From: Spiribacter halobius
GTDB taxonomy: Bacteria > Pseudomonadota > Gammaproteobacteria > Nitrococcales > Nitrococcaceae
Assembly (NCBI RefSeq): GCF_020883455.1
Contig: NZ_CP086615.1
Span: 1,116,001-1,180,000 of the forward strand
Length of the DNA: 64,000 nucleotides
Reading direction: 5' to 3'
Below the pieces are notes generated by a model that did no database searches, was not told the DNA's origin, and saw only the letters and a program-made list of their open reading frames with translations. The translations under genes were made by a program, and so were the position numbers. Of the stretch, positions 1 to 64,000 are shown one piece after another (position 1 is the stretch's first letter; every line of letters starts with the position of its first letter).

Positions 1-1
1 G

Positions 2-706
2 CTGGCAGACGCGGCCGCCACCCTCACCGGGGACAACGCCACGCGCAGCATCTCCCTCGGCCTCAATGCACCGCCCGAGCACCTCCACGTCGGCCGCATC
101 ATGACCGTCGGCGCCCGGGGCACCCCGCCGCTGGTGATCCATCTGGAGTCGAGCATGAGCGAGCGGATCATCGCCGACGTCGCGGCCGGGCGCCTGGACG
201 CGGGCTTTGCCTACGGGGCGGTGGAGGAGCCGGCGCTCGCCCGGGAGCCGCTCGGGCAGCGGCGCCTGCGCATTGCGGCGCCGGCGGGTTACCCGATCGA
301 GCACTTTCCGGACGATCCGGCCGAGCGTGCCGCGCTCCCCTGGATCTGGCCCGGCGTGGCCGGCTGTCCGTTTCGCCGGCTCATGCCGGAGATTCTCGGT
401 GCAAGCGCCGCCGACGCCAACATCATCAATCGTGTGGACGGCGAGGAGAGCATTCGTGCGCTGGTGCGCGCCGGGATGGGGTTCGGCCTGCTGGAGGAGC
501 GCTATGCGCAGGAAGCGGCGGACGACGGTGGCCTGAAGCTGCTGGCGCCGGCCTGGGAGATACCGCTGGGCCTCGTTTACCGGGCGGATCGGGCCGCGGA
601 GCCTGGCATCGCGGCCCTGCGCGCGGCGGTGCGGGAGGCGTGGCAGCAGGTGTCAGAGGGCGAGGACGAGGCGCGTGCCCCTGCGTCGTGGCAGATCAGG
701 GCCTGA
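2..706 (+). CDS. LysR-family transcriptional regulator, C-terminal part (5' truncated)
   Basis: The reading frame is open from base 2, so the window cuts off the N-terminal DNA-binding part and about 234 residues remain. What remains resembles the LysR effector-binding domain (periplasmic-binding-protein type 2 fold): a first half ending near the stretch DVAAGRLDAGFAYG, typical of the 'sets the level of the ligand pocket' region, then a crossover and a second half with the common pattern AGMGFGLLEE. LysR proteins are cytoplasmic regulators that respond to small metabolites; the target and ligand cannot be read here because both the helix-turn-helix and the divergent promoter lie outside the window. 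The family call is fairly firm, but the specific role is unknown. Confidence 0.75.
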   Translation: MADAAATLTGDNATRSISLGLNAPPEHLHVGRIMTVGARGTPPLVIHLESSMSERIIADVAAGRLDAGFAYGAVEEPALAREPLGQRRLRIAAPAGYPIEHFPDDPAERAALPWIWPGVAGCPFRRLMPEILGASAADANIINRVDGEESIRALVRAGMGFGLLEERYAQEAADDGGLKLLAPAWEIPLGLVYRADRAAEPGIAALRAAVREAWQQVSEGEDEARAPASWQIRA

Positions 707-759
707 CCCGACGGGCCCGCCCGGCGCCGCGTGGGCACCGGTGAGGGGGCGGCCCGGAA

Positions 760-1212
760 TCAGCCCTCGAGCGCCGAGTCGTCGCTCGGCGGCTGGCTGG
801 TCGGGCGTTCCGCCGCCGGCGCCTCGGGGATCTCCAGGGCGGCCAGCCGGTCGGCGCAGAGTCGGGCGGCGCCGCTCAGCTGGATGTCCGTGCCGTCCAC
901 GGCGAGCCAGCCCTGATCGGCGATCAGGCGATGGCGCTTCCAGCTGGTCTCGGCCTCCAGCTCGGTGAGCCGGGCGGCCAGGTTGTCGGCGCTGGTGAAG
1001 CGCTCCACGCAGACACTGGCGAGCAGGGTGTCCCGGGCGTCGTCGGCCGCCCGCTGCGTCATCTCCGCAGCGGTACCGCCGGTAACCCAGCCGCCGAGCG
1101 TGAACCCGAGGACCACGGTAGCGGCGGCCGTGCCGGCCATGGACCAGAACCACTGGGGCTTGCTGGGCCGGAAGGCCTCCCAGCGCTTTGGAAGGCTGTT
1201 TTCGTTCGTCAT
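760..1212 (-). CDS. Small single-pass membrane protein, unknown function
   Basis: This 150-residue protein was not recognised as a named family. A short charged N-terminus with the motif KPQWFW leads into one hydrophobic segment at about residues 22-45, rich in Ala, Gly and Thr. A predicted extracytoplasmic part follows, with two cysteines (in SVCVERF and AARLCADRL) and a Pro/Ser-rich acidic tail. The topology suggests an inner-membrane anchor with a soluble periplasmic domain. It lies on the minus strand, separated from the LysR gene by about 50 bp and divergent from the cytochrome oxidase operon. Codon use is like its neighbours, which supports it being a real gene. Confidence 0.6.
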   Translation of the reverse strand: MTNENSLPKRWEAFRPSKPQWFWSMAGTAAATVVLGFTLGGWVTGGTAAEMTQRAADDARDTLLASVCVERFTSADNLAARLTELEAETSWKRHRLIADQGWLAVDGTDIQLSGAARLCADRLAALEIPEAPAAERPTSQPPSDDSALEG

Positions 1213-1654
1213 GAGTGCTCCGTGGGGTTGGGTGCCCGGCCCGTGAAGGGGCTGGACGGCGCGCCGATGGGCGCGATGCGGTCGTCATCCGAGTCTCACG
1301 CCACAGTGCGCGCAATGGCGGCGGATGTCCGCGCGGTCTGATTGACGGTGGACGCCTACGGCTCCCCCGGGGCGCCGGCGCCCGATGGCGCCTTTGCTAC
1401 ACTGTCTGCCAGGAGCCTGGGCCCGGGGGCGGGGAACGTTCTCCGGCGCAGGCTCCGGGGAGCGGTGGTGTAGCCGCCGTCCGTAGCCGGGGCCACATGG
1501 CCCGGGAGCGTGGGCATGACGGTGCTGGCCCGCATTCCTGTTGTTGCCGGCGTATCGCGGCGCCGGCCCGGCGCGAAGTCGAGTCGTCCAGTCAGTCGGT
1601 CGGCTTCGCCAGGGACGCTTGTGGCCAGCGCCAATGGTGGCGGAGGACGCTGAC
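1213..1654. other. Intergenic region upstream of the cytochrome oxidase operon
   Basis: About 440 bp between the divergent small membrane protein and coxB. Open frames here look like high-GC chance frames with no family resemblance. A possible -10 box TACACT lies at 1398-1403, but no convincing -35 precedes it. The control region of the oxidase operon should be here, but I cannot define it. Confidence 0.4.
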
Positions 1655-3055
1655 ATGGTCCTCGCCATTGTCCTGCTGCTGCTGGTCCTCGGCTCCATCG
1701 CCTTCTACTTCCTGAGCCCCTGGCACCTCACGCCCCTCGCCTCCAACTGGGCAGCGGTGGATACCACCATCCAGATCACCTTCGTGGTGACGGGGCTCGT
1801 CTTCGCTGCGGTCAACCTCTTTCTGGTCTACGCCATCGTGCGCTACCGCTACCGGCGGGATCGGCGGGCGCTCTACGAGCCGGAGAACAAGCGGCTCGAG
1901 GCCTGGCTCACCGGGCTCACCACCGTGGGCATCGCCGCGCTGCTGGCGCCGGGGCTGTTCGTCTGGGAGCGCTTCATCGCCGTGCCCGAGGACGCGCAGC
2001 GGGTCGAGGTCGTGGGGCAGCAGTGGCACTGGAGTTTCCGCTTCCCGGGCGAGGACGGGGAGCTCGGACGCGTGAGCACGAGGCTGATCAGCGAGGAGAA
2101 TCCGTTCGGCATGGATCCGGAGGATCCCCGCGGCCGGGACGACGTGCTCGTGCAGAGCCCGCGCGTGCGCCTGCCGGTGGACCAGCCGGTGCAGGCGCTG
2201 CTGCGCTCGAAGGACGTCATCCACAATTTCCAGGTGGCGCAGTTTCGCGCCAAGATGGATCTGGTCCCGGGCCACGTGTCCTACGTGTGGCTCACTCCCA
2301 CGCGCACCGGGGAGTTCGAGATCCTCTGTGCCGAGCTCTGCGGCATCGCGCACTTCGCCATGCGTGGGATGGTGGAAGTGGTGGAGCCGGCGGAGTTCGA
2401 GGCCTGGCTCGCCGAGCAGCCCACCTGGGGCGAGATGATGGCGCGCCCGGAGCCGGACCTGCAGGCCGGGCGCGAGCACTACGCCACCTGCGTCGCCTGC
2501 CACGGGGAGCAGGGGGGCGGCAACCGGCAGCTAAACGCGCCCGCCCTCGGCGGCCAGGACGCCTGGTATGTGAGCCGCCAGCTGCAGAATTTCCGGGCCG
2601 GCATCCGCGGCCAGAACCCGGACGACCCCTACGGCGGGCAGATGACCGCCTTCGCCCGACAGCTCGAAGACCGCGCCGCCATCGCGGATCTCGCGGCCTA
2701 CATCGAGAGCCTGCCCGTGGCCGATCCCGAGCCGACGGTGAGCGGCGATCCGGAACGCGGGCGGCGGCTGTATCGCACCTGTGCGGCCTGTCACGGTGCC
2801 GACGGGCAGGGCCATCACGCCTTCAACGCGCCCCGACTTGCCGGCATGAGCGACTGGTATCTGGTCCGTCAGCTGGAGCACTTCAAGGTGGATGTCCGCG
2901 GCGCCCACGCCGAGGACTTCTATGGCAATCAGATGGCGCATATGGCGCGGATGCTGGTGGATGACGAGGCCGTGCGGGACGTCGTCGCCTACATCAACAC
3001 GCTACCCCGGCGGTCCGGTACCGAGGTGGCAGCCGCCGGGGGGAGGGACGAGTGA
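1655..3055 (+). CDS. coxB: Cytochrome c oxidase subunit II with two fused cytochrome c domains (caa3-type)
   Basis: This is subunit II of a haem-copper oxidase, which accepts electrons from cytochrome c and passes them through CuA to subunit I. The ATG at 1655 was chosen because GGAGG lies 8 bp upstream; an in-frame start further upstream would add 38 unlikely residues. The 466-residue product has hydrophobic segments near residues 1-20, 38-62 and 85-105, then the CuA domain with the aromatic motif QQWHWSF (about residue 122) and the CuA ligand motif CAELCGIAH (about residue 226). Two haem c domains follow, CVACH near residue 280 and CAACH near residue 376, each with a candidate axial methionine (GQM, NQM). 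Ordinary subunit II has no haem c, and most caa3 forms have one, so the tandem pair is notable. The stop codon overlaps the start of subunit I. Confidence 0.93.
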   Translation: MVLAIVLLLLVLGSIAFYFLSPWHLTPLASNWAAVDTTIQITFVVTGLVFAAVNLFLVYAIVRYRYRRDRRALYEPENKRLEAWLTGLTTVGIAALLAPGLFVWERFIAVPEDAQRVEVVGQQWHWSFRFPGEDGELGRVSTRLISEENPFGMDPEDPRGRDDVLVQSPRVRLPVDQPVQALLRSKDVIHNFQVAQFRAKMDLVPGHVSYVWLTPTRTGEFEILCAELCGIAHFAMRGMVEVVEPAEFEAWLAEQPTWGEMMARPEPDLQAGREHYATCVACHGEQGGGNRQLNAPALGGQDAWYVSRQLQNFRAGIRGQNPDDPYGGQMTAFARQLEDRAAIADLAAYIESLPVADPEPTVSGDPERGRRLYRTCAACHGADGQGHHAFNAPRLAGMSDWYLVRQLEHFKVDVRGAHAEDFYGNQMAHMARMLVDDEAVRDVVAYINTLPRRSGTEVAAAGGRDE

Positions 3056-4854
3056 TGGTGCAGCGGGCCCACGATGCCGTATCCCACGTGCCGCCGGCGG
3101 AAACCGAGGACATGGAGCTGGTCCATCCGCACAGCTTCGTCACGAAGTACATCTGGAGCCAGGACGCCAAGGTCATCGCGATCCAGTACGGCCTCACGGC
3201 CACGGCCATCGGCCTGGTGGCGCTGGTGCTGTCGCTGCTGATGCGCCTGCAGCTGGGGTTCCCGAACACGTTCTCGCTCATCGACCCGAGCAGCTATCTG
3301 CAGTACGTCACCATGCACGGGATGATCATGGTGGTGTACCTGCTCACCGCGCTGTTCCTCGGCGGGTTCGGCAACTACCTGATCCCGCTGATGTGCGGTG
3401 CCCGGGACATGGCCTTCCCCTACCTCAACATGCTGAGCTTCTGGGTCTACCTGCTGGCGGTGCTGATCCTGGTGGCGAGCTTCTTCGTGCCGGGCGGGCC
3501 CACCGGCGCCGGCTGGACGCTGTACCCGCCCCAGGCCATCACGCCGGGGAGCCCGGGCACGGACTGGGGCATCGTGCTGATGCTGCTCTCGCTCGCCGTG
3601 TTCATCGCCGGCTTCACCATGGGCGGGCTGAACTATGTGGTCACGGTGCTGCAGATGCGCGCGCGGGGCATGACCCTGATGCGCCTGCCGCTGACCATCT
3701 GGGGCATCTTCATGGCCACGGTGCTGGCGCTGCTCGCCTTCCCGGCGCTGTTCGTGGCCGCGCTCATGATGCTGCTGGACCGCGGCCTCGGCACGAGCTT
3801 CTTCCTGCCGGAGATGCTGGTGGCGGGCGAGCCCTCGGACAGCACCGGCGGCAGCCCGCTGCTCTTCCAGCACCTGTTCTGGTTCTTCGGTCACCCGGAG
3901 GTGTACATCGTCGCGCTGCCGGCCTTCGGCATCGTCTCCGACCTGATCGCCACCCACGCGCGGCGGAATATCTTCGGCTACCGCATGATGGTCTGGGCGA
4001 TCATCGCCATCGGTGCGCTGAGCTTCGTGGTCTGGGCGCATCACATGTATGTGAGCGGCATGAGCCCGGGCTTCGGCTTCCTGTTCGCCACCACCACGCT
4101 GATCATCGCGGTGCCGACGGCGATCAAGGTCTACAACTGGGTGCTCACCCTCTGGCATGGCAACATCCGCCTGACCGTGCCCATGCTGTTCGCCATCGGC
4201 TTCATCTTCACCTTCGTCAATGGCGGGCTGAGCGGGCTGTTCCTCGGTAACGTCACCGTGGACGTACCGCTCTCGGACACCTACTTCGTGGTCGGCCACT
4301 TCCACATGGTGATGGCGGTGGCGCCGATACTGGTGATCTTCGGGGCGATCTATCACTGGTACCCGAAGATCACCGGGCGCATGCTCAACGACACCCTGGG
4401 GCAGGTGCACTTCTGGATCACCTTCCTCGGCACCTATGCCATCTACTATCCGATGCACTTCATCGGCCTCGAGGGCGTGCCGCGGCGCTACTACGCCTAC
4501 GGCGAGACGGCGTTCATCTCCGACTCGGTGCAGGGCCTGAACGCGGGCATTACCGTTGCCGCCATCACCGTGGCGGCGGCCCAGCTGCTGTTCCTGTTCA
4601 ACCTTGCCTGGAGCCTGCGCCATGGGCGCGAGGCAGGACCCAACCCCTGGCGGGCCACGACGCTCGAGTGGCAGACCCCGGACACGCCGCCGCGGCACGG
4701 CAACTGGGGTGACGAGCTGCCGGTGGTCTACCGCTGGCCCTACGACTACAGCGTGCCCGGGGCGAAGGAGGACTTCATCCCGCAGAACGTGCCGCCGGAG
4801 GGCGTGGAGCCCGCCGGGACGGCACCCGACACGCCCGCGGGAGGCCGGCCATGA
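3055..4854 (+). CDS. coxA: Cytochrome c oxidase subunit I
   Basis: This is the catalytic subunit of the oxidase, carrying the low-spin haem and the haem/CuB oxygen-reduction site in the inner membrane. The 599-residue product is almost entirely hydrophobic with about 12 or more membrane helices. Visible signatures are the HPEVYI motif near residue 279 (CuB ligand His with the cross-linked Tyr), a HH pair near residue 329 and HFHMVM near residue 415 (haem ligands). The glutamate in HPEV is that of A-type oxidases with a D proton channel. The ATG at 3055 has GGGAGG about 9 bp upstream; a GTG one codon earlier is possible. It overlaps the stop of coxB, and its own stop overlaps the next start, so translation is probably coupled along the operon. 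Confidence 0.95.
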   Translation: MVQRAHDAVSHVPPAETEDMELVHPHSFVTKYIWSQDAKVIAIQYGLTATAIGLVALVLSLLMRLQLGFPNTFSLIDPSSYLQYVTMHGMIMVVYLLTALFLGGFGNYLIPLMCGARDMAFPYLNMLSFWVYLLAVLILVASFFVPGGPTGAGWTLYPPQAITPGSPGTDWGIVLMLLSLAVFIAGFTMGGLNYVVTVLQMRARGMTLMRLPLTIWGIFMATVLALLAFPALFVAALMMLLDRGLGTSFFLPEMLVAGEPSDSTGGSPLLFQHLFWFFGHPEVYIVALPAFGIVSDLIATHARRNIFGYRMMVWAIIAIGALSFVVWAHHMYVSGMSPGFGFLFATTTLIIAVPTAIKVYNWVLTLWHGNIRLTVPMLFAIGFIFTFVNGGLSGLFLGNVTVDVPLSDTYFVVGHFHMVMAVAPILVIFGAIYHWYPKITGRMLNDTLGQVHFWITFLGTYAIYYPMHFIGLEGVPRRYYAYGETAFISDSVQGLNAGITVAAITVAAAQLLFLFNLAWSLRHGREAGPNPWRATTLEWQTPDTPPRHGNWGDELPVVYRWPYDYSVPGAKEDFIPQNVPPEGVEPAGTAPDTPAGGRP

Positions 4855-5519
4855 CCGTCACGCTGGTCTTTCTCGCCCTGCTCATGGCCGGGTTTGCGGG
4901 CTGGCTGGTGAGCCAGTCGGTGAACGTGCGCCCATGGGTCGCCGGACCGCTGGCGGCGGAGGCGGTGCCCCCCGAGCGCGTGCTGCGCACCGGCCGGCTT
5001 GGGCTCGCGGTGTTTCTGGCGGTGGTCACCTCGCTGTTCGCACTGGCCATCAGCGCCTACCTCATGCGGATGGAGCACGGCGCGGACTGGCGCGCGCTGC
5101 CCGAGCCCGGGCTGCTGTGGGTGAACAGCGCCTGCCTCGTGCTCGCGAGCCTGGCGCTGCAGCGGGCCTGGGGCTCGGCGGCCCGGGGCGGCGGCCGTGA
5201 ACTGAAGCGCAGCCTGGCGGTGGGAGGGGCACTGACCGTCCTGTTCGTGGCCGGGCAGCTCCTCGCGTGGCGCCAGCTCGTTGACGCCGGCTACTACCTC
5301 ACCGCCAACCCGGCGAATGCCTTCTTCATGTTCCTGACGGCGCTGCATGCCGCGCACCTGATCGGCGGGCTGCTGGTCTGGGCGCGGCTGCTCCGGCGCG
5401 CCCGCGCGGGGACGACGACGCCGACGCAGCTCGCCGAGGGCGTTGGCCTCTGTGCCCTGTACTGGCACTACCTGCTGCTGCTCTGGGCGATCCTCTTCGC
5501 CCTGCTGCTCGCTACCTGA
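4851..5519 (+). CDS. Cytochrome c oxidase subunit III-like protein (first copy)
   Basis: A 222-residue membrane protein of the haem-copper oxidase subunit III family. The start overlaps the end of coxA by 4 bp (ATGA arrangement). About six hydrophobic segments are visible. The family-typical end is LYWHYLLLLW, equivalent to the YWHFVDLVW motif in the next gene, preceded by FLTALHAAHLIGG, which matches the FHGTHV-type helix. It is more divergent than the second copy. Subunit III binds lipid and stabilises turnover of subunit I. Having two subunit III genes in tandem suggests a heterodimeric or specialised assembly; their individual roles cannot be told from sequence. Confidence 0.82.
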   Translation: MTVTLVFLALLMAGFAGWLVSQSVNVRPWVAGPLAAEAVPPERVLRTGRLGLAVFLAVVTSLFALAISAYLMRMEHGADWRALPEPGLLWVNSACLVLASLALQRAWGSAARGGGRELKRSLAVGGALTVLFVAGQLLAWRQLVDAGYYLTANPANAFFMFLTALHAAHLIGGLLVWARLLRRARAGTTTPTQLAEGVGLCALYWHYLLLLWAILFALLLAT

Positions 5520-5543
5520 CGGGACGCCCCGGAGGAGGATGCG

Positions 5544-6257
5544 GTGGCTGCTGGACCCAACCCTCACGGCACGACGCTGGAGCCCGGCCTGAAGGGGCTC
5601 GTCGCGGACTGGTCGTCGGACCAGCGGGCCTTCAAGGGCGTGCCCTGGGGCAAGGCGATGATGTGGATCTTCCTGCTCAGCGACACCTTCGTGTTCGCCT
5701 GCTTCCTCGTGGGCTACATGACGGTGCGCATCGCCACCGCCGAGCCCTGGCCGAACGCCAGTGAGGTGTTCGCCCTCACCGTCGGCGGCGAGCACGTGCC
5801 GCTGCTGCTCATCGCCATCATGACCTTCGTGCTCATCAGCAGCAGCGGCACCATGGCGCTGGCGGTGAAGTACGGCTATGAGCGCAACCGCCGCGCCACG
5901 GCCATGCTGCTGGTGCTCACCGCCGTGCTCGGCGCCACCTTCGTCGGCATGCAGGCCTTCGAGTGGACCAAGCTGATCCACGAGGGCGTGCGGCCCTGGG
6001 GCAACCCCTGGGGGGCGCCGCAGTTCGGCGCGGCGTTCTTCCTGATCACCGGCTTCCACGGCACCCACGTAAGCTTCGGGGTGCTGTTCCTCGTGATCAT
6101 GGCGGTAAAGGTCGCCCGCGGGGCCCTGGACGACCAGCGGCCGGGCTTCCTCACCGGTCGGCGCGGGCGCTACGAGATGGTGGAGACCCTGGGCCTGTAC
6201 TGGCACTTCGTGGATCTGGTGTGGGTTTTCATCTTCGCCTTCTTCTACCTGTGGTAG
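5544..6257 (+). CDS. coxC: Cytochrome c oxidase subunit III (second copy)
   Basis: A 237-residue canonical haem-copper oxidase subunit III. The start is GTG at 5544, preceded by the strong ribosome-binding site GGAGGAGG ending six bases before it; an ATG at 5539 is out of frame. An N-terminal hydrophilic segment precedes about five membrane helices. Signatures include GKAMMWIFLLSD, the GFHGTHVSFG helix and the terminal YWHFVDLVWVF motif. It lies 24 bp after the first subunit III-like gene and 11 bp before subunit IV, clearly in the same operon. The longer N-terminal segment and higher conservation suggest this is the main structural subunit III. Confidence 0.9.
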   Translation: MAAGPNPHGTTLEPGLKGLVADWSSDQRAFKGVPWGKAMMWIFLLSDTFVFACFLVGYMTVRIATAEPWPNASEVFALTVGGEHVPLLLIAIMTFVLISSSGTMALAVKYGYERNRRATAMLLVLTAVLGATFVGMQAFEWTKLIHEGVRPWGNPWGAPQFGAAFFLITGFHGTHVSFGVLFLVIMAVKVARGALDDQRPGFLTGRRGRYEMVETLGLYWHFVDLVWVFIFAFFYLW

Positions 6258-6268
6258 GAGGCACGGTC

Positions 6269-6595
6269 ATGGCCAGCGAACAGGCAGAACACGCGCAGCA
6301 GCATCCGATCCGCATCTATCTGATCATCTGGGGGCTGCTGTTCGTGCTCAGCGTCTTCTCGTACCTGGTGGACTACGCCGGCTTCGAGGGGCTGCTGAAG
6401 TGGACGCTGATCACCCTGTTCATGCTGCTGAAGGCAGGGCTGATCGTCGCGGTGTTCATGCACATGATCTGGGAGCGGCTCGCGATCATCTGCGCGGTGC
6501 TGATCCCGCCCGGGGTGCTGCTGGTGCTGATGGCCCTGATGGCGCTGGAGGCGAACTACACGCTGTTCACGCGCCTGCGCTTCTTCCTGCAGTGA
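6269..6595 (+). CDS. Cytochrome c oxidase subunit IV (small membrane subunit)
   Basis: A 108-residue protein with three hydrophobic segments. It begins at the ATG at 6269, with AGGAGG 8-13 bases upstream. The N-terminus is charged and His-rich (EHAQQHPIR), then comes a helix starting YLIIWGLLF. The middle helix includes FMLLKAGLIVAVFMHM, the hallmark of the bacterial cytochrome oxidase subunit IV family (COX4_pro-like), in which a Lys and His lie within the membrane. It is the last gene of the oxidase operon; the next gene is on the opposite strand. Loss usually affects assembly or stability rather than catalysis in known homologues. Confidence 0.85.
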   Translation: MASEQAEHAQQHPIRIYLIIWGLLFVLSVFSYLVDYAGFEGLLKWTLITLFMLLKAGLIVAVFMHMIWERLAIICAVLIPPGVLLVLMALMALEANYTLFTRLRFFLQ

Positions 6596-6656
6596 GCGCC
6601 GGCAGCCCGGGTGCCGCAGGACCGCCGCCGCGAAGCCCTCCGCCCGCGGGACTCGA

Positions 6657-7229
6657 TCAGGGGAAAACCTCCACGAAGAAGCGCTTGATACGGTACTGCG
6701 CCCGAACGATCCAGTGGGGTGCCGCCGGCCCCGTGCCGGCTCGCTCCACCGCGGGATGGCGCTTGAGCACCTCGTCCATCAGGGCCGTCTGCCGTGGCTC
6801 CAGATCCACGAAGAATACGTGCCGGCCCCGCTCCAGGGCCTGCTCGAAGCCCCGAAAATGCACGTTCGGTGTCTCGATGCCCAAAAGGCCGCCCTCCCAG
6901 GTGAAGAACCCGAGCAGGATGATGGCGAGGAAGATGAACGGGATACGCCCGGCGGGCGTATCCGTCCAGCCCGCCAGCTCCGCGATCAGCAGTACGAGTA
7001 TCGCCGCGGCGATGCCGATGCCGAGGCCGACCAGCCCCGAATGCACCAGATCCTTCTTCATCAGCGCCGATACCGTGTGCAGATGCGGGTGCTTCGCCGC
7101 CTCGGCATCGTCCAGGGTGAGCAGATGGATCTGCGAGAACACGATTCCGGAGCGCTCCAGATCCTCCTCGAGACGCTCGAGGTCGTCGAGATCGTCACTG
7201 ATCAGAAAGTGCCGAGTGAGCTTCTGCAT
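6657..7229 (-). CDS. Two-helix membrane protein of unknown function
   Basis: A 190-residue protein. The N-terminal soluble part (residues 1-60) is acidic, contains LDDLERLEEDL, and looks like a small alpha/beta domain, possibly a sensor or binding module. Two hydrophobic segments follow at about residues 64-86 and 95-113, then a soluble C-terminus with GRHVFFVDLEP and a basic end. Similar proteins occur in gammaproteobacteria without a firm function; I do not assign one. It is convergent with the oxidase operon, with about 60 bp between them. Start choice: the ATG has a plausible GGGAGG ribosome site on the minus strand close upstream. Confidence 0.65.
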   Translation of the reverse strand: MQKLTRHFLISDDLDDLERLEEDLERSGIVFSQIHLLTLDDAEAAKHPHLHTVSALMKKDLVHSGLVGLGIGIAAAILVLLIAELAGWTDTPAGRIPFIFLAIILLGFFTWEGGLLGIETPNVHFRGFEQALERGRHVFFVDLEPRQTALMDEVLKRHPAVERAGTGPAAPHWIVRAQYRIKRFFVEVFP

Positions 7230-7498
7230 CGTGCTCCCTCCCGGCTGCGGGCAGGTTACTGGCCTGGCGGAAGTATAGTGCGCGTGTGCCGGCTCCGCTG
7301 CGGGCGCAACGGTACTGCTCGTCGCCGGCCGGGTCAGACGCCTGGCGGCGTGGGGATTCTCCGGGCGAGGTGGGGCTGCCGCCGCCGGGCAGGAGTCTGC
7401 GGCACAGAGTCCCGGGCTTGCAGGGTGTGCCTTCCTGGTCCATACGTTGACTTGGGAGCAGCCATGCCCGGATCGGCCGGGGTTGCGGGAGGACTGCC

Positions 7499-7939
7499 AT
7501 GCTGGACCTGAGCAGAGGCGTGATCGCCGGCTTCGTGGCCACGCTGTTCATCTCGCTGCTGATGCTCCTGCGCTTCGCAGCCAACCTCATGACCTGGTTC
7601 GACCCGATCGAGGTGATGACGCTGAGCGCGGAGACCATCCTCGGCGTCTCCGGGGGCGAGCTGCTGGGCTGGGGGGTGCATTTCTTCGTCGGCTCGGTGA
7701 TATGGGGCGTGCTCTACGCCCTGCTGCACGGCCGTATTCCGGGCGCCACGCCGGTCCGGCGGGGCATGATATTCGGGGTGGTCGCGTGGCTGGTGGTGAT
7801 GGTCACCGTGTTCCCGCTCGCCGGCTCCGGGTTCTTCGCCCTCGGCTTCGGCGGCACCGTCATGTTCACCACCCTGCTGGCGCACCTCATCTTCGGCGCC
7901 ATCCTCGGCTGGTGCTTCAGCTGGCTGAAGAGCCTCTGA
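7499..7939 (+). CDS. Four-helix membrane protein, unknown function
   Basis: A 146-residue, very hydrophobic protein with about four membrane helices (near residues 8-28, 55-75, 85-108 and 115-140), short loops and a few charged residues (FDPIEV, HGRIPG). It resembles small conserved membrane proteins annotated only by domain-of-unknown-function numbers; no catalytic motif is visible. The start ATG at 7499 is preceded by GGGAGGA at a good distance. It stands alone between the divergent two-helix protein and the convergent gshA, with no operon partner, so context gives no clue. Confidence 0.6.
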   Translation: MLDLSRGVIAGFVATLFISLLMLLRFAANLMTWFDPIEVMTLSAETILGVSGGELLGWGVHFFVGSVIWGVLYALLHGRIPGATPVRRGMIFGVVAWLVVMVTVFPLAGSGFFALGFGGTVMFTTLLAHLIFGAILGWCFSWLKSL

Positions 7940-8254
7940 AGGCACCGCCGGTCCGGCTCCCGAGCGCGGCTCCCCCGCCGATCGGCCAGCGTTGCGCGGT
8001 GTTGTCGGAGTGCTAGCTTTACGGGTGCTACGGGCCGGAAGCACGTAATAGTCCCGGAAGCGTTCGGGACGCCCTGCATGTCGGGGCCCTCAGGTCACCC
8101 AACACGTTGCGTCCAAGACCAGCGAACAGGCTCCTGATTGAACCTCACCGTGCAACGGGTTCGTGGCGGCCCCGGTGGCGGTCGCGCCGCGCGACGCCCG
8201 CACCGGGGCCTTATCCGCTCCTACAGGCGTCGTTCCAGCCGCCGGGGCGGCCGG
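7940..8254. other. Intergenic region between a membrane protein gene and gshA
   Basis: About 315 bp at the 3' ends of convergent genes. It holds one strong hairpin (8168-8210, listed separately) and a weaker one around 8051-8070 (GTCCCG with CGGGAC). No coding gene is evident. Confidence 0.4.
8168..8210. terminator. Long GC-rich hairpin between convergent genes, possible terminator
   Basis: GGCCCCGGTG at 8168-8177 pairs with CACCGGGGCC at 8201-8210, and an inner GTCGCGC/GCGCGAC pair extends the stem. It lies 45 bp past the gshA stop. There is no run of T on either strand (only TTAT on the plus side), so a classic intrinsic terminator is not certain. Confidence 0.4.
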
Positions 8255-9826
8255 TCAGCCCTGGGCGAAGTAGCGCTGGAGATACGCCTCGAAGGGCAAG
8301 GTGTCTGCGGCCTCGATCTCCCGCTGGGCCTCCAGGGACGCCCGCGCCTCCGCGGCGAGGCGCTGGCGGAGGTCTTCGGGGAGCTCGCGGCGGCGAAAAG
8401 CGGCGGCGTGGGCGCGGGAGACGCGCAGGGCGAACTGCACGAATTCCTCGCCGCGGTCCTGCATCTCGGCGAGCACCCGGGCGGAGGGCGTGCACCCCGG
8501 ATCCTCGGCACAGCGGCGGTATTCGGCGAGGACGTCCCGGTAGCGATGGTCGCCGTGGACCTCGTCAAGCAGCTCCGCGGGGCCGGCCATGGCGTCGAAG
8601 AGCTCAGCGGCCCAGTCCAGCAGGCGCACCCGGCCGCCGTCACCGCGATGCAGGGTGAGCCGCGGGTCGCGCCCCTGGCGCGCCACCAGACCCTGGTTGG
8701 CGTTGATCCAGCCGCGTTCGCGGGCGTCGATAGGCGGGCTCTCCTCCAGCAGGCAGTAGACCAGCAGGATCTCCATGAAGGCGAGCTGACGGGCGTTGAC
8801 GCCCAGGGGCTCGAACGGATTCAGGTCCAGGGCGCGGATCTCCACGTACTCCACGCCGGCCCGTCGCAGGGCCAGCGTCGGCTGCTCGCCGGACCGGGTC
8901 GCGGCCTTCGGGCGCACGAAGCTGTAGTACTCGTTCTCGATCTGCAGCACGTTGGTGTTGAGCTGGCGCCACTCGCCGTCGACGCGGGTGCCGATGCGCT
9001 GGTACTCCGGATCCGGCGTGGTAATCGCCCGCCGCAGGCTGGTGACGTACTCTTCGAGATTGTTGTAGGAGATCGAGAGCGCCGCCTGCGCCTTGTTCTT
9101 GTAGCCGATGTCGCTCATGCGCAGCGACGTGGCCCAGGGCTCGTAGAAGGTGTGGGCGCCGAGCTCCTGGAAGTGCAGATTCTGGCCGCCGGTGAACGAC
9201 TTGCAGATGGCGGGAGAGGCCCCGTGCAGAAACGGCACGAGCCAGCCGAATCGCTGGAAGTTGCGGATCAGCCGGAAGTAGAGCTCTGAGCGGAAGGTGC
9301 GGAAATCCCCGCGATCCCCCTCGGCGGCCTGCACGGCAGCGAGGAAGTCCTCGCTCAGGGAGTAGTTGAAGTGGATCCCCGAGATGGCCTGCATCGCCCG
9401 ACCGTAGCGCCAGTCCAGGCCGCGCCGGTAGACGTGTTTCATGCGCCCGACGTTGGAGCATCCATACTCGGCGATGGGTATGCTGCTGTCACCGCCGACG
9501 ATGCAGGGCATGCTGGTGGCCCAGAGCAGCTCGTCGCCGATGTGGTGATAGGTGTAGTGGTGGAGGCCGTCGAGGAAGTCGAGCAGGTCGGCGGTGTCGG
9601 AATACGGCGGGGTGACGAACTCGAGCAGCGCTTCCGAGTAGTCGGTGGTGATCGAGGGATGCGTCAGCGCCGAGCCGAGGGCCTTGGGATGGGGCGTGCG
9701 GGCGATATGGCCGTCGCTGGTGACCCGCAGGCTCTCCTTCTCCAGGCCACGGCGACTGCCGCGCAGCAGGCCGCGCTCGCCGTTAAGCTGCAGGTGCTGC
9801 ACCCGGCCTTCGGCACTCCGCTTCAT
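8255..9826 (-). CDS. gshA: Glutamate-cysteine ligase (gamma-glutamylcysteine synthetase)
   Basis: Catalyses the ATP-dependent joining of glutamate and cysteine, the first step of glutathione synthesis in the cytoplasm. The 523-residue length and sequence match the type I (gammaproteobacterial) family. Visible are the N-terminal GLEKESLR motif (metal/ATP-binding glutamates), HPSITTDYSEALLEF, the GCSNVG motif, and ISGIHFNYS in the active site. RALDLNPF near the middle is typical of the cysteine/ATP region. The start ATG at 9826 has GGGAG upstream on the minus strand. It is monocistronic here, divergent from mscL; gshB is not in the window. High confidence. Confidence 0.95.
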   Translation of the reverse strand: MKRSAEGRVQHLQLNGERGLLRGSRRGLEKESLRVTSDGHIARTPHPKALGSALTHPSITTDYSEALLEFVTPPYSDTADLLDFLDGLHHYTYHHIGDELLWATSMPCIVGGDSSIPIAEYGCSNVGRMKHVYRRGLDWRYGRAMQAISGIHFNYSLSEDFLAAVQAAEGDRGDFRTFRSELYFRLIRNFQRFGWLVPFLHGASPAICKSFTGGQNLHFQELGAHTFYEPWATSLRMSDIGYKNKAQAALSISYNNLEEYVTSLRRAITTPDPEYQRIGTRVDGEWRQLNTNVLQIENEYYSFVRPKAATRSGEQPTLALRRAGVEYVEIRALDLNPFEPLGVNARQLAFMEILLVYCLLEESPPIDARERGWINANQGLVARQGRDPRLTLHRGDGGRVRLLDWAAELFDAMAGPAELLDEVHGDHRYRDVLAEYRRCAEDPGCTPSARVLAEMQDRGEEFVQFALRVSRAHAAAFRRRELPEDLRQRLAAEARASLEAQREIEAADTLPFEAYLQRYFAQG

Positions 9827-9936
9827 TCCGCTCCCGGAGGTGGCTGCATGGAATGCGGAATTGTGCCCGCGCGGACGCCGGATTGAAACGACCGCCGCGG
9901 CGCGCCAGCGGCGCGCTCGGCAACGGAGGGTAGGTC

Positions 9937-10437
9937 ATGAGAGGCATGCTCGAGGAATTCCGTACCTTCGCGGTACGCGGCAACGTGGTGGACATGGCCG
10001 TCGGCATCATCATCGGCGGGGCCTTCGGGACCATCGTCCAGAGTCTGGTGCGGGACGTGATCACGCCGCCCATTGGCCTGCTGCTGGGTGGCGTGGACTT
10101 CACCGACCTGTTCGTGACCCTCAAGGAGGGCACGCCGGCGGGCCCCTACGCCACGCTGGCGGCGGCCAACGAGGCTGGGGCGGTGACCATCGGCTACGGC
10201 GTGTTTGCCAATGCGGTAATCAGCTTCCTGATCGTTGCCCTGGCGGTATTCCTGCTGGTGAAGGGGGTGAACCGGCTGCGGGCCGCCTACGAGGAGCCCT
10301 CCGCACCGGCAACGCCCACTACCCGGTCCTGCCCCTATTGCTGCTCGGTCATCCCGCTGCCGGCGACGCGATGCCCGCACTGCACCTCGACGCTGCCGCC
10401 GGGGCCCGCGGCGGAGGCGACGGAATCCGGACCGTGA
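9937..10437 (+). CDS. mscL: Large-conductance mechanosensitive channel with C-terminal zinc ribbon
   Basis: A pentameric inner-membrane channel that opens under membrane tension to release solutes on hypo-osmotic shock. Residues 1-110 are canonical MscL: the N-terminal amphipathic segment [18 protein letters not shown], a pore-lining TM1, the periplasmic loop and TM2 ending around VKGVNRL. The 166-residue protein is longer than the usual 130-150. The extra C-terminus has two CxxC pairs, CPYC and CPHC, arranged like a small zinc ribbon. Such extended MscL variants are known in some bacteria; what the ribbon does is unclear. A good GGAGG ribosome site is upstream. Osmotic relevance fits a halophile. 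Confidence 0.93.
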
Positions 10438-10530
10438 CGGGGCGGCACTGAACCGGATGGCGGCTGCTACGGTCGACTACCTCACCCCGGACGGGCCGGC
10501 AGCGGCCCGCCACCGGCCACGGAGAGTCCG

Positions 10531-11475
10531 ATGACGTTACAGGGCATGCATCACCTCACGGCGGTCACCGCCGACCCATCGGCCAATGTCGAGTTCTATA
10601 CCCGCACACTCGGCCTGCGCCTGGTGAAGAAAACGGTCAATCAGGACGACACCACCGCCTACCATCTCTTCTACGGCGACGGCGTCGCGAGCCCCGGCTC
10701 GGACATCACCTTCTTCGATTTTGCCGTGCCGCTGGAGCGTCGCGGCACCCATAGCATCGTCCGAACCGGCTTCCGGGTGGCGGGAGAGGCGTCCCTGAGC
10801 TGGTGGCGGGAGTGGCTGGAGCGGATGGGCGTGGTGCATGGCGAAATCGAGACTCGCGGCGGGCGTCGCGTGCTGGATTTCGAGGACCCCGAGGGGCAGC
10901 GTCTCGCGCTGGTGGATGACGGCGGCGAGGGCGAGGCCCACCCCTGGTCCGGAAGCCCGATTCCGGCAGAGCACCAGATCCGCGGCCTGGGCCCGGCAGC
11001 GCTCAGCGTGCCCGAGGCGGCGCCGACCCATGCCCTCCTGACGCAGGTCCTCGGCATGGAGCAGGTGGCCGAGGAGGCACTGCCCGCCGGCGAGGTGGGC
11101 ACCCTGCGGCTCTATCGCATGGGGCAGGGCGGCGCGCACGCCGAGCTGCACCTGCGCGAGGAGCCCGGGCTGTCACCGGCACGCCCCGGCGCTGGCGGTG
11201 CCCACCACCTTGCCTTCCGCATCGCCGACGGCGACTACGATGCCTGGGCCGCCCATCTGCGTGCCGCCCGGGTACCGAACAGCGGTCCGGTGGACCGGTT
11301 CTACTTCCGCAGTCTCTATTTCCGGGAGCCCAACGGCATTCTGTTCGAGATCGCGACCGAGGGGCCCGGGTTCGCCGTGGACGAGCCGCCGGAGCGTCTC
11401 GGCGAGAAGCTCTCGTTGCCGCCGTTTCTGGAGGCGCAGCGCCGCAGCATCGAGGCGCGGCTCAAGCCGCTCTGA
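10531..11475 (+). CDS. VOC-family ring-cleaving dioxygenase-like protein
   Basis: A 314-residue protein with two glyoxalase/bleomycin-resistance (VOC) modules. The N-terminal GMHHLTAV carries the first metal-ligand histidine. In the middle, residues around 145-160 begin the second module, which contains AHHLAFRI and later YFRSLYFREPNGILFEIAT with the terminal glutamate ligand. This arrangement matches the 'ring-cleaving dioxygenase' group that includes Bacillus MhqO/MhqA, which act on hydroquinone-like compounds. The metal-ligand set (His, His, Glu) seems intact. The true substrate cannot be inferred: the neighbours (mscL, phaB) are unrelated. The start ATG follows GGAGAG. Confidence 0.82.
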   Translation: MTLQGMHHLTAVTADPSANVEFYTRTLGLRLVKKTVNQDDTTAYHLFYGDGVASPGSDITFFDFAVPLERRGTHSIVRTGFRVAGEASLSWWREWLERMGVVHGEIETRGGRRVLDFEDPEGQRLALVDDGGEGEAHPWSGSPIPAEHQIRGLGPAALSVPEAAPTHALLTQVLGMEQVAEEALPAGEVGTLRLYRMGQGGAHAELHLREEPGLSPARPGAGGAHHLAFRIADGDYDAWAAHLRAARVPNSGPVDRFYFRSLYFREPNGILFEIATEGPGFAVDEPPERLGEKLSLPPFLEAQRRSIEARLKPL

Positions 11476-11505
11476 ACGCGGGGCGGGCAAAGGCGGCGCG
11501 ACTCC

Positions 11506-11559
11506 TAGCCCGCATATCTCCACGCCCTCGCTTCGCGAATCGGTGAGATATGCGGGCTA
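11506..11559. repeat. Family-2 palindromic repeat, copy a
   Basis: Perfect 15-bp inverted repeat: 11506-11520 (TAGCCCGCATATCTC) and 11545-11559. The core GAATCGGTGAGATATGCGGG is shared with five other sites in the window. It lies between the VOC gene and phaB and could act as a transcriptional terminator or mRNA end. Confidence 0.8.
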
Positions 11560-11672
11560 GCGTCTATGCTTGACGGGAGTCAGGGAAAACGGGTCCGCGG
11601 CTTGGCCCAGCGCCGGCCAGCCCTCACCATGGAATGGCAACGCGAACGCTCGACACAGGAGGAGACAACAAG

Positions 11673-12395
11673 ATGGCGAGAAACGCATTGGTCACCGGCG
11701 GCACCCGGGGTCTGGGAGCCGCGATCGCGAAGGAGCTGAAAGCCGCGGGCCATAACGTGGTGGTTACCTACGCGGGCAATGACGACGCCGCGGCGAAATT
11801 CACCCAGGAGACCGGGATTCACGCCGAGAAGTGGGACGTGGCCGACTACGAGGCCTGCGAGAAGGGCGTGGCCCGGGTCGAGGAGCGGATCGGCCCGATC
11901 GACGTGCTCGTCAACAACGCCGGCATAACGCGCGACGGCACTCTGCACAAGATGGCGCCGGATGCCTGGGAGGCCGTGATCCGCACCAATCTGAGCTCGG
12001 CGTTCAATATGTGTCGGGTAGTAATCAACGGCATGCGCGAGCGCGGCTTCGGCCGGCTGATCCAGATCTCCTCGATCAACGGCCAGAAGGGCCAGATGGG
12101 GCAGGCCAACTACGCCGCGGCCAAGGCCGGGCTGATCGGCTTCACCAAGTCCATCGCCCAGGAGAACGCCCGCAAGGGCATTACCGCGAACGTCGTTGCG
12201 CCGGGTTACTGCGAGACGGACATGGTGGCCGCGGTGCCCCAGGAAGTGCTGGACAAGATCGTGGGCCAGATCCCGGTGGGGCGGCTCGGCCAGGCCGAGG
12301 AGATCGCCCAGGCGGTGCGCTACCTTGCGAGCGACGAGGCCGGCTTCATCACCGGCTCCACGCTGTCCATCAACGGCGGCCAGTACATGGTCTGA
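11673..12395 (+). CDS. phaB: Acetoacetyl-CoA reductase
   Basis: An NADPH-dependent short-chain dehydrogenase that reduces acetoacetyl-CoA to (R)-3-hydroxybutyryl-CoA for polyhydroxyalkanoate synthesis. The 240-residue product has the Rossmann motif TGGTRGLG at residues 8-15, NNAG in the middle and the catalytic triad Ser133/134, Tyr147 and Lys151 (QANYAAAKAG). The stretch SSINGQKGQMGQANY is characteristic of PhaB rather than FabG. The ATG at 11673 was chosen because AGGAGGAG precedes it; an earlier in-frame ATG lacks such a site. phaA and phaC are not in the window. A FabG-type reductase is the alternative, but the PhaB signature makes this less likely. Confidence 0.88.
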   Translation: MARNALVTGGTRGLGAAIAKELKAAGHNVVVTYAGNDDAAAKFTQETGIHAEKWDVADYEACEKGVARVEERIGPIDVLVNNAGITRDGTLHKMAPDAWEAVIRTNLSSAFNMCRVVINGMRERGFGRLIQISSINGQKGQMGQANYAAAKAGLIGFTKSIAQENARKGITANVVAPGYCETDMVAAVPQEVLDKIVGQIPVGRLGQAEEIAQAVRYLASDEAGFITGSTLSINGGQYMV

Positions 12396-12401
12396 CCGCA
12401 C

Positions 12402-12429
12402 GCCCCCGGGCGCGGGTGTGCCCGGGGGC
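12402..12429. terminator. Hairpin between convergent phaB and hlyU-like genes
   Basis: A perfect 10-bp stem, GCCCCCGGGC at 12402-12411 with GCCCGGGGGC at 12420-12429, and an 8-base loop. It begins 6 bp after the phaB stop and abuts the stop codon of the opposite gene, so it may end transcription on both strands. It lacks a T-run. Confidence 0.5.
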
Positions 12430-12726
12430 TCAGCCCTTGCCCGTGAACAGGTCCTGGCCCTGCTCGTCCACCAGCCGCCGCGCCTTTAGCAGGCTCATGG
12501 CCACCGCGTCTTCCCAGTCTCCCTGAACGTCCGCGCGCACGAATTCCACGGTCTCCCATTCGCCGTCGCGCTCCCGCGCAATGCGCCCGGCGATGCGCCA
12601 GCCCTGGGCATCCTTGCGCGGCATCGCCTCCAGGCGGAAACCGGCGTAGTCCTCACTGCCGCCGATTCGGGGCTCGTCGGCCTCACCGGCGCCGCCCGAC
12701 AGGCGCCGCAGCCATCGCATGATCAT
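12430..12726 (-). CDS. HlyU-like small protein
   Basis: A 98-residue protein resembling the HlyU family (PF10115-type), named after the Vibrio haemolysin activator but mostly uncharacterised in non-pathogens. Family features are a basic N-terminus (MRWLRRLSGG), then YAGFRLEAMP, GWRIAGRI, the FVRADV motif and a C-terminal helix with KARRLVDEQGQDLF. The size fits the family. The Vibrio protein of the same name is a DNA-binding ArsR-type regulator and unrelated in fold, so the name should not be read as function. It is convergent with phaB, sharing a hairpin between the stops. Confidence 0.65.
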   Translation of the reverse strand: MIMRWLRRLSGGAGEADEPRIGGSEDYAGFRLEAMPRKDAQGWRIAGRIARERDGEWETVEFVRADVQGDWEDAVAMSLLKARRLVDEQGQDLFTGKG

Positions 12727-12855
12727 CGTCCGCGTCCTCCCGCGCCAGTTACCGCCATTGACGGTAGCACGCCGAGGAGACGCCTCGGCGGCGCGACAAC
12801 CGCCCGGGATACCACGTGTACCTGTGAGCGGATGAGAGCTTCAGGCCGATTACTC

Positions 12856-12952
12856 AACACAACGACACAACGGGCACAAAGTTTCACAACGGCGAGAATC
12901 TCTTGCCCTCACGTTGTGCACCCGTTGTGCCCGTTGTGTCGTTGTGGTTAAT
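12856..12952. repeat. Family-1 inverted repeat (CACAACG-type), copy A
   Basis: Begins with AACACAACGACACAACGG, an 18-mer identical in five places in the window, and ends with the complementary right arm running into GGTTAA. The arms consist of near-tandem 8-9 base units of the form ACACAACG. It lies 3' of the AhpD-like gene and upstream of the hlyU-like gene. Confidence 0.9.
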
Positions 12953-13054
12953 GCCGGCCCTGTATTCGGCAACCTGATTACGCATCTCTTTCCAAGCCGT
13001 ACCTTCCGGGCGCGTATCCACGGTGCCGTGAGCGATCTTGAGGCCGTGCCGGGG

Positions 13055-13160
13055 GTGACGCGGGGCGGGAGCGCCCGGGACACGCCGTGAATCCGTCCCT
13101 GGAGGCTCGTAGGCGAGATCCCTCTCGCCTATGGTCCCGGCCGCTCCCGCCCCACGCCAC
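13055..13160. repeat. Family-3 two-stem palindrome, copy 1
   Basis: The outer arm at 13055-13081 pairs with 13134-13160. Between them lies the conserved loop (starting ACGCCGTGAATCC, then GGCTCG) and an inner hairpin AGGCGAG/CTCGCCT. The outer stem sequence differs from all other copies, yet it is still complementary. Confidence 0.88.
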
Positions 13161-13249
13161 CCTACCGACGCCTCTGCCATCTTCCGCGGGCGGTGTTGCC
13201 GCAGCTGAGGCTGAGGCACGCACGTAATCAGGTTCGAGGATGACTGCAG

Positions 13250-13804
13250 CTACGCCGCCGGCTGCCAGGCGTGCTTCTCGAAGGGCTCGTCCAGGGGCGT
13301 CTCGGCGATGGCGTTGATGTAGTTGCTCATCACCTTCTGGGCGATGCCGAGGATGACCTCGAGCACGTGGCGGTCCGTGTAGCCGGCGGCCTTGAACGCG
13401 GCGATGTCCTCGTCGCTGACGCGGCCGCGCTCGCGGACGAGCTTCAGGGTAAAGCGGCGCAGCGCCTCCAGGCGTTCGTCCGCCAGCGGCTGCCCGTTGC
13501 GCAGTGCCTCGATCACGTCTTCCGGGACGTCAGCGCCCTGGGCGATCACGGTGTGCGCCGGCACGCAGTAGTGGCAGTGGTGTTCCACGTTAATGGTCAG
13601 CCACACCACGTTCTGCTCCACGGTGCCGAGGCTCGTCTCCTGGAACAGGCCGTGCAGGTCCTGGTAGGCCTTGAGCACCTGAGGCGACTCGGCCATCACG
13701 GCATGCAGGTTCGGGATCATGCCGTAGCCCTTCTCCGAGGCCGCCAGCAGGGGGCGGCTGCCCGCGGGGGCGGTGGTCTTGTCGTGCAGGTTGAACTCGG
13801 CCAT
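13250..13804 (-). CDS. AhpD-like / carboxymuconolactone decarboxylase family protein
   Basis: A 184-residue protein of the AhpD/CMD superfamily. The redox motif CHYC (Cys77, Cys80) with upstream Glu74 and downstream His84 matches the AhpD proton-relay pattern (E..C..C...H). Such proteins act as peroxidase-linked or general thiol-disulfide enzymes. The ATG at 13804 was chosen because AAGAGGAGA precedes it; an upstream in-frame ATG would run through operator sequence and add 20 implausible residues. It is divergent from a TetR regulator, and three identical-type 16-bp operators lie in the 105 bp between the two starts, so it is almost certainly the regulated target. The substrate is unknown. 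Confidence 0.85.
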   Translation of the reverse strand: MAEFNLHDKTTAPAGSRPLLAASEKGYGMIPNLHAVMAESPQVLKAYQDLHGLFQETSLGTVEQNVVWLTINVEHHCHYCVPAHTVIAQGADVPEDVIEALRNGQPLADERLEALRRFTLKLVRERGRVSDEDIAAFKAAGYTDRHVLEVILGIAQKVMSNYINAIAETPLDEPFEKHAWQPAA

Positions 13805-13817
13805 GACGGATCTCCTC

Positions 13818-13833
13818 TTGAGTGAATGCTCAA
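13818..13833. promoter_or_regulatory. TetR operator 1
   Basis: TTGAGTGAATGCTCAA, a 16-bp palindrome and the first of three matching sites (consensus TTGAGCRWTCACTCAA in one orientation). It sits immediately upstream of the ribosome site of the AhpD-like gene. Confidence 0.8.
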
Positions 13834-13839
13834 TTACGA

Positions 13840-13868
13840 AGCCTACATGGCGTTGAGCGATCACTCAA
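13840..13868 (-). promoter_or_regulatory. Probable promoter of the AhpD-like gene
   Basis: On the minus strand TTGAGT (13868-13863) and TAGGCT (13845-13840) are separated by 17 bp. The -35 lies inside operator 2, and operator 1 lies just downstream of the -10. Repressor binding would block this promoter. Confidence 0.45.
13853..13868. promoter_or_regulatory. TetR operator 2
   Basis: TTGAGCGATCACTCAA, a palindrome matching operators 1 and 3. It is centred between the two divergent starts. Confidence 0.8.
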
Positions 13869-13870
13869 GT

Positions 13871-13876
13871 TATGAT
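13871..13876 (+). promoter_or_regulatory. Candidate -10 box of the tetR gene
   Basis: TATGAT, between operators 2 and 3 and about 33 bp before the tetR ATG. No clear -35 is seen at 16-18 bp. Its position suggests autoregulation. Confidence 0.35.
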
Positions 13877-13891
13877 TGAGCAATCACTCAG
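13876..13891. promoter_or_regulatory. TetR operator 3
   Basis: TTGAGCAATCACTCAG, 15 of 16 positions palindromic and the same consensus as operators 1 and 2. It lies between the tetR -10 and the ATG at 13909. Confidence 0.75.
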
Positions 13892-13908
13892 GCGAGCGGG
13901 AGCACGCC

Positions 13909-14556
13909 ATGGCAAGGGGCCCCCGGCAGGTTCGCGGCGAGGCCGTGGACCGCGCGATGCAGCTGTTCTGGCGGCGCGGCTATCACGCGACGTCGCTGAA
14001 GGCGCTGGAGCAGGCGCTGGACATGCGCCCGGGGAGCATCTATGCCAGCTTCGGCAGCAAGGAGGGGCTTTTCCGGGAAGCGCTGGCAAGCTATGCGGAG
14101 CGCGGCCTGGCGCGCCTGCGGGAGACCCTGGGAGGGGCGCCGTCGCCCCTCGCCGGGCTGCGCGCCTATGTCCGTGAGCTGGCAGCCGGCTGCCGGGACG
14201 GCGCTGCGCCGCCGGCCTGCCTGCTCGTGAAGACCGTGCTCGAGCTCGGCGAGGGCGATGCGGCGGCCCGCCGCGAGGCGGATGCCTTCCTGGCGGCGAT
14301 GGAGTCGGAGTTCGAGCGGGCGTTCGCCGCCGCCCGTGCCGCCGGCGAGCTCCCCGACCACGTCGACCCCACCCGCCGCGCCCGCCAGCTGCAGATGCAG
14401 ATCATCGGCCTGCGCAGCTACGCCCAGCGCGCCGTCCCCCGCGAGCAGGTCACCGAGCTCGCCGAGGAAATCATCGCGACGCTTCTGCCTGAACCGCGGG
14501 ATGGGAACAACCGCAAAGACGCCAAGGGCGCGAAGGTGGGAGGGGCGGGTCGTTGA
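13909..14556 (+). CDS. TetR/AcrR-family transcriptional regulator
   Basis: A 215-residue regulator. The N-terminal TetR helix-turn-helix spans roughly residues 10-55: a first helix with AVDRAMQLFWRRGYHATSL, then the recognition part GSIYASFGSKEGLF. The remainder is a helical ligand-binding domain with a cysteine-containing AAPPACLLVKT segment. The ATG at 13909 is preferred over an upstream TTG, which lies inside operator 3. It is divergent from the AhpD-like gene, with three shared operators, so it likely represses both. The last approximately 19 residues (from about 197, containing NRKDAKGAKV) are encoded by a repeat arm, and the TGA is at the edge of family-1 copy B. The C-terminus is thus probably repeat-derived. 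Confidence 0.88.
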   Translation: MARGPRQVRGEAVDRAMQLFWRRGYHATSLKALEQALDMRPGSIYASFGSKEGLFREALASYAERGLARLRETLGGAPSPLAGLRAYVRELAAGCRDGAAPPACLLVKTVLELGEGDAAARREADAFLAAMESEFERAFAAARAAGELPDHVDPTRRARQLQMQIIGLRSYAQRAVPREQVTELAEEIIATLLPEPRDGNNRKDAKGAKVGGAGR

Positions 14557-14726
14557 ACACAACGACACAACGGACACAACGATACACAACGCGGGAATGA
14601 AGGATTCAAAACGTTGTGTACCGTTGTGCTCGTGGTGTCGTTGTGTTTAATCCCGCGCTATCAACCCTATTCCAACCTTCCGATTTCCTTCGCGCCCTTG
14701 GCGTCTTTGCGGTTGTTCCCATCCCG
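14497..14726. repeat. 39-bp perfect inverted repeat enclosing family-1 copy B
   Basis: Left arm 14497-14535 (starts CGGGATGGGAACAACCGC) and right arm 14688-14726 are exact reverse complements. The left arm is inside the tetR coding end, and the right arm runs up to 10 bp before the stop of the convergent carboxypeptidase gene. Family-1 copy B lies between the arms, giving nested palindromes. Confidence 0.9.
14556..14650. repeat. Family-1 inverted repeat, copy B
   Basis: Starts with the shared 18-mer AACACAACGACACAACGG directly at the tetR stop codon and ends GTGTTTAA. It lies between convergent tetR and M14 carboxypeptidase genes, nested inside a second, longer inverted repeat. Confidence 0.9.
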
Positions 14727-14735
14727 CTGTCCCGT

Positions 14736-16451
14736 CTAGCCAAGCGTGACGTCCCGCTCCACGCGACCGGCGCGGGGGGATTCGACGCGGATGGTGAGCG
14801 GGCCGGTGCCCTCGACGACCCAGCTGATCTCCTGCTCGTGGCGGTTGCCCGGGCTGAAGGGCTGGAACAGGCTGCTGGTGGGGGCGAAGCGTCCACGGCC
14901 CCAGCCCGGCAGGTGGGGCAGGCGCCGGGTGGTCTCGCCCGGGGGCACGGCGCCGGCGGACTCGCCGCTCAGGCTCGCCTCAGGCGGGTGATTCCAGCGC
15001 AGCCGGCGGGCCGAGGGCAGGCCGGCGGTGGAGAGATAGCCCTCGTTGCGCAGCATCACCGTCACGCGGCTCACCCCCTGCCCGAGGGGCGTCACCACCG
15101 GCTCGTCCAGGACCAGCCGGGGCGCCAGGGCGGCGATTCTCACCCAGAGGCCGGCCACGGCATCGCATAGCGTCGGCAGGCGCTCGTAGGGCGGGTTGCT
15201 CACGCCCACCCGCGGATCCCAGCCGCCCACCTCCACGGCGCCAAGCTGCGGGTGGCGCGCCGGGCGCCAGGGCTGCAGGATGCGGCGGCGGTTGTGGCGG
15301 CGGTCCCAGCGTCCCAGCGCCTCGATGTCGGCGGTCTCCAGATGGGTGTAGTGGTCGACGAACGGCCGCCGGCGCTCGATGCCGAGCTGACGGAACAGAT
15401 CCCAGAGCTCGCAGACCACTGCCAGGCAGCCGCGCTGATGGTAGGCGTAGTCGGTCAGATCGCCGCAGAGCGGCTTGCCCGGCTCGTAGGTGAACTCCTC
15501 GTGGCCGCTCACGGTGGGGTAGCCGGTGAGCTGCTCGGCCCATTGCTCGAGCTGGCGGTAGACGGCGAGGTCGCCGCGGTCCATCGCCGTGTCCGGCTGA
15601 TCCCCGGGCGGGCGGATGAACACGCCGCCGAAGGTGTGCAGGTTGAGCCAGGCAAAGATCTCCGGGTGTTCCTCGGCAAAGGCCGCCACGGCGCGGGATT
15701 CCGGCTCGCTCAGCGGATACGGGCCCGCGCCGCTCTGCCGCTCCTCGGGGGCCCACTGCCAGGGGAAGTTGCGGTTGAGATCGGGGTGGTTGTCGCCGAG
15801 AAAGTCCGGGGCGGGCAGGGTGTGGCCGTCGAAGGGCTCGATCACGCCCTCGGGGTAGAGTCGGTAGAAGGGCCCCGCGTCGTCCACCTCGCGCAGGCGC
15901 ATGAGCCCCGGCACCGCACTCGACTCCACGTAGTCCCCTGCCGGATCCTCGATGCGCATGGACAGCGCCATACCGTCACCGTCGATGTCGCGCGCGAGCC
16001 AGCGCGGGCGGCTGGCGTGACGGCGATGATCCCGCGGGACGGAGCGCACGTAGCGCCCGGTCTGCAGGACGGTCTCGGCGCCGTCCGGCGAGAGCCGGGG
16101 CAGGATGTGGAAGGTCACTCCCCGCGCGGCCTCGATTACCGGCGCCGGCAGGTCCGGCAGGCCGGCGCCGCCCGTGTGCAGGGCGATGGCGGCCTCGGCG
16201 ACGGTGAGCGCCACGCTGGAGCCGGAGACCTCACCCGCATGCATGTTGCCGTCCACCCACACCGCCGGCCGCGGCGTCCCGTCCGCCGGGCCGACGGTAA
16301 GCAGCCACAGGGGCCGGCCCTCGGGGCTCTCGCCGAGGCTCTGCAGGCCGACGTGCTCCGGGTGGGCCTCGGCCCAGCGGCGGAGTTGCCGGGTGAGGGT
16401 GTCGAAGTCGAGGTAGTCGTGACGGAACGGACGCTGGCGGCGTCGGCTCAT
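14736..16451 (-). CDS. M14-family zinc carboxypeptidase
   Basis: A 571-residue metallo-carboxypeptidase. The zinc ligands are visible as HAGE (His71, Glu74) in the sequence DGNMHAGE, and a later histidine in NLHTFGG (about residue 270). The catalytic glutamate is probably that in CELWDL (about residue 348). DLNRNFPW is the conserved Asn-Arg substrate-carboxylate motif. A C-terminal beta-rich region (after about residue 400) follows the catalytic domain. No signal peptide is seen, so it is probably cytoplasmic. Its start overlaps the stop of the next gene on the minus strand (ATGA), so the pair is an operon read from the hydrolase-OsmC gene. The peptide substrate is unknown. Confidence 0.88.
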   Translation of the reverse strand: MSRRRQRPFRHDYLDFDTLTRQLRRWAEAHPEHVGLQSLGESPEGRPLWLLTVGPADGTPRPAVWVDGNMHAGEVSGSSVALTVAEAAIALHTGGAGLPDLPAPVIEAARGVTFHILPRLSPDGAETVLQTGRYVRSVPRDHRRHASRPRWLARDIDGDGMALSMRIEDPAGDYVESSAVPGLMRLREVDDAGPFYRLYPEGVIEPFDGHTLPAPDFLGDNHPDLNRNFPWQWAPEERQSGAGPYPLSEPESRAVAAFAEEHPEIFAWLNLHTFGGVFIRPPGDQPDTAMDRGDLAVYRQLEQWAEQLTGYPTVSGHEEFTYEPGKPLCGDLTDYAYHQRGCLAVVCELWDLFRQLGIERRRPFVDHYTHLETADIEALGRWDRRHNRRRILQPWRPARHPQLGAVEVGGWDPRVGVSNPPYERLPTLCDAVAGLWVRIAALAPRLVLDEPVVTPLGQGVSRVTVMLRNEGYLSTAGLPSARRLRWNHPPEASLSGESAGAVPPGETTRRLPHLPGWGRGRFAPTSSLFQPFSPGNRHEQEISWVVEGTGPLTIRVESPRAGRVERDVTLG

Positions 16452-17677
16452 TCGTGTCTCCCTTCGGCAAGCTCGGTGAGCACCCGGATCTCCGAGTGCA
16501 GCGTGCGGTGCACCGGGCAGCGATCGGCGATCTGCAGCAACCGCTCGCGCTGCGGGGCGGTGAGCTCGCCCCGCAGCTCGATCTGGCGCGTAATGCGGTC
16601 CACCTGCCCCTCGCGGGTCTCGCAGTCCTCGCAGTCGCGGGCGTGAATGCGGTCATGGGCAAGGCGCACGGTCACATGCTCCAGTGGTAGCTGCTTGTGG
16701 CGGGCGTACATGCGCAGGGTCATGGCGGTGCAGGTCCCTAGCGCAGCCAGCAGCAGATCGTAGGGCCCGGGGCCGGAGCCGAGACCCCCGACCTGGCGGG
16801 GCTCGTCGGCGATCAGGCTGTGACCGGCGGCGAGCACGCGCTGCTGGAAGTCGCCTTCCCCGGTCTCGCTGACCACGACTTCACCTTCCTCCCCGGCGGT
16901 GTCCTCGGCCGCCTCCGGCTCCGGCAGGTAGCGGGCCGCCCAGGCGGCGATCACGCCGGCGGCGTAGTCCGCGTCCGCGCTGCGGGTGAGCAGATGGTCG
17001 GCATCGTCCAGGGAGACATAGCTCTTCGGGTGCTTCGCCGCCTCGAAGATACGTCGGGCATGGTCCACCCCGACGATCCGGTCGGTGGGGGCATGCAGAA
17101 CCAGCAGCGGGCGGCGCAAGTCCGCTATAAGCGCCTCCAGGCGCTGGTCGCGGAAATCCTCCAGGAAGCGGCGCTGCACCCGGAACGGGCGCCCGCCCAG
17201 ATTGACCGTCGCCTCGCCCTCCGCCTCGATGGTCTCGATGGCCTCGCCCAGGTGGCGCAGGGTGTGCTCGGTCTCCGCCGGTGCGCCGATGGTGGCGACG
17301 GCGCGGCATTCCGGCACGTCGCCAGCGGCAGCGAGCACCGCCGCGCCGCCCAGGCTGTGGCCCACCATGATCGCGGGTGCGGCGTGCTCTGCGCGCAGCC
17401 AGTCAGCGGCGGCGATCAGGTCCTCGACATTGGCGCTGAAGCCACTGTTGCCGAACTCGCCCTCGCTGCCGCCGAGCCCGGTGAAGTCGAAGCGCAGGGT
17501 TGCGATGCCCCGCGCCGCCAGTGCCCGGGCGATGTGGCTCGCGCCCTTGCTGTCTTTCCCGCAGGTGAAGCAGTGGGCGAACAGGGCAAAGGCGCGGGCG
17601 GGACCCGCCGGGCGGTCAAGCCGGGCGGCCAGTCGCTGGCCGTCGCGGCCGGGGAAGTCGATGCGCTCGCTGCTCAT
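16448..17677 (-). CDS. Bifunctional alpha/beta-hydrolase and OsmC-like protein
   Basis: A 409-residue fusion. Residues 1-260 form an alpha/beta hydrolase with the nucleophile elbow GHSLGG (Ser108) and the acid/His end around DADHLL. Residues about 270-409 form an OsmC-like domain with its two cysteines, in GTCTAMTLRMYA and in RCPVHRTL. OsmC proteins reduce organic hydroperoxides through these cysteines. The fusion is a recognised architecture in proteobacteria, but its reaction is not known. The start at 17677 (ATG, beginning SSERIDFPGRD) is used because upstream in-frame starts run through repeat-like sequence. It is first in an operon with the M14 carboxypeptidase. Confidence 0.85.
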   Translation of the reverse strand: MSSERIDFPGRDGQRLAARLDRPAGPARAFALFAHCFTCGKDSKGASHIARALAARGIATLRFDFTGLGGSEGEFGNSGFSANVEDLIAAADWLRAEHAAPAIMVGHSLGGAAVLAAAGDVPECRAVATIGAPAETEHTLRHLGEAIETIEAEGEATVNLGGRPFRVQRRFLEDFRDQRLEALIADLRRPLLVLHAPTDRIVGVDHARRIFEAAKHPKSYVSLDDADHLLTRSADADYAAGVIAAWAARYLPEPEAAEDTAGEEGEVVVSETGEGDFQQRVLAAGHSLIADEPRQVGGLGSGPGPYDLLLAALGTCTAMTLRMYARHKQLPLEHVTVRLAHDRIHARDCEDCETREGQVDRITRQIELRGELTAPQRERLLQIADRCPVHRTLHSEIRVLTELAEGRHE

Positions 17678-17792
17678 GCCGTGGTTCTCCGTGGCGGGCC
17701 GGAACCGCGACGATACCGCGCCGCGCAAAGCGCCGGCCATCCGCATTAGCCCCGACCGTCCCGGCGGGAAGGGTTCGCGCTTCCCGCCTCCT

Positions 17793-17844
17793 GCCCACCA
17801 TCTCCACGCCCTCGCCTCGCGAATCGGTGACAAATGCGGGCTGG
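17793..17844. repeat. Family-2 palindromic repeat, copy b (degenerate left arm)
   Basis: Contains CGCGAATCGGTGACAAATGCGGGCT, 2-3 bases off the family core. It shares CTCCACGCCCTCG upstream with copy a. It lies between divergent genes, ending 33 bp before the CDF transporter start. Confidence 0.7.
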
Positions 17845-17876
17845 TAGACTCCCCATCCCCACCACGGAGGGCGTCC

Positions 17877-19001
17877 ATGGCCAGCACCCACGCTCCAGCA
17901 CCGACCGCCGAGCATGTACGCAGCGCCCACCGCGTGACGCTGCTGGGTGCGCTGGTGAACCTGGTGCTCAGCCTGGTGAAGATCGGCGCGGGGCTGCTTG
18001 CCCAGTCCCAGGCGCTGGTGGCCGACGGCCTGCACTCGCTCTCGGACCTGCTCTCCGATGTCGTGGTGCTGCTGGCCACCCGCTACGGCCGCCAGGCGCC
18101 CGACGCCTCGCACCCTTACGGGCATGAGCGCATCGAGACCTTCGGCACGTTGCTGGTGGCGGGGCTGCTGGTGCTGGTGGCGGGCGCCATCGCCTGGGAG
18201 GCCATCGGCCGGCTGCAGGTCACCGGGCCGCCGGTGCTGCTCGCCCTGGCACTGCCGGTGGCAGTGGTATCCGTCCTCGCCAAGGAGGCGCTCTACCAGT
18301 ACACGCAGCGTGCTGCGCAGCGCCTCCGCTCCGACCTGCTGGTGGCCAACGCGTGGCACCACCGCAGTGACGCCATCTCCTCGGTCATCGTCCTCGCCGG
18401 CCTGGGCGGCGTGGGGCTCGGCCTGCCCTGGCTGGACGCCGTAGCGGCGCTGCTGCTCGGCGGAATGATCGCGCTCATGGCGCTGCGGCTCGGTGCCCGG
18501 GCCGTGGCGGAGCTCGTGGACACCGCGCCACCAGAGGTCGAGCGCGAGGCGATGCGCGGCGCCGCCGAGCAGGTGCCGGAGGTGCGCGGCGTGCATGACC
18601 TGCGGGCCCGGCAGATGGCGGGGCGGCGGCTGGTGGATCTGCATGTGGAGGTGGCGCCGGAGATCAGCGTTTCCGAGGGGCATCGCATCGGCCATGAGGT
18701 TTCGCGGCGTCTTCGGCGCGGCTTCGGTCCAGTGGACGAGGTCACCTTCCATATCGACCCGGTTGCGGACCGTACCGGCCGCCGCCGCGCTCGGGGCCCG
18801 CAGCCGCCCCTGCGCGATGCCCTGTTCGCCGAGCTGTTCCCGGACGGGCTGCCGCAGGACGTGCGCTGCCTGCTGCACTACCTGGATGACCGGGTGAGCG
18901 TGGACCTGCTCCTGCCCCCCGGCACGCCGCCCCCCCTGGTCACCGCCCGCCGCCCGGAATGGCTCGAGGAGATCCGTGTCTGGCAGCGCGCGGAGCGCTG
19001 A
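17877..19001 (+). CDS. Cation diffusion facilitator (CDF) family metal transporter
   Basis: An inner-membrane divalent-metal/proton antiporter, 374 residues. About six membrane helices occupy residues 15-220. Metal-site motifs are visible: DGLHSLSDLLSD in TM2 (His and Asp ligands; family HxxxD), HPYGHERIE in the following loop, and HHRSDAISS in TM5. A cytoplasmic C-terminal domain includes GVHDLRARQMAGRRLVDLHVEV, the usual CDF dimerisation fold, then an extra basic extension (about residues 300-374) longer than typical. The ATG at 17877 has GGAGG 7 bp upstream. The metal (Zn, Fe, Mn) cannot be predicted confidently. Confidence 0.9.
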   Translation: MASTHAPAPTAEHVRSAHRVTLLGALVNLVLSLVKIGAGLLAQSQALVADGLHSLSDLLSDVVVLLATRYGRQAPDASHPYGHERIETFGTLLVAGLLVLVAGAIAWEAIGRLQVTGPPVLLALALPVAVVSVLAKEALYQYTQRAAQRLRSDLLVANAWHHRSDAISSVIVLAGLGGVGLGLPWLDAVAALLLGGMIALMALRLGARAVAELVDTAPPEVEREAMRGAAEQVPEVRGVHDLRARQMAGRRLVDLHVEVAPEISVSEGHRIGHEVSRRLRRGFGPVDEVTFHIDPVADRTGRRRARGPQPPLRDALFAELFPDGLPQDVRCLLHYLDDRVSVDLLLPPGTPPPLVTARRPEWLEEIRVWQRAER

Positions 19002-19112
19002 GCAGCGCTAGCCCTTTTGCCGCCCGTTGCTGGGTAAGCACAGGCGCATGCCTGTGCCGGGTGCACCCATTGCGGGGTCTCCAATCCTTGCGAGCTTCAC
19101 GCGCCGGGGCAG

Positions 19113-19224
19113 GGCAGAGGAGGCGGCAGCGCCTCCCGGGACACGCCGTGAACCCATCCCTGGGGGCTCGGATGCGGCATCCATGCCGCATACGGTCCCG
19201 GGAGGCACTGCCGCCTCCTCTGCC
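19113..19224. repeat. Family-3 two-stem palindrome, copy 2
   Basis: Outer 30-bp arms 19113-19142 and 19195-19224 with one mismatch. The conserved loop follows (ACGCCGTGAACCCATCC), then an inner stem ATGCGGCAT/ATGCCGCAT. Same layout as copy 1, but both stem sequences are different. Confidence 0.92.
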
Positions 19225-19274
19225 TTCCGGCCGCCTTGGCTCATCGATGCGCGCGACAAGCCCGGGCGGCTGAC

Positions 19275-19384
19275 GGGCCGGGTGTGGTGTCTTCTTCCGG
19301 AACCGTATGCGACAGGGATGTCGCATTCGAGCCCCCAGGGACGGGTTCACGGCGTGTTCCGGAAGAAGACACCATACCCGGCCC
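19275..19384. repeat. Family-3 two-stem palindrome, copy 3 (opposite orientation)
   Basis: Outer 29-bp arms 19275-19303 and 19356-19384 with one mismatch. The conserved loop reads on the minus strand. The inner stem is ATGCGACA/TGTCGCAT. The stem sequence (GGTGTCTTCTTCCGG type) is unrelated to copy 2 only 50 bp away. Confidence 0.92.
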
Positions 19385-19493
19385 TGCCTCGGCGGCCCGA
19401 GCAGCTTGGCGTCTCCCGGCTCTAAACCTGGCGGCCGGGGTGTCAATACCGCATGATTTTGCATGCCCTGCAGCTTGTTGGAGGAGGTGGCCG

Positions 19494-20195
19494 ATGAAAC
19501 CCGTGTGCATCGTGAACGGCGTAGGGCCAGGCAACGGCGCCGCCTTCGCCCGGCGCTTCGCCACGGAAGGCTATGCCGTCGCGCTGGTGGCCCGGAGCCG
19601 CGAGTTCTCCGAGGGGCTGGCCGCCGAACTGGGGGCTGACGCCCGGGCCTACACCTGCGATCTTGCCGATCCCGAGGCCGTCGCCGGCACCTGCGCCCGC
19701 ATCGCGGATGAGCTGGGTACACCGACAGTGCTGTTGCACAACGCCGGCGGCGGGATCTGGGGGGATTTCCAGGAGATCGATCTGGAGGGCTTCGAGCAGT
19801 CCTGGCGGGTCAACGCCCTCGGCCTGCTCGCCGCGGCGCGGGCGGTGGCGCCGGGGATGCGCGCCGCCGGCGGCGGCAGCATCGTTGTCACCGGGGCCAC
19901 CGCTTCCCGTCGCGGCGGCGCGAAGACTGCCGCCTTCGCCAGCGCCAAGGCAGCCCAGCGCAGCCTGGCGGAATCCCTGGCAAAGCGCCTGTGGCCCGAT
20001 GGCATCCACGTCTCGCTGATCATCGTGGACGGCGTGGTGGACCTGCCCCGGACCCGCGAGCGGATGCCCGACAAGCCGGACGAATTCTTCCTCAATCCCG
20101 ACGACATCGCGGCCACCGCCTGGTGGCTGACCCGGCAGCCCCGCTCGGCCTGGTCCTTCGAGGTGGAGGCGCGCCCCTTCGGCGAGCGCTGGTAG
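19494..20195 (+). CDS. Short-chain dehydrogenase/reductase-like protein lacking the catalytic tyrosine
   Basis: A 233-residue SDR-fold protein. The cofactor motif GVGPGNGAAFARRF is at the N-terminus and HNAGGG is the NNAG equivalent. In the active-site segment the usual YxxxK reads FASAK, so the catalytic Tyr is Phe, while Ser/Thr and Lys are retained (VTGATAS...AFASAKAAQ). Related proteins with AFASAK are common in proteobacteria as 'SDR family oxidoreductase' and may not be classical dehydrogenases. The ATG at 19494 has GAGGAGG 7 bp upstream. It sits alone between a repeat region and the aminotransferase gene; the function is unknown. Confidence 0.8.
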   Translation: MKPVCIVNGVGPGNGAAFARRFATEGYAVALVARSREFSEGLAAELGADARAYTCDLADPEAVAGTCARIADELGTPTVLLHNAGGGIWGDFQEIDLEGFEQSWRVNALGLLAAARAVAPGMRAAGGGSIVVTGATASRRGGAKTAAFASAKAAQRSLAESLAKRLWPDGIHVSLIIVDGVVDLPRTRERMPDKPDEFFLNPDDIAATAWWLTRQPRSAWSFEVEARPFGERW

Positions 20196-20207
20196 CCACG
20201 GAGCTGC

Positions 20208-20266
20208 GGCGGTGCGAACGATGTACACCCGTCGCAGGCATATGCGCCTGCCGAAGTCGCACCGCC
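20208..20266. repeat. Two-level hairpin downstream of the SDR gene
   Basis: Outer arms GGCGGTGCGA (20208-20217) and TCGCACCGCC (20257-20266), inner arms GCAGGC (20234-20239) and GCCTGC (20246-20251). It lies 12 bp after the SDR stop. It has the build of a REP-like palindrome; without a T-run it is not an evident intrinsic terminator. Confidence 0.6.
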
Positions 20267-20420
20267 ACACCTGTTAAGCTAGGGGTGGAGCGAACAGTGA
20301 GGGCTGGCGCGTGTCGTGCCCGGCGCAGTAGTGACCACCCGCGCCCGGACGCAGACTGAACCCTGAATGGCTGCGGCAGTCCCCAATGCATACCCATGAA
20401 TGTGGTCGGGAGGGCCCGAT

Positions 20421-21791
20421 ATGACTGCGACCAACACCGATTTTCATGCCCCCGCCGGCATGCCGGCGGAACACGGCGGGCACGCGGGTGCCGGCTCCAA
20501 GCGAGCGGGCAAGCTCAGCAACGAGGAACTGCAGGCGCTCAAGGAGCGTTACGTGGCGGCGGGCGCCGCCAGCCCGAACGACCAGTTCGCCGACCACGCC
20601 TTCAACGCGGAGGTGTGGGACGCCAACGGCAAACGCATGATCGATTTTGCGGGTGGTATCGGTGTGCTGAATCTCGGGCACCGGCATCCGAAGGTCGTGG
20701 AAGCGGTCAAGGCGCAGATGGACCGGCTGATGCACACCTGTCAGACGGTGATGCCCTACGAGGGCTACGTGAAGCTGGCGGAAAAGCTCAGCGGCGTCGT
20801 GCCGGTGCGCGGCCATGCCAAGGTGATGCTGGCGAACTCGGGCGCCGAGGCGCTGGAGAACGCCATGAAGATCGCCCGCGCCGCCACCGGCAAGACCAAC
20901 GTCATCTGCTTCGACGGTGGCTATCACGGGCGTACGTTCTACACCATGGCCATGAACGGCAAGGCCGCGCCCTACCAGACCGACTTCGGACCCATGCCGG
21001 GCACCGTCTACCGCGCGCCCTATCCGGTGCCCTATCACGGGGTGTCGGAGGACGAGGCGCTGCGTGGTCTGCACATGACCATGAAGGCCGACTCCCCGGC
21101 GCGTAACACGGCGGCGATCGTCATCGAGCCGGTTCTCGGCGAGGGGGGCTTTTACGCGGCGCCGGCGAGCTTCCTGAAAGAGATCCGCCGGATCTGCGAC
21201 GAGAACGACATCCTCATGGTGGCTGACGAGGTGCAGAGCGGCTTTGGCCGAACCGGCCGGATGTTCGCCATCGAGCACAGTGGCGTCGAGCCGGACATGA
21301 TGACCATGGCCAAGAGCATGGCCGACGGCATGCCCATCTCCGCGGTGGTCGGCACCGACCGCGTCATGGACGCCTCGGGGCCGAACTCCCTGGGTGGCAC
21401 CTACGCCGGCAGCCCGAGTGCCTGCGCCGCGGCGCTGGCCGTGTTCGACGTGTTCGAGGAAGAGGACATCCTCGGCAAGAGCCAGCGTCTGGGCGAGAAG
21501 CTCCACGAGCGCTTCAGCCAGTGGCAGGCGCGCTTCGCGCACGTAGACAACGCCCGTAACCTTGGTCCCATGGCCGCCTTCGAGCTGGTGGAGAGCAAGG
21601 ACAGCCACACGCCGCGGCCGGACCTTGCCGCCGCGGTCACCAAAAAGGCCAAGGAGAACGGTCTGATCCTGCTCAGCTGCGGCATGTACGGCAACAGCCT
21701 GCGCTTCCTGATGCCGGTGACCATCGAGGACGAGGTCCTGGAAGAGGGCCTGTCCATCCTCGAAAAGAGCCTGGAGGAGGTGGGAGCCTAG
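20421..21791 (+). CDS. Class III aminotransferase (4-aminobutyrate aminotransferase-like)
   Basis: A PLP-dependent aminotransferase of the class III/omega family, 456 residues from the ATG at 20421. The PLP Lys is Lys298 in TMAKSMADGMP. The preceding VADEVQSGFGRTG is the classic Asp-Glu-Val-Gln motif, GGYHGRT binds the cofactor, and GTYAGSPSACAAA closes the active site. The overall pattern (IEPVLGEGGF, DFAGGIGVLNLGH) is closest to GabT, which converts 4-aminobutyrate and 2-oxoglutarate to succinate semialdehyde and glutamate. A dehydrogenase partner (gabD) is not adjacent, so another omega-amino acid (e.g. 5-aminovalerate, diaminobutyrate) is possible. About 30 extra N-terminal residues precede the catalytic fold. 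Confidence 0.85.
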   Translation: MTATNTDFHAPAGMPAEHGGHAGAGSKRAGKLSNEELQALKERYVAAGAASPNDQFADHAFNAEVWDANGKRMIDFAGGIGVLNLGHRHPKVVEAVKAQMDRLMHTCQTVMPYEGYVKLAEKLSGVVPVRGHAKVMLANSGAEALENAMKIARAATGKTNVICFDGGYHGRTFYTMAMNGKAAPYQTDFGPMPGTVYRAPYPVPYHGVSEDEALRGLHMTMKADSPARNTAAIVIEPVLGEGGFYAAPASFLKEIRRICDENDILMVADEVQSGFGRTGRMFAIEHSGVEPDMMTMAKSMADGMPISAVVGTDRVMDASGPNSLGGTYAGSPSACAAALAVFDVFEEEDILGKSQRLGEKLHERFSQWQARFAHVDNARNLGPMAAFELVESKDSHTPRPDLAAAVTKKAKENGLILLSCGMYGNSLRFLMPVTIEDEVLEEGLSILEKSLEEVGA

Positions 21792-21838
21792 GAGGCTGCG
21801 CCGGTCAAACGCCGCGTATCTCTCCGCCGGGGGGATAA

Positions 21839-21934
21839 AACACAACGACACAACGGGCACCACGTAACACAACGTAAGAGAAGAGAATTTCTGTCCGTTG
21901 TGATTCGTTGTGCCCGTTGTGTCGTTGTGTTTAA
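21839..21934. repeat. Family-1 inverted repeat, copy C
   Basis: Left end has the shared AACACAACGACACAACGG; right end is GTTGTGTCGTTGTGTTTAA. It lies between the convergent aminotransferase and MetF-like genes, so it probably marks the 3' end of both transcripts. Confidence 0.9.
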
Positions 21935-21983
21935 GACGGCCGTGGAATCAGTAATTTGAGGCCTCAGCGGGGGCTCCCCCGCC

Positions 21984-22907
21984 TCAGGCCAGGTCCGGCT
22001 GGCCGTAGTCGGTGCTGAAGCCGCCTTCCTCGTCGGGTTCGGCCGGCTGGCAGTAGGGGGCCATGGCCTCCAGCATGCGGTGCCGCCAGCGCTGGAGGGG
22101 CTCGATCTGGTTGAAGGTGTTGAGGTGGAAGTTGACCAGGCGCACGGTCGGGTCCTCGAACAGCGGCGCCAGCCGCCAGACCAGATCGTCCGGCGTGTAC
22201 TCCCCGCCCAGCAGGTGCCCGAACAGCCCGTTGCTGCGCCGGAGCACCTTCGCCGAATTGCCGATGCCGATGCGCATCGCCAGCCCCAGCAGCCTGCGCG
22301 GCTCCATGACCCCCGGCAGGCCCACGTGCACGGGTAGCCCGGGGCCGCGCCCGGCCATGTCCCGCAGCCACTCGATGATCTGGTCCGGGTCGAAGCAGAT
22401 CTGGGTGACCAGGTAGCTGGCGAAGGCCGCCTTGGCCTGCATGGCCTGCTCCAGGGTCGCGGCGTCGATCAGCGCATGCCCCTCCGGATAGGCCGGGATG
22501 CCCACCCGGGCCGGCCGTGGCTCCAGCTCTGCCATGGCCTGGAGCAGCTCGTGCCCCCCGGCGAACTCGCCCACCGGGCGCGGCGCATCGCCGCCGATCA
22601 CGAACACCTCGTCCATCCCGGCCGCCTGCAGGCGCTCCAGGATGGCCTGCAGGTGATGGCGGTCCTGCACCAGACGGGCGGCGAGATGGGGCACCACCAG
22701 GTGGCCCATGCCCGCCAGCAGCTCCGCGCTCTCCAGCGTCCGCTCGATGCCGTGCTTCGGCGAGCAGGTCACCGTGATGGCCGAGCCGCGGGGCAGCAGC
22801 CCCGCCTGCTCGAGCATCCCGCGGATGGGAATGAGCTCCCAGCGGGGCGCGGCGAGCGCCGCATACCCCGCGTCCAGACTCTGCGTCATGGGAGCGACTG
22901 CGCTCAT
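21984..22907 (-). CDS. MetF-like methylenetetrahydrofolate reductase family protein
   Basis: A 307-residue flavoprotein-type TIM barrel of the MetF family, which interconverts 5-methyl- and 5,10-methylene-tetrahydrofolate. Features include WELIPIRG with the family's N-terminal catalytic glutamate, VIGGD in the RGD-like position, QICFD (equivalent to QFFFD), and HVGLPGVM. It is divergent from housekeeping MetF and belongs to the group found next to folate-dependent demethylases. It lies 15 bp downstream of the GcvT-like gene on the same strand, clearly co-transcribed. Likely role (inference): oxidise the 5-methyl-THF made by the GcvT-like partner to methylene-THF. A housekeeping role in methionine synthesis is less likely from context. 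Confidence 0.78.
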   Translation of the reverse strand: MSAVAPMTQSLDAGYAALAAPRWELIPIRGMLEQAGLLPRGSAITVTCSPKHGIERTLESAELLAGMGHLVVPHLAARLVQDRHHLQAILERLQAAGMDEVFVIGGDAPRPVGEFAGGHELLQAMAELEPRPARVGIPAYPEGHALIDAATLEQAMQAKAAFASYLVTQICFDPDQIIEWLRDMAGRGPGLPVHVGLPGVMEPRRLLGLAMRIGIGNSAKVLRRSNGLFGHLLGGEYTPDDLVWRLAPLFEDPTVRLVNFHLNTFNQIEPLQRWRHRMLEAMAPYCQPAEPDEEGGFSTDYGQPDLA

Positions 22908-22922
22908 CGGTGCCTCCCTGCC

Positions 22923-24119
22923 TCAGCCCTTGGGGATGTCCTTGGAGGGGTCCATGAAGGGCTTTGGCACCACCACGGCGTGCTGGCGACCGGACTGGGT
23001 GTCGATCAGCAGCTCGGTGCCGAGCTCGGTGTAGTCGATCGGCACCATGGCGTAGCCGATGTTCTTGTCCAGTCGCGGCGAGCGGCAGGCGGAAGTGACC
23101 TGGCCGATGCGCTCCTCGCGGGTGCTGTGCACCGGGAAGACGTCAATCATGGAGCCGTCGGTGAAGCAGCCGACACTCGGGCCGTCGATCTCCACGCCCA
23201 CCAGCTTGCGCTTCGGCCCCTCCGCCTTGACCTTCTCCAGCGCGGCGCGGCCGATGAAGTCCTCGCTGTGGCGCAGGTCGACCATCCAGTCGTAGCCCAT
23301 GCCCACCTCGAAGGGGTTGGTGTCGTACCAGATGTCGCAGCCGAAGGCGAGAATGGCCCCTTCGATGCGGCGCATGTGGCAGGGTCCGATCACCTGCATG
23401 CCCTGCGGCCGGCCGGCCTCGAACACCCGGTTCCAAACGTGCTCGGCGTTGACCGTGGCGTCGCGGACGTAAATCTCGTAGCCGATCTCGCCGGTGTAGC
23501 CGGTGCGCGAGATGACCACCGGGATACCGTCGAGGGTGGTCTCCATCAGGTGGTAGTAGGGGATCTGCAGGACCTCCTCGCCGAAGAGGTCGATCATCAC
23601 CGGCTTCGCCTTCGGCCCCTGCACCTGCACCGGGGCGACGTCCACTTCCTGAATGGTGACGTCCATGCCGCTGTTGAGCGCAATGCCCTTGCACCAGAGC
23701 AGCACGTCGCTGTCGGCGAGGGAGAGCCAGAAGCAGTCCTCACGCAGGCGCAGCAGCACCGGGTCGTTGATGATGCCGCCGTCCTCGGCGGTCACGAACA
23801 CGTACTTGCACTGCCCGACCTTGCACTTGTTCATGTTGCGCGGCACGAGCTGCTGGGTGAACGCGAGCGCGTCCGGTCCGCTGATCTCGATCTGGCGCTC
23901 CACGCCCACGTCCCAGAGGGTGACGCCCTGCACCAGGGCCCAGTACTCGTCCACCGGATCGGTGTACACACGGGGATGGTAGTGATGGTTGTACACGCTG
24001 TACTTGCGCACCCCGTGGCGGCGTGAGCAGTAGAAGAAGGGCGACTTGCGGATCCGCGGGTAGAGCAGGATCTCCGGCGCCTCATGGGTGTGCTGCAAGC
24101 TCTCGATGACCTGGGACAT
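22923..24119 (-). CDS. GcvT/DmdA-like folate-dependent aminomethyl- or methyltransferase
   Basis: A 398-residue protein of the glycine-cleavage T fold. It carries TLWDVGVERQIEISGPDA near the N-terminus, IINDPVLL (the conserved ND motif), LADSDVLLW, a middle VQGPKAKPV segment, SRTGYTGEIGYEI, and a C-terminal barrel with SVGCF. The pattern resembles DMSP demethylase DmdA and relatives more than the canonical T-protein. The start at 24119 is chosen because GGAGGGG precedes it; an upstream ATG would add 11 residues. It forms an operon with the MetF-like gene and is divergent from the dimethylglycine/sarcosine operon. The substrate is not known: candidates are betaine, dimethylglycine, DMSP or another N- or S-methyl compound, with methyl transfer to THF (inference). 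Confidence 0.75.
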   Translation of the reverse strand: MSQVIESLQHTHEAPEILLYPRIRKSPFFYCSRRHGVRKYSVYNHHYHPRVYTDPVDEYWALVQGVTLWDVGVERQIEISGPDALAFTQQLVPRNMNKCKVGQCKYVFVTAEDGGIINDPVLLRLREDCFWLSLADSDVLLWCKGIALNSGMDVTIQEVDVAPVQVQGPKAKPVMIDLFGEEVLQIPYYHLMETTLDGIPVVISRTGYTGEIGYEIYVRDATVNAEHVWNRVFEAGRPQGMQVIGPCHMRRIEGAILAFGCDIWYDTNPFEVGMGYDWMVDLRHSEDFIGRAALEKVKAEGPKRKLVGVEIDGPSVGCFTDGSMIDVFPVHSTREERIGQVTSACRSPRLDKNIGYAMVPIDYTELGTELLIDTQSGRQHAVVVPKPFMDPSKDIPKG

Positions 24120-24364
24120 GGGCTTTCCCCTCCACGACGACTTGGCTACCAACCGCCCGCCCGGTGGCGGCGCGATGGCCAGACACTAGACCGGCCGCGG
24201 CACCGCCAGCCCCCCTGCAACGACAGTCACTTGCGCCTGCGCGCCAGCGCCCGCGCGCGTGTCGCTGTGGCCAAAGTCGCGGTCGCGAGGGAGCCAGTTG
24301 TGGGGGCGGGCTGCTCTACCGTTGGGTTCAACAGCAGACCGCGGCCCGCGGGGAGGAAGCCGGA

Positions 24365-25345
24365 ATGGAGAGCGCCCAGCTGCACCGCGACGCCGTCGTC
24401 ATCGATGGCCTGATCATCGCCCGCTTCGGCCGCGAGGTGTTCGAGGACATGCGTCGCGGCGGCCTCACCGCGGCCAACTGCACCTGCAGTGTCTGGGAGG
24501 GCATTCACGGCACACTGGAAAACCTGGCGTGGTGGGAGCAGGCCTTCCGCGAGCACGCGGACCTCATCCGCCCGGTGCACGGCACCGCGGACGTCCGTGC
24601 AGCGAAGGAGGAGGGCCGGACGGGCATCATCCTCGGTTGGCAGAACAGCTCCGGCATCGAGGACCGGCTCGACTTCCTGCCCCTGTTCCAGCGGCTCGGC
24701 GTGCGGGTGATCCAGATCACCTACAACACCCAGAACTACGCCGGCAGCGGCTGCTACGAGTCATCCGACTCCGGGCTTTCCGACTTCGGCCACGACCTGG
24801 TGGCGGAGATGAACCGCCTCGGCATCCTCTGCGACCTCTCCCACGTTGGCCCGCGGACCAGCCGCGACGTCATCGAGGCGTCACGGGCGCCGGTGGCCTA
24901 CACCCACTGCCTGCCGGCGGGGCTCAAGGCCCATCCGCGCAACAAGTCCGACGAGGAGCTGCGCTTCATCGCCGACCGCGGCGGCTTTGTCGGCGTCACC
25001 ATGTTCCCGCCCTTTCTCGCCAAGGGCTCCAACGCCGTAGTGGACGACTACGTCGAGGCCATCGAGTACGTCATGAACCATGCCGGCACCGCCCAGGTGG
25101 GCATCGGCACGGACTTCACCCAGGGGCACGACGAGGCCTTCTTCCACTGGATCACCCACGACAAGGGCATCGGCCGCAAGCTCACGGAGTTCGGCGAGAT
25201 CGTGAATCCCGAGGGCATGCGACGCATCGGCGATTTTCCGAATCTCACCGAGGCCATGCTGCGGCGCGGCTGGCCCGAGGAGCGGGTGCGCGGCGTGCTG
25301 GGCGAGAACTGGCTGCGCTTCCTCGGGGAGGTGTGGCAGGCATGA
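24365..25345 (+). CDS. M19 membrane-dipeptidase-like protein of the betaine catabolic cluster
   Basis: A 326-residue TIM-barrel protein of the renal-dipeptidase (M19) family and the first gene of the dgc/sox run. An orthologue is found next to dgcAB in Pseudomonas (PA5396-type). The usual N-terminal zinc motif HxD is absent: the segment reads IDGLIIA. The bridging Glu is also replaced (GWQNSSGIED). The histidines in CDLSHV and YTHCL remain, and GTDFTQG is preserved. So the binuclear zinc centre of true dipeptidases looks incomplete; it may use one metal or have a different reaction. The start ATG at 24365 follows GGAGGAAG. It overlaps the next start by 4 bp. Confidence 0.83.
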   Translation: MESAQLHRDAVVIDGLIIARFGREVFEDMRRGGLTAANCTCSVWEGIHGTLENLAWWEQAFREHADLIRPVHGTADVRAAKEEGRTGIILGWQNSSGIEDRLDFLPLFQRLGVRVIQITYNTQNYAGSGCYESSDSGLSDFGHDLVAEMNRLGILCDLSHVGPRTSRDVIEASRAPVAYTHCLPAGLKAHPRNKSDEELRFIADRGGFVGVTMFPPFLAKGSNAVVDDYVEAIEYVMNHAGTAQVGIGTDFTQGHDEAFFHWITHDKGIGRKLTEFGEIVNPEGMRRIGDFPNLTEAMLRRGWPEERVRGVLGENWLRFLGEVWQA

Positions 25346-25851
25346 GCGCGCCGGAGATCCCCATCGAGGTGGACGAGGCCACCGGGGCCTGGCTCTCCAA
25401 CGGCCTGCCCATGATCCTGCTGCCGCGCCATTTCATCGTGAACATCTGGCGCGAGCTCGCCGGCGGGCCGGGGGAGGAATCCCTGCGCGAGGCCGGTCGC
25501 CGCTCTGCCGCGGAGTGGTGCCGCAAGGAGGCGGAGCGCACCGGCGAGGACGGACCGACCGTGGTGCGTGCCTACTTCGCGAGCCTTTCCCGGCGCGGCT
25601 GGGGCCGCTTCGAGGTGCAGGCCCTGGATGGCCGTCACGGCGTCGCCCGGGTGCACGTCCACCATTCCGCCTTCGTCGCTGACGGCCGGGCCACGGCGCC
25701 GGCCTGCGGCTTCTTCGTCTCCTGGCTGGAGGGCGCCATGGCCTGGCTGGCGAGCGCCGGGGGGCATGGTTGGCTGCCGGAGGCCGTGGAGCGGCACTGC
25801 GCCGCGGCCGGCGGCGGATTCTGCGAGCTCGAGGCCCGACCGAGAGGGTAA
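25342..25851 (+). CDS. DUF5943-type conserved protein of the dgc cluster
   Basis: A 169-residue protein that in Pseudomonas lies between the M19-like gene and dgcA. The start ATG overlaps the M19-like stop (ATGA). The sequence has a short N-terminal part with PMILLPRHF, then a helical segment (AGRRSAAEWCRKEAERTGE), then a C-terminal part with cysteines in PACGFF, ERHCAAAGGGFCELEA. The CxxxxxxxC ending resembles 4-vinyl-reductase (V4R)-like domains, which bind small molecules or metals. Function is unknown. Tight coupling suggests it helps dimethylglycine demethylation or its regulation, but this is inference. Confidence 0.72.
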   Translation: MSAPEIPIEVDEATGAWLSNGLPMILLPRHFIVNIWRELAGGPGEESLREAGRRSAAEWCRKEAERTGEDGPTVVRAYFASLSRRGWGRFEVQALDGRHGVARVHVHHSAFVADGRATAPACGFFVSWLEGAMAWLASAGGHGWLPEAVERHCAAAGGGFCELEARPRG

Positions 25852-25856
25852 CTGCC

Positions 25857-27911
25857 ATGGCCCAGTACGAGCATCTCCTGAGCCCGTTCCGCCTCAAGGG
25901 CCTGACCCTGCGCAACCGTGCCGTGAGCACCGCGCACTCCGAGGTCTATGCCGAGGACGGCGTGCCCGGTGAGCGCTTCATCCGCTACCACGCCGAGAAG
26001 GCCCGGGGCGGGCTTGCGCTCACCATCATCGGCGGCTCCTCCTCGGTGGCCCGCACCAGCCCCACCACGTGGTGGAGCTCGCTGGATGTCGCCTCGGACC
26101 GCATCATCGAGCCGCTGGGCGAGCTCGCCGACGCCGTGCACGGCCACGGCGGCGCGGTCATGATCCAGCTCACCCACATGGGCCGGCGTAGCCGCTGGGA
26201 CGGCCAGAACTGGCCGCATCTCTACTCGGCGAGCGGGGTGCGCGAGCCGCTGCACCGCTCCGCCTGCAAGACCATGGAGGTGGAGGAGATCCGCCAGGTG
26301 GTGCGCGAGTATGCCGCCGCGGCGGCTCGGGTGAAGGCGGCGGGCCTGGACGGCATCGAGATCTCCGCAGCCCACCAGCACCTCATCGACCAGTTCTGGT
26401 CGCCGCGCACCAACCAGCGCACCGACGCCTACGGCGGCAGCCCGGAGAACCGGCTGCGCTTCGGCATGGAGGTGCTGGAGGCGGTGCGTGGCGCGGTAGG
26501 GGAGGACTTCATCGTCGGCCTGCGCCTCTGCGGCGACGAGTTCCATCCCGACGGTCTCGACCAGGAGGCGCTCATCGACATCGCCCGCCGCCACGCCGAC
26601 AGCGGGCTGATCGACTTTCTCAGCGTGATCGGCTCGGGCGCGGACACCCACGGCACCATCGTCAACTGCATCCCCAACATGAGCTATCCGCCGGCGCCGT
26701 TCCTCTACCTCGCCTCGGCGATCCGCTCCGAGGTGGATGTGCCGGTGATGCACGCCCAGAACATCAAGGACCCGATGTCAGCCGAACGGGCCCTGGCCGA
26801 GGGGCATGTGGACCTGGTGGGCATGACCCGCGCCCACATCGCCGACCCGCACTTCATCAACAAGCTGCGGGAAGGCGAGGAAGACCGCATCAAGCAGTGC
26901 GTCGGCGCCAACTACTGCATAGACCGCCAGTATTCCGGGCTCGACGTGCTCTGCGTGCAGAACGCCGCCACCTCCCGCGAGGCCACCATGCCGCACATCA
27001 TCGTCCGCGGCGAGCGCGAGCGCCGCGTGGTGGTGGCAGGGGGCGGCCCGGCAGGGCTCGAGGCCGCACGGGTCGCCGCCGAGCGCGGTCACCGGGTGAC
27101 GCTCTTCGAGCGCGAGGAGGACGTCGGCGGCCAGGTGGAGATCGGCGCCAAGGGCCCGGTGCGCGATCAGCTCGGCGGCATCATCCGCTGGTACCGCCTG
27201 GAGCTCGCCCGGCTGGGCGTGGACCTGCGGCTCGGCCGGGAAGCGGATGCCGGCACGGTGCTCGGCGAGGATCCGGAGGTGGTCATCATCGCCACCGGCG
27301 GGCGCCCGGACACCGGCCATCATCCCGGCTGGCGTGCCGCCGAGGGGCTCACCGTCTCCACCCACGACATCCTCACCGGTCGCGTCGCCGCCGGCGAGCG
27401 GGTGCTGGTGTTCGATGCCATCGGCGACTACCCCGGGGTGACCTGCGCCGACTTCCTCGCCGAGCGCGGCAGCCTGGTGGAGCTCGCCACTCCGGACATG
27501 GCCATCGGTGAGGATCTGGGCGGCACCACGCGCCCGGTCTATCACCGCCGCCTGCTGGAGCGGGACGTGGTGTTCACCCCCAATGTCTTCCTCAACGAGG
27601 TCTATGCCGAGGGCGACTCGCGCATCGCCGTGCTCGCCAACGAGTACACGGGCGCCGAGGAGGAGCGGGAGGTGGACCAGATCGTGGTGGAGCACGGCGT
27701 GAAGCCCGACGAGGCACTCTACTACGCGCTCAAGGACGGCAGCCGCAATGCCGGCCAGGTGGACATGGACGCCCTCTTCGACGCACGGCCGCAGCCGGAT
27801 TTCGCCGCCGACGGCACGGGCTATCTGCTCTATCGGCTGGGCGACTGCGTCTCGCCGCGCAACATCCACGGCGCCATCTACGACGCCCTGCGCCTCGTCA
27901 AGGACCTGTGA
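25857..27911 (+). CDS. dgcA: Dimethylglycine demethylase subunit DgcA
   Basis: A 684-residue flavoprotein of the trimethylamine dehydrogenase/old yellow enzyme family that, with DgcB, oxidatively demethylates dimethylglycine to sarcosine. The N-terminal FMN TIM barrel (about 1-340) has KGLTLRNRAVSTAHSE and GYLQ-equivalent HQHLIDQFWSPRTNQR. The Fe-S segment carries Cys348, Cys354 and Cys366, but position 351 is Ala (CVGANYC) where trimethylamine dehydrogenase has a fourth Cys. The C-terminal Rossmann part has VVVAGGGPAGLEAARVAAE. The product is inferred from gene order, which matches the Pseudomonas dgcAB cluster. It is 5 bp after the previous gene and overlaps dgcB by 4 bp. Confidence 0.88.
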   Translation: MAQYEHLLSPFRLKGLTLRNRAVSTAHSEVYAEDGVPGERFIRYHAEKARGGLALTIIGGSSSVARTSPTTWWSSLDVASDRIIEPLGELADAVHGHGGAVMIQLTHMGRRSRWDGQNWPHLYSASGVREPLHRSACKTMEVEEIRQVVREYAAAAARVKAAGLDGIEISAAHQHLIDQFWSPRTNQRTDAYGGSPENRLRFGMEVLEAVRGAVGEDFIVGLRLCGDEFHPDGLDQEALIDIARRHADSGLIDFLSVIGSGADTHGTIVNCIPNMSYPPAPFLYLASAIRSEVDVPVMHAQNIKDPMSAERALAEGHVDLVGMTRAHIADPHFINKLREGEEDRIKQCVGANYCIDRQYSGLDVLCVQNAATSREATMPHIIVRGERERRVVVAGGGPAGLEAARVAAERGHRVTLFEREEDVGGQVEIGAKGPVRDQLGGIIRWYRLELARLGVDLRLGREADAGTVLGEDPEVVIIATGGRPDTGHHPGWRAAEGLTVSTHDILTGRVAAGERVLVFDAIGDYPGVTCADFLAERGSLVELATPDMAIGEDLGGTTRPVYHRRLLERDVVFTPNVFLNEVYAEGDSRIAVLANEYTGAEEEREVDQIVVEHGVKPDEALYYALKDGSRNAGQVDMDALFDARPQPDFAADGTGYLLYRLGDCVSPRNIHGAIYDALRLVKDL

Positions 27912-29842
27912 GCGGCGGGATGAACGCCTGGCTGGGTCTGCTGCCGCTGCTGCTCGGTCTGGGCGCCCTTGCGTGGCGGCTGCGCGGCCGCCTCGCCCGC
28001 TGGCGCGCCGGACGCCCGGCGGCGGCGAACCTGCTGCGCGGGCTGCTGCAGGTGCCGCGGCGGTATCTGGTGGACGTCCACCACGCGGTAAGCCGAAATG
28101 CCTACCGGGCCCGGCACCGGACGGAGTCCGGCGGCTACACCGCCGTGCTCCACGTCTGTGCCGCGGGCGGGGTGGTGGCGAGCGCCGTGCTGGCGCTGCT
28201 GCTGCACCCCCTGGGCGGCCCCCCGTGGCTTGCCGGGCTGGCGGTGGCGGCCGGGCTGCTCGCCGCCAGTGGTGCCGCCCTCGATGCGGGCCGGCGCTGG
28301 CGCCGGGGACGCTCGCCGCGCCTCTCCGATGACCGCTTCGATCAGCTGCCGCTGGCCCTCGGCGCCTTCGGTCTCGGCCATGCCGGGCTCGCGCTGCCCG
28401 CCGTCGGCCTCGCAGCGGGGCCGGTGCTGGTGGCCGCCGCCTTCGCCCTCGCCGCGGCGGGCAGCGTTCTGCTCATCGGCGGCATGGCCGAAGGGCCGAT
28501 GCGTCATGCCCTGGCGGGCGTGCTCTATCTCGCCGCCCACCCGCGCCCGCAGCGCTTCGGTGGCGGCCGCGACACGGCCGCCGAGCCACTGCACCTGGAG
28601 GGCGAGACGCTGGGGGCCGACCGCGCGCAGGACTTCCCCTGGAACCGCCTGCTCGGCTTCGACGCCTGCGTGGAGTGCGGCCGCTGCGAGGTGGTCTGCC
28701 CGGCCTTCGAGGCGGGGCTGCCGCTCAATCCGAAAAAGCTCATACAGGATCTTGCCCGCGCCGGCACCGCCGCCGGCGATGCCGGCTACACCGGCCGCGG
28801 CCACCCCGACCGGCCGCCCGCCGGCAGCCACGAGCGGCTCGTCGGCGTGGACGGGATGATCGACCCGGACACCCTCTGGGCCTGCACCACCTGCCGGGCC
28901 TGCGTGGATGAGTGCCCGATGATGATCGAGCACGTCGACGCGGTGCTCGACCTGCGCCGCTTCCAGACCCTGGAGGCCGGGGCCGAGCCGCAGGCGGCGT
29001 CGAACCTGCTGGATCAGCTCCGCGCCACCGACACCATCGGCGGCCACGACCCGGCGCGGCGGCTGGACTGGGCGGTGGACCTCGCCCTCCCGCGGCTGCC
29101 GGAGCGGGGCGAGACGGATATCCTGCTCTGGCTCGGCGAGTCCGCCTACGAGCTGCGCAACCAGCGCACCCTGCGCGCTCTGGTGCGTCTGCTGCGCGCG
29201 GCCGGCGTGGATTTCGCCGTGCTCGGCGAGGCCGAGCTCGACTGCGGTGACATCGCCCGGCGTCTCGGCGACGAGGCCACCTTCCAGGACCTCGCCCGGC
29301 GCAACATCGCCACGCTCTCGCAGCACCGCTTCCGCACCATCGTTACCGCCGACCCCCATGCCCTGCACACCCTCGGCAGCGAGTATCCGGCCTTCGGCGG
29401 TCACTATGACGTCCAGCATCACACGACCTTCCTCGCGGGGCTGCTGGACGCGGGCCGCCTGCCGGTGCCCGCCGGCGGGTCGCGGCAGGCGGTCACCTAC
29501 CACGACCCCTGCTACCTCGGCCGCTATCAGGGCGAGTTCGACGCCCCGCGTCGGCTGCTCGCGCATCTGGGCCTGGAGGTGACCGAGATGGCCAAGTCCC
29601 GCGAGCGCTCCAGCTGCTGCGGCTCCGGCGGCGGGCTGGCGGTGACCGATATCCCTGGACGCCGTCGCATTGCCGACGTGCGCATGGAGCACGCCCGGGA
29701 GACCACCGCCGACACCGTGGCGGTGGCCTGCCCCCATTGCGCGGTGATGCTGGAGGGCGTGGTGCAGCCGCGGCCGGGGGTTACCGACGTGGCCGAGCTG
29801 CTTGCCGAGGCCCTCGATCAGGCCGGGGAGCGGGCGGCATGA
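27908..29842 (+). CDS. dgcB: Dimethylglycine demethylase subunit DgcB (Fe-S membrane protein)
   Basis: A 644-residue membrane-anchored iron-sulfur protein. The N-terminal third has several hydrophobic segments (about residues 5-20, 80-100, 105-120, 160-200). Two ferredoxin-type clusters follow: CVECGRCEVVCP and CTTCRACVDECP. The C-terminal part has paired CCG-type motifs (DPCYLGRY with SSCCGSGG, then CPHCAVML) as in heterodisulfide reductase-like proteins. It is thought to pass electrons from DgcA toward the quinone pool or the Etf proteins. The GTG start at 27908 overlaps the dgcA stop. Gene order and features match known dgcB. Confidence 0.88.
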   Translation: MSGGMNAWLGLLPLLLGLGALAWRLRGRLARWRAGRPAAANLLRGLLQVPRRYLVDVHHAVSRNAYRARHRTESGGYTAVLHVCAAGGVVASAVLALLLHPLGGPPWLAGLAVAAGLLAASGAALDAGRRWRRGRSPRLSDDRFDQLPLALGAFGLGHAGLALPAVGLAAGPVLVAAAFALAAAGSVLLIGGMAEGPMRHALAGVLYLAAHPRPQRFGGGRDTAAEPLHLEGETLGADRAQDFPWNRLLGFDACVECGRCEVVCPAFEAGLPLNPKKLIQDLARAGTAAGDAGYTGRGHPDRPPAGSHERLVGVDGMIDPDTLWACTTCRACVDECPMMIEHVDAVLDLRRFQTLEAGAEPQAASNLLDQLRATDTIGGHDPARRLDWAVDLALPRLPERGETDILLWLGESAYELRNQRTLRALVRLLRAAGVDFAVLGEAELDCGDIARRLGDEATFQDLARRNIATLSQHRFRTIVTADPHALHTLGSEYPAFGGHYDVQHHTTFLAGLLDAGRLPVPAGGSRQAVTYHDPCYLGRYQGEFDAPRRLLAHLGLEVTEMAKSRERSSCCGSGGGLAVTDIPGRRRIADVRMEHARETTADTVAVACPHCAVMLEGVVQPRPGVTDVAELLAEALDQAGERAA

Positions 29843-31011
29843 GCGCGCAGCCCCATGGCCGCCGGCGCCGCGACCCGCGGGCGGAGCGCGAGCAGCGCCG
29901 CCGTGGCGCGACCCGGGCGGCGGCGCAGGCCGCGGCCGAGCCGGCCCGGGGAGAGGCGTCGGCCGGAGCCCGGCGGCGGGTGGATCCGCGCGCCGAGCGC
30001 GGCGGCCGGCGGCGCCTCGAGGCGCGCGGTCGGGCCGACGCCCGCGGTGCCGCGGTGCCGGAGACCGGTCCGGGCGGACCGGTGGCTATCCGGGATCCCG
30101 CCTACTGGATCCTGGTGGTGCCGGACCAGATCGACGGCAGCCCGGACGCACGCGACCGGGAGCTGCTGGAGGCGGCCCGTCGGCTCGCCGACGCCGAGGG
30201 CGGCGCCGTGGCCGTGGTCGATCTTGGGCGAGGGGCCGGCTGGCCAGCCCTCGGCGCCGACCGGGTGGTGCGCCCCGAGCGCGCACCTCAGGACCCGCTG
30301 CCCCTGCTGGAGGCCCTCGCCGAGCAGCTCGCGCCGCGGCATGTGCTGTTCACCGAGCGGCCGGCCGCCGGTGCCGAGCTCGGGCGCCGCTACGCGGCGA
30401 GCCGGGGCGGGGCGTCGGCGCCTCATGTGCGGCGGCTCGACGACAGCTCGGTGACGGCAGCGGCGGGGCAGGGGCGCGAGGCCGTGCATTCGCCCATCCC
30501 GCCGGTGCTGCTGCTCGATGCAGGCACGGCGGAACCGCCTGCCGGCCGCCTGCATGAGGCCCGCGAGCTGCCGGCGCCGGAGGCCGGGGCGGCTGCGCCG
30601 GTGGTGGAGGATCTGGGCCCGGTGCCGGTGAACCCGGATGAGATCCCCCTCGCCGAGGCGGACTTCATCGTCAGCGCCGGCCGCGGGGTGCAGGACTTCG
30701 CTGCCTTCCAGCGGCTCGCCGAGCTGCTGGGGGCTGCCGCCGGCGCCTCGCGGCCGGTCTGCGACGCCGGCCTGATGCCCCGCGCCCGGCAGGTGGGGGC
30801 ATCGGGCACGCTGGTCTCGGCGCGCTGCTACATCGCCCTGGGCATCTCCGGCGCGCCGCAGCATCTGCAGGGCATCGCCGACTGCGAGCACGTGGTGGCG
30901 GTCAACCTGGACCCGCACTCGGAGATCATGAAGCGGGCCGATCTCGCCGTGGTGGGGGATGTGGAGGCGATCATGGCGGCGCTGTTGCGGCGCCTGGAGG
31001 CGCCGACATGA
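29839..31011 (+). CDS. etfA: Electron transfer flavoprotein alpha subunit of the dgc cluster
   Basis: A 390-residue EtfA. The FAD-binding C-terminal half has SAGRGV, VCDAGLMPR, VGASGTLVSARCYIALGISGAPQHLQGI, and KRADLAVVGD, all classic EtfA. The N-terminus carries about 70 extra residues, strongly basic with two copies of a RDPRAER-like motif, as in EtfA proteins associated with dgcAB. It takes electrons from dimethylglycine/sarcosine oxidation with EtfB. The start ATG overlaps the dgcB stop by 4 bp; an upstream in-frame alternative would fall within dgcB. Confidence 0.88.
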   Translation: MSAQPHGRRRRDPRAEREQRRRGATRAAAQAAAEPARGEASAGARRRVDPRAERGGRRRLEARGRADARGAAVPETGPGGPVAIRDPAYWILVVPDQIDGSPDARDRELLEAARRLADAEGGAVAVVDLGRGAGWPALGADRVVRPERAPQDPLPLLEALAEQLAPRHVLFTERPAAGAELGRRYAASRGGASAPHVRRLDDSSVTAAAGQGREAVHSPIPPVLLLDAGTAEPPAGRLHEARELPAPEAGAAAPVVEDLGPVPVNPDEIPLAEADFIVSAGRGVQDFAAFQRLAELLGAAAGASRPVCDAGLMPRARQVGASGTLVSARCYIALGISGAPQHLQGIADCEHVVAVNLDPHSEIMKRADLAVVGDVEAIMAALLRRLEAPT

Positions 31012-31790
31012 CCGCGCCGGTGATTGTGCTCCTCGCCGCCGGGCGCCATCCGGTGAGCGGGCGCCCGCGCCGCGCCCCCACCGATGCCCGCGCCCTGGAG
31101 CTGGCGCTGTCGCTGCCCGGCGCCCCGCCGGTGCTCGCCGTGCATGCGGGCGACCCGCTCGAGCCGGCGCTGCGCGAATACCTGGGCATGGGGCTCGTGG
31201 AGCTCACGGTCCTGGACTGCGACCCCGCGGGGGATTGCCTGCCGCCCCTGCAGGCCTGGCTGCGGGAGCAGGCGCCGGGCCTGGTGCTCACCGGCACTGC
31301 CAGCGAGCAGGGCCTCGCCAGTGGTGAGCTGCCCTACCGCCTCGCCGCGGGTCTGCAGGCCGCGGTAGTGGGCGGGGTGACCGGCCTGGAGCCCGACGGC
31401 GGGCGCTGGCGGATCACCCAGGCCCGCGCCGGCGGCCGGCGGCAGCGCCTGGCGGCGGCGGAGCCGCTGGTGGCCGCCGTGGATCCGGGTGCACCGGCGC
31501 CCCGCCCGGTGGCCTTTGCCCGGGCCCGGCGCGGGCGCATCGTTACCGAGGCACCGCCGGTGCCGGCGGCCGAGCCGCCCGCGGTGACCCTGCAGCCCGC
31601 CCGCCGGGGCGCTCGCCGCCAGCGGGTGCTGCGCGGGGTGAGCGCTGCCGAGCGGCTGCGGGCGATCAGCGGTGGTGGGGGCAGCGGCGGTCGCGTGGTG
31701 CAGGCTCGGGACCCGGACGCCGCCGCCGCGGAGATTCTCGATCAGCTGCAGCGCTGGGGCGTGGCCCTGCCGCAAAGGGGAGCCGAATAA
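31008..31790 (+). CDS. etfB: Electron transfer flavoprotein beta subunit of the dgc cluster
   Basis: A 260-residue EtfB-like protein. It has the family's AMP/FAD-interaction segments in degenerate form ([32 protein letters not shown]) and [13 protein letters not shown], equivalent to the TIAS/GPG-containing regions. It is more divergent than housekeeping EtfB, as is normal for the dgc-associated subunit. The start overlaps etfA by 4 bp, and the stop overlaps the soxB start by 1 bp. With EtfA it would carry electrons from DgcAB to the respiratory quinone pool via a separate Etf-quinone oxidoreductase that is not in this window. Confidence 0.83.
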
Positions 31791-33040
31791 TGCAGCGCTA
31801 TTCCCTGCCCAATCTCGCTCTTCACGCCCTGCGCGGCCATCGCGACTGGCAGCCCGCCTGGCGGGAGGCCGAGCCCCGGCGGCGCTATCGGGTACTGGTC
31901 ATCGGTGGCGGGGGCCACGGCCTGGCCACCGCCTACTACCTGGCGAAGGAGCACGGCATTACCGATGTCGCCGTGCTGGAGAAGGGCTGGATTGGCGGTG
32001 GCAACACCGGACGCAACACCACCATCGTCCGTTCGAACTACCTCTGGGACGCCTCCGCCGCGCTCTACGAGAAGTCCCTGCAGCTCTGGGAGGGGCTGTC
32101 CCGGGATCTGAACTTCAATGTCATGTTCAGCCAGCGCGGGGTGCTCAACCTCGGCCACACCCTGCAGGACATGCGCGACATCCGCCGCCGGGTGAACGCC
32201 AACCGGCTGAACGGCATCGACGGCGAGGTGCTGGACACCGACGGCGTGAAACGCCTGGTGCCCTTCATCAACACCTCCCCGGAGAGCCGCTTTCCGGTGC
32301 TGGGCGCCTCCTGGCAGCCGCGAGCCGGGATCGCCCGCCATGATGCCGTGGCCTGGGGTTTCGCCCGGGCCGCGGATGCCCTCGGGGTCGACATCGTCGA
32401 GAACTGCGAGGTCACGGGCATCCGCCGGGAGAACGGTCGGGTCACGGGCGTCGAGACGAGCCGCGGGCCCATCGATGCCGACACGGTGGGCGTGGTGGTG
32501 GCCGGGCACGCCGGGGTGCTCGCGGAGATGGCCGGCTTCCGGCTGCCCATCGAGAGCCATCCCCTGCAGGCGCTGGTCTCGGAGCCGCTGAAGCCCATCC
32601 TGGATACGGTGGTCATGTCCAACGCGGTGCACGTCTACGTCAGCCAGTCGGACAAGGGCGAGCTCGTCATCGGCGCCGGCATCGACGGCTACAACGGCTA
32701 CGGCCAGCGCGGCAGCTTCCAGACCCTGGAGCATTTCCTCTCGGCGCTGATCGAGCTCTACCCGATATTCAGCCGCCTGCGCCTGCTCCGGCACTGGGGC
32801 GGCATCGTCGACACCTGCCCGGACGCAAGCCCCATCCTGAGCAGCACGCCGGTGCGGGGGCTGTTCTTCAACGTCGGCTGGGGCACCGGCGGCTTCAAGG
32901 CCACGCCCGGATCCGGCTGGGTGTTCGCCCACACCCTGGCCCACGGCGAGCCCCATCCCATCAACGCACCGTTCTCCCTGGAGCGCTTCCATACCGGCGC
33001 CCTGGTGGATGAGCACGGCGCTGCCGCGGTGGCGCACTGA
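31790..33040 (+). CDS. soxB: Sarcosine oxidase beta subunit
   Basis: The catalytic flavoprotein of heterotetrameric sarcosine oxidase, which converts sarcosine to glycine and a C1 unit. The 416-residue protein has the FAD motif [16 protein letters not shown] near residue 38, [14 protein letters not shown], the RHDAVAW segment (the known covalent-FMN histidine region), and the C-terminal [14 protein letters not shown]. The start overlaps etfB by 1 bp, so it belongs to the same transcript. In most genomes soxD follows directly; here about 710 bp of palindromic repeats separate them. All key motifs are intact, so the gene should be functional. Confidence 0.92.
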
Positions 33041-33064
33041 AATGGCGGTGATGGCGCGAATCCA

Positions 33065-33097
33065 CCGTAGGTCGTGCACGGAAACGCCGTGTGCGAC
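33065..33097 (+). repeat. Family-4 hairpin, copy 1
   Basis: CCGTAGGTCGTGCACGG with the pairing arm CCGTGTGCGAC and a short loop. Repeated at 33317, and in inverted orientation at 33499 and 33693. Confidence 0.75.
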
Positions 33098-33146
33098 GTT
33101 CCGGCTGTGTTCCGCGACGCAGCCGGCGCATTGCGCTGGGCGAGCG

Positions 33147-33254
33147 GGCGGTACGTGGGCCGGTCTCCCGGGACACGCTGTGAATACATCCCTGTACGCT
33201 CCTAGGCGAGATCCCTCTCGCCTAGGGTCCCGGGAGACAGGCCCACGCACCGCC
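33147..33254. repeat. Family-3 two-stem palindrome, copy 4
   Basis: Outer 28-bp arms 33147-33174 and 33227-33254 with two mismatches. Conserved loop with ACGCTGTGAATACATCC, inner stem AGGCGAG/CTCGCCT. It lies inside the soxB-soxD gap. Confidence 0.9.
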
Positions 33255-33316
33255 TCTCCCGGCCTTGTGCCCGCCGCCGCGTCGATATGCCCCGGCCCGA
33301 AACCTTCAGCCGGCTC

Positions 33317-33350
33317 CCGTAGGTCGTGCACGGCGCAGCCGTGTGCGGCG
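33317..33350 (+). repeat. Family-4 hairpin, copy 2
   Basis: CCGTAGGTCGTGCACGGC followed by GCAGCCGTGTGCGGC. Same orientation as copy 1. Confidence 0.75.
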
Positions 33351-33498
33351 TCCCCTGACTTTTCGAGTCTCGGGTTGGACGTTTCAGGCTGGCACCCCTG
33401 TCCGCGGCGGTGGTGCCAAGGCCCCGCGTACCGCCCGACTGCGAGCCGTGATGCCGTTGTGAAGTCGCGGGTTTATTGGGCCTTGCGGGGCCGGCGGC

Positions 33499-33525
33499 GT
33501 CGTACACGGCTGCGGTGTGCACGAC
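33499..33525 (-). repeat. Family-4 hairpin, copy 3 (inverted)
   Basis: GTCGTACACGGCTGCGG then TGTGCACGAC. Opposite orientation to copies 1 and 2. Confidence 0.7.
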
Positions 33526-33560
33526 CTGCGCAGGATTCGGTGCGGGACCCGGATCTGAGC

Positions 33561-33614
33561 CGGGGATTCGCCTGCCGGCGTGTCGGCGAGCGCGGTGCGC
33601 TTGCCGACCTACGG
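33561..33614 (-). repeat. Family-5 element (relative of the soxG palindrome)
   Basis: Contains GCCGGCGTGTCGGCGAGCGC and TTGCCGACCTACGG, nearly identical to one arm plus inner part of the palindrome at 37601-37708. Confidence 0.75.
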
Positions 33615-33692
33615 CACCCCTACGGGCGGTGCGGCAGGGAATGCCCACCCGAAACCTTACACCTTGAACCCGAAACTCGGACGTTCGGGAAT

Positions 33693-33725
33693 GTCGCACA
33701 CGGCTGCGCCGTGCACGACCTACGG
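33693..33725 (-). repeat. Family-4 hairpin, copy 4 (inverted)
   Basis: GTCGCACACGGCTGCGCC and GTGCACGACCTACGG. Ends 29 bp before the soxD start; it may affect the soxD leader. Confidence 0.75.
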
Positions 33726-33754
33726 GAATCGACCCATCCGAGGAGGCACTGCCG

Positions 33755-34042
33755 ATGCTGCTGATCGAATGCCCCTGGTGCGGGCCGCGGGACGAGAGCG
33801 AGTTCAGCTATGGCGGCGAGGCGCATATCGCGCGGCCTGTCGAGCCGGATGCGCTCTCCGACGAGCAGTGGGCGGAGTATCTGTTCGCGCGGAAGAATCC
33901 CAAGGGCTGGCACCGGGAACAGTGGCTGCACGCCCACGGCTGCCGGCGCTGGTTCAATGTCGAGCGCCACACCGTCAGCTACGAGATCCGCCGGGTGTAC
34001 CGCATGGGTCAGATTCCGGCGACGACGGAGGAGGGCGCATGA
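33755..34042 (+). CDS. soxD: Sarcosine oxidase delta subunit
   Basis: A 95-residue small subunit of heterotetrameric sarcosine oxidase. It binds zinc: CPWCG at residues 6-10, then a His and Cys in HAHGCRRWFNVERHT. The length and the C-terminal YEIRRVYRMG match the family. It starts at ATG 33755 with GAGGAGG upstream, giving a good ribosome site despite the preceding repeat island. Its stop overlaps the soxA start (ATGA). A promoter in the repeat island is possible, but I see no clear one. Confidence 0.93.
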   Translation: MLLIECPWCGPRDESEFSYGGEAHIARPVEPDALSDEQWAEYLFARKNPKGWHREQWLHAHGCRRWFNVERHTVSYEIRRVYRMGQIPATTEEGA

Positions 34043-36993
34043 CCGCGAGGCTGCCCCAGGGCGGGCGTATCGACCGCGAGCGGCCGCTCGCGTTCATGTT
34101 CAACGGTGAGCGCTATCAGGGCTATGCCGGGGACACGCTTGCCTCGGCGCTGCTCGCCAACGACGTGCACCTGGTTTCCCGCAGCATCAAGCTGCATCGC
34201 CCGCGGGGCATCGTCGGCCGGGGGCCGGAGGAGCCGAACGCCCTGCTGCAGGTGGGCCGCGGTGCCGCTGCGCTACCCAACACGCGCGCCACCCAGCTGC
34301 CGCTGCGTGACGGCCTCGAGGCGCGCTCGGTCAACGGCCGCCCGAGCGTGAACACCGACGCCATGGCCGTGTTCGACCTCGCCGGCAAGCTGATGCCGGC
34401 AGGCTTCTACTACAAGACCTTCATGGCCCCGAGGGGCTGGTGGGAGCGCTACGAGCGCGTGATCCGGCCCGCCGCCGGCACCGGCATGGTACCGGACAGC
34501 CCCGACCCGGACCGCTACGAGAAGGTCGAGACCCACTGCGACGTGCTCGTGGCGGGCGCCGGTGCGGCGGGGCTCGCCGCCGCGCTCGCGGCCGCCCGCG
34601 CGGGGGCCCGTGTGATCATCGCCGACGAGCAGGCCGAGGCGGGGGGCGGCCTGCTGGCGAGCCGCGCGCGCATCGACGGTCAGAGCGCGGCGGACTGGGC
34701 CGGGGCGATGCGCGGCGCGCTGGAGCAGCTGCCCGAGGTGCGGGTGCTGCCCGCCACCACGGTGTTCGGCCACTACGATCACCGCTTCATCGGCCTGGTG
34801 GAGCGGGTGCAGGAGCAGCGCCCGGAGGCTCCGGTGCGGGAGCGCTTCTGGCGGGTGCGCACCCGCGAGCTGGTGATCGCCGCCGGGGCCATTGAGCGAC
34901 CCATTGCCTTCCCCGACAACGACCGCCCCGGGATCATGACCGCCTCGGCGGTGCGGGAGTATCTGGAGCGCTATGCCGTGCGCTGTGGGCGCCGCGCGGT
35001 GGTGTTCACCAATAACGACTCCGCCTACGCCACCGCCCACGCGCTGCTGGCCGCGGACGCAGCGGTGACCGTGGTGGACGCGCGCCGCACGCCCGGCGCG
35101 GCGGCAGAGCAGGCAGAGGCGGCCGGCGCCCGGGTCCTGCCCGGGAGCGTGATCAGCGCCACCGCCGGCAGGCGGCGGGTGCGGCGGGTCTCGGTGCGCG
35201 CTGCCGAAGGCGGCACGCAGGACATCGACTGCGATCTCGTCGCCGTCTCCGGCGGCTGGAATCCGTCGGTGCACCTGCACTCCCACGCCCGGGGCGAGCT
35301 CCGCTGGGTGCCCGGGCTGGCGAGCTTCGTGCCCGCGGAGGACCTGCCCCACAGCCGTGCCGTCGGCGCCTGCCGAGGCACCTTCGACCTCGCCGCCGCC
35401 ATCGCCGAGGGCTTCGCCGCCGGTGCCGAGGCGGCGCGGGCCGCAGGGCGGGGTGACGGCGACGCGCCCGCCGCGCCCACGGTCACCGACGCCGAGCCCG
35501 GGCCCGAGGGCCTGGAGGTGCTCTGGCGCGTGCCGGGCAAGGGCCCGGCCTTCGTCGATCTGCAGAACGACGTCAAGGCCAGCGACCTCGAGCTCGCCCT
35601 GCGCGAGGGCTACCGCTCGATAGAGCACGTGAAGCGCTACAGCGTGCTCGGTTTCGGGACCGATCAGGGCAAGCTCGGGAATCTGGTGGGCATGGGCATC
35701 GTCGCCGAGGCCCTGGGCAAGGCGCCGGAGGCCGTCGGGACCACCACCTACCGCCCGGCCTGGACGCCGGTGACCTTCGGCGCCCTGGTGGGGCCGGAAA
35801 CCGGCGAGCTGTTCCAGCCCATCCGGCGCACGCCCATGCACGAATGGCACGAGGCCGAGGGCGCCGTATTCGAGGACGTCGGCCAGTGGAAGCGCGCCCG
35901 CTACTACCCCCGCGAGGGCGAGGACATGGACGCGGCCGTCGCCCGGGAGTGCCTCGCGACCCACCAGGGGGTCGGCGTGCTCGACTACTCGACCCTCGGC
36001 AAGATCGACATCCAGGGTCCGGACGCGGTGACCCTGCTCGAGCGCGTCTACACCAACAACTGGCGGAAGCTCGCCGTGGGCCGCTGCCGCTATGGCCTCA
36101 TGCTCGACGAGAACGGGATGGTGCTGGACGACGGTGTCACCGCCCGGCTTGGCGAGCAGCACTACCTGATGTACACCAGCACCGGCGGCGCCGCCCGGGT
36201 GCTGGCCTGGCTGGAGCGCTGGCTGCAGACCGAATGGCCGGAGCTGGAGGTCTATCTCACCTCTGTCACCGACGCCTGGGCCACCGTGTCCCTGGCCGGG
36301 CCGCACAGCCGGGACCTGCTGTGGGACCTCGGCACGGACATTCCCCTGGAGGCGGAAGCGTTCCCCTTCATGTCCGTGCGCACGGGCAGCGTGGCCGGCA
36401 TGCCGGCGCGGGTGCAGCGGGTGAGCTTCAGCGGCGAGCTGACCTTCGAGGTCAGCGTGCCGGCGAACTTCGGACTGGATCTGTGGACCCGGGTGATGGA
36501 GGCGGGCGAGCGCTACGGCGCCACGCCCTACGGCACCGAGACCATGCACGTGCTGCGGGCCGAGAAGGGCTTCATCATCGTCGGCCAGGACACGGACGGC
36601 TCGATCAGCCCCATCGACCTCGGCATGGACGGGCTGGTGAGCCGGAAGAAGGACTGCCTCGGCAAGCGATCACTGCAGCGTCCCGAGCTGCAGCGGGCGG
36701 ACCGCCCGCAGTGGGTGGGGCTCACGCCGGAGGACCCCGAACGGGTGATCCCCGAGGGCGCCCAGCTGGTGGCGGACCCGGACGCGACGCCGCCGGTGCC
36801 CATGCACGGCTGGGTTACCTCCAGCTACTATGCCGCCCGCATCGGGCGCAGCATCGCGCTCGGCTTCGTCAACGGCGGCCGCGAGCGCTACGGCGAGCGG
36901 CTCTTCGCCTGGGACCTGGACGCCGGCGTGATCCCGCTGACGGTTACCCGGCCCCTGTTCTTCGATGCGGAAGGGGAGCGCCAGAATGTCTGA
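34039..36993 (+). CDS. soxA: Sarcosine oxidase alpha subunit
   Basis: The large subunit (984 residues) of heterotetrameric sarcosine oxidase; it binds NAD and folate and captures the C1 unit as methylene-THF. The N-terminal part is 2Fe-2S-ferredoxin-like/NAD-binding with GYAGDTLASALLAN, then the Rossmann motif VAGAGAAGLAAALAAARAG. The C-terminal third is a GcvT-like domain (ending near residue 950) that carries the folate site, with LDYSTLGKIDIQGPDAVTLL and GYTG-equivalent segments. The start overlaps the soxD stop by 4 bp. The family length is normal. It works with SoxB, SoxD and SoxG in the cytoplasm. Confidence 0.95.
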   Translation: MTARLPQGGRIDRERPLAFMFNGERYQGYAGDTLASALLANDVHLVSRSIKLHRPRGIVGRGPEEPNALLQVGRGAAALPNTRATQLPLRDGLEARSVNGRPSVNTDAMAVFDLAGKLMPAGFYYKTFMAPRGWWERYERVIRPAAGTGMVPDSPDPDRYEKVETHCDVLVAGAGAAGLAAALAAARAGARVIIADEQAEAGGGLLASRARIDGQSAADWAGAMRGALEQLPEVRVLPATTVFGHYDHRFIGLVERVQEQRPEAPVRERFWRVRTRELVIAAGAIERPIAFPDNDRPGIMTASAVREYLERYAVRCGRRAVVFTNNDSAYATAHALLAADAAVTVVDARRTPGAAAEQAEAAGARVLPGSVISATAGRRRVRRVSVRAAEGGTQDIDCDLVAVSGGWNPSVHLHSHARGELRWVPGLASFVPAEDLPHSRAVGACRGTFDLAAAIAEGFAAGAEAARAAGRGDGDAPAAPTVTDAEPGPEGLEVLWRVPGKGPAFVDLQNDVKASDLELALREGYRSIEHVKRYSVLGFGTDQGKLGNLVGMGIVAEALGKAPEAVGTTTYRPAWTPVTFGALVGPETGELFQPIRRTPMHEWHEAEGAVFEDVGQWKRARYYPREGEDMDAAVARECLATHQGVGVLDYSTLGKIDIQGPDAVTLLERVYTNNWRKLAVGRCRYGLMLDENGMVLDDGVTARLGEQHYLMYTSTGGAARVLAWLERWLQTEWPELEVYLTSVTDAWATVSLAGPHSRDLLWDLGTDIPLEAEAFPFMSVRTGSVAGMPARVQRVSFSGELTFEVSVPANFGLDLWTRVMEAGERYGATPYGTETMHVLRAEKGFIIVGQDTDGSISPIDLGMDGLVSRKKDCLGKRSLQRPELQRADRPQWVGLTPEDPERVIPEGAQLVADPDATPPVPMHGWVTSSYYAARIGRSIALGFVNGGRERYGERLFAWDLDAGVIPLTVTRPLFFDAEGERQNV

Positions 36994-37606
36994 GACGCCC
37001 ACTCGACACGGGGCCCTTGACGGGCTGCCGGCCCTGCAGCATCCCGGAGTGACGGTGGCGCCGGTGCTACCCGGTGGCGTGCTCAACCTCCGCGGCCGCA
37101 TCGGTGAGGCCGGCTTTCGCGACGGCGTGGCGGAGGCCCTCGGTGCCGCGCCTCCCGCAGCCCCCAATACCGTCGCCCGGGGCCGGGGCGTAACACTGCT
37201 CTGGCTCGGCCCGGACGAGTGGCTGGCGGTGGCCGACCCCGAGCTGACGCCCTCGGTGGAGGAACTGATGGCCCGGCTGCAGGGCATGCACGCCGCGGTC
37301 ACCGACCTCGGCGATGGCCAGACCTGGATCGAGCTCGCAGGCCACCAGGCCCGCGATCTCCTCGCTCGCGGCTGCCCGCTGGACCTCCACCCGCAGTCGT
37401 TCCCCGCCGGGCGCTGCGCCCAGACCCGCCTGGCCCAGGCCAGCGTGCTCCTCTACGCCCTCGACTCCGGGCGCCTGTGGCTGCAGGTCCGCCGCAGCAT
37501 GGCCCGTTACCTCTGGAGCTGGCTTGCCGCGAGCCTCGACCGCCTCGAGGTGGTCGAGGCAGACGCCGAACCCGCCGCCGCGCTCCAGGCCCGCTCCGCG
37601 CCGTAG
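36986..37606 (+). CDS. soxG: Sarcosine oxidase gamma subunit
   Basis: The 206-residue gamma subunit of sarcosine oxidase, related to the GcvT fold. Visible family segments are LNLRGRIGEAGFR, LLWLGPDEWLAV, VTDLGDGQTWIELAG, and FPAGRCAQTRLAQASVLLY. It starts at ATG 36986 and overlaps the soxA stop by 8 bp. The TAG stop (37604-37606) lies inside the left arm of a 40-bp perfect palindrome, so the last codons and the stop are provided by the repeat. It is the last gene of the betaine run; the palindrome may end the transcript. Confidence 0.9.
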   Translation: MSETPTRHGALDGLPALQHPGVTVAPVLPGGVLNLRGRIGEAGFRDGVAEALGAAPPAAPNTVARGRGVTLLWLGPDEWLAVADPELTPSVEELMARLQGMHAAVTDLGDGQTWIELAGHQARDLLARGCPLDLHPQSFPAGRCAQTRLAQASVLLYALDSGRLWLQVRRSMARYLWSWLAASLDRLEVVEADAEPAAALQARSAP

Positions 37607-37708
37607 GTCGGCAAGCGCGCAAGCGCTCGCCGACACGCCGGCAGGCGAATTCCGGAGCGCGCTCTGCGCGGCGTGTCGGCGAGCGCTTGCGCGCTTGCCG
37701 ACCTACGG
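37601..37708. repeat. Family-5 perfect 40-bp palindrome at the end of soxG
   Basis: The left arm 37601-37640 (starts CCGTAGGTCGGCAAGCGC) is the exact reverse complement of the right arm 37669-37708, with a 28-bp loop containing GGCGAATTCCGG. It holds the soxG stop codon. A related one-armed copy is at 33561-33614. Confidence 0.95.
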
Positions 37709-37758
37709 CCGTACGCGACCTACAATGGTGCTCACCCGTCAGCACACCGGAGTTTGCC

Positions 37759-38169
37759 ATGACCATGATCGACAGCTTTGCCAGCCTGATTCGGGCGGCT
37801 CGGGAGCAGCGGGAGCCGCAGCGGCTACTGTTCGTCTTCGCCCGCCCGGTGTTGCCGGATGATCACGATGCGGCGCAGGCCGAGCGTTTCCGGGCGGGGC
37901 AGGGCGGCGCGCTGCAGCCGCTGATGTGCGTGGACCGCGAGCCCGAAGAGCTGTCCAGCCTGGAGGCGCTGGCCGCCGAGGCACCGGATCCGGACCAGGA
38001 CTGGCAGGTGGTGCTGGTGGCGGCCATCTCCGGGCAGAACGGCCGCGCACCGAGCGACGATGACGCCACTCACGGACTCAACACGATGATCAAGACCATC
38101 CATGCCGGGGGCGATCTCTCCGGGTTCGTGGCCTTCGACCGCAAGGGCCAGCCACTGCGCTTCGAGTGA
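37759..38169 (+). CDS. Conserved small cytoplasmic protein of unknown function
   Basis: A 136-residue protein with the sequence pattern EPQRLLFVFARPVLP, QGGALQPLMCVD, and the C-terminal FVAFDRKGQPLRFE. Similar proteins are widespread in gammaproteobacteria (including pseudomonads) and are sometimes labelled 'ribonucleotide reductase subunit alpha', which is wrong: nothing here resembles RNR. No membrane segment or known catalytic motif is visible. It stands between the soxG palindrome and a convergent GNAT gene. The ATG at 37759 is preceded by GGAGT. Confidence 0.75.
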   Translation: MTMIDSFASLIRAAREQREPQRLLFVFARPVLPDDHDAAQAERFRAGQGGALQPLMCVDREPEELSSLEALAAEAPDPDQDWQVVLVAAISGQNGRAPSDDDATHGLNTMIKTIHAGGDLSGFVAFDRKGQPLRFE

Positions 38170-38184
38170 GCCCACGCGCGGGGG

Positions 38185-38721
38185 TCAGGGCAGATGGAAG
38201 GCCATGGCCAGCGGCAGCGGAATCTGCAGGTCGCGCTCCAGCGGCACCTCGCGGAAGCCCAGGCGCTGATAGAGCCGTTGGGCGGCAACCAGTAGACGGC
38301 TGGTCTCGAGCCGCACGCAGCGTGCGCCGCGAGCACCGGCGAGGGCGAGGCCGCGACGGACCAGGCGCTCACCAATGCCCTGGCCGGTGCAGTCAGCGCG
38401 CACGAACAGCCGTTTCAGCTCCCAGACCCCGTCACCGCGGGGGCGAAGCGCGCAGCAGCCCGCGGGCTCACCGCCCGCGGTCGCCAGCAGCAGGATGCCA
38501 TCGCCGGAGTCGCCGGCACGCAGCGCGCTACGTTCCCCGGCGAGGCCGTCGAAGGCGATATCGATGCCGAGGGTCTGTTCGTAGTCTTCCAGCAGGTCGG
38601 CGACGGCGGCGAGTTGCGTCGGTGTCGCCGCCTCGGCCAGCCGGAGTGTCGGCTGCCGTCCACGCAGCTCGGTGGCGGCCCGGGCAATCGGCGCGTCGGA
38701 TGGTGTTCCGGCGGTTTGCAT
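38185..38721 (-). CDS. GNAT-family N-acetyltransferase
   Basis: A 178-residue acetyl-CoA-dependent acetyltransferase. The acetyl-CoA pyrophosphate loop is visible as CTGQGIGERLVRR (the Q/RxxGxG/A motif) near residue 115, preceded by the strand LKRLFVRAD and followed by RLETSRLLVAAQRLYQRLGF, the final motif of the fold. The N-terminal extension (about residues 1-25) is basic and not conserved. The substrate is unknown. It is convergent with the preceding small protein gene and stands alone. Confidence 0.85.
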   Translation of the reverse strand: MQTAGTPSDAPIARAATELRGRQPTLRLAEAATPTQLAAVADLLEDYEQTLGIDIAFDGLAGERSALRAGDSGDGILLLATAGGEPAGCCALRPRGDGVWELKRLFVRADCTGQGIGERLVRRGLALAGARGARCVRLETSRLLVAAQRLYQRLGFREVPLERDLQIPLPLAMAFHLP

Positions 38722-38856
38722 AACCTGTCTGCTCCTCTGGGTGCGGGCCGGTGGTGGCCCGGGGAGCAGGCAAATTAGGCGCGGATGGTCGTCCGGATAA
38801 GCCTCATTGCGGCCGCGAACCGGTGTTTCGTGCCAGGCGCCGCGCTGTCGGCAGGA

Positions 38857-39561
38857 TCAGCCGTCGCCGGCCTCGGTCTTGGCCTCGCCGTTGGTGGTGA
38901 AGCGGGCCTCGATGACGGCGTCCAGCTTGTGCCGCAGATGGCCCCGCAGCAGTTCGGCGAGGCGCTCGCCGTCCCGGGCTACAAGTGCGTCCAGGATGCG
39001 CTCGTGCTCCGCCACGGCGCCGGCCCAGCGCTGGCCGCTGAGATTGGCGACGTAGCGGGCGCGCTGCAGGCGCCCGGCGAGTCCTTCGTGCACCCGCTGC
39101 AGCGTCGCGTTGCGGGCAGCCGCGATAATCGCCTGGTGGATGCGCTGGTTGCAGCGGAAGTACTCGGGCAGATTGCCGCGCTCGTAGTGGGCGCGCATCT
39201 CGTAGTGCAGGGCGCGGACGTCGGCGAGCTCGGCCTCGGAGATGCGCTGGCAGGCGAGCTCGCCCGCCAGGGCCTCCAGGCTCGCCATGACCTCGAAGAC
39301 CTCCTCGATGTCCTGCCGATCCAGTCGGGCGACGTGGGCGCCGCGATTGGGCGAGAGCTCCACCAGGCCTTCCGCCGCCAGCGCCTTCAGGGCTTCCCGT
39401 AGCGGCGTGCGGGAGACGCCGAACTGCTCGCAGAGCTCCCGCTCGGGGATGCGCTCGCCGGGCGCCAGGGCGCCCGAGGAGATCTTCTCGCGGATGCGGT
39501 CAGCGCAGGCCGCGTGCAGGGACGGCTTGACGATCCTCATCGGGGCTCCCGGCTCAGCCAT
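38857..39561 (-). CDS. GntR-family (FCD-type) transcriptional regulator
   Basis: A 234-residue regulator. The N-terminal winged helix has ISSGALAPGERIPERELCEQFGVSRTPLREALKALAAEGLVEL, the standard GntR signature, and the C-terminal FCD ligand domain has EVFEVMASLEALAGELAC, with metal-ligand-type residues in NQRIHQAII. The start is uncertain: 39561 (ATG, overlapping the previous gene's stop by 8 bp) or 39540 (MRIVKPSL, the more common family start). It is directly downstream of, and overlaps, the 983-residue FAD/Fe-S dehydrogenase gene, so it probably controls that gene in response to its 2-hydroxyacid substrate or product. Confidence 0.88.
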   Translation of the reverse strand: MAEPGAPMRIVKPSLHAACADRIREKISSGALAPGERIPERELCEQFGVSRTPLREALKALAAEGLVELSPNRGAHVARLDRQDIEEVFEVMASLEALAGELACQRISEAELADVRALHYEMRAHYERGNLPEYFRCNQRIHQAIIAAARNATLQRVHEGLAGRLQRARYVANLSGQRWAGAVAEHERILDALVARDGERLAELLRGHLRHKLDAVIEARFTTNGEAKTEAGDG

Positions 39562-42505
39562 GGGTGGTCTCCGGCGCCAGCGCGGCGGCGAGCGCCGAGG
39601 CGACGTGCATGGCGTCGCCACGGCCGGCGCCGTCGGCCATCTGGTGGCGGCAGCTGGTGCCGTCCGCCACGATCCAGGTATCGGCCTCGGCCTCGCGCAC
39701 GGCGGGCAGGACGTCCAGCTCGCCGATGGCGAGGGAGGTCTCGTGATGCTCCGCCTGGTAGCCGAAGGCGCCCGCCATGCCGCAGCAGGTGCCCGGAATG
39801 GTCTCCACCCTGAGCTCGGGGATCAAGCCGAGCACCCGCTCGATGGGACGCACCGCGTCGAAGGCCTTCTGATGGCAGTGGCCGTGGAGCAGGGCGCGCC
39901 GCCCCGGCTGCGGCGCCAGCGGCAGCTCGAGGCGACCGGCATCGAGCTCGGACGCCAGGAACTCCTCCAGCAGGTAGGCGTGACTGGCGAGGGCATCACT
40001 GTCCTCCCCCGGCAGCAGGGAGCGGAATTCGTCGCGCAGGGTGAGCAGGCAGGAGGGCTCAAGGCCGACCACGGGGGTGCCGGCCCGAACGTGGGGCAGC
40101 AGGGCCTCGATGGTGCGCCGGGCCTCGGCGCGGGCGGCGTCGGTATCTCCCACCGAGAGGTAGGTGCGCCCGCAGCAGAGCGGTCGCCCGCCACCGCTCG
40201 GCGCGGCGATGACCTCGTAGCCGCCGGCGGCGAGCACCTGCACCGCGTCCCGCAGATGCCGCGGCTCGAACCAGCGGTTGAAGGTGTCCGCGAACAGCAC
40301 CACGCGGCCGCGGCTGCCCTCGGCGAGGGTGCCTTCGTCGCGGAAGGGCCGGGCCGCCCACCGGGGCAGCGGCCGCGCAGCGGCGAAGCCGATCAGGCGC
40401 TCGGACAGGGCGGCCAGGCCCGGGATTCGGTCCCGGGCGTTGGCGAGCCACCGCAGGCGCGAGGCCCAGGGGGCATAGCGCGGCATGTGGGCGATCAGCC
40501 GGTCGCGCAGGCTGCGGCCGTGGCGGGCGTGGTAGTGATGGAGGAACTCCACCTTCATCTTGGCCATGTCCACGCCCGTCGGACACTCCCGCCGGCAGCC
40601 CTTGCAGCTCACGCACTTCGCCAGCGTCTGGTACATGTCGTCACTGGTGAGCGCGTCCTCGCCGAGCTGCCCGGAGAGGGCCAGACGCAGGCTGTTGGCG
40701 CGGCCGCGGGTGAGGTCCTGCTCGTTGCGGGTGGCCCGGTAGGAGGGGCACATCACCGCGGCGTCGAACTTGCGGCAGTGGCCGTTGTTGTTGCACATCT
40801 CCACGGCCGCCGCGAAGCCGCCCTGGGCGGTCCAGTCCAGGGCCGTGCGCAGGGGGATCGTACGGTAGCCGGGCTTGTAGCGCATGAGGGTGCGGTCGTC
40901 CATGCGCGGCGGGTCGACGATGCGCCCGGGGTTCATCAGCCCGGCAGGATCGAACAGGCGCTTGACCTCGCCGAAGGCGGCGACGAGGCGGTCGCCGAAC
41001 ATGTCGCGATGGAACTCCGAGCGCACGATGCCATCGCCGTGCTCGCCGGAGTGGGAGCCCTTGTACTCCCGCACCATGGCGAAGGCTTCCTCGGCGATGG
41101 CGCGCATCTTCCGCGCCCCCGCATCCTCCTTGAGGTTGATGATGGGGCGCACGTGCAGGCAGCCCTCGGAGGCGTGGGCGTACCAGGTCCCCTCCGTGCC
41201 GTGCTTGTGGAACACGGCGGTGAGGCGCTCGGTGTAGTCCGGCAGGTGCTCCAGGGGTACCGCACAGTCCTCGATGAAAGAGACCGGCTTCCCGTCCCCC
41301 TTCATGGACATCATGATATTGAGCCCGGCCTTGCGCACGCCCCAGACGGCGCCCTGCTCGGCGGGCTCGATCACCTTCACCACGCTGTCCGGATGGCCAA
41401 GGTCGGCCATCAGCTCGGCGAGGCGGTCGAGATGGGCGATCTCGGTGTCGCGGTCGTCGCCGGAGAACTCGACGAACAGCGCCGCCGCGGGGCGCCCCTT
41501 GATGTAGCGCTCCATCACCGGGCGGAAGATGTCGATCTCCAGCCCTAGCTCGATGAGGGTATTGTCCACCAGCTCCACCGCGGCGGGAGAGAGCTCCTCG
41601 ACGATGGGCTTGGCCGCCTCCATGGCGGAGCGGAACGTGGGGAAGTGGCAGATGCCGAGGGTCTTGTGGGCCGGCAGCCGCGACAGGTCGATCTCGATGC
41701 GCTGGAAGAAGGCGAGCGTTCCCTCGGATCCCACCAGCAGCTTGGCGAGGTTGCCGCCCTCGGGGGCGAGCCGATCCAGGTTGTAGCCGCCCACCCGCCG
41801 CCGCAGGTCCGGGAAGCGCGCGGCGAGCTCGTCGCGCTCCCGGCCGTACAGGGCATGCAGCGCCCGCACCAGCTCGCGATAGCGGGCGGACCCCTCGGGG
41901 ATGCTGTCAGGCGGCGGCAACGCACCGAAGTGCAGCGCCTCGCCGTCGGGCAGCACGGCATCGATGGCGCGGGTGTTGTGCACCATGTTGCCGTAGCGCA
42001 GGCTCCGGGTGCCGCAGCTGTTGTTGCCGGCCATCCCGCCGAGGGTCGCCTGGGCCGAGGTGGAGACATCCACCGGATACCAGAGGCCATGTCGCTTCAG
42101 GGACTTGTTCAGCTCGTCCAGCACCACGCCGGGCTGGACCACGGCGACCTGACGCTCCGGGTCCACGGACAGCGCACGGTTCATGTACTTGCTGCAGTCG
42201 AGGACCAGCGCCTCGTTGACGGTCTGCCCGCACTGCGAGGTCCCGCCGCCCCGCGGCAGCACCGGCACCCCGGTCTCACGGGCGATCGCGATGGCGCTGG
42301 CGACGTCCTGCTCGTCCCGGGGCACGACGACGCCAATGGGCTCGATCTGATAGACGGAGGCGTCGGTGGAATACCGCCCCCGGGAGAAGGCGTCGAAGAG
42401 TACCTCGCCGCGCAGCTCCCGGCGCAGCCGTGTGGCCAGGGCACTGTCCCCCGGCCTTGCCGTGCCGCCGCCGGAGCGGGCCGTTTCTGCCGGCTGCGCA
42501 ACCAT
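39554..42505 (-). CDS. FAD-linked oxidase with C-terminal Fe-S domain (D-2-hydroxyacid dehydrogenase type)
   Basis: A 983-residue fusion. The N-terminal half is an FAD-binding oxidase of the vanillyl-alcohol oxidase fold: VVPRDEQDVASAIAIA and RGGGTSQCGQ near residue 90, LGGMAGNNSCGTRSLRYG, and GSEGTLAFF. The middle has SGEHGDGIVR. The C-terminal half holds ferredoxin motif CVSCKGCRRECP near residue 640 and CCG-type segments (LCCGRTYLS, HCHQKAFD, TCCGMAGAFG). This layout matches D-lactate dehydrogenase (YdiJ/Dld2-like) and D-2-hydroxyglutarate dehydrogenase-type proteins, which pass electrons to the respiratory chain. The exact substrate is not clear. Possible operators are upstream. Confidence 0.88.
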   Translation of the reverse strand: MVAQPAETARSGGGTARPGDSALATRLRRELRGEVLFDAFSRGRYSTDASVYQIEPIGVVVPRDEQDVASAIAIARETGVPVLPRGGGTSQCGQTVNEALVLDCSKYMNRALSVDPERQVAVVQPGVVLDELNKSLKRHGLWYPVDVSTSAQATLGGMAGNNSCGTRSLRYGNMVHNTRAIDAVLPDGEALHFGALPPPDSIPEGSARYRELVRALHALYGRERDELAARFPDLRRRVGGYNLDRLAPEGGNLAKLLVGSEGTLAFFQRIEIDLSRLPAHKTLGICHFPTFRSAMEAAKPIVEELSPAAVELVDNTLIELGLEIDIFRPVMERYIKGRPAAALFVEFSGDDRDTEIAHLDRLAELMADLGHPDSVVKVIEPAEQGAVWGVRKAGLNIMMSMKGDGKPVSFIEDCAVPLEHLPDYTERLTAVFHKHGTEGTWYAHASEGCLHVRPIINLKEDAGARKMRAIAEEAFAMVREYKGSHSGEHGDGIVRSEFHRDMFGDRLVAAFGEVKRLFDPAGLMNPGRIVDPPRMDDRTLMRYKPGYRTIPLRTALDWTAQGGFAAAVEMCNNNGHCRKFDAAVMCPSYRATRNEQDLTRGRANSLRLALSGQLGEDALTSDDMYQTLAKCVSCKGCRRECPTGVDMAKMKVEFLHHYHARHGRSLRDRLIAHMPRYAPWASRLRWLANARDRIPGLAALSERLIGFAAARPLPRWAARPFRDEGTLAEGSRGRVVLFADTFNRWFEPRHLRDAVQVLAAGGYEVIAAPSGGGRPLCCGRTYLSVGDTDAARAEARRTIEALLPHVRAGTPVVGLEPSCLLTLRDEFRSLLPGEDSDALASHAYLLEEFLASELDAGRLELPLAPQPGRRALLHGHCHQKAFDAVRPIERVLGLIPELRVETIPGTCCGMAGAFGYQAEHHETSLAIGELDVLPAVREAEADTWIVADGTSCRHQMADGAGRGDAMHVASALAAALAPETTHG

Positions 42506-42800
42506 GACGCACCTCTATCCTCGACATGAAATTGCATTATGTCCGCAAATTCCGGCCCCGGCCACCCGGGTCGGATGACCGGGGTCGGGCCGAGTGATGC
42601 TCATGAGTTTCCGGGAAATCAAACGGCTCGCGGCTGGCGGCCAGGGGACTTGAGAATCGGGTGCGCTCCGGCTGCATTTTGCATGCAATAGGTCCGGGTG
42701 TTGTCGCGGGGGTCGCGCTGAAGTGCAGGGATTCCGCGGCGCCGGGGTTCCCGCACGGGGCACAGCACTTTCGCTGGTCCCGGCTTCGCGGAAAAAGGAT
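42506..42800. promoter_or_regulatory. Intergenic region with candidate GntR operators
   Basis: Contains the 10-bp palindrome TTGCATGCAA (42679-42688) and TTGC-9-GCAA (42532-42548), the latter 27 bp upstream of the FAD/Fe-S dehydrogenase start. FCD-type GntR proteins bind short palindromes, so these are candidate sites; which one is used is inference. No gene is seen in this stretch. Confidence 0.35.
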
Positions 42801-43574
42801 CTACTTCCGAGGAAGCGGCAGCGTCTCCAGCCGATACTCGCCATCGGTCACGCGCAGCAGACTGCCCTGCTCGAACCAGTCGCCGAGGACGATGCGGGTG
42901 ACGGGGGTGCCGTCCACCTCGGACTCGTGCACTGCCGGGCGATGGGTATGGCCGTGGATCAGGCGGCGGACGCCAAACTCGCGGAAGCGCTCGGCCACCG
43001 CCCCCGGGTTCACGTCCATGATCGCATCCGCCGTGGCCTGACCATGCTGCGAGCTCTGCGCCCGCGCCTGCCTGGCCTGGGCCAGGCGCTCGCTCACCGA
43101 CAGGGCGAGAAAGCGCGACTGCCATGCCGGGTCGCGGACTATGGCGCGGAAGCGCTGGTATTCGCCATCGTCTGTGCACAGGGCGTCGCCGTGCTCGATG
43201 AGCACCGGCTCGTCGTCGATGCGGATCAGGCTGGGTTCCGGCAGCAACGTGCCGCCCGTGGCCGCCTCGAACCCCTCGCCCAGAAGGAAATCCCGATTGC
43301 CGTGCATGAGCCACAGCGAGACGCCACTGTCCGTAAGCCGCCGGAGGGCGGCGAGCACGGGGTGCTCGGGGGGCACGGCGTCGTCGCCGATCCAGGCCTC
43401 GAACAGATCGCCCAGCAGATAAAGAGCCTGGGCGCGGGCAGCGTCGCTGGCGAGAAAGCGCAGGAAGGCCTCGGTGACGGCCGGGCGGTCCGGGTCGAGG
43501 TGCATGTCGGCGGCGAACAGCACCGGCGCGGCGTGGCTATCATGGCGGGCAATGGCTGCCCTTTCGGCAGGCAT
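42801..43574 (-). CDS. lpxH: UDP-2,3-diacylglucosamine hydrolase
   Basis: A calcineurin-type phosphoesterase that makes lipid X from UDP-2,3-diacylglucosamine in lipid A synthesis, 257 residues. Metal-binding motifs: AADMHLD (DxH; the first Asp and His), LGDLFE (GDxxE), HGNRDFLLG (GNxD/E), and the late HGHTHRP. IEHGDALCTDDGEYQ is characteristic of LpxH. The start at 43574 is used because AGGAGG precedes it. Its N-terminus has about 17 extra residues before APVLFAADMHL. It is divergent from gltX. Confidence 0.92.
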   Translation of the reverse strand: MPAERAAIARHDSHAAPVLFAADMHLDPDRPAVTEAFLRFLASDAARAQALYLLGDLFEAWIGDDAVPPEHPVLAALRRLTDSGVSLWLMHGNRDFLLGEGFEAATGGTLLPEPSLIRIDDEPVLIEHGDALCTDDGEYQRFRAIVRDPAWQSRFLALSVSERLAQARQARAQSSQHGQATADAIMDVNPGAVAERFREFGVRRLIHGHTHRPAVHESEVDGTPVTRIVLGDWFEQGSLLRVTDGEYRLETLPLPRK

Positions 43575-43632
43575 GATGCTCCTCCTGCGGCAGACCCGCT
43601 CGCAGGTTACCGCCGGCGTCGCATCGGGTGGA

Positions 43633-43678
43633 AGCCCGGCCCGCGCCCGCATGCGCGGATCGGTGAGAAATGCCGGCT
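43633..43678. repeat. Family-2 repeat, copy c
   Basis: CGGATCGGTGAGAAATGCCGG with arms AGCCCGGC and GCCGGCT. It lies between the divergent lpxH and gltX, ending 22 bp before the gltX start. Confidence 0.65.
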
Positions 43679-43700
43679 GGGGTAGTACCATTCGCCGACC

Positions 43701-45158
43701 ATGACGCCGCCTGCCGTGAAAACCCGGTTTGCGCCGAGCCCGACGGGCCTGCTGCATCTCGGCAACCTGCGCACCGCGCTGTTCAACGTCCTGCTGGCGC
43801 GTGCCGCGGGCGGGCGTTTCTGCCTGCGCATCGAGGACAGCGATGCCGCGCGCAGCGAGACCCGGTATCTGGACGCGCTGCTGGAGGACCTGCGCTGGCT
43901 CGGACTGGACTGGGATGAGGGGCCCGGAGACGGTCAGCCGGAGTCGGCGTGGCGGCAGGCCGAGCGCGGTGGGGTGTACGCGCCGCTGTTCGAGCGCCTG
44001 GAGGAGGCCGGCGCCGCCTATCCCTGCTTCTGCAGCGCCGAGGCGCTCGCCGAAGCGCGGGCGCGGCAGCGGGCGGCCGGGCAGCCGCCACGTTACCCGG
44101 GCACCTGTGCCGCCATCCCGCGGGCCGAGGCCCGCCGGCGGCTCGCCGCCGGCGAGGCGGCCACGCTGCGCTTCCGGGTGCCCGCTGCCCGGCGCATCAC
44201 CTTCGACGACGGCGTGCGCGGCCCCCAGGCGTTCGCAAGCGCTGATCTCGGCGACTTCGTGATTCGCCGGACCGACGGCACGGCGGCGTTCCTGTTTGGC
44301 AATGCCGTGGACGACGCCCTTGGCGGTATTACTCACGTCCTGCGCGGCGAGGACCATCTCGCCAATACCCCGCGTCAGCTTCTGCTGCTCCAGGCACTCG
44401 GATTCGCTGCGCCGGTCTATGCCCATCTGCCGATGATCGTCGGCGACGACGGGGCGCCGCTGTCCAAGCGCCATGGCGCGGGGGCGGTGGCGGAACTGCG
44501 CGCGGCAGGCTACCGCCCGGAGGCACTGCTCAACTATCTGGCCCGGCTCGGCTATCAGCCGGCGTCGGACGAGCTGCTGGACCTGGACGGCCTTGCCCGC
44601 GGGTTCCGCCTCGCCGCGCTGGGGCGCGCTCCTGCGCGCTTCGACGGCGCCCAGCTCGATCACTGGCAGGAGCGCGCGATGGCCGTGCTGCCGGTGGCGG
44701 CGCTGACGGCGTGGCTGCCGGCGGACCTCGTGCCGTCCGAGGCCCGGGAGGCCCTGGTGGCAACCGTGCGCCCGAACCTGCGCTTTCCACAGGAGCTGGC
44801 GGACTGGGCGCGCAGGCTCTACGATCCGGCGCCGCTGACGCTGGCGGCCGACGCCGCGGCGACGCTGGTCGCGGCGGGGCCGGGTTTCTTCGATGCCGTG
44901 TCGGAGGTTATCGCGGCCAGTCCCGGTGCCGGCTGGGACAGCCTGCGCCGGGCCCTCGCGGAGGCCACCGGCTGCCGCGGCCGGGCGCTGTTCCTGCCGC
45001 TGCGCCTGGCGCTCACCGGCGTGCCCCACGGGCCGGGCCTGGGCGAGCTGCTCGACCTCATGCCCGACGACATCCGCCGCGCCCGTCTGGAGCGGGCGCG
45101 TGAACTCGCTGCCAACGGGACGAGCCTCGATGCTTCGGATCCACAACAGCCTCACTGA
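43701..45158 (+). CDS. gltX: Glutamyl-tRNA synthetase
   Basis: A 485-residue class Ic aminoacyl-tRNA synthetase charging tRNA-Glu. The HIGH-equivalent motif is in [19 protein letters not shown] at the N-terminus; the KMSKS-equivalent is PLSKRHGA near residue 255. CFCSAE and [11 protein letters not shown] are family landmarks. The sequence is nearer to the second type (GltX2) seen beside cysS in several gammaproteobacteria. The true start may be at [10 protein letters not shown]. The 3' end overlaps cysS by 29 bp, so the two are probably co-translated. Confidence 0.95.
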
Positions 45159-46506
45159 CCGCAAGGAGCCGTTCCGGCCCATCGATCCGCCGCGGGTGCG
45201 CCTCTACGTCTGCGGGATGACGGTCTACGACTACTGCCACCTGGGCCATGCCCGCGCCATGGTGGTGTTCGACACGGTGGTGCGTTATCTGCGGCACAGC
45301 GGCTATGCCGTGGAGTACGTGCGCAACATCACGGACGTCGACGACAAGATCATCCGCCGGGCCGCCGAGCTGGGCGAGCCGATGGAGGCCGTGACCGCCC
45401 GCTTCACCGAGGCCATGCACGAGGACGCCGACGCCCTCGGCTGCCTCCGGCCGGACGCGGAGCCCCGGGCCACAGCGCACATGGACGAGATCGTCGCCAT
45501 GATCGAGCGTCTCATCGAGCGCGGTTACGCCTATCCCGCCAACGGCGATGTCTATTATGCCGTGAGCCGGTTTCCGGACTACGGCCGGCTCTCCGGCGAG
45601 CGCCTGGAGGACCTGCGGGCCGGTGCCCGCATCGAGCCGGGCGAGCACAAGCGAGACCCGGCGGACTTCGTGCTCTGGAAGGCCGCCCGCGAGGGCGAGC
45701 CCAGCTGGCCCTCACCCTGGGGCGCCGGGCGGCCGGGCTGGCACATCGAGTGCTCGGCCATGTCCACCGCCTGCCTCGGCGAGCACTTCGATATCCACGG
45801 CGGCGGGCTGGACCTGAAATTCCCGCATCACGAGAACGAGATCGCCCAGTCCGAGGCCGCCACCGGGCACCCTTTCGTCAATTACTGGATGCACAACGGC
45901 CATGTGCGCATCGACGACGAGAAGATGTCGAAATCCCTCGGCAACTTCTTCACCGTCCGCGACATCCTGGCCGTGCATGCGCCGGAGGTGGTGCGCTACT
46001 TCCTGTTGTCGAGCCACTACCGCGGCCCGCTGAACTACACCCCGGATGCCCTGGACAACGCCCGCGGCGGGCTGGAGCGGCTCTACCTCGCCCTGCGCGG
46101 GCTGCCGGCGGCTGCGGCCGCGGGCGGCGAGACCTTCGCCGAGCGCTTCGCAGAGGCCATGGACGACGACTTCAACACGCCGCTGGCCCTGTCGGTCCTG
46201 TTCGAGCTCGCGCGCGAGGTGAACCGCCTGCGCGAGGGGCAGGATCCGGCGGCCCCCGGGCTGGGGGCGCGGCTACGGGCGCTGGCCGGCGTGCTGGGTC
46301 TGCTGCAGGATGATCCGGAGGCGTTCCTCAAGGGCACGCCCCGCAGCGGCCCGGACGAGGCCGAGATCGAGGCGCTCATCGCCGAGCGCAGCGAGGCCCG
46401 CCGCCAGCGCGACTTCGCCCGCGCCGACCGCATCCGCGACCAGCTGGCCGAGCAGGGCGTCATCCTCGAAGACAAGCCCGAAGGCACCATCTGGCGCCGC
46501 GGGTAA
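45130..46506 (+). CDS. cysS: Cysteinyl-tRNA synthetase
   Basis: A 458-residue class Ia synthetase charging tRNA-Cys. Visible: [16 protein letters not shown] (zinc Cys28 and HIGH motif), the second zinc ligands in [10 protein letters not shown] and HHENE, and the intact KMSKS in DEKMSKSLG. The C-terminal anticodon-binding part has [22 protein letters not shown], a signature of CysS. Its start lies inside the gltX 3' end, in another frame. The gene is followed by family-1 copy D before a convergent gene. Confidence 0.97.
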
Positions 46507-46552
46507 CGGCCATCGTTCTTCGCCTTCTTCGCCGGATTCAGGTCGCGTTTTC

Positions 46553-46662
46553 AACACAACGACACAACGGGCACAACGATTCACAACGTAAGAGATTCCT
46601 GGGAAGAGGAATTCCCCGGAATTCCGATTCTCCTCGTTGTGCTCCGTTGTGTCGTTGTGTTG
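46553..46662. repeat. Family-1 inverted repeat, copy D
   Basis: Left end AACACAACGACACAACGGGC; right arm ends GTTGTGTCGTTGTGTTGA. It lies between convergent cysS and the CorC-like gene. The inner part has a GGAAGAGGAATTCC-like stretch, a second small palindrome. Confidence 0.9.
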
Positions 46663-46705
46663 AGTCCCCCGCGCCATTGGCGATGGACGCGCGACAATCC
46701 GCGTA

Positions 46706-47992
46706 TCAGTCGACGGCAGGGCGGCGGCCGCGGCGTTGGACGCGTTGCTGGACGCGGGCGACCTTGACGCGGTTGCCCTCGGTCTGGACCACGGTCACCG
46801 GGTGGTCGTCGATGAGCAGGCTGGTGCCGGGCTCGGGGATGGTTTCCAGCTGCTCCAGAATCAGCCCGTTGAGCGTCTTCGGGCCGTCCGTGGGCACGCT
46901 CCAGCGCAGCACGCGGTTGAGCTCGCGGACGCTGGCACTGCCGTCCACCAGGAAGCTGCCGTCCTCCTGAGGGTGGATGTCCTGCACCGCCTCCGCCGGG
47001 TCGGTGGTGAACTCGCCGACGATCTCCTCGAGGATGTCCTCCAGGGTCACCAGCCCCATGATGTCCCCGTACTCGTCCACCACCAGGCCGATGCGGCGGC
47101 GCCGGGCCTGGAAGTTCAGCATCTGCACGTGCAGCGGCGTGCCTTCGGGCACGAAGTAGGGCTCCCGCAGGTGCTGCTGCAGCTCCTCGGGGGTGAACCG
47201 GCCGGAGAGCATGCTGGTGAGCACCCGGCGGACATGCAGCACGCCCTCGATGCTGTCGATGGCGCCGCGGTAGACGGGCAGGCGGGTGTACTGGGTCTCC
47301 GTGATCTGGCGGCAGATGTCGTCCCAGTCGCTGTCCAGGTCGATGCCCACGATCTCGTTGCGCGGCACCATGATGTCCTCGACCGTGGCCTGGTCCAGGT
47401 CGAGGATGCTCAGCAGCATCTTCTGATGCCGGCGCGGGATCATAGCCCCGGCCTCGTTCACGACGGTGCGCAGCTCCTCGCGGCTGAGCGCCGAGCCGCC
47501 GCCCTCGGCAGGGTCCACGCCGAGCAGGCGCAGCAGCGCGTTGGCGGCAAAGTTGGTCAGCCAAACCAGCGGATAGAGCAACCGCAGCAGCGGCCCGAGC
47601 GCCAGCGAGGCCGGAAACGCCACCCGCTCCGGCTGCAGGGCGGCCAGCGTCTTCGGGGCCACCTCGGCGAAGATCAGGATCACCAGCGTGAGCAGCCCGG
47701 TGGCGGCGGCGATGGCCCCCTCGCCGCCGAGGCGCAGGGCGATCAGCGTCGCCACCGACGATGCCGCGATGTTCACGAAGTTGTTGCCGAGCAGGATGAT
47801 GCCGATCAGCCGGTCGGGGCGCTCCAGTAGCGCCTCTGCCCGGCGCGCGCCACGATGGCCGGCGCGGGAGAGATGCCGCAGCCGGTAGCGGTTGAGCGTC
47901 ATCAGCGCCGTCTCGGAGCTCGAGAAGCAGGCCGAGAGCACGATCAGGGTGGCGAGCAGCCCGAACAGCAGGGACAGTGGTACTTCACTCAC
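46706..47992 (-). CDS. HlyC/CorC-family protein (CNNM plus tandem CBS domains)
   Basis: A 428-residue protein. The N-terminal CNNM (DUF21) membrane domain has about four helices (residues 5-25, 60-85, 95-115, 130-150), with ACFSSSETALMTLNRYRL typical of the family. Two CBS domains occupy about 200-320 (DIMVPRNEIVGI, GLVVDEYGDIMGLVTLEDILEEIVGEF), then a CorC_HlyC domain at about 340-420 with FLVDGSASVRELNR. Relatives are linked to magnesium/cobalt efflux or transport. It is 13 bp after the ypjD gene on the same strand, so the two are probably co-transcribed. Confidence 0.92.
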   Translation of the reverse strand: MSEVPLSLLFGLLATLIVLSACFSSSETALMTLNRYRLRHLSRAGHRGARRAEALLERPDRLIGIILLGNNFVNIAASSVATLIALRLGGEGAIAAATGLLTLVILIFAEVAPKTLAALQPERVAFPASLALGPLLRLLYPLVWLTNFAANALLRLLGVDPAEGGGSALSREELRTVVNEAGAMIPRRHQKMLLSILDLDQATVEDIMVPRNEIVGIDLDSDWDDICRQITETQYTRLPVYRGAIDSIEGVLHVRRVLTSMLSGRFTPEELQQHLREPYFVPEGTPLHVQMLNFQARRRRIGLVVDEYGDIMGLVTLEDILEEIVGEFTTDPAEAVQDIHPQEDGSFLVDGSASVRELNRVLRWSVPTDGPKTLNGLILEQLETIPEPGTSLLIDDHPVTVVQTEGNRVKVARVQQRVQRRGRRPAVD

Positions 47993-48005
47993 GGCGTCTG
48001 GGGGC

Positions 48006-48812
48006 TCAGCGGGCGAGGATGAGCTCGAGGACGAGCTTGCTGCCGAAGTAGGCGAGGGCCAGCGTCACGAACCCGCCCAGGGTCCAGCGGATGGCGGTCT
48101 GCCCGCGCCACCCGGCGCTCCAGCGCCCGACCAGCAGCACCCCGAAGATGATCCAGGCGAGCACGGAGAGGCTGGTCTTGTGCACCAGGCTCTGGGCGAA
48201 GAGATCCTCGACGAACATCCAGCCGCTGGCCAGGGCCAGCGAGAGCAGCAGGAATCCGGTGCCGACCAGCTGGAACAGGAGCGATTCCATGCTCTGCAGC
48301 GCCGGCAGCATGCGGATGAAGCCCCCGGGCTGCCGGGTGCGCAGCTGGCGCTCCTGAACGGCGAGCAGCATCGCCTGCGCCGTGGCGAGGCCGAGCACGC
48401 TGTAGGCCGCCACCGACAGCAGTACGTGCACGTCCAGCGCGGCGCCAATGGGAACCCGGGTGGCCCCGGTGACGCCGAACAGCGAGGCCAGCAGCGCCAC
48501 GAAGGCCGCCAGGGGAAACACGAGCAGGCCAAGACTGACCAGCGGTCGGCGCAGCGTGCCGAGCAGCAGCATCAGCACCATGATCCAGCCGATCAGGGAG
48601 GCGGCGTTGAAGAACGCCAGGTTGAGACCGTCCACCGTCCAGGTCTCACGCCAGACGAGGAAGCCGTGGACCAGCATGCCCCCCCACCCGGCGGCCAGGG
48701 CGAGCCGCTCGCTATCGTTGGGGTCTGCCCGGCGGGTCAGACGGGCCACGACGGCCGCGGCGGCGCCGAGGTAGAGGGCGATGGCGATGAGCGTCAGCAG
48801 TGTGTGGACCAT
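48006..48812 (-). CDS. ypjD: Inner-membrane cytochrome c assembly-like protein (YpjD/CcsA family)
   Basis: A 268-residue polytopic protein, about eight helices, of the cytochrome c assembly (CcsA/CcmC-like) superfamily. Family histidines and tryptophans are visible: GMLVHGFLVWRE, ALDVHVLLSVAAY, and LVHKTSLSVLAW. The GWRGQTAIRW end is typical of YpjD. The start at 48812 (MVHTLL) is preferred over 48839. YpjD is commonly next to ffh in gammaproteobacteria, as here (divergent). Its exact function is not settled. Confidence 0.88.
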   Translation of the reverse strand: MVHTLLTLIAIALYLGAAAAVVARLTRRADPNDSERLALAAGWGGMLVHGFLVWRETWTVDGLNLAFFNAASLIGWIMVLMLLLGTLRRPLVSLGLLVFPLAAFVALLASLFGVTGATRVPIGAALDVHVLLSVAAYSVLGLATAQAMLLAVQERQLRTRQPGGFIRMLPALQSMESLLFQLVGTGFLLLSLALASGWMFVEDLFAQSLVHKTSLSVLAWIIFGVLLVGRWSAGWRGQTAIRWTLGGFVTLALAYFGSKLVLELILAR

Positions 48813-48964
48813 GCGAAGGGGTGCGCCACGGCAGGGCAACGGCCGCGATCATCGCATACATGCCGGGGGTGTACGAGCCCCGGAGGGCGGCCCGCGGGCA
48901 TGGTCGGGAGGGCTTCGGCGTCCGTATACTGCCGGGGTTATGCCACGCCGACCGCGGAGCGGCC

Positions 48965-50362
48965 ATGTTCAGCAGTCTCAGTGATCGCCTGGAAGCCATC
49001 GGCAAGCGCCTGCGCGGCCAGGGCCGCCTGACCGAGGACAACGTCCGCGACACCCTGCGCGAGGTGCGTATGGCGCTGCTCGAGGCGGATGTCGCCCTGC
49101 CTGTGGTGAAGGACTTCATCGCCGACGTCCGCGAGCGCGCCCTCGGCACCGAGGTGATGAAGAGCCTGAGCCCGGGCCAGGCCTTCGTGAAGATCGTGCG
49201 CGACGAGCTCGTGCGCGTGATGGGCGAGAAGAACGATGCCCTCGATCTCAGCACCCGGCCGCCGGCGGTGGTGATGGTCGCGGGGCTGCAGGGCTCCGGC
49301 AAGACCACCAGCATCGCCAAGCTCGGACGCTGGCTGCGCGAGCGCGAAAAGAAGAAGGTGCTGACGGTCTCCCTGGACGTCTACCGCCCCGCCGCCATCG
49401 ATCAGCTCGAGCGCCTGGCCGGTGAGGTGGGCGTGGACTTCCAGCCCACGGCGGCGGACGCCGATCCGGTGACGGCGGCAAGGGCGGCGCTGGAGCGGGC
49501 CCGCACCGGATACTACGACGTCCTGCTGGTGGACACTGCCGGGCGCCTGCACGTCGACGAGGACATGATGGGCGAGGCCCGTCGCATCCACGAGGCGGTC
49601 TCGCCGGTGGAGACGCTGTTCGTGGTGGACAGCATGACCGGTCAGGACGCCGTCAACACCGCCCGCGCCTTCGACGAGGCACTGCCGCTTACCGGGCTCA
49701 TCCTCACCAAGACCGACGGCGATGCCCGCGGCGGCGCCGCGCTGTCCATCCGCCACGTCACCGGCAAGCCGATCAAGTTCCTCGGCGTGGGCGAGAAGAC
49801 TGACGCGCTGGAGCCGTTCCATCCGGACCGGGTCGCCTCGCGGATCCTCGGCATGGGCGACGTGCTGAGCCTGGTGGAGGAGGTCGAGCGCAGCGTCGAT
49901 CAGGGCCAGGCCGAGCGCATGGCCGCCAAGCTCAAGAAGGGCAAGGGATTCGATCTGGAGGATCTGCGCGAGCAGATGGCTCAGGTGACGAAGATGGGCG
50001 GCTTCGGCGGGCTGATGGACAAGCTCCCGGGCATGGGCAAGATGACCGAGCAGATGAAGGGGCAGATGGACGACCGCCAGGTGCGCCGTCAGATCGCCAT
50101 CATCGACTCCATGACCCCGGCCGAGCGCCGCCGCCCGGAGATCATCAACGGCTCGCGCAAGCGCCGGATCGCCACCGGCTCCGGCCTGCAGGTGCAGGAC
50201 GTCAACCGGCTGCTGAAACAGCACAAGCAGATGCAGAAGATGATGAAGCAGCTGAAAAAGGGCGGGATGAAAAAGATGATGCGCCAGCTCGGCGGCGGGG
50301 GCGGCATGCCCCCCGGCGGCATGCCCCCGGGAGGCGGCCTGCCGCCGGGGCTCGGGCGCTAG
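48965..50362 (+). CDS. ffh: Signal recognition particle protein Ffh
   Basis: A 465-residue SRP GTPase that, with 4.5S RNA, targets membrane proteins to FtsY. The N-domain has LEAIGKRLRGQGRLTEDNV, and the G-domain has GLQGSGKTTS, DVYRPAAIDQL, DTAGR, and TKTDGDARGG. The C-terminal M domain is methionine-rich and contains GSGLQVQDVNRLLKQHKQM, ending in a Gly/Pro/Met tail. The start is ATG 48965. The TAG stop at 50360-50362 falls within a TAGCCCGC sequence, the same left end as the family-2 repeats. It is upstream of rpsP. Confidence 0.97.
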   Translation: MFSSLSDRLEAIGKRLRGQGRLTEDNVRDTLREVRMALLEADVALPVVKDFIADVRERALGTEVMKSLSPGQAFVKIVRDELVRVMGEKNDALDLSTRPPAVVMVAGLQGSGKTTSIAKLGRWLREREKKKVLTVSLDVYRPAAIDQLERLAGEVGVDFQPTAADADPVTAARAALERARTGYYDVLLVDTAGRLHVDEDMMGEARRIHEAVSPVETLFVVDSMTGQDAVNTARAFDEALPLTGLILTKTDGDARGGAALSIRHVTGKPIKFLGVGEKTDALEPFHPDRVASRILGMGDVLSLVEEVERSVDQGQAERMAAKLKKGKGFDLEDLREQMAQVTKMGGFGGLMDKLPGMGKMTEQMKGQMDDRQVRRQIAIIDSMTPAERRRPEIINGSRKRRIATGSGLQVQDVNRLLKQHKQMQKMMKQLKKGGMKKMMRQLGGGGGMPPGGMPPGGGLPPGLGR

Positions 50363-50390
50363 CCCGCCGCGCTGCGGTGGCACAGAGGCC

Positions 50391-50433
50391 GCCTAGCCCG
50401 CAGCCGTGAATCGGTGAGATATGCGGGCTAGGC
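50391..50433. repeat. Family-2 repeat, copy d
   Basis: Perfect 12-bp inverted repeat: GCCTAGCCCGCA (50391-50402) and its complement (50422-50433), with GAATCGGTGAGATATGCGGG. It lies between ffh and rpsP, directly upstream of the rpsP promoter candidate. Confidence 0.85.
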
Positions 50434-50461
50434 TTCACTTCGCGCTCTATTCGCGTACAAT
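50434..50461 (+). promoter_or_regulatory. Candidate promoter of rpsP-rimM-trmD-rplS
   Basis: TTCACT (50434-50439), 16 bp, TACAAT (50456-50461), about 65 bp before the rpsP ATG. The boxes are a fair match to sigma-70. The long leader would leave room for further control. Confidence 0.5.
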
Positions 50462-50526
50462 TGGCGGCTTTATCAAGGCTGGCCTCCCGCTAGGCGAAGC
50501 AGATTCCAAGGGGTTGAACGCACGCA

Positions 50527-50796
50527 ATGGTTACGATTCGTCTCGCCCGCACGGGTGCCAAGAAGCGGCCCTTTTACCATCTCGTGGTTACGGACAGCCG
50601 GAATGCGCGGGACGGGCGCTTCATCGAGCGGCTCGGCTTCTATAATCCGGTGGCCGCCGGCCAGGAAGTGCCGATGCGCATCGACCTGGAGCGCGTGGAC
50701 CACTGGCTCGGCCACGGCGCGCAGGCCTCGGAGAGCGCGAGCCGGCTGATCAGCAAGGCGCGCAAGGGCGCCGCCGCGGAGGCGGAGAGCGCCTGA
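50527..50796 (+). CDS. rpsP: 30S ribosomal protein S16
   Basis: An 89-residue ribosomal protein with the canonical start [20 protein letters not shown] and the middle GFYNPVA. Normal size. It is the first gene of the conserved rpsP-rimM-trmD-rplS operon. It ends with a TGA next to family-2 repeat copy e. There is a weak ribosome site (GGGG) upstream of ATG 50527. Confidence 0.97.
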
Positions 50797-50856
50797 GCCC
50801 GGTCCGCACCGCTGACCCCGGCGGCCGCAGCCGCGAATCGGTGAGCTATCCGGGCT
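50796..50856. repeat. Family-2 repeat, copy e, inside the rpsP-rimM operon
   Basis: Arms AGCCCGG (50796-50802) and CCGGGCT (50850-50856) with the core GAATCGGTGAGCTATCCGGG. It lies between rpsP and rimM, right against the rpsP stop codon and 7 bp before the rimM ATG. A hairpin at this position could influence expression within the operon. Confidence 0.75.
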
Positions 50857-50862
50857 AAAGCC

Positions 50863-51381
50863 ATGGTGGACGTGCAGGCCGACGACGAGCGCATCGTTCT
50901 CGGTGAGATCGTGGGCGTCCACGGGGTCGGTGGCCGGGTCAAGGTCCACTCGTGGACGCGGCCGCCAGAGAATCTGTTCGACTACCGGGACTGGGAGCTG
51001 CAGCTGGCGGGCACGGTCACACCGGTGCGTCTGGTGGAGGGCCGCCGGCAGGGGCGGCATCTCCTGGCCCGCATCGAGGGGCTGAGCGATCGCGATGCCG
51101 CCCTGGCCTGGCGCGGTGCGCGGATTGCCGTCCCCAGCTCGGCGCTGCCGCCTGCCGGCGCCGGCGAATACTACTGGGCCGAGCTGGAGGGCCTGGAGGT
51201 GGTGACCCGCGAGGGTCAGGTACTCGGGCAGGTGGACCACCTGCTCGAGACCGGAGCCAACGACGTCCTCGTGGTGCGGGGTGAGCGCGAGCGGCTGGTT
51301 CCCTACGTGCCCGGCACCTACGTGCTGGAGGTGGATCTCGCGGCGGCACGCATCACCGTCGACTGGGATCCGGAGTTCTAG
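50863..51381 (+). CDS. rimM: Ribosome maturation factor RimM
   Basis: A 172-residue protein that helps 16S rRNA processing and 30S assembly by binding S19. N-terminal RimM domain with [19 protein letters not shown] and a PRC-barrel C-terminal part with [21 protein letters not shown] and [13 protein letters not shown]. Length and order match the family. The start ATG 50863 lacks a strong ribosome site, perhaps replaced by the upstream hairpin. Confidence 0.96.
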
Positions 51382-51386
51382 GCGGT

Positions 51387-52145
51387 TTGCGTTTCGACGT
51401 CGTAACCGTTTTCCCGGAGCTGGTCCGGGCGCTGACCGACTACGGCGTGCTCGGGCGGGCGGCAGAGGCCGGCCTGCTGGAGCTGGTGACCTGGAACCCG
51501 CGGGACTATGCCCGCGACCGGCACCGCACGGTGGACGACCGCCCCTACGGCGGCGGCCCGGGCATGGTCATGAAGGTGGAGCCGCTGCGCAGCACGCTGC
51601 AGGCAGCGCGCGCCGCGGGTGCCCCGGCCTCGGTGGTGTACATGAGTCCGCAGGGCCCGCCGCTGGACCAGGCGCGGGTGACCGAGCTGGCAAGCCGGGA
51701 GCGGGTGATCCTGCTCTGCGGGCGCTACGAGGGCATCGACGAGCGGCTGCTGGCGCTGGAAGTGGACGAGGAGCTGTCCATCGGCGACTACGTCGTCAGC
51801 GGCGGCGAGCTGCCGGCCATGGTCGTGATCGACGCCGTGGCCCGCTGCCTGCCGGGCGTGCTCGGCCACGAGGACTCGGCGGCCCAGGACTCGTTTCGGG
51901 CGGGGCTGCTGGACTGCCCGCACTACACGCGCCCGGAGCGTGTGGCGGGGCTCGAGGTGCCGCCGGTGCTGCTGAGCGGGGATCATCAGGCGGTGGCGCG
52001 CTGGCGCTACCGCGAGGCGCTGGGGCGGACCTGGCGCCGGCGCCCTGACCTGCTGGCGGGGCGCGTGCTGGACGCCGAGGCGCAGGCACTGCTGCGCGAG
52101 TATCGCGAGGCCCACGGCGACGACGAGCCGGGGCCCGAAGAGTGA
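51387..52145 (+). CDS. trmD: tRNA (guanine-N1)-methyltransferase TrmD
   Basis: A 252-residue SPOUT methyltransferase that makes m1G37 in tRNA. Features: [12 protein letters not shown] at the N-terminus, [29 protein letters not shown] (knot), and [15 protein letters not shown]. The start is TTG at 51387, because no ATG or GTG lies between the rimM stop (51381) and the conserved first residues. The gap to rimM is five bases. TTG starts are rare in such genes and usually lower expression, common for trmD relative to the ribosomal proteins. Confidence 0.95.
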
Positions 52146-52212
52146 AGGCAAACGCGGGCCCACACTGCTCCGGCGGACGGGCCCGCAGAACACGACCAGG
52201 GGATCGAAGGCC

Positions 52213-52602
52213 ATGAGCAACATCATCGAGGAGCTCGAGCGCGAGCAGGTGGAGCAGTCGGGGCGCAGCCTCGCCGACATCCATCCCGGCGACACCGTGC
52301 TCGTCAACGTCTGGGTCAAGGAGGGCAACCGCGAGCGCACCCAGCCCTTCGAGGGCGTGGTCATCGCCAAGCGCAACCGCGGCGTGAACTCGTCCTTCAC
52401 GGTGCGCAAGGTCTCCCACGGCGAGGGCGTGGAGCGGGTGTTTCAGCTGCACAGCCCGCTGATCGAGAGCATCCAGGTCAAGCGTCGGGGTGACGTGCGC
52501 CGCGCCAAGCTCTATTTCCTGCGGGAGCGTCAGGGCAAGGCCGCGCGCATCAAGGAGAAGGTGCGGACCAAGGCGAGCAAGGCCGCCAGCAAGGCGAGCT
52601 GA
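52213..52602 (+). CDS. rplS: 50S ribosomal protein L19
   Basis: A 129-residue ribosomal protein with the conserved [28 protein letters not shown] region (its first part reads [11 protein letters not shown]) and [18 protein letters not shown]. The C-terminus is lysine/alanine-rich and a little longer than in E. coli. It starts at ATG 52213, 67 bp after trmD, and ends the operon. A bidirectional terminator follows 22 bp later. Confidence 0.97.
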
Positions 52603-52624
52603 TCGCGCTCGGCGGCACGCCGAC

Positions 52625-52652
52625 GGAAAACCCGCCTTAGTGCGGGTTTTCC
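52625..52652. terminator. Bidirectional intrinsic terminator for rplS and serB
   Basis: GGAAAACCCGC (52625-52635) pairs with GCGGGTTTTCC (52642-52652), six-base loop. The stem begins 22 bp after the rplS stop. The right arm includes the last codons and stop of serB (stop 52637-52639), so the opposite gene's end is coded in the hairpin. A T-run is present on each strand. Confidence 0.9.
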
Positions 52653-53866
52653 GCGTCCTTCATGCCCATGAGGTAGAGCACGCCGTCCAGGCCGATGGTG
52701 GAGATGGCCTGACGCGCGCTCTTCTGGACCAGCGGCTTGGCATGGAAGGCGATGCCGAGTCCGGCGACCCGCAGCATGGGCAGGTCGTTGGCGCCATCGC
52801 CGACGGCGATGACCTGGGCGAGCTCGATCCCCTCCTCGGCCGCGATCTCGCGCAGCAGCGCCGCCTTGCGCTCGCCATCCACGATCTCGCCGAGCACCCG
52901 CCCCGTGAGCCGGCCGTCGACGATCTCCAGGCGGTTGGCGTGGACGTAGTCGAGCCGGAGCCGGCGCTGCAGCCGTCGGCCGAAGTAGTCGAACCCCCCC
53001 GAGATCACCGCAGTCCGGTAGCCCAGGGTGCGCAGCGTCTTCAGCAGCCGCTCGGCGCCCTCGGTCAGGGTCAGGCGCTCGGCGACGCGCTCGAGCACCG
53101 ACTCCTCCAGCCCCTCCAGCAGCGCCACGCGCTGGCGCAGGCTCTCGCTGAAGTCGATCTCGCCCCGCATCGCCGCCGCGGTGACCCGGCTCACCGCCTC
53201 GCCGGCGCCGGCCTCCCAGGCCAGCTCGTCGATCACCTCCTCGCGGATCAGCGTGGAATCCATGTCGAAGACCACGAGCCGGCGGTTGCGGCGGTAGAAG
53301 TTGTCCTCCTGAAAGGAGATGTCCACGTCCATCTCCTCGGAGATGGAGAGGAACTCCGCCTTCATGGCATCCGCGTCGGCGGGCTCGCCGCGCAGGGTGA
53401 GCTCCAGGCAGGCACGGCTGCCCCGGTCGTCGTCGTGGAGGGCGCTGCGGCCGGACAGGCGCACGATGTCCTCGATGTTGAGCCCGTGCGCCGTGACTAC
53501 GCCGGCGATGCGGGCGATCTGCAAGGCGGTGACCCGGCGGCCGAGCAGGGTGAGCACATAGCGCTGCCGCGGCTCGCCCACTACCCAGCGCTCGTATTCC
53601 TCCCCGCTTACCGGGGTGAAGCGCACCCGCAGATCCAGCTTGTGGGCCTCGAACAGCAGATCCTTGAGCACCGGGGCTGACCGGGCCGCGTCGGGGAGCT
53701 TGATCAGGATGCCCAGGGCCAGGGTGTCCTGGATCATGGCCTGGCCGATGTCAAGCACGCGGACGTCGTAGCCGGCGAGGATGCCCATGAGCGAGGCGGT
53801 GATGCCCGGCCGGTCGGTCCCGGAGAAATTGACGAGGACGATTTCGCTCTCGGCGTGCTCGCTCAT
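52637..53866 (-). CDS. serB: Phosphoserine phosphatase
   Basis: Last step of serine synthesis: hydrolyses phosphoserine. A 409-residue long-form SerB. Residues about 1-185 form two ACT-like regulatory domains (VNFSGTDRPGITASLM, then YVLTLLGRRVTALQIARIAGV), and the HAD phosphatase domain begins with DMDSTLIREEV (Asp201, nucleophile), with a later VISGGFDYF and AVGDGANDLPML. The C-terminus is GVLYLMGMKDAENPH, its last codons lying in the terminator. Serine inhibition through the ACT domains is known for relatives. Convergent with rplS. Confidence 0.96.
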   Translation of the reverse strand: MSEHAESEIVLVNFSGTDRPGITASLMGILAGYDVRVLDIGQAMIQDTLALGILIKLPDAARSAPVLKDLLFEAHKLDLRVRFTPVSGEEYERWVVGEPRQRYVLTLLGRRVTALQIARIAGVVTAHGLNIEDIVRLSGRSALHDDDRGSRACLELTLRGEPADADAMKAEFLSISEEMDVDISFQEDNFYRRNRRLVVFDMDSTLIREEVIDELAWEAGAGEAVSRVTAAAMRGEIDFSESLRQRVALLEGLEESVLERVAERLTLTEGAERLLKTLRTLGYRTAVISGGFDYFGRRLQRRLRLDYVHANRLEIVDGRLTGRVLGEIVDGERKAALLREIAAEEGIELAQVIAVGDGANDLPMLRVAGLGIAFHAKPLVQKSARQAISTIGLDGVLYLMGMKDAENPH

Positions 53867-54092
53867 GACAGAACCGTGTTGCGGAAAGGCCCGCCATTGT
53901 AGGGCATTCGATCGCGCCCGGCAGGAGCACTGCCAGTGTCCGGTGTTACGGGTTGCTGCGGCCTCCGGGGCGCCTTGCGCTGGCGCCGCTGCGGGCCTCA
54001 GAGCGAGAAGGAACTTGCGAAACGGGACACTGGTGCAGCCGCGCCGGCGCGGGGGCTACCATGGCGGAAACGTTCCTGCGACGGGAGGTCTG

Positions 54093-54839
54093 GTGCAGGC
54101 ACTGTCTCCAGCGCTGGCTGCGCAGATCGCCGAGGCCCGGCGCGTGACTGCCCTGACCGGAGCGGGCATGTCCGCGGAGAGCGGGGTGCCCACCTTCCGC
54201 GATGCGCAGACCGGCCTCTGGGCCCGCTATGACCCGGCTGAGCTGGCGACGCCCGAGGCCTTCGAGCGGGATCCGTCCCGGGTCTGGCAGTGGTACGCCT
54301 GGCGCCGCGAGCTGGTGACGCGCGCCGAGCCCAATGCCGGACACCGGGCCCTGGCGCGGTGGGCCCGCCACGCGCGCGTGACCGTGGTCACCCAGAACGT
54401 GGATGGCCTGCACCAGCAGGCCGGATCGCCGGAAGTGCTGGAGCTGCACGGCAACCTCCGGCGGTCGATCTGTAGCGCCGGTTGCGGCGAGCAGCCGGTG
54501 GGGGAGGGCGAGCCCCCGCCGTGCCCGCGCTGCGGGGCGCCGCTGCGCCCGGATGTGGTCTGGTTCGGCGAGATGCTGCCGGAGGCAGCGCTGAACGGCG
54601 CGCTGGCGGCCGTGGAGGCGGCCGATATCGTGCTGAGCATCGGCACGGCGAATCAGGTGCAGCCGGCCGCCTCGCTGCCGCACCTGGCGCGGCGGAACGG
54701 CTGCCTGGTGGTGGAGGTCAACCCGGAGGAGACACCGCTCACCCCGGAGGCAGACTGGAGCCTGCGGGGTACCGCCGCCGGTCTGCTGCCGCTGCTGCTG
54801 GAAGCCGCTACTGAACAAAGGGTGCAACGTGATGAGTGA
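54093..54839 (+). CDS. cobB: NAD-dependent protein deacylase (sirtuin, class III)
   Basis: A 248-residue sirtuin. [15 protein letters not shown] (residues 23-37) binds [11 protein letters not shown] is the ribose site, and His119 in LELHGN is the catalytic base. Four zinc cysteines are at about 127, 131, 144 and 147. A Tyr68-x-x-Arg71 motif (YAWR) matches the class III signature of SIRT5/CobB, which prefers succinyl- and malonyl-lysine. The start is GTG 54093 because GGAGG precedes it and no ATG is nearby. Its end overlaps msrB by 8 bp, so the two are co-translated. Confidence 0.9.
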
Positions 54840-55236
54840 TGCCAGCCGACATGACGACGCCTACTGGCGTGAGCACCTGACCCCGGAACAGTACCGGGTG
54901 ACGCGCCAGAAGGGCACCGAGCCGCCATTCACGGGGCGGTTCAACGCCTTCAAGGAGGACGGCGTGTTCAAGTGCGTCTGCTGTGGCGGGACGCTGTTCG
55001 ACTCCGGCCAGAAGTACGACTCCGGCAGTGGCTGGCCGAGCTTCTGGGCGCCGGCCGACGACGCGGCCGTCGCCACCGAGACCGATACCAGCTTCGGCAT
55101 GCGCCGCACGGAGGTGTTGTGCCGGGATTGCGGCGCGCACCTCGGGCATGTGTTCGAGGATGGCCCGGAGCCGACGGGGCTGCGCTACTGCATCAACTCC
55201 GTCGCCCTCACCTTCGAGGCCCGTAGAGGTGGTTAG
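54832..55236 (+). CDS. msrB: Peptide-methionine (R)-S-oxide reductase MsrB
   Basis: Reduces methionine R-sulfoxide in proteins. A 134-residue, normal-length MsrB with a zinc site at Cys48/Cys51 and Cys97/Cys100 (CVCC, CRDC) and catalytic Cys120 in [15 protein letters not shown] and [10 protein letters not shown] are the classic motifs. The start is ATG 54832 (a GTG one codon upstream is possible), overlapping the cobB stop. No signal peptide is seen, so cytoplasmic. Confidence 0.96.
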
Positions 55237-55277
55237 CCGCCCGGGCAAGCGCTGCCAGCTGGTGGGACCGGCGGCGC

Positions 55278-55307
55278 TTGTCGGCGCCAGCGACACCCCG
55301 GTATGCT
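55278..55307 (+). promoter_or_regulatory. Candidate promoter of the acetolactate synthase gene
   Basis: TTGTCG (55278-55283), 18 bp, TATGCT (55302-55307), 38 bp before the ATG. Fair match to sigma-70; no operator or attenuator was recognised. Confidence 0.4.
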
Positions 55308-55345
55308 TAATGGTCCACTCCACAACTCTCTGATTTCGGGGCACC

Positions 55346-57223
55346 ATGACTCAGGAAGCCGTCCTCGCTACCGCCACCCCTCCCACGGAGACCCGGACCC
55401 GGCACCCGCTGGCCGGGGAGCGCATGAGCGGGGCGGAGATGGTAATTCAGGTGCTGGCGGACGAGGGCGTGGACACCGTCTTCGGCTACAGCGGCGGCGC
55501 CATCCTGCCGACGTACGACGCCATCTTTCGCTACAACGAAAAGCACCGCAGCGCCGAGGGCGAGGATCCGATGCGCCTGGTGGTGCCCGCGAACGAGCAG
55601 GGTGCCGGCTTCATGGCGGCCGGCTACGCCCGCAGCACCGGCAAGGTGGGGGTTTTCCTGGTCACCTCCGGGCCCGGGGCGACCAACACCGTCACGCCCA
55701 TCCGCGACTGCATGGCCGACTCCGTCCCCGTGGTGCTGATCACCGGCCAGGTCGCGCGTGGCGCGATGGGCACGGACGCCTTCCAGGAGGCGCCCATCGT
55801 CAACATCATGGGCAACTGCGCCAAGCACGTTTTCCTGGTGACCCGCGCCGAGCAGCTCGAGGACACCCTGCGCACCGCCTTCGAGGTGGCCCGCTCCGGG
55901 CGCCCCGGTCCGGTGGTGGTGGACCTGCCGAAGGACGTGCAGAACTGGGTGGGCGAGTACAAGGGCAGCGGCCTGCTCGGGATCCGCGGCTATCGCCAGC
56001 GCATGGAGTCGCTGCGCCAGGCCAAGCTCTCCGAGCGCAAGTGCCGCCAGTTCTTCGAGCTGCTGGAGCACTCCAGCCGGCCGCTGCTCTATGTCGGCGG
56101 CGGCGTGGTCAGCGGTGATGCGGCGGACGCCCTTACCGAGTTCGCCAGGACCTTCAACATCCCCGTGGTGACCACGGTGATGGGTCTCGGCGCCATCGAC
56201 AGCAAGGATGACCTCTGCCTGCACATGCTGGGCATGCACGGGACGGCCTACGCCAACTACGCGGTGGAGGACTGCGACTTCATCATCGCCGTCGGGGCGC
56301 GGTTCGATGACCGCGTCGCCGCCAAGGCCGAGCTTTTCGCCCCGCTGGCCGAGCACGTCGCCCACATCGACATCGACGCCGCCGAGATCGGCAAGGTGAA
56401 GCTGGTGGACTGGGCGCATGTGGGCGAGGCGCGCCGCTCGCTGCGCCAGCTGACCGAATACGGCCGCAACAGTGGCTTCCGCCGCGACTTCGGGCCCTGG
56501 CTGGAGCACGTGCGTGCCCTGCGTGAGCGCCATCCGATGAATTTCGAGCGCAACAGCCCGCTGATCCAGCCCCAGGAGGTGATGGAGCGGCTGAACGCGC
56601 TCACCGGCGGCGAGGCCATCGTGAGCACGGGCGTCGGCCAGCACCAGATGTGGGCGGCGCAGTACCTCGATTTCCGCCGCTCCCGTCTGTGGCTCACCTC
56701 GGGCTCGATGGGCACCATGGGCTTCGGCCTGCCGGCGGCCATCGGGGCGCAGTTCGCCAACCCCGATGCACTGGTGATCGACGTCGACGGCGACGGCAGC
56801 ATCCGCATGAATCTCGGCGAGATGGAGACCGTGACCACCTACGATCTGCCGGTGAAGGTGCTGCTGCTCAACAACAACGGCGACGGCATGGTCCGTCAGT
56901 GGCAGCGGCTCTACTTCGGGGACCGCTTCTCCGGCAGTGACAAGTCCTTGCATCGCAAGGACTTCATCAAGGCGGCGGAATCCGATGGCTTCGGCTTCGC
57001 CCGGCGCGTGGCCGACAAGGGTGAGCTGCCGGAGGCGCTGGAGGCCTTCATCCGCTTCCCGGGCCCGGCGTTCCTCGAGGTGATGGTGGATCCGGATGCC
57101 GGCGTCTATCCGATGGTGGGCCCCGGCATGGGCTACAAGCAGATGGTCACCGGAGAGCACATCCCCGGCCGCGAGCTCCCCGAGGCCGGCTCCGGCAAGG
57201 TCGACCCGTCCGAGGCGTTCTGA
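55346..57223 (+). CDS. ilvB: Acetolactate synthase large subunit-type TPP enzyme
   Basis: Makes 2-acetolactate or acetohydroxybutyrate for valine/isoleucine synthesis. The 625-residue product has FGYSGGAILPTYDAIF, then NEQGAGFMAAGYARSTGK (the catalytic Glu in NEQ), SGPGATNTVTPI, and the FAD-related middle domain. The TPP-binding motif starts DGDGSIRMNLGEM near residue 481 and ends with NNNGDGMV. It is about 50 residues longer than E. coli IlvI, with an extra N-terminal 25 and a loop RSAEGEDPM. No regulatory subunit (ilvN/H) or ilvC follows; instead family-1 repeat copy E does. The gene may be a stand-alone synthase or have a distant small subunit. Confidence 0.85.
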   Translation: MTQEAVLATATPPTETRTRHPLAGERMSGAEMVIQVLADEGVDTVFGYSGGAILPTYDAIFRYNEKHRSAEGEDPMRLVVPANEQGAGFMAAGYARSTGKVGVFLVTSGPGATNTVTPIRDCMADSVPVVLITGQVARGAMGTDAFQEAPIVNIMGNCAKHVFLVTRAEQLEDTLRTAFEVARSGRPGPVVVDLPKDVQNWVGEYKGSGLLGIRGYRQRMESLRQAKLSERKCRQFFELLEHSSRPLLYVGGGVVSGDAADALTEFARTFNIPVVTTVMGLGAIDSKDDLCLHMLGMHGTAYANYAVEDCDFIIAVGARFDDRVAAKAELFAPLAEHVAHIDIDAAEIGKVKLVDWAHVGEARRSLRQLTEYGRNSGFRRDFGPWLEHVRALRERHPMNFERNSPLIQPQEVMERLNALTGGEAIVSTGVGQHQMWAAQYLDFRRSRLWLTSGSMGTMGFGLPAAIGAQFANPDALVIDVDGDGSIRMNLGEMETVTTYDLPVKVLLLNNNGDGMVRQWQRLYFGDRFSGSDKSLHRKDFIKAAESDGFGFARRVADKGELPEALEAFIRFPGPAFLEVMVDPDAGVYPMVGPGMGYKQMVTGEHIPGRELPEAGSGKVDPSEAF

Positions 57224-57255
57224 CCTTCCTGGGCAGTGGGTGCTATCCGTTTTTG

Positions 57256-57367
57256 AACACAACGACACAACGGCCACAACGAATCACAACGGAAGAAATA
57301 TCTGGTTGAGCAGGAAGAGAAGTTCCTGCGTTGTGCCCCGTTGTGCTCGTGGTGTCGTTGTGTTTAA
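57256..57367. repeat. Family-1 inverted repeat, copy E
   Basis: Starts AACACAACGACACAACGGCC and ends GTTGTGTTTAA. It lies between convergent ilvB and the coiled-coil gene. The stop codon of the latter (57364-57366 on the minus strand) is inside the repeat's right end. Confidence 0.9.
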
Positions 57368-58356
57368 TCCCGGCGGCCGTGCTCGGTAGGCGCTTCCTCC
57401 CCGCTTAGTGACTCCATCGAGGCGTAGAGGCGCTGCTTGAGCTCCTCGATCTCGCGGTCCTTCATGGCGAGGGCCTGCTCGAGCTCGTCGGGGTCCGGGC
57501 GGGGTCCGGCGGGGCGCTCTTCGGCGTCAGCGGGCGCGCCGTCGCCGTCGCGGGCCTCGCAAAGCTGCTGGTAGAGGTAGTTGTTCTCGTCCTCCAGCAC
57601 CTGCAGGCAGGTGCTGAGCTCGCGGCCGCGGCGCTCGATGCTCTCGATCTCCGCGCGCAGGGCCTCCGGATCGTTCCCGTCTCCGGCGGCGAGGCGTTCG
57701 CGTAGCGCCTCCAGGGCCTCGCTCTGGCCGTCGGCGAGGCTGCGGGCGTCGGTGCGGGTGGCCGCGCCTTCCTCCGGGGTCCCGTCATCGGCCGGCTCGA
57801 GATCCTCGGTGGCGGTCTCGAGGCGGGCCAGCAGCTGGTCGAGCTGCTCTGCCCAGGCCGTCTCCTGGCCGCGGAAGGTCTCGGCGATGCGCTGCCGCTC
57901 CTCCGCCGCCAGTTCCGGGTCCACCAGCCGGGTGAAGATCCGCTGCAGGCGCTCGTAGCCCACCTTCAGCTCGCGCAGGCCATCGCGGATCTCCAGCAGC
58001 TCGCCGACGCGCTTCGCCTCCCGCTGCAGCAACCGGCGCAGCCGCGCGCTCTCGTCGTCGCTCTCGGCGTACAGGGCCGCGAAGTGGTTCTGCCTGGCCT
58101 TGCTGTCGTCCAGGTCGAGTGCCTTGAGCTCGCCCTGCAGCACGCGCTGGCGCCGCTGCAGCGCACCGTTTTCGTCGGCCGTGCCTTCGCCGAGGGCATC
58201 GATCTCGGCCTCGAAGTGGCCGCGCAGGTCACCGGCGCCGTCGTTGGCGGCGCTGCGCCGCCGACGCAGCCGCCAGCCGAGCACGCCCGCAACGATGCTG
58301 ACGATCAGCAGCGCCTCCAGCAGCAGTGCGATGGCGATGACGGCCCCCTGGCTCAT
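57364..58356 (-). CDS. Single-pass membrane protein with long coiled coil
   Basis: A 330-residue protein. One N-terminal hydrophobic segment (residues about 5-27) is followed by an Arg-rich stop-transfer (RLRRRRS), then a long charged region of heptad-like helix (e.g. RQRVLQGELKALDLDD, RRLLQREAKRVGELLEIRDGL), with an acidic linker near 190-210 and another helix to about 270 (LEDENNYLYQQL). It ends DREIEELKQRLYASMESLSGEE. I do not recognise the family; such proteins can tether or scaffold in the cell envelope. Start 58356 has GGGGG on the minus strand. The stop is supplied by the family-1 repeat. Confidence 0.7.
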   Translation of the reverse strand: MSQGAVIAIALLLEALLIVSIVAGVLGWRLRRRRSAANDGAGDLRGHFEAEIDALGEGTADENGALQRRQRVLQGELKALDLDDSKARQNHFAALYAESDDESARLRRLLQREAKRVGELLEIRDGLRELKVGYERLQRIFTRLVDPELAAEERQRIAETFRGQETAWAEQLDQLLARLETATEDLEPADDGTPEEGAATRTDARSLADGQSEALEALRERLAAGDGNDPEALRAEIESIERRGRELSTCLQVLEDENNYLYQQLCEARDGDGAPADAEERPAGPRPDPDELEQALAMKDREIEELKQRLYASMESLSGEEAPTEHGRRD

Positions 58357-58412
58357 GCCCGGGATATCGGCCTGCGACGCAGGCCCTTGAACCCGCCCGC
58401 CCGGCGGCGCGG

Positions 58413-58439
58413 CTTGAATTCCACCCTGGCCGGCCGCAT
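58413..58439 (+). promoter_or_regulatory. Sigma-32-like promoter candidate for htpG
   Basis: CTTGAA (58413-58418), 15 bp, CCGCAT (58434-58439), similar to the heat-shock consensus CTTGAA/CCCCAT, 41 bp before the ATG. The position and gene make it plausible. Confidence 0.5.
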
Positions 58440-58480
58440 ACCGCGGTCGTCACCCGCAGAACACGAACGACCGTATCGCC

Positions 58481-60379
58481 ATGACCGAGACGCAGAGCGA
58501 AGAGACCCGGGAATTCCAGGCCGAGGTCCGGCAGCTGCTGGACCTGATGATCCACTCCCTCTACAGCAGTCGCGAGATCTTCCTGCGCGAGCTCATCTCC
58601 AATGCCGCCGATGCGGCCGACCGGCTGCGCTTCGAAGCGCTGCAGGATCCGGCGCTCAACGAGGATGACCCGGAGCCCGCGGTGTGGCTGCGGGTGGATC
58701 GGGACGCCCGCACGCTCACGGTGAGCGACAACGGCATCGGCATGAGTCGCGACGACGTCCTGGAGAATCTCGGCACCATCGCCCGCTCCGGCACCCGCCG
58801 CTTCCTGGATTCCCTCACCGGAGACCAGCGCCAGGACGCCCAGCTTATCGGTCAGTTCGGTGTCGGCTTCTACTCGGCGTTCATCGTCGCTGACCGTGTC
58901 GAGGTGCACACGCGGCGGGCCGGCACGCCGGCGGAGGCGGGCGTGCGCTGGGTCTCCGACGGCAGGGGCGAGTTCACCGTCAGCGATGAGCCGCGCCAGC
59001 GCCGGGGCACCGACGTGGTGCTGCACCTCGCCGAAGGCCAGGACGAATTCCTCGACCCCGAGCGGCTGCGCGCCATCGTCCGCCGCTACTCGGATCACAT
59101 CGCCGTGCCCATCCGCATGGCGGGCGGCGACGACGGCGAGGCGGAGACGATCAACCGTGCCTCGGCGCTCTGGATGCGCCCGAAGAGCGAGATCTCCGAG
59201 GAGGAATACCAGGCCTTCTACCAGCAGCTCACCCACGATCCCGAGCCGCCGCTGACCTGGCTGCACAACAAGGTGGAGGGCAATCAGGCCTATACCTCGC
59301 TGCTGTACATCCCGGCGCGGCGCCCGTTTGATCTGTTCGACCCGGAGCCGCACCACGGTCTGCGCCTTTACGTGCGCCGGGTGTTCATCATGGAGGACCG
59401 CGAGGGGCGGCTGATGCCGCGCTACCTGCGCTTCGTGCGCGGCGTGGTGGACTCCGACGACCTGCCGCTCAACGTCTCCCGGGAGCTGCTGCAGCACAAC
59501 AAGCTCATCGACCGTATCCGCGCCGCCTCGGTGAAGCGCGTGCTGGATGCGCTGGAGCGTCTCGCCAAGGACGAGCCCGAGCGCTATGCCCGCTTCTGGG
59601 AGGCCTTCGGCAGCGTGCTGAAGGAGGGTCCGGTGGAGGATGCGGGCAACCGTGAGCGCGTCGCCGGGCTGCTGCGCTTTCACTCCACCCATGGCGGCGA
59701 TGGTCCGGAGGTCTCGCTGGCGGACTATGTCGCCCGCATGAAAGCCGGCCAGAAGGCGATCTACTACCTCACTGCCGAGAGCCTCACGGCCGCCCGCAAC
59801 AGCCCGCATCTGGAGGTGTTCCGCAAGCACGGGGTCGAGGTGCTGCTGCTCGCGGAGCCGGTCGACGAGTGGCTGGTCACGCACCTCGCCGAATTCCAGG
59901 GCACCCCGCTGCGCTCCGTGGCCAAGGGCGAGCTGGAGCTGGACGCCCTCGGCGAGGCGGACGAATCCAGGCCGGAGCCGGCGGCGAGTGACGAGGCGGT
60001 GGAGGGGCTCCTCGGGCGGCTGCGCGAGGCCCTGTCCGAGCGGGTGTCCGACGTGCGGGTGAGCCGGCGGCTCACCGACTCGCCGGCCTGTATCGTGGTC
60101 GGCGAGTACGAGTTCGGCATGAACATGCAGCGCATGCTGCGCGCGGCGGGCCATGAGCTGCCGCAGAGCCGCCCGGCCCTGGAGATCAACCCGGGCCACC
60201 CGCTGATCCGTCGCCTGTCGCAGGGCGACGACGGCGGCCGCTTCGACGACTGGGCGAGCCTGCTCTACGAGCAGTCGGTGCTGATGGACGGCGGCCGGCT
60301 GGAGGATCCGGCCGGGTTCGTGCGCCGCATGAATACGCTGCTGAGCGGCGGGGACGCCCAGACCGCCGACAGCGCTTGA
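58481..60379 (+). CDS. htpG: Molecular chaperone HtpG (Hsp90)
   Basis: A 632-residue bacterial Hsp90. ATPase motifs: ELISNAADAADRLR, SDNGIGMSRDD, GQFGVGFYSAF. The middle domain has LYVRRVFIMEDREGRLMPRYLRFVRGVVDS and SRELLQHNKLI, and the C-terminal dimer domain ends the protein. It is preceded by a possible sigma-32 promoter. Its stop codon overlaps the -35 of the next operon's promoter. Confidence 0.97.
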   Translation: MTETQSEETREFQAEVRQLLDLMIHSLYSSREIFLRELISNAADAADRLRFEALQDPALNEDDPEPAVWLRVDRDARTLTVSDNGIGMSRDDVLENLGTIARSGTRRFLDSLTGDQRQDAQLIGQFGVGFYSAFIVADRVEVHTRRAGTPAEAGVRWVSDGRGEFTVSDEPRQRRGTDVVLHLAEGQDEFLDPERLRAIVRRYSDHIAVPIRMAGGDDGEAETINRASALWMRPKSEISEEEYQAFYQQLTHDPEPPLTWLHNKVEGNQAYTSLLYIPARRPFDLFDPEPHHGLRLYVRRVFIMEDREGRLMPRYLRFVRGVVDSDDLPLNVSRELLQHNKLIDRIRAASVKRVLDALERLAKDEPERYARFWEAFGSVLKEGPVEDAGNRERVAGLLRFHSTHGGDGPEVSLADYVARMKAGQKAIYYLTAESLTAARNSPHLEVFRKHGVEVLLLAEPVDEWLVTHLAEFQGTPLRSVAKGELELDALGEADESRPEPAASDEAVEGLLGRLREALSERVSDVRVSRRLTDSPACIVVGEYEFGMNMQRMLRAAGHELPQSRPALEINPGHPLIRRLSQGDDGGRFDDWASLLYEQSVLMDGGRLEDPAGFVRRMNTLLSGGDAQTADSA

Positions 60380-60404
60380 ACGTCACCAGTGTGCAGGCTA
60401 TAAA
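60376..60404 (+). promoter_or_regulatory. Sigma-70-type promoter candidate for minCDE
   Basis: TTGAAC (60376-60381), exactly 17 bp, TATAAA (60399-60404). It overlaps the htpG TGA stop (60377-60379) and lies 85 bp before minC. Confidence 0.6.
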
Positions 60405-60488
60405 GGCCGCCATTCGCACCGGGCCTGCCGCGGGCCCGGTGGCACCTCGTGGCAAGCCCGCCGCGCCGCGGCCGGCTCGGGAACCCTG

Positions 60489-61244
60489 ATGGCCTCGCAA
60501 CTGGACGCCGCGCAACCCGCCTTCGAGCTGAAGGGTCGCATGGCCACCCTCACCGTGCTGCGGGTGCTCACCCGCGATCCGGAGTCCCTGCTCGCGCAAC
60601 TGGACGAACGCCTCGCCGGTGCCCCCGGATTCTTCGCCGGCATGCCGCTGGTGCTGGAGCCGGCCGGCGAGGGGGAGTCGATCGCCGGCGAGGGTCTGCG
60701 CCGCGTGGTGGAGGGGCTGCGGGAGCGCGGGCTGGTGCCGGTGGCGAGCGTCGGACTGGAAGCGAGCGAGGCGGCAGCCGTTGGCCTCGGTACGCTGCGC
60801 AATCTCGAGGCGGGCCGCCGCCCGGCGACGTCCGAGCCCTCGACTGAACCCCCGGCGGACGCCGCCGCTGAGCCCGAGGTGGCTGCGGAGGCCGCCGCCG
60901 GGCCGGCGACGGCCGCCGGTGCGGCGCGGATCGTCACCCAGCCGGTGCGCTCGGGGCAGCAGATCTACGCCCGCGGCGGCGATCTGGTGGTCCTGGCCTC
61001 GGTGAGCCCCGGTGCAGAGGTGCTGGCGGACGGGCACGTGCACATCTATGGCGCCCTGCGCGGGCGGGCTCTGGCCGGTGTGCAGGGCGACGCCCGGGCG
61101 CGCATATTCTGCCAGACGCTGGAGGCCGAGCTCGTCGCCATCGCCGGGCATTACCAGCTGAGCGAGCAGTTCGAGGAAGATCTGCGCGGGCGCGCGGTGG
61201 GCATCCGCCTGGATGCCGATGCGCTTCGCGTCGAGGCGCTGTAG
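60489..61244 (+). CDS. minC: Septum-site determining protein MinC
   Basis: A 251-residue FtsZ inhibitor that stops division at the poles. The N-terminal MinC_N domain runs to about residue 110, an Ala/Pro-rich linker follows (SEPSTEPPADAAAEPEVA), and the C-terminal beta-helix domain has QPVRSGQQIYARGGDLVVL and GHVHIYGALRGRALAGV. It is the first gene of minCDE. Its start ATG 60489 has GGGAA upstream. Length is typical. Confidence 0.96.
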   Translation: MASQLDAAQPAFELKGRMATLTVLRVLTRDPESLLAQLDERLAGAPGFFAGMPLVLEPAGEGESIAGEGLRRVVEGLRERGLVPVASVGLEASEAAAVGLGTLRNLEAGRRPATSEPSTEPPADAAAEPEVAAEAAAGPATAAGAARIVTQPVRSGQQIYARGGDLVVLASVSPGAEVLADGHVHIYGALRGRALAGVQGDARARIFCQTLEAELVAIAGHYQLSEQFEEDLRGRAVGIRLDADALRVEAL

Positions 61245-61328
61245 CCGCGCGCTGCCCCGCGCGGGAGACAGAACATTTGGGGGCGGCGCCGCGGGGCGCC
61301 GGAGAACCGCATTCCGGAGGTGCAAGCA

Positions 61329-62135
61329 GTGGCGAAAATCGTCGTCGTGACATCCGGCAAGGGTGGGGTCGGCAAGACCACCACCAGCGCCGCGCTGGGA
61401 GCAGGTCTCGCAAAGGCGGGGCATCGCACGGTGGTGGTCGACTTCGATGTCGGCCTGCGCAACCTGGATCTGATCATGGGTTGCGAGCGCCGCGTGGTGT
61501 ACGACTTCGTCAACGTCATCAACGGCGAGGCGAACCTGAACCAGGCCGTGATCCGCGACAAGCGGGTGGAAGGGCTGGCGATCCTGCCTGCCTCCCAGAC
61601 CCGGGACAAGGACGCGCTTACCCTGGAGGGCGTGCAGAGCGTGCTCGAATCGCTCGCCGAGGACTATGACTACGTCGTCTGCGACTCGCCCGCCGGCATC
61701 GAGCGCGGCGCGCACCTCGCCATGTACTTTGCCGACGAGGCCCTGGTAGTGACCAACCCGGAGGTCTCCTCGGTGCGCGACTCCGACCGGGTGCTCGGCC
61801 TGCTGGCGAGCAAGACCCGGCGCGCCGAGCAGGGGCTCGATCCGGTGCGCGAGCATCTGCTCATTACCCGTTACGCGCCCTCGCGTGTCGGCAAGGGCGA
61901 GATGCTGAGCGTCGAGGACATCCGCGAGATCCTTGCCATCGACCTGCTCGGGGTGATCCCGGAGTCGACGGCGGTGCTCAACGCCTCCAACGCCGGCGTG
62001 CCGGTGGTGCTGGAGGACAAGACCGACGCCGGGCAGGCCTATGCCGATGCGGTGGCGCGGTTCCTCGGCGAGACCCGGGAGCATCGCTTCCTTACCGAGA
62101 AGAAGGGCTTCCTCGGCCGGCTGTTCGGGAGCTAG
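61329..62135 (+). CDS. minD: Septum-site determining ATPase MinD
   Basis: A 268-residue ParA/MinD ATPase that recruits MinC to the membrane. Walker A (deviant) SGKGGVGKTTTSA at the N-terminus and DSPAGIERG-type Walker B. The C-terminal amphipathic helix ends KGFLGRLFGS, which anchors to the membrane. The GTG at 61329 is preferred because the family starts at the AKIVVVTSGKGG segment and GGAGG lies 9 bp upstream; a GTG 9 bases earlier is less good. Confidence 0.96.
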   Translation: MAKIVVVTSGKGGVGKTTTSAALGAGLAKAGHRTVVVDFDVGLRNLDLIMGCERRVVYDFVNVINGEANLNQAVIRDKRVEGLAILPASQTRDKDALTLEGVQSVLESLAEDYDYVVCDSPAGIERGAHLAMYFADEALVVTNPEVSSVRDSDRVLGLLASKTRRAEQGLDPVREHLLITRYAPSRVGKGEMLSVEDIREILAIDLLGVIPESTAVLNASNAGVPVVLEDKTDAGQAYADAVARFLGETREHRFLTEKKGFLGRLFGS

Positions 62136-62140
62136 CGCCC

Positions 62141-62422
62141 ATGAGCTTTCTCAGCTACTTCCGCTCGCAGAAGAAGCGCTCCGCCGCGGTCGCGAAGGAG
62201 CGGCTGCAGATCATCGTCGCCAGGGAGCGCAGCTATCGCGGTGGTCCGGACTACCTGCCGCGACTGCAGGAGGAGCTGCTGCAGGTGATCCGGCGCTACA
62301 TCGCGGTGGACGACGACGCCGTGCGCATGCAGATCGACCGTGAGGGCGATTGCGAGGTGCTCGAGCTCAACGTCACCCTGCCGGAGGGCGCCGAGCAGAG
62401 CCGGGCCGGGGCGGACTCCTAG
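62141..62422 (+). CDS. minE: Cell division topological specificity factor MinE
   Basis: A 93-residue protein that drives MinD oscillation. N-terminal FLSYFRSQKKRSAAVAKERLQIIVARER is the MinD-binding/membrane part, and the C-terminal topological domain contains LLQVIRRYIAVDDDAVRMQ. It follows minD by 5 bp. The TAG stop (62420-62422) is the start of a TAGCCCG sequence, the left end of a family-2 repeat (copy f). Confidence 0.96.
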   Translation: MSFLSYFRSQKKRSAAVAKERLQIIVARERSYRGGPDYLPRLQEELLQVIRRYIAVDDDAVRMQIDREGDCEVLELNVTLPEGAEQSRAGADS

Positions 62423-62470
62423 CCCGCCGGATCCGCGCCCGCAACCGTGGACCGGTGAGATATCCGGGCT
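62420..62470. repeat. Family-2 repeat, copy f
   Basis: Left end TAGCCCG supplies the minE stop codon. The right part is GGACCGGTGAGATATCCGGGCT. It lies between convergent minE and mltD and may act as a 3'-end hairpin. Confidence 0.75.
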
Positions 62471-62496
62471 GGTCCCGAGTGCGTGAGCCGGGCGCG

Positions 62497-64000
62497 TTAG
62501 CGGCTGCTCTGGGCGGTCACGTCCACGCGCAGGCGCAGGGTCTGTCCCGGCTGCAGATAGCCGCCGGTGCCAAGACCGTTCCACTGCCTCAGCTGGCTGA
62601 CCGTGACGTTGAAGCGCTGGGCGATGGCGTAGAGCGAATCGCCCTTGCGCACGGTGTAGCGCACTGACTGCAACCGCGCCTCCGGCGCCGCACGGGCGGT
62701 GCGCACGGGCTGGGCATCCTCGGTCCAGATGGCGAGTTGCTGGCCGACGCGGAGGGTGTCGCCCGGCGCCATGTTGTTCCAGCCGGCGAGCTCGCGCACA
62801 CCGACGCCGTGACGGCGGGCGATGCTCCAGAAGCTGTCCCCGGAGCGCACCACGTAGGACTGCCGCTCGCGCCCGGCACGCTGGCGATCCTGCTGAGCGC
62901 GCAGGCGCTGGCCGGCGCTGAGTGCGTACTCGCCGCTCGGGCGGCTCGCCACCGGCACCAGCAGGTGGCTGCCGGCACGGATCAGCGAGCCGTTGAGGTC
63001 GTTGGCCTCGCGCAGGGCGTCCACGGTGACGTGATAGCGCCGGGCAATGGCGATGAGGCTCTCACCGGGCTGCACCCGATGCCGCTCCCAGCGCAGCCAC
63101 GACTCCGGCGGCCGCTCCGCCACTGCCGTGCGAAAGGCCTCCGCCAGCTCGAGTGGCAGCACCAGACGGTGCGGACCCTCCGGCGCCGTCGCCCAGCGGT
63201 TGTAACCCGGGTTGAGCTGGTAGAGCTGCTCTACCGTGATGCCGGCGAGCTCGGCGGCGAGCGCGAGGTCGATCTGGTGGTCGAGCTCAACGGTGGCGAT
63301 CTGCGGCTCGTTGGGAATTTCCGGGATGCTGAGGCCGTGGACCTCGGGGGCCTGCACCAGGTCCCGCAGGGCGAGCAGCCGCGGCACGTAGTGCCGCGTC
63401 TCCCGCGGCAGGTCAAGGGACCAGAAGTCGCCCGGTCGCCCGGCGGCGCGATTACGCTCGATCGCCCGCATGACCCGGCCCTCACCGGCGTTGTACGCCG
63501 CCACGGCCAGCAGCCAGTCGCCGTCGAACAGCTCCGAGAGGCGTTCCAGGTAGTCCAGGGCGGCGTCCGTGGCTGCGAGTACGTCACGGCGGCCGTCGTA
63601 CCACCAGTTCTGGGTCAGCCCGTAGTGCCGCCCGGTGGCCGGGACGAACTGCCAGATCCCGGCGGCGCGCCCGTGCGAGTAGGCAAAGGGCCGGAAGGCG
63701 CTCTCGACCACGGGCAGCAGCGCGAGCTCGGTGGGCAGGTCGCGCGCCTCGATCTGCTCGACGATATGGAAGAGGTAGGGCCTGGCGCGCTCCGCCACGC
63801 GGGCCATGTAGTCCGGCCGGGCGGCGAAGTAGCTGAGCTGCTGGCGGACCTTTGGGTCGTCCGCCTCGGGCAGCCGGAAGCCCTCGCGGATGCGCTGCCA
63901 GAGGTCGTCAGGGCGCGCCGGAGGGAGTGGGTCGGGCAGTGACGCGGGAGTCTCGAAGCTTACCAGGGCATCGGGCACCAGCGCCGCTGGCAGCTCTGGC
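62497..64000 (-). CDS. mltD: Membrane-bound lytic murein transglycosylase D (N-terminus beyond window)
   Basis: A peptidoglycan-cleaving enzyme (family GH23). The frame stays open to the end of the window, so the true start and signal peptide lie outside it; 500 residues are visible. The catalytic domain has LLPVVESAFRPFAYSHGRAAGIWQFVPATGRHYG (Glu in VESAF; the GIWQFVP motif) and LLAVAAYNAGEGRV. Three C-terminal LysM repeats bind glycan: one beginning HRVQPGESLIAIARRYHV, one YVVRSGDSFWSIARRHGV, and one YTVRKGDSLYAIAQRFNV. It is convergent with minCDE. Very confident family call. Confidence 0.95.
   Translation of the reverse strand, partial: PELPAALVPDALVSFETPASLPDPLPPARPDDLWQRIREGFRLPEADDPKVRQQLSYFAARPDYMARVAERARPYLFHIVEQIEARDLPTELALLPVVESAFRPFAYSHGRAAGIWQFVPATGRHYGLTQNWWYDGRRDVLAATDAALDYLERLSELFDGDWLLAVAAYNAGEGRVMRAIERNRAAGRPGDFWSLDLPRETRHYVPRLLALRDLVQAPEVHGLSIPEIPNEPQIATVELDHQIDLALAAELAGITVEQLYQLNPGYNRWATAPEGPHRLVLPLELAEAFRTAVAERPPESWLRWERHRVQPGESLIAIARRYHVTVDALREANDLNGSLIRAGSHLLVPVASRPSGEYALSAGQRLRAQQDRQRAGRERQSYVVRSGDSFWSIARRHGVGVRELAGWNNMAPGDTLRVGQQLAIWTEDAQPVRTARAAPEARLQSVRYTVRKGDSLYAIAQRFNVTVSQLRQWNGLGTGGYLQPGQTLRLRVDVTAQSSR

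Follow-up and report, generated by a model that had tools for sequence, protein, structure and literature searches.

In saline habitats, glycine betaine is one of the main osmolytes and also a main food source, and its breakdown to glycine begins with removal of one methyl group to give dimethylglycine. How Spiribacter halobius might take this first step is the question raised by a pair of genes within a 64,000-nucleotide stretch (the window) of its single-contig, 4.17-Mb genome. The pair encodes a GcvT-family protein of 398 amino acids and a MetF-like protein of 307 amino acids, both open reading frames being intact and lying on one strand, 15 bp apart. The first-pass annotation had described a two-gene operon divergent from dgcAB-etfAB-soxBDAG, and both reading frames and the plus-strand operon are confirmed at the coordinates in Table 1. 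The divergent operon is longer than first described and runs in the order M19 dipeptidase, DUF5943, dgcA, dgcB, etfA, etfB, soxB, soxD, soxA and soxG. The names dgcA, dgcB, etfA and etfB come from domains and gene order, the latter as in Pseudomonas; no NCBIfam model exceeds its cut-off for these four, and the best match of dgcA is another OYE family. With dimethylglycine- and sarcosine-demethylating genes adjoining the GcvT-like gene, the locus fits a glycine betaine catabolic gene set. From its sequence and context, the gene pair probably provides the folate-linked first step of this catabolism, with glycine betaine as the likely substrate.

Table 1. Positions of the features discussed and the basis on which each was assigned
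Feature	Position in window	Strand	Basis
MetF-like protein, divergent methylene-THF reductase family; candidate 5-methyl-THF oxidising partner	21984..22907	-	Pfam, PDB match
GcvT/DmdA-family protein, candidate glycine betaine:THF methyltransferase	22923..24119	-	Profiles, tree, fold match to 3tfh
Second, weaker copy of GbdR-type site	24217..24249	-	Second-best matrix score in window, 10.2
Candidate GbdR-type operator, direct repeat TGTCGC-N15-GGTCGC at 24260-24286	24257..24289	+	Exact match and matrix
M19 membrane-dipeptidase family, first operon gene	24365..25345	+	PF01244 286.7 bits; start codon inferred, open frame from 24164
DUF5943 protein	25345..25851	+	PF19367 85.1 bits in overlapping ORF 24259-25851; start inferred; no NCBIfam match
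dgcA, FMN/OYE-type dehydrogenase	25770..27911	+	Pfam Oxidored_FMN 206 bits; start inferred ~25857
dgcB, Fe-S protein	27908..29842	+	Fe-S reductase families, all under cut-off; name from gene order
etfA	29737..31011	+	NF051845 267.8 bits, cut-off 600; start inferred ~29830
etfB	31008..31790	+	NF051844 189.1 bits, cut-off 350
soxB	31790..33040	+	TIGR01373 703.9 bits, over cut-off
soxD	33755..34042	+	PF04267 135.1 bits
soxA	33580..36993	+	TIGR01372 1350.5 bits, over cut-off; start inferred ~34030
soxG	36965..37606	+	TIGR01375 106.4 bits, cut-off 143.95

Family, fold and phylogeny of the two proteins

By its domains and modelled fold, the GcvT-like protein is a member of the GcvT-fold THF-dependent C1 transferase superfamily. 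The Pfam domains GCV_T (143.8 bits) and GCV_T_C (60.7 bits) both exceed their cut-offs, and a fold search with the AlphaFold model (pLDDT 77.2, pTM 0.79) places DmdA (3tfh) as the top PDB match (E 8.1e-38, TM 0.82/0.88). A GCV_T domain would also be expected if the protein were just another GcvT serving the glycine cleavage system. However, the protein remains under the cut-off of both true GcvT profiles (TIGR00528, 154.8 bits against 235.85; NF001567, 187.2 against 300), and the genome encodes a separate GcvT that exceeds both (421.8 and 476.2 bits, respectively; L002). Together with the tree, the sub-cut-off profiles rule out an ordinary GcvT identity, and a paralogue of this kind is scarcely credible.

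In the tree, the protein and 21 relatives form clade A (22 rows, support 85/94), which draws its members from the Halomonadaceae, Arhodomonas, the order of S. halobius itself, the Actinomycetota and the Chloroflexota. Clade A sits with DmdA and two further clades, B and C, in a larger clade (support 100/99) that is set apart from GcvT, SoxA, DMGO and Tdm. A comparison with true GcvT had been proposed as a check in the first-pass annotation, and the protein indeed falls on the DmdA side, away from the organism's own GcvT. Clade A adjoins DmdA, which is represented by two rows only, and the DMSP-like clade C, but is not inside either. An N118-D119-P120 motif is common to all the rows compared, from clades A, B and C as well as from DmdA. 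Clades A and B have two conserved histidines (H48 and H248), at whose positions both DmdA rows have L and clade C has no H; the SoxA rows also have H at position 248.

As DmdA is the nearest characterised family by both profile (NF009133, 327.7 bits) and fold, a DMSP demethylase has to be considered. The score lies below the DmdA cut-off of 410, whereas a plasmid-encoded DmdA, with which the protein shares 35% identity, reaches 600.3, and the low score and the position outside DmdA in the tree exclude membership of that family. Genes for an acyl-CoA ligase and an enoyl-CoA hydratase adjoin DmdA (L088) and clade C members (L086, L121, L122), but are absent from the clade A neighbourhoods examined. 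Moreover, the clade A gene is carried by Rubrobacter and Brachybacterium, which are mainly non-marine genera. A DMSP-demethylating function is thus very improbable.

The MetF-like protein is a divergent superfamily member, MTHFR (PF02219) being the only profile that it exceeds (32.4 bits, cut-off 24); against the MetF model TIGR00676 it scores 42.8 bits (cut-off 293.7). Its best PDB match is 7xg9 (E 1.3e-27), presumably a structure from Sphingobium SYK-6. No protein over the TIGR00676 cut-off was found in the S. halobius genome, nor in any of six other genomes of its taxonomic family (G080, G101, G081, G082, G091 and G092), and the idea that the MetF-like protein is a second, purely catabolic MetF is therefore unsupported in this genome. 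All 13 Halomonadaceae tested have a canonical MetF together with a weak second match.

Gene neighbourhoods and the shared promoter

The neighbourhoods of the clade A gene were surveyed in 74 loci, 35 of them gammaproteobacterial and 39 from other groups, and are given as raw counts. The orthologue is followed immediately by a MetF-like gene in 54 of the 74 loci, and two more have one at another place nearby; none was seen in 18, a few of which lie on short contigs. A DMGO-type gene is found within 6.5 kb in every gammaproteobacterial locus and in 30 of the 39 others, with a fragment in three more, and the two DMGO-type proteins compared with solved chains are nearest to dimethylglycine oxidase (1pj5). 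In four non-gammaproteobacterial loci (L049, L051, L061 and L072), neither a DMGO gene nor a Sox gene occurs within about 10 kb. The locus includes fhs in 33/35 gammaproteobacterial and 16/39 other cases, and a GbdR-like gene in 33/35 gammaproteobacterial loci; the one such regulator profiled (L014) scores 439.8 bits against a cut-off of 480. A BCCT gene lies within 9 kb in 4/39 non-gammaproteobacterial loci, and the one profiled (L075) gives 573.7 bits with the glycine betaine BCCT model (cut-off 650). Dimethylglycine would be removed by DgcAB in the window and by the unrelated DMGO in most relatives, so that two non-homologous dimethylglycine enzymes share one partner.

The proximity to dgcAB and soxBDAG would also suit a helper of dimethylglycine and sarcosine oxidation, in which the C1 unit released by DgcAB or SoxBDAG is captured on THF as 5,10-methylene-THF, much as DMGO and SoxA do with their GcvT domains; the profile searches gave no GcvT domain for DgcA or DgcB. 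Such a role is improbable, as the DMGO that neighbours the gene in most relatives already has its own GcvT domain, the frequent downstream MetF fits methyl-THF rather than methylene-THF, and the protein falls on the side of the tree where the methyl-transferring DmdA lies. Neighbourhoods are less uniform in clade B, which reaches the haloarchaea. DMGO-like and MetF-like genes accompany three of its seven rows (L118, L079 and L087), and its link to betaine is hence only partly supported; around L119, L120, L123 and L080 the search revealed none of its target genes, apart from a BCCT gene some 7 kb from L123.

Regulation gives a further indication of a betaine substrate. The divergent operons share a promoter region at 24120-24364, in which the direct repeat listed in Table 1 is the sole exact match in the window. 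Since at least one match also occurred in 14 of 100 shuffles, it is the position of the repeat that counts and not its presence. The repeat is of the GGTCGC type with a 15-bp spacer, its first half being one letter off. In a scan with a matrix derived from 34 sites in other genomes, this candidate operator has the top score of all window positions (19.9, against column-shuffle maxima of 3.7-11.0); the second site is weak alone, because one shuffled matrix of the eight scored 11.0. The pattern TGTCGY-N15-NGNCGY, which was drawn from the gammaproteobacterial loci, occurs in the 350 bp preceding the orthologue at all 35 of them, and at none of the 39 others. Direct repeats of this form constitute the CdhR site, said to be very similar to that of GbdR, a regulator that responds to glycine betaine (PMC5806209). 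A scan of the organism's own gbdR-fhs intergenic region with the matrix gave no strong site, and the best score in the stretch around its BCCT gene (11.3) is about 8.6 kb from that gene. Taken together, the clade A neighbourhoods across phyla and the GbdR-type operator favour glycine betaine over DMSP as the substrate.

Other routes into betaine catabolism

Three first steps are named in PMC12478193: the GbcAB monooxygenase, the B12-dependent methyltransferase MtgBCD and the homocysteine methyltransferase BHMT. The earlier statement that gbcAB is missing from the window holds for the entire 4.17-Mb genome, in which there is no PF00848 protein and no NF058607 candidate; a gbcAB route elsewhere, which could have accounted for growth on betaine, was thus not found in this organism. 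No MtgB or MTTB-family protein and no BHMT over the profile cut-off (338 bits) are present in the genome. It has three PF02574 proteins, of which L083 is a MetH over cut-off, and L084 and L085 reach 70.5 and 51 bits, respectively, with the BHMT profile. These scores, far under the cut-off, speak against BHMT as an alternative, although L084 and L085 may still have a betaine:homocysteine activity; a solved-structure search with L085 gave no match. The genome does include a BCCT transporter and a GbdR-like regulator, whose gene adjoins an unlinked operon for fhs, methenyl-THF cyclohydrolase and formate dehydrogenase.

Among relatives the situation is different. GbcA is found over cut-off in 23 of the 28 Halomonadaceae genomes that carry the GcvT-like gene, which rules out a simple replacement of GbcA and implies that the gene is there either redundant or acting on another substrate. 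Halomonas icarae (L013, G009) is one relative whose genome gave no GbcA-profile match. In three of the 20 other genomes (G038, G039 and G043) the GbcA profile gives 376-394 bits, too high to dismiss although short of the 670 cut-off, and in G066 gbcA shares one region with dgcB-etfAB-sox, some 31 kb from the gene pair and its GbdR-like gene. The original reading as a THF-dependent betaine demethylase consequently stands in part: context and operator favour betaine over DMSP, but the gene is no straightforward substitute for GbcAB.

A second substrate would explain this coexistence, and the protein could instead demethylate, again with THF, a different onium osmolyte (proline betaine or some other N-methylated amino acid, for example), with the product feeding the same amine oxidases. 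Enzymes of the DMGO and MSOX families can use several N-methyl amino acids, which is in keeping with this idea. It is nonetheless unlikely, as S. halobius has dgcAB, soxBDAG and the BCCT transporter although GbcA is missing, and the operator matches the type bound by the betaine-responsive GbdR (PMC5806209).

Proposed pathway and comparison with known systems

For glycine betaine, the GcvT/DmdA-like protein would transfer a methyl group directly from the quaternary ammonium to THF, yielding dimethylglycine and 5-methyl-THF. The MetF-like protein would then convert 5-methyl-THF into 5,10-methylene-THF, the direction being the one that the pathway suggests, and the neighbouring DgcAB-EtfAB and SoxBDAG would take dimethylglycine to glycine. 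The C1 units may be burned via the unlinked fhs operon, and the putative GbdR-like regulator beside that operon probably acts on the shared promoter.

A direct THF route of this kind would be independent of oxygen, cobalamin and homocysteine. The methyl group would remain at the 5-methyl-THF level, and ATP might be recoverable via formate-THF ligase. The route would also account for how halophiles without GbcA and Actinomycetota with dimethylglycine genes begin to use betaine. The chances are about even that it represents a fourth aerobic route of betaine demethylation, GcvT-fold and direct to THF, and that DmdA perhaps derives from a betaine demethylase. The proposed route would stand beside GbcAB, MtgBCD and BHMT, and would spread over the Gammaproteobacteria, Actinomycetota, Chloroflexota and, through clade B, haloarchaea. 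A betaine role for clade A was not found in the open-licence literature, preprints being outside the scope.

DmdA, which has a key role in the marine sulfur cycle, is the closest known system, sharing the single-chain GcvT fold, the larger clade and the N118-D119-P120 motif, but differing in its neighbours and in L at the two histidine positions. Because clades A and B, with betaine-type neighbours, flank the DMSP-type clades, DmdA may stem from a betaine demethylase, and the proposed route would give it a plausible ancestor. LigM and DesA, THF-dependent aryl O-demethylases of Sphingobium, have the same fold and acceptor, and 7xg9 as best match of the MetF-like partner is a further likeness; they are far more distant, with 55.8 and 74.7 bits against cut-offs of 580 and 800.

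MtgBCD, described in PMC12478193 as a cobalamin-dependent methyltransferase that acts on glycine betaine in aerobic marine bacteria, resembles the proposed system in its net result, betaine methyl to THF, and in a MetF partner (there MetF2), but consists of unrelated proteins (PF06253 and a corrinoid protein). GbcAB, a Rieske glycine betaine monooxygenase, would share substrate and product, but gives formaldehyde (PMC12478193). Two Pelagibacter genes are alike by description, being aminomethyltransferase genes with metF or betaine-transport neighbours (PMC3160333). The DmdA-like SAR11_1265, beside metF, was guessed to act on the second DMSP methyl, and SAR11_1303, beside opuA, was postulated in 2011 to be an aminomethyltransferase of glycine betaine metabolism (PMC3160333).

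Family placement of the gene pair

The first-pass annotation had described a GcvT-like gene (product P0001) and a MetF-like gene (product P0002), and both open reading frames lie exactly where it put them, with a gap of 15 bp between them. In the divergent operon, soxB and soxA exceed their NCBIfam cut-offs, and the names dgcA, dgcB, etfA and etfB come from domain and gene order.

Features of the window and of related loci (L numbers)
Feature	Position	Strand	Remark
GcvT-family protein (P0001)	22923-24119	-	398 aa
MetF-like protein (P0002)	21984-22907	-	307 aa
Operon: M19 dipeptidase, DUF5943 protein, dgcA, dgcB, etfA, etfB, soxB, soxD, soxA, soxG		+	in this order
Intergenic region common to pair and operon	24120-24364		inferred starts
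TGTCGC-N5-CCAAAG	24260-24276		exact copy
TGTCGC-N15-GGTCGC	24260-24286		single copy
soxB-soxD gap (0.7 kb)	33065-33724		imperfect direct and inverted repeats, up to ~40 nt
Class-III aminotransferase (4-aminobutyrate type)	20400-21791		513.6 bits, exceeding cut-off 506.65; convergent with MetF-like gene
OsmC domain fused to alpha/beta hydrolase	16448-18079	-	adjoins next feature
M14 carboxypeptidase-like gene	14736-16451
Clade C genes	L086:11968-13110; L121:3030-4259; L122:10095-11243
Clade B region, Haloarcula marismortui plasmid	L087:11905-24336
Second GcvT-like genes, Rubrobacter	L064:12774-14069; L069:9761-11044

P0001 ranks DmdA first among NCBIfam profiles (327.7 bits, under the cut-off of 410), followed by TMAO demethylase (238.4), GcvT (187.2 and 154.8), SoxA (139.2), DesA (74.7) and LigM (55.8), none of which reaches its cut-off. 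P0002 scores 42.8 bits against MetF TIGR00676 (cut-off 293.7) and 32.4 against Pfam MTHFR (cut-off 24), and its closest solved chain is 7xg9 (E 1.3e-27).

A maximum likelihood tree of 52 domains, with a long-branch warning chiefly for outgroup rows, places P0001 within clade A (22 rows, support 85/94), together with proteins of Halomonadaceae, Arhodomonas, two further genomes of the order of Spiribacter halobius, Actinomycetota and one Chloroflexota MAG. Its sister is clade C plus two DmdA rows, a join whose support of 91/82 falls short of what the tool counts as firm. The seven rows of clade B, Haloarcula among them, have 41-45% identity (blastp) and lie outside these, and the group of A, B, C and DmdA is separated from the Tdm, GcvT, SoxA and DMGO (dimethylglycine oxidase) domains with support 100/99, so that P0001 sits on the DmdA side, apart from true GcvT. 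Its AlphaFold model (33 sequences, pLDDT 77.2, pTM 0.79) finds DmdA 3tfh as best PDB match (TM 0.82/0.88, E 8.1e-38). Each of the 22 clade A rows and seven clade B rows has histidine at positions 48 and 248, where both DmdA rows have leucine; clade C has no histidine at either, and SoxA rows also carry histidine at 248. DmdA has been reviewed as an adapted GcvT protein (PMC5395565).

The clade C genes adjoin acyl-CoA ligase and enoyl-CoA hydratase genes (by resemblance only at L121), with FolD/PurU as folate neighbours at L121 and a MetF-like gene at L122. This sister of DmdA is a candidate DMSP-type demethylase clade under the DmdA cut-off; the protein at L086 scores 371.4 bits against that profile (cut-off 410). 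On the Haloarcula plasmid a clade B GcvT-like gene occurs with genes for methylenetetrahydrofolate reductase and a Rieske oxygenase, and with two that are DMGO-like.

Neighbourhoods of clade A genes

Among the 79 loci retrieved, a clade A gene could be used in 74: 35 from Gammaproteobacteria and 39 others. A DMGO-type gene lies within 6.5 kb in 35/35 and 30/39 respectively, with only a fragment in three further other loci (L055, L058, L065); for two such proteins compared (L036, L038) the closest solved chain is dimethylglycine oxidase 1pj5. Within the same distance are found formate-THF ligase, fhs (33/35 and 16/39), a GbdR-like gene (33/35 and 1/39, the latter, L049, with just 25% identity) and an IclR-type regulator (0/35 and 21/39). 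Sox or MSOX sarcosine oxidase genes within 8 kb (0/35 and 8/39) and BCCT transporters within 9 kb (0/35 and 4/39) are rarer. A MetF-like gene occurs anywhere in the locus in 27/35 and 29/39, directly downstream in 54 of these. Typical orders are fhs< gbdR> DMGO< gcvTL> metF> in Halomonas and DMGO> IclR< gcvTL> metF> fhs> in Nesterenkonia, gcvTL being the clade A gene; Rubrobacter loci carry an additional MSOX and some also BCCT. In Rubrobacter betaine-type clusters a second GcvT-like gene stands upstream of the MSOX gene (L064: 290.5 bits, GcvT cut-off 300).

In the window dgcAB-soxBDAG stands in place of DMGO, and DgcAB was counted within 8 kb in five of the 39 other loci, two of them (L051, L061) weak matches of an OYE-family gene. 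The strongest hint that the clade A product is dimethylglycine is this company, since two non-homologous dimethylglycine enzymes neighbour one gene. A Pelagibacter aminomethyltransferase adjoining betaine transport genes has been postulated to act in betaine metabolism, and a DmdA-like gene beside metF was noted in the same paper (PMC3160333).

A conserved site in the shared promoter

Alignment of the regions upstream of 15 gammaproteobacterial orthologues revealed the block TGTCGC-N5-CCAAAG, present once in the window (0.32 expected at up to one mismatch), which extends to TGTCGC-N15-GGTCGC. The mere presence of the longer form is unremarkable, because 0.15 copies were expected and 14 of 100 shuffles had one; its position inside the 245-bp region is striking. 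The CdhR site, GGTCGC-N15-GGTCGC, is very similar to that of GbdR (PMC5806209). Within 350 bp upstream of the gene the short block is exact in 21/35 gammaproteobacterial loci and has at most two mismatches in 34/35; TGTCGY-N15-NGNCGY is found in 35/35 and in 0/39 other loci, as expected with another regulator there. A matrix built from 34 sites, the window left out, scored the shared-promoter site best in the window (19.9); the second match (10.2) lies 7 bp away on the opposite strand, and eight column-shuffled matrices gave maxima of 3.7-11.0. The site also precedes the orthologue in G067 (L116) and, within clade B, the gene at L120. On the opposing side, it is weak or absent in the gbdR-fhs region of Spiribacter halobius, at the orthologue in G066 (three mismatches at L114) and in the other clade B rows examined.

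The folate-dependent demethylase hypothesis proposed at first is strengthened by the DmdA-side clade, the dimethylglycine-enzyme neighbourhoods and the site, its substrate remaining deduced from context: P0001 probably catalyses glycine betaine:THF methyl transfer. Action on a different onium compound from the same family of pathways is unlikely. No paper assigning clade A to betaine was found in the open-licence papers searched.

Known betaine routes and coexistence with GbcA

Betaine demethylation routes named in PMC12478193, whose main text lacks the words GcvT and DmdA, are GbcAB, BHMT and cobalamin-dependent MtgBCD. Bmt activity has been reported with both betaine and DMSP (PMC12366255). 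The annotation had seen no gbcAB-type oxygenase in the window, and this extends to the whole genome (one contig, 4.17 Mb), which holds no PF00848 protein, no GbcA candidate and no MTTB/MtgB that could be found. Of its three PF02574 proteins, one is MetH (L083, exceeding its cut-off) and two are far under the BHMT cut-off; MetH is present, although no protein was found to pass the TIGR00676 cut-off for MetF, either in this genome or in 6/6 tested members of its family. A genome search with P0001 as query returned only itself, GcvT (L002, exceeding cut-offs) and SoxA, with no DMGO among these matches. The single BCCT transporter best matches glycine betaine BCCT (507.7, cut-off 650) and exceeds the general BCCT cut-off. 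Divergent from fhs (794.6, exceeding its cut-off) stands the gene of a GbdR-like regulator, which scores 437.9 bits against a cut-off of 480. After fhs come a weak match to methenyl-THF cyclohydrolase (36.6, cut-off 275; Pfam FTCD_C 57.9, exceeding its cut-off), a protein resembling NuoE/NuoF and the alpha subunit of a formate dehydrogenase (771.9, exceeding its cut-off). This gbdR-fhs pair is the counterpart of that in the Halomonas cluster, at another genome location.

Some genomes have both genes, which counts against a simple reading of the pair as a stand-in for GbcAB. Betaine routes via the clade A gene and GbcA would be able to coexist; either a split of roles according to oxygen or a second substrate would account for this. 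In a GbcA profile survey of 49 genomes, many of them drafts and all of unstated completeness, from 50 of the 79 loci, GbcA exceeds its cut-off in 23/28 gene-carrying Halomonadaceae, 0/1 Arhodomonas and 0/20 others, which include two (L079, L080) chosen for a clade B gene; three more of the 20 reach 376-394 bits against a cut-off of 670. Among 54 genomes of the order of Spiribacter halobius, four, its own counted, have orthologues of at least 73% identity, and GbcA occurs in one, where both genes lie ~31 kb apart.
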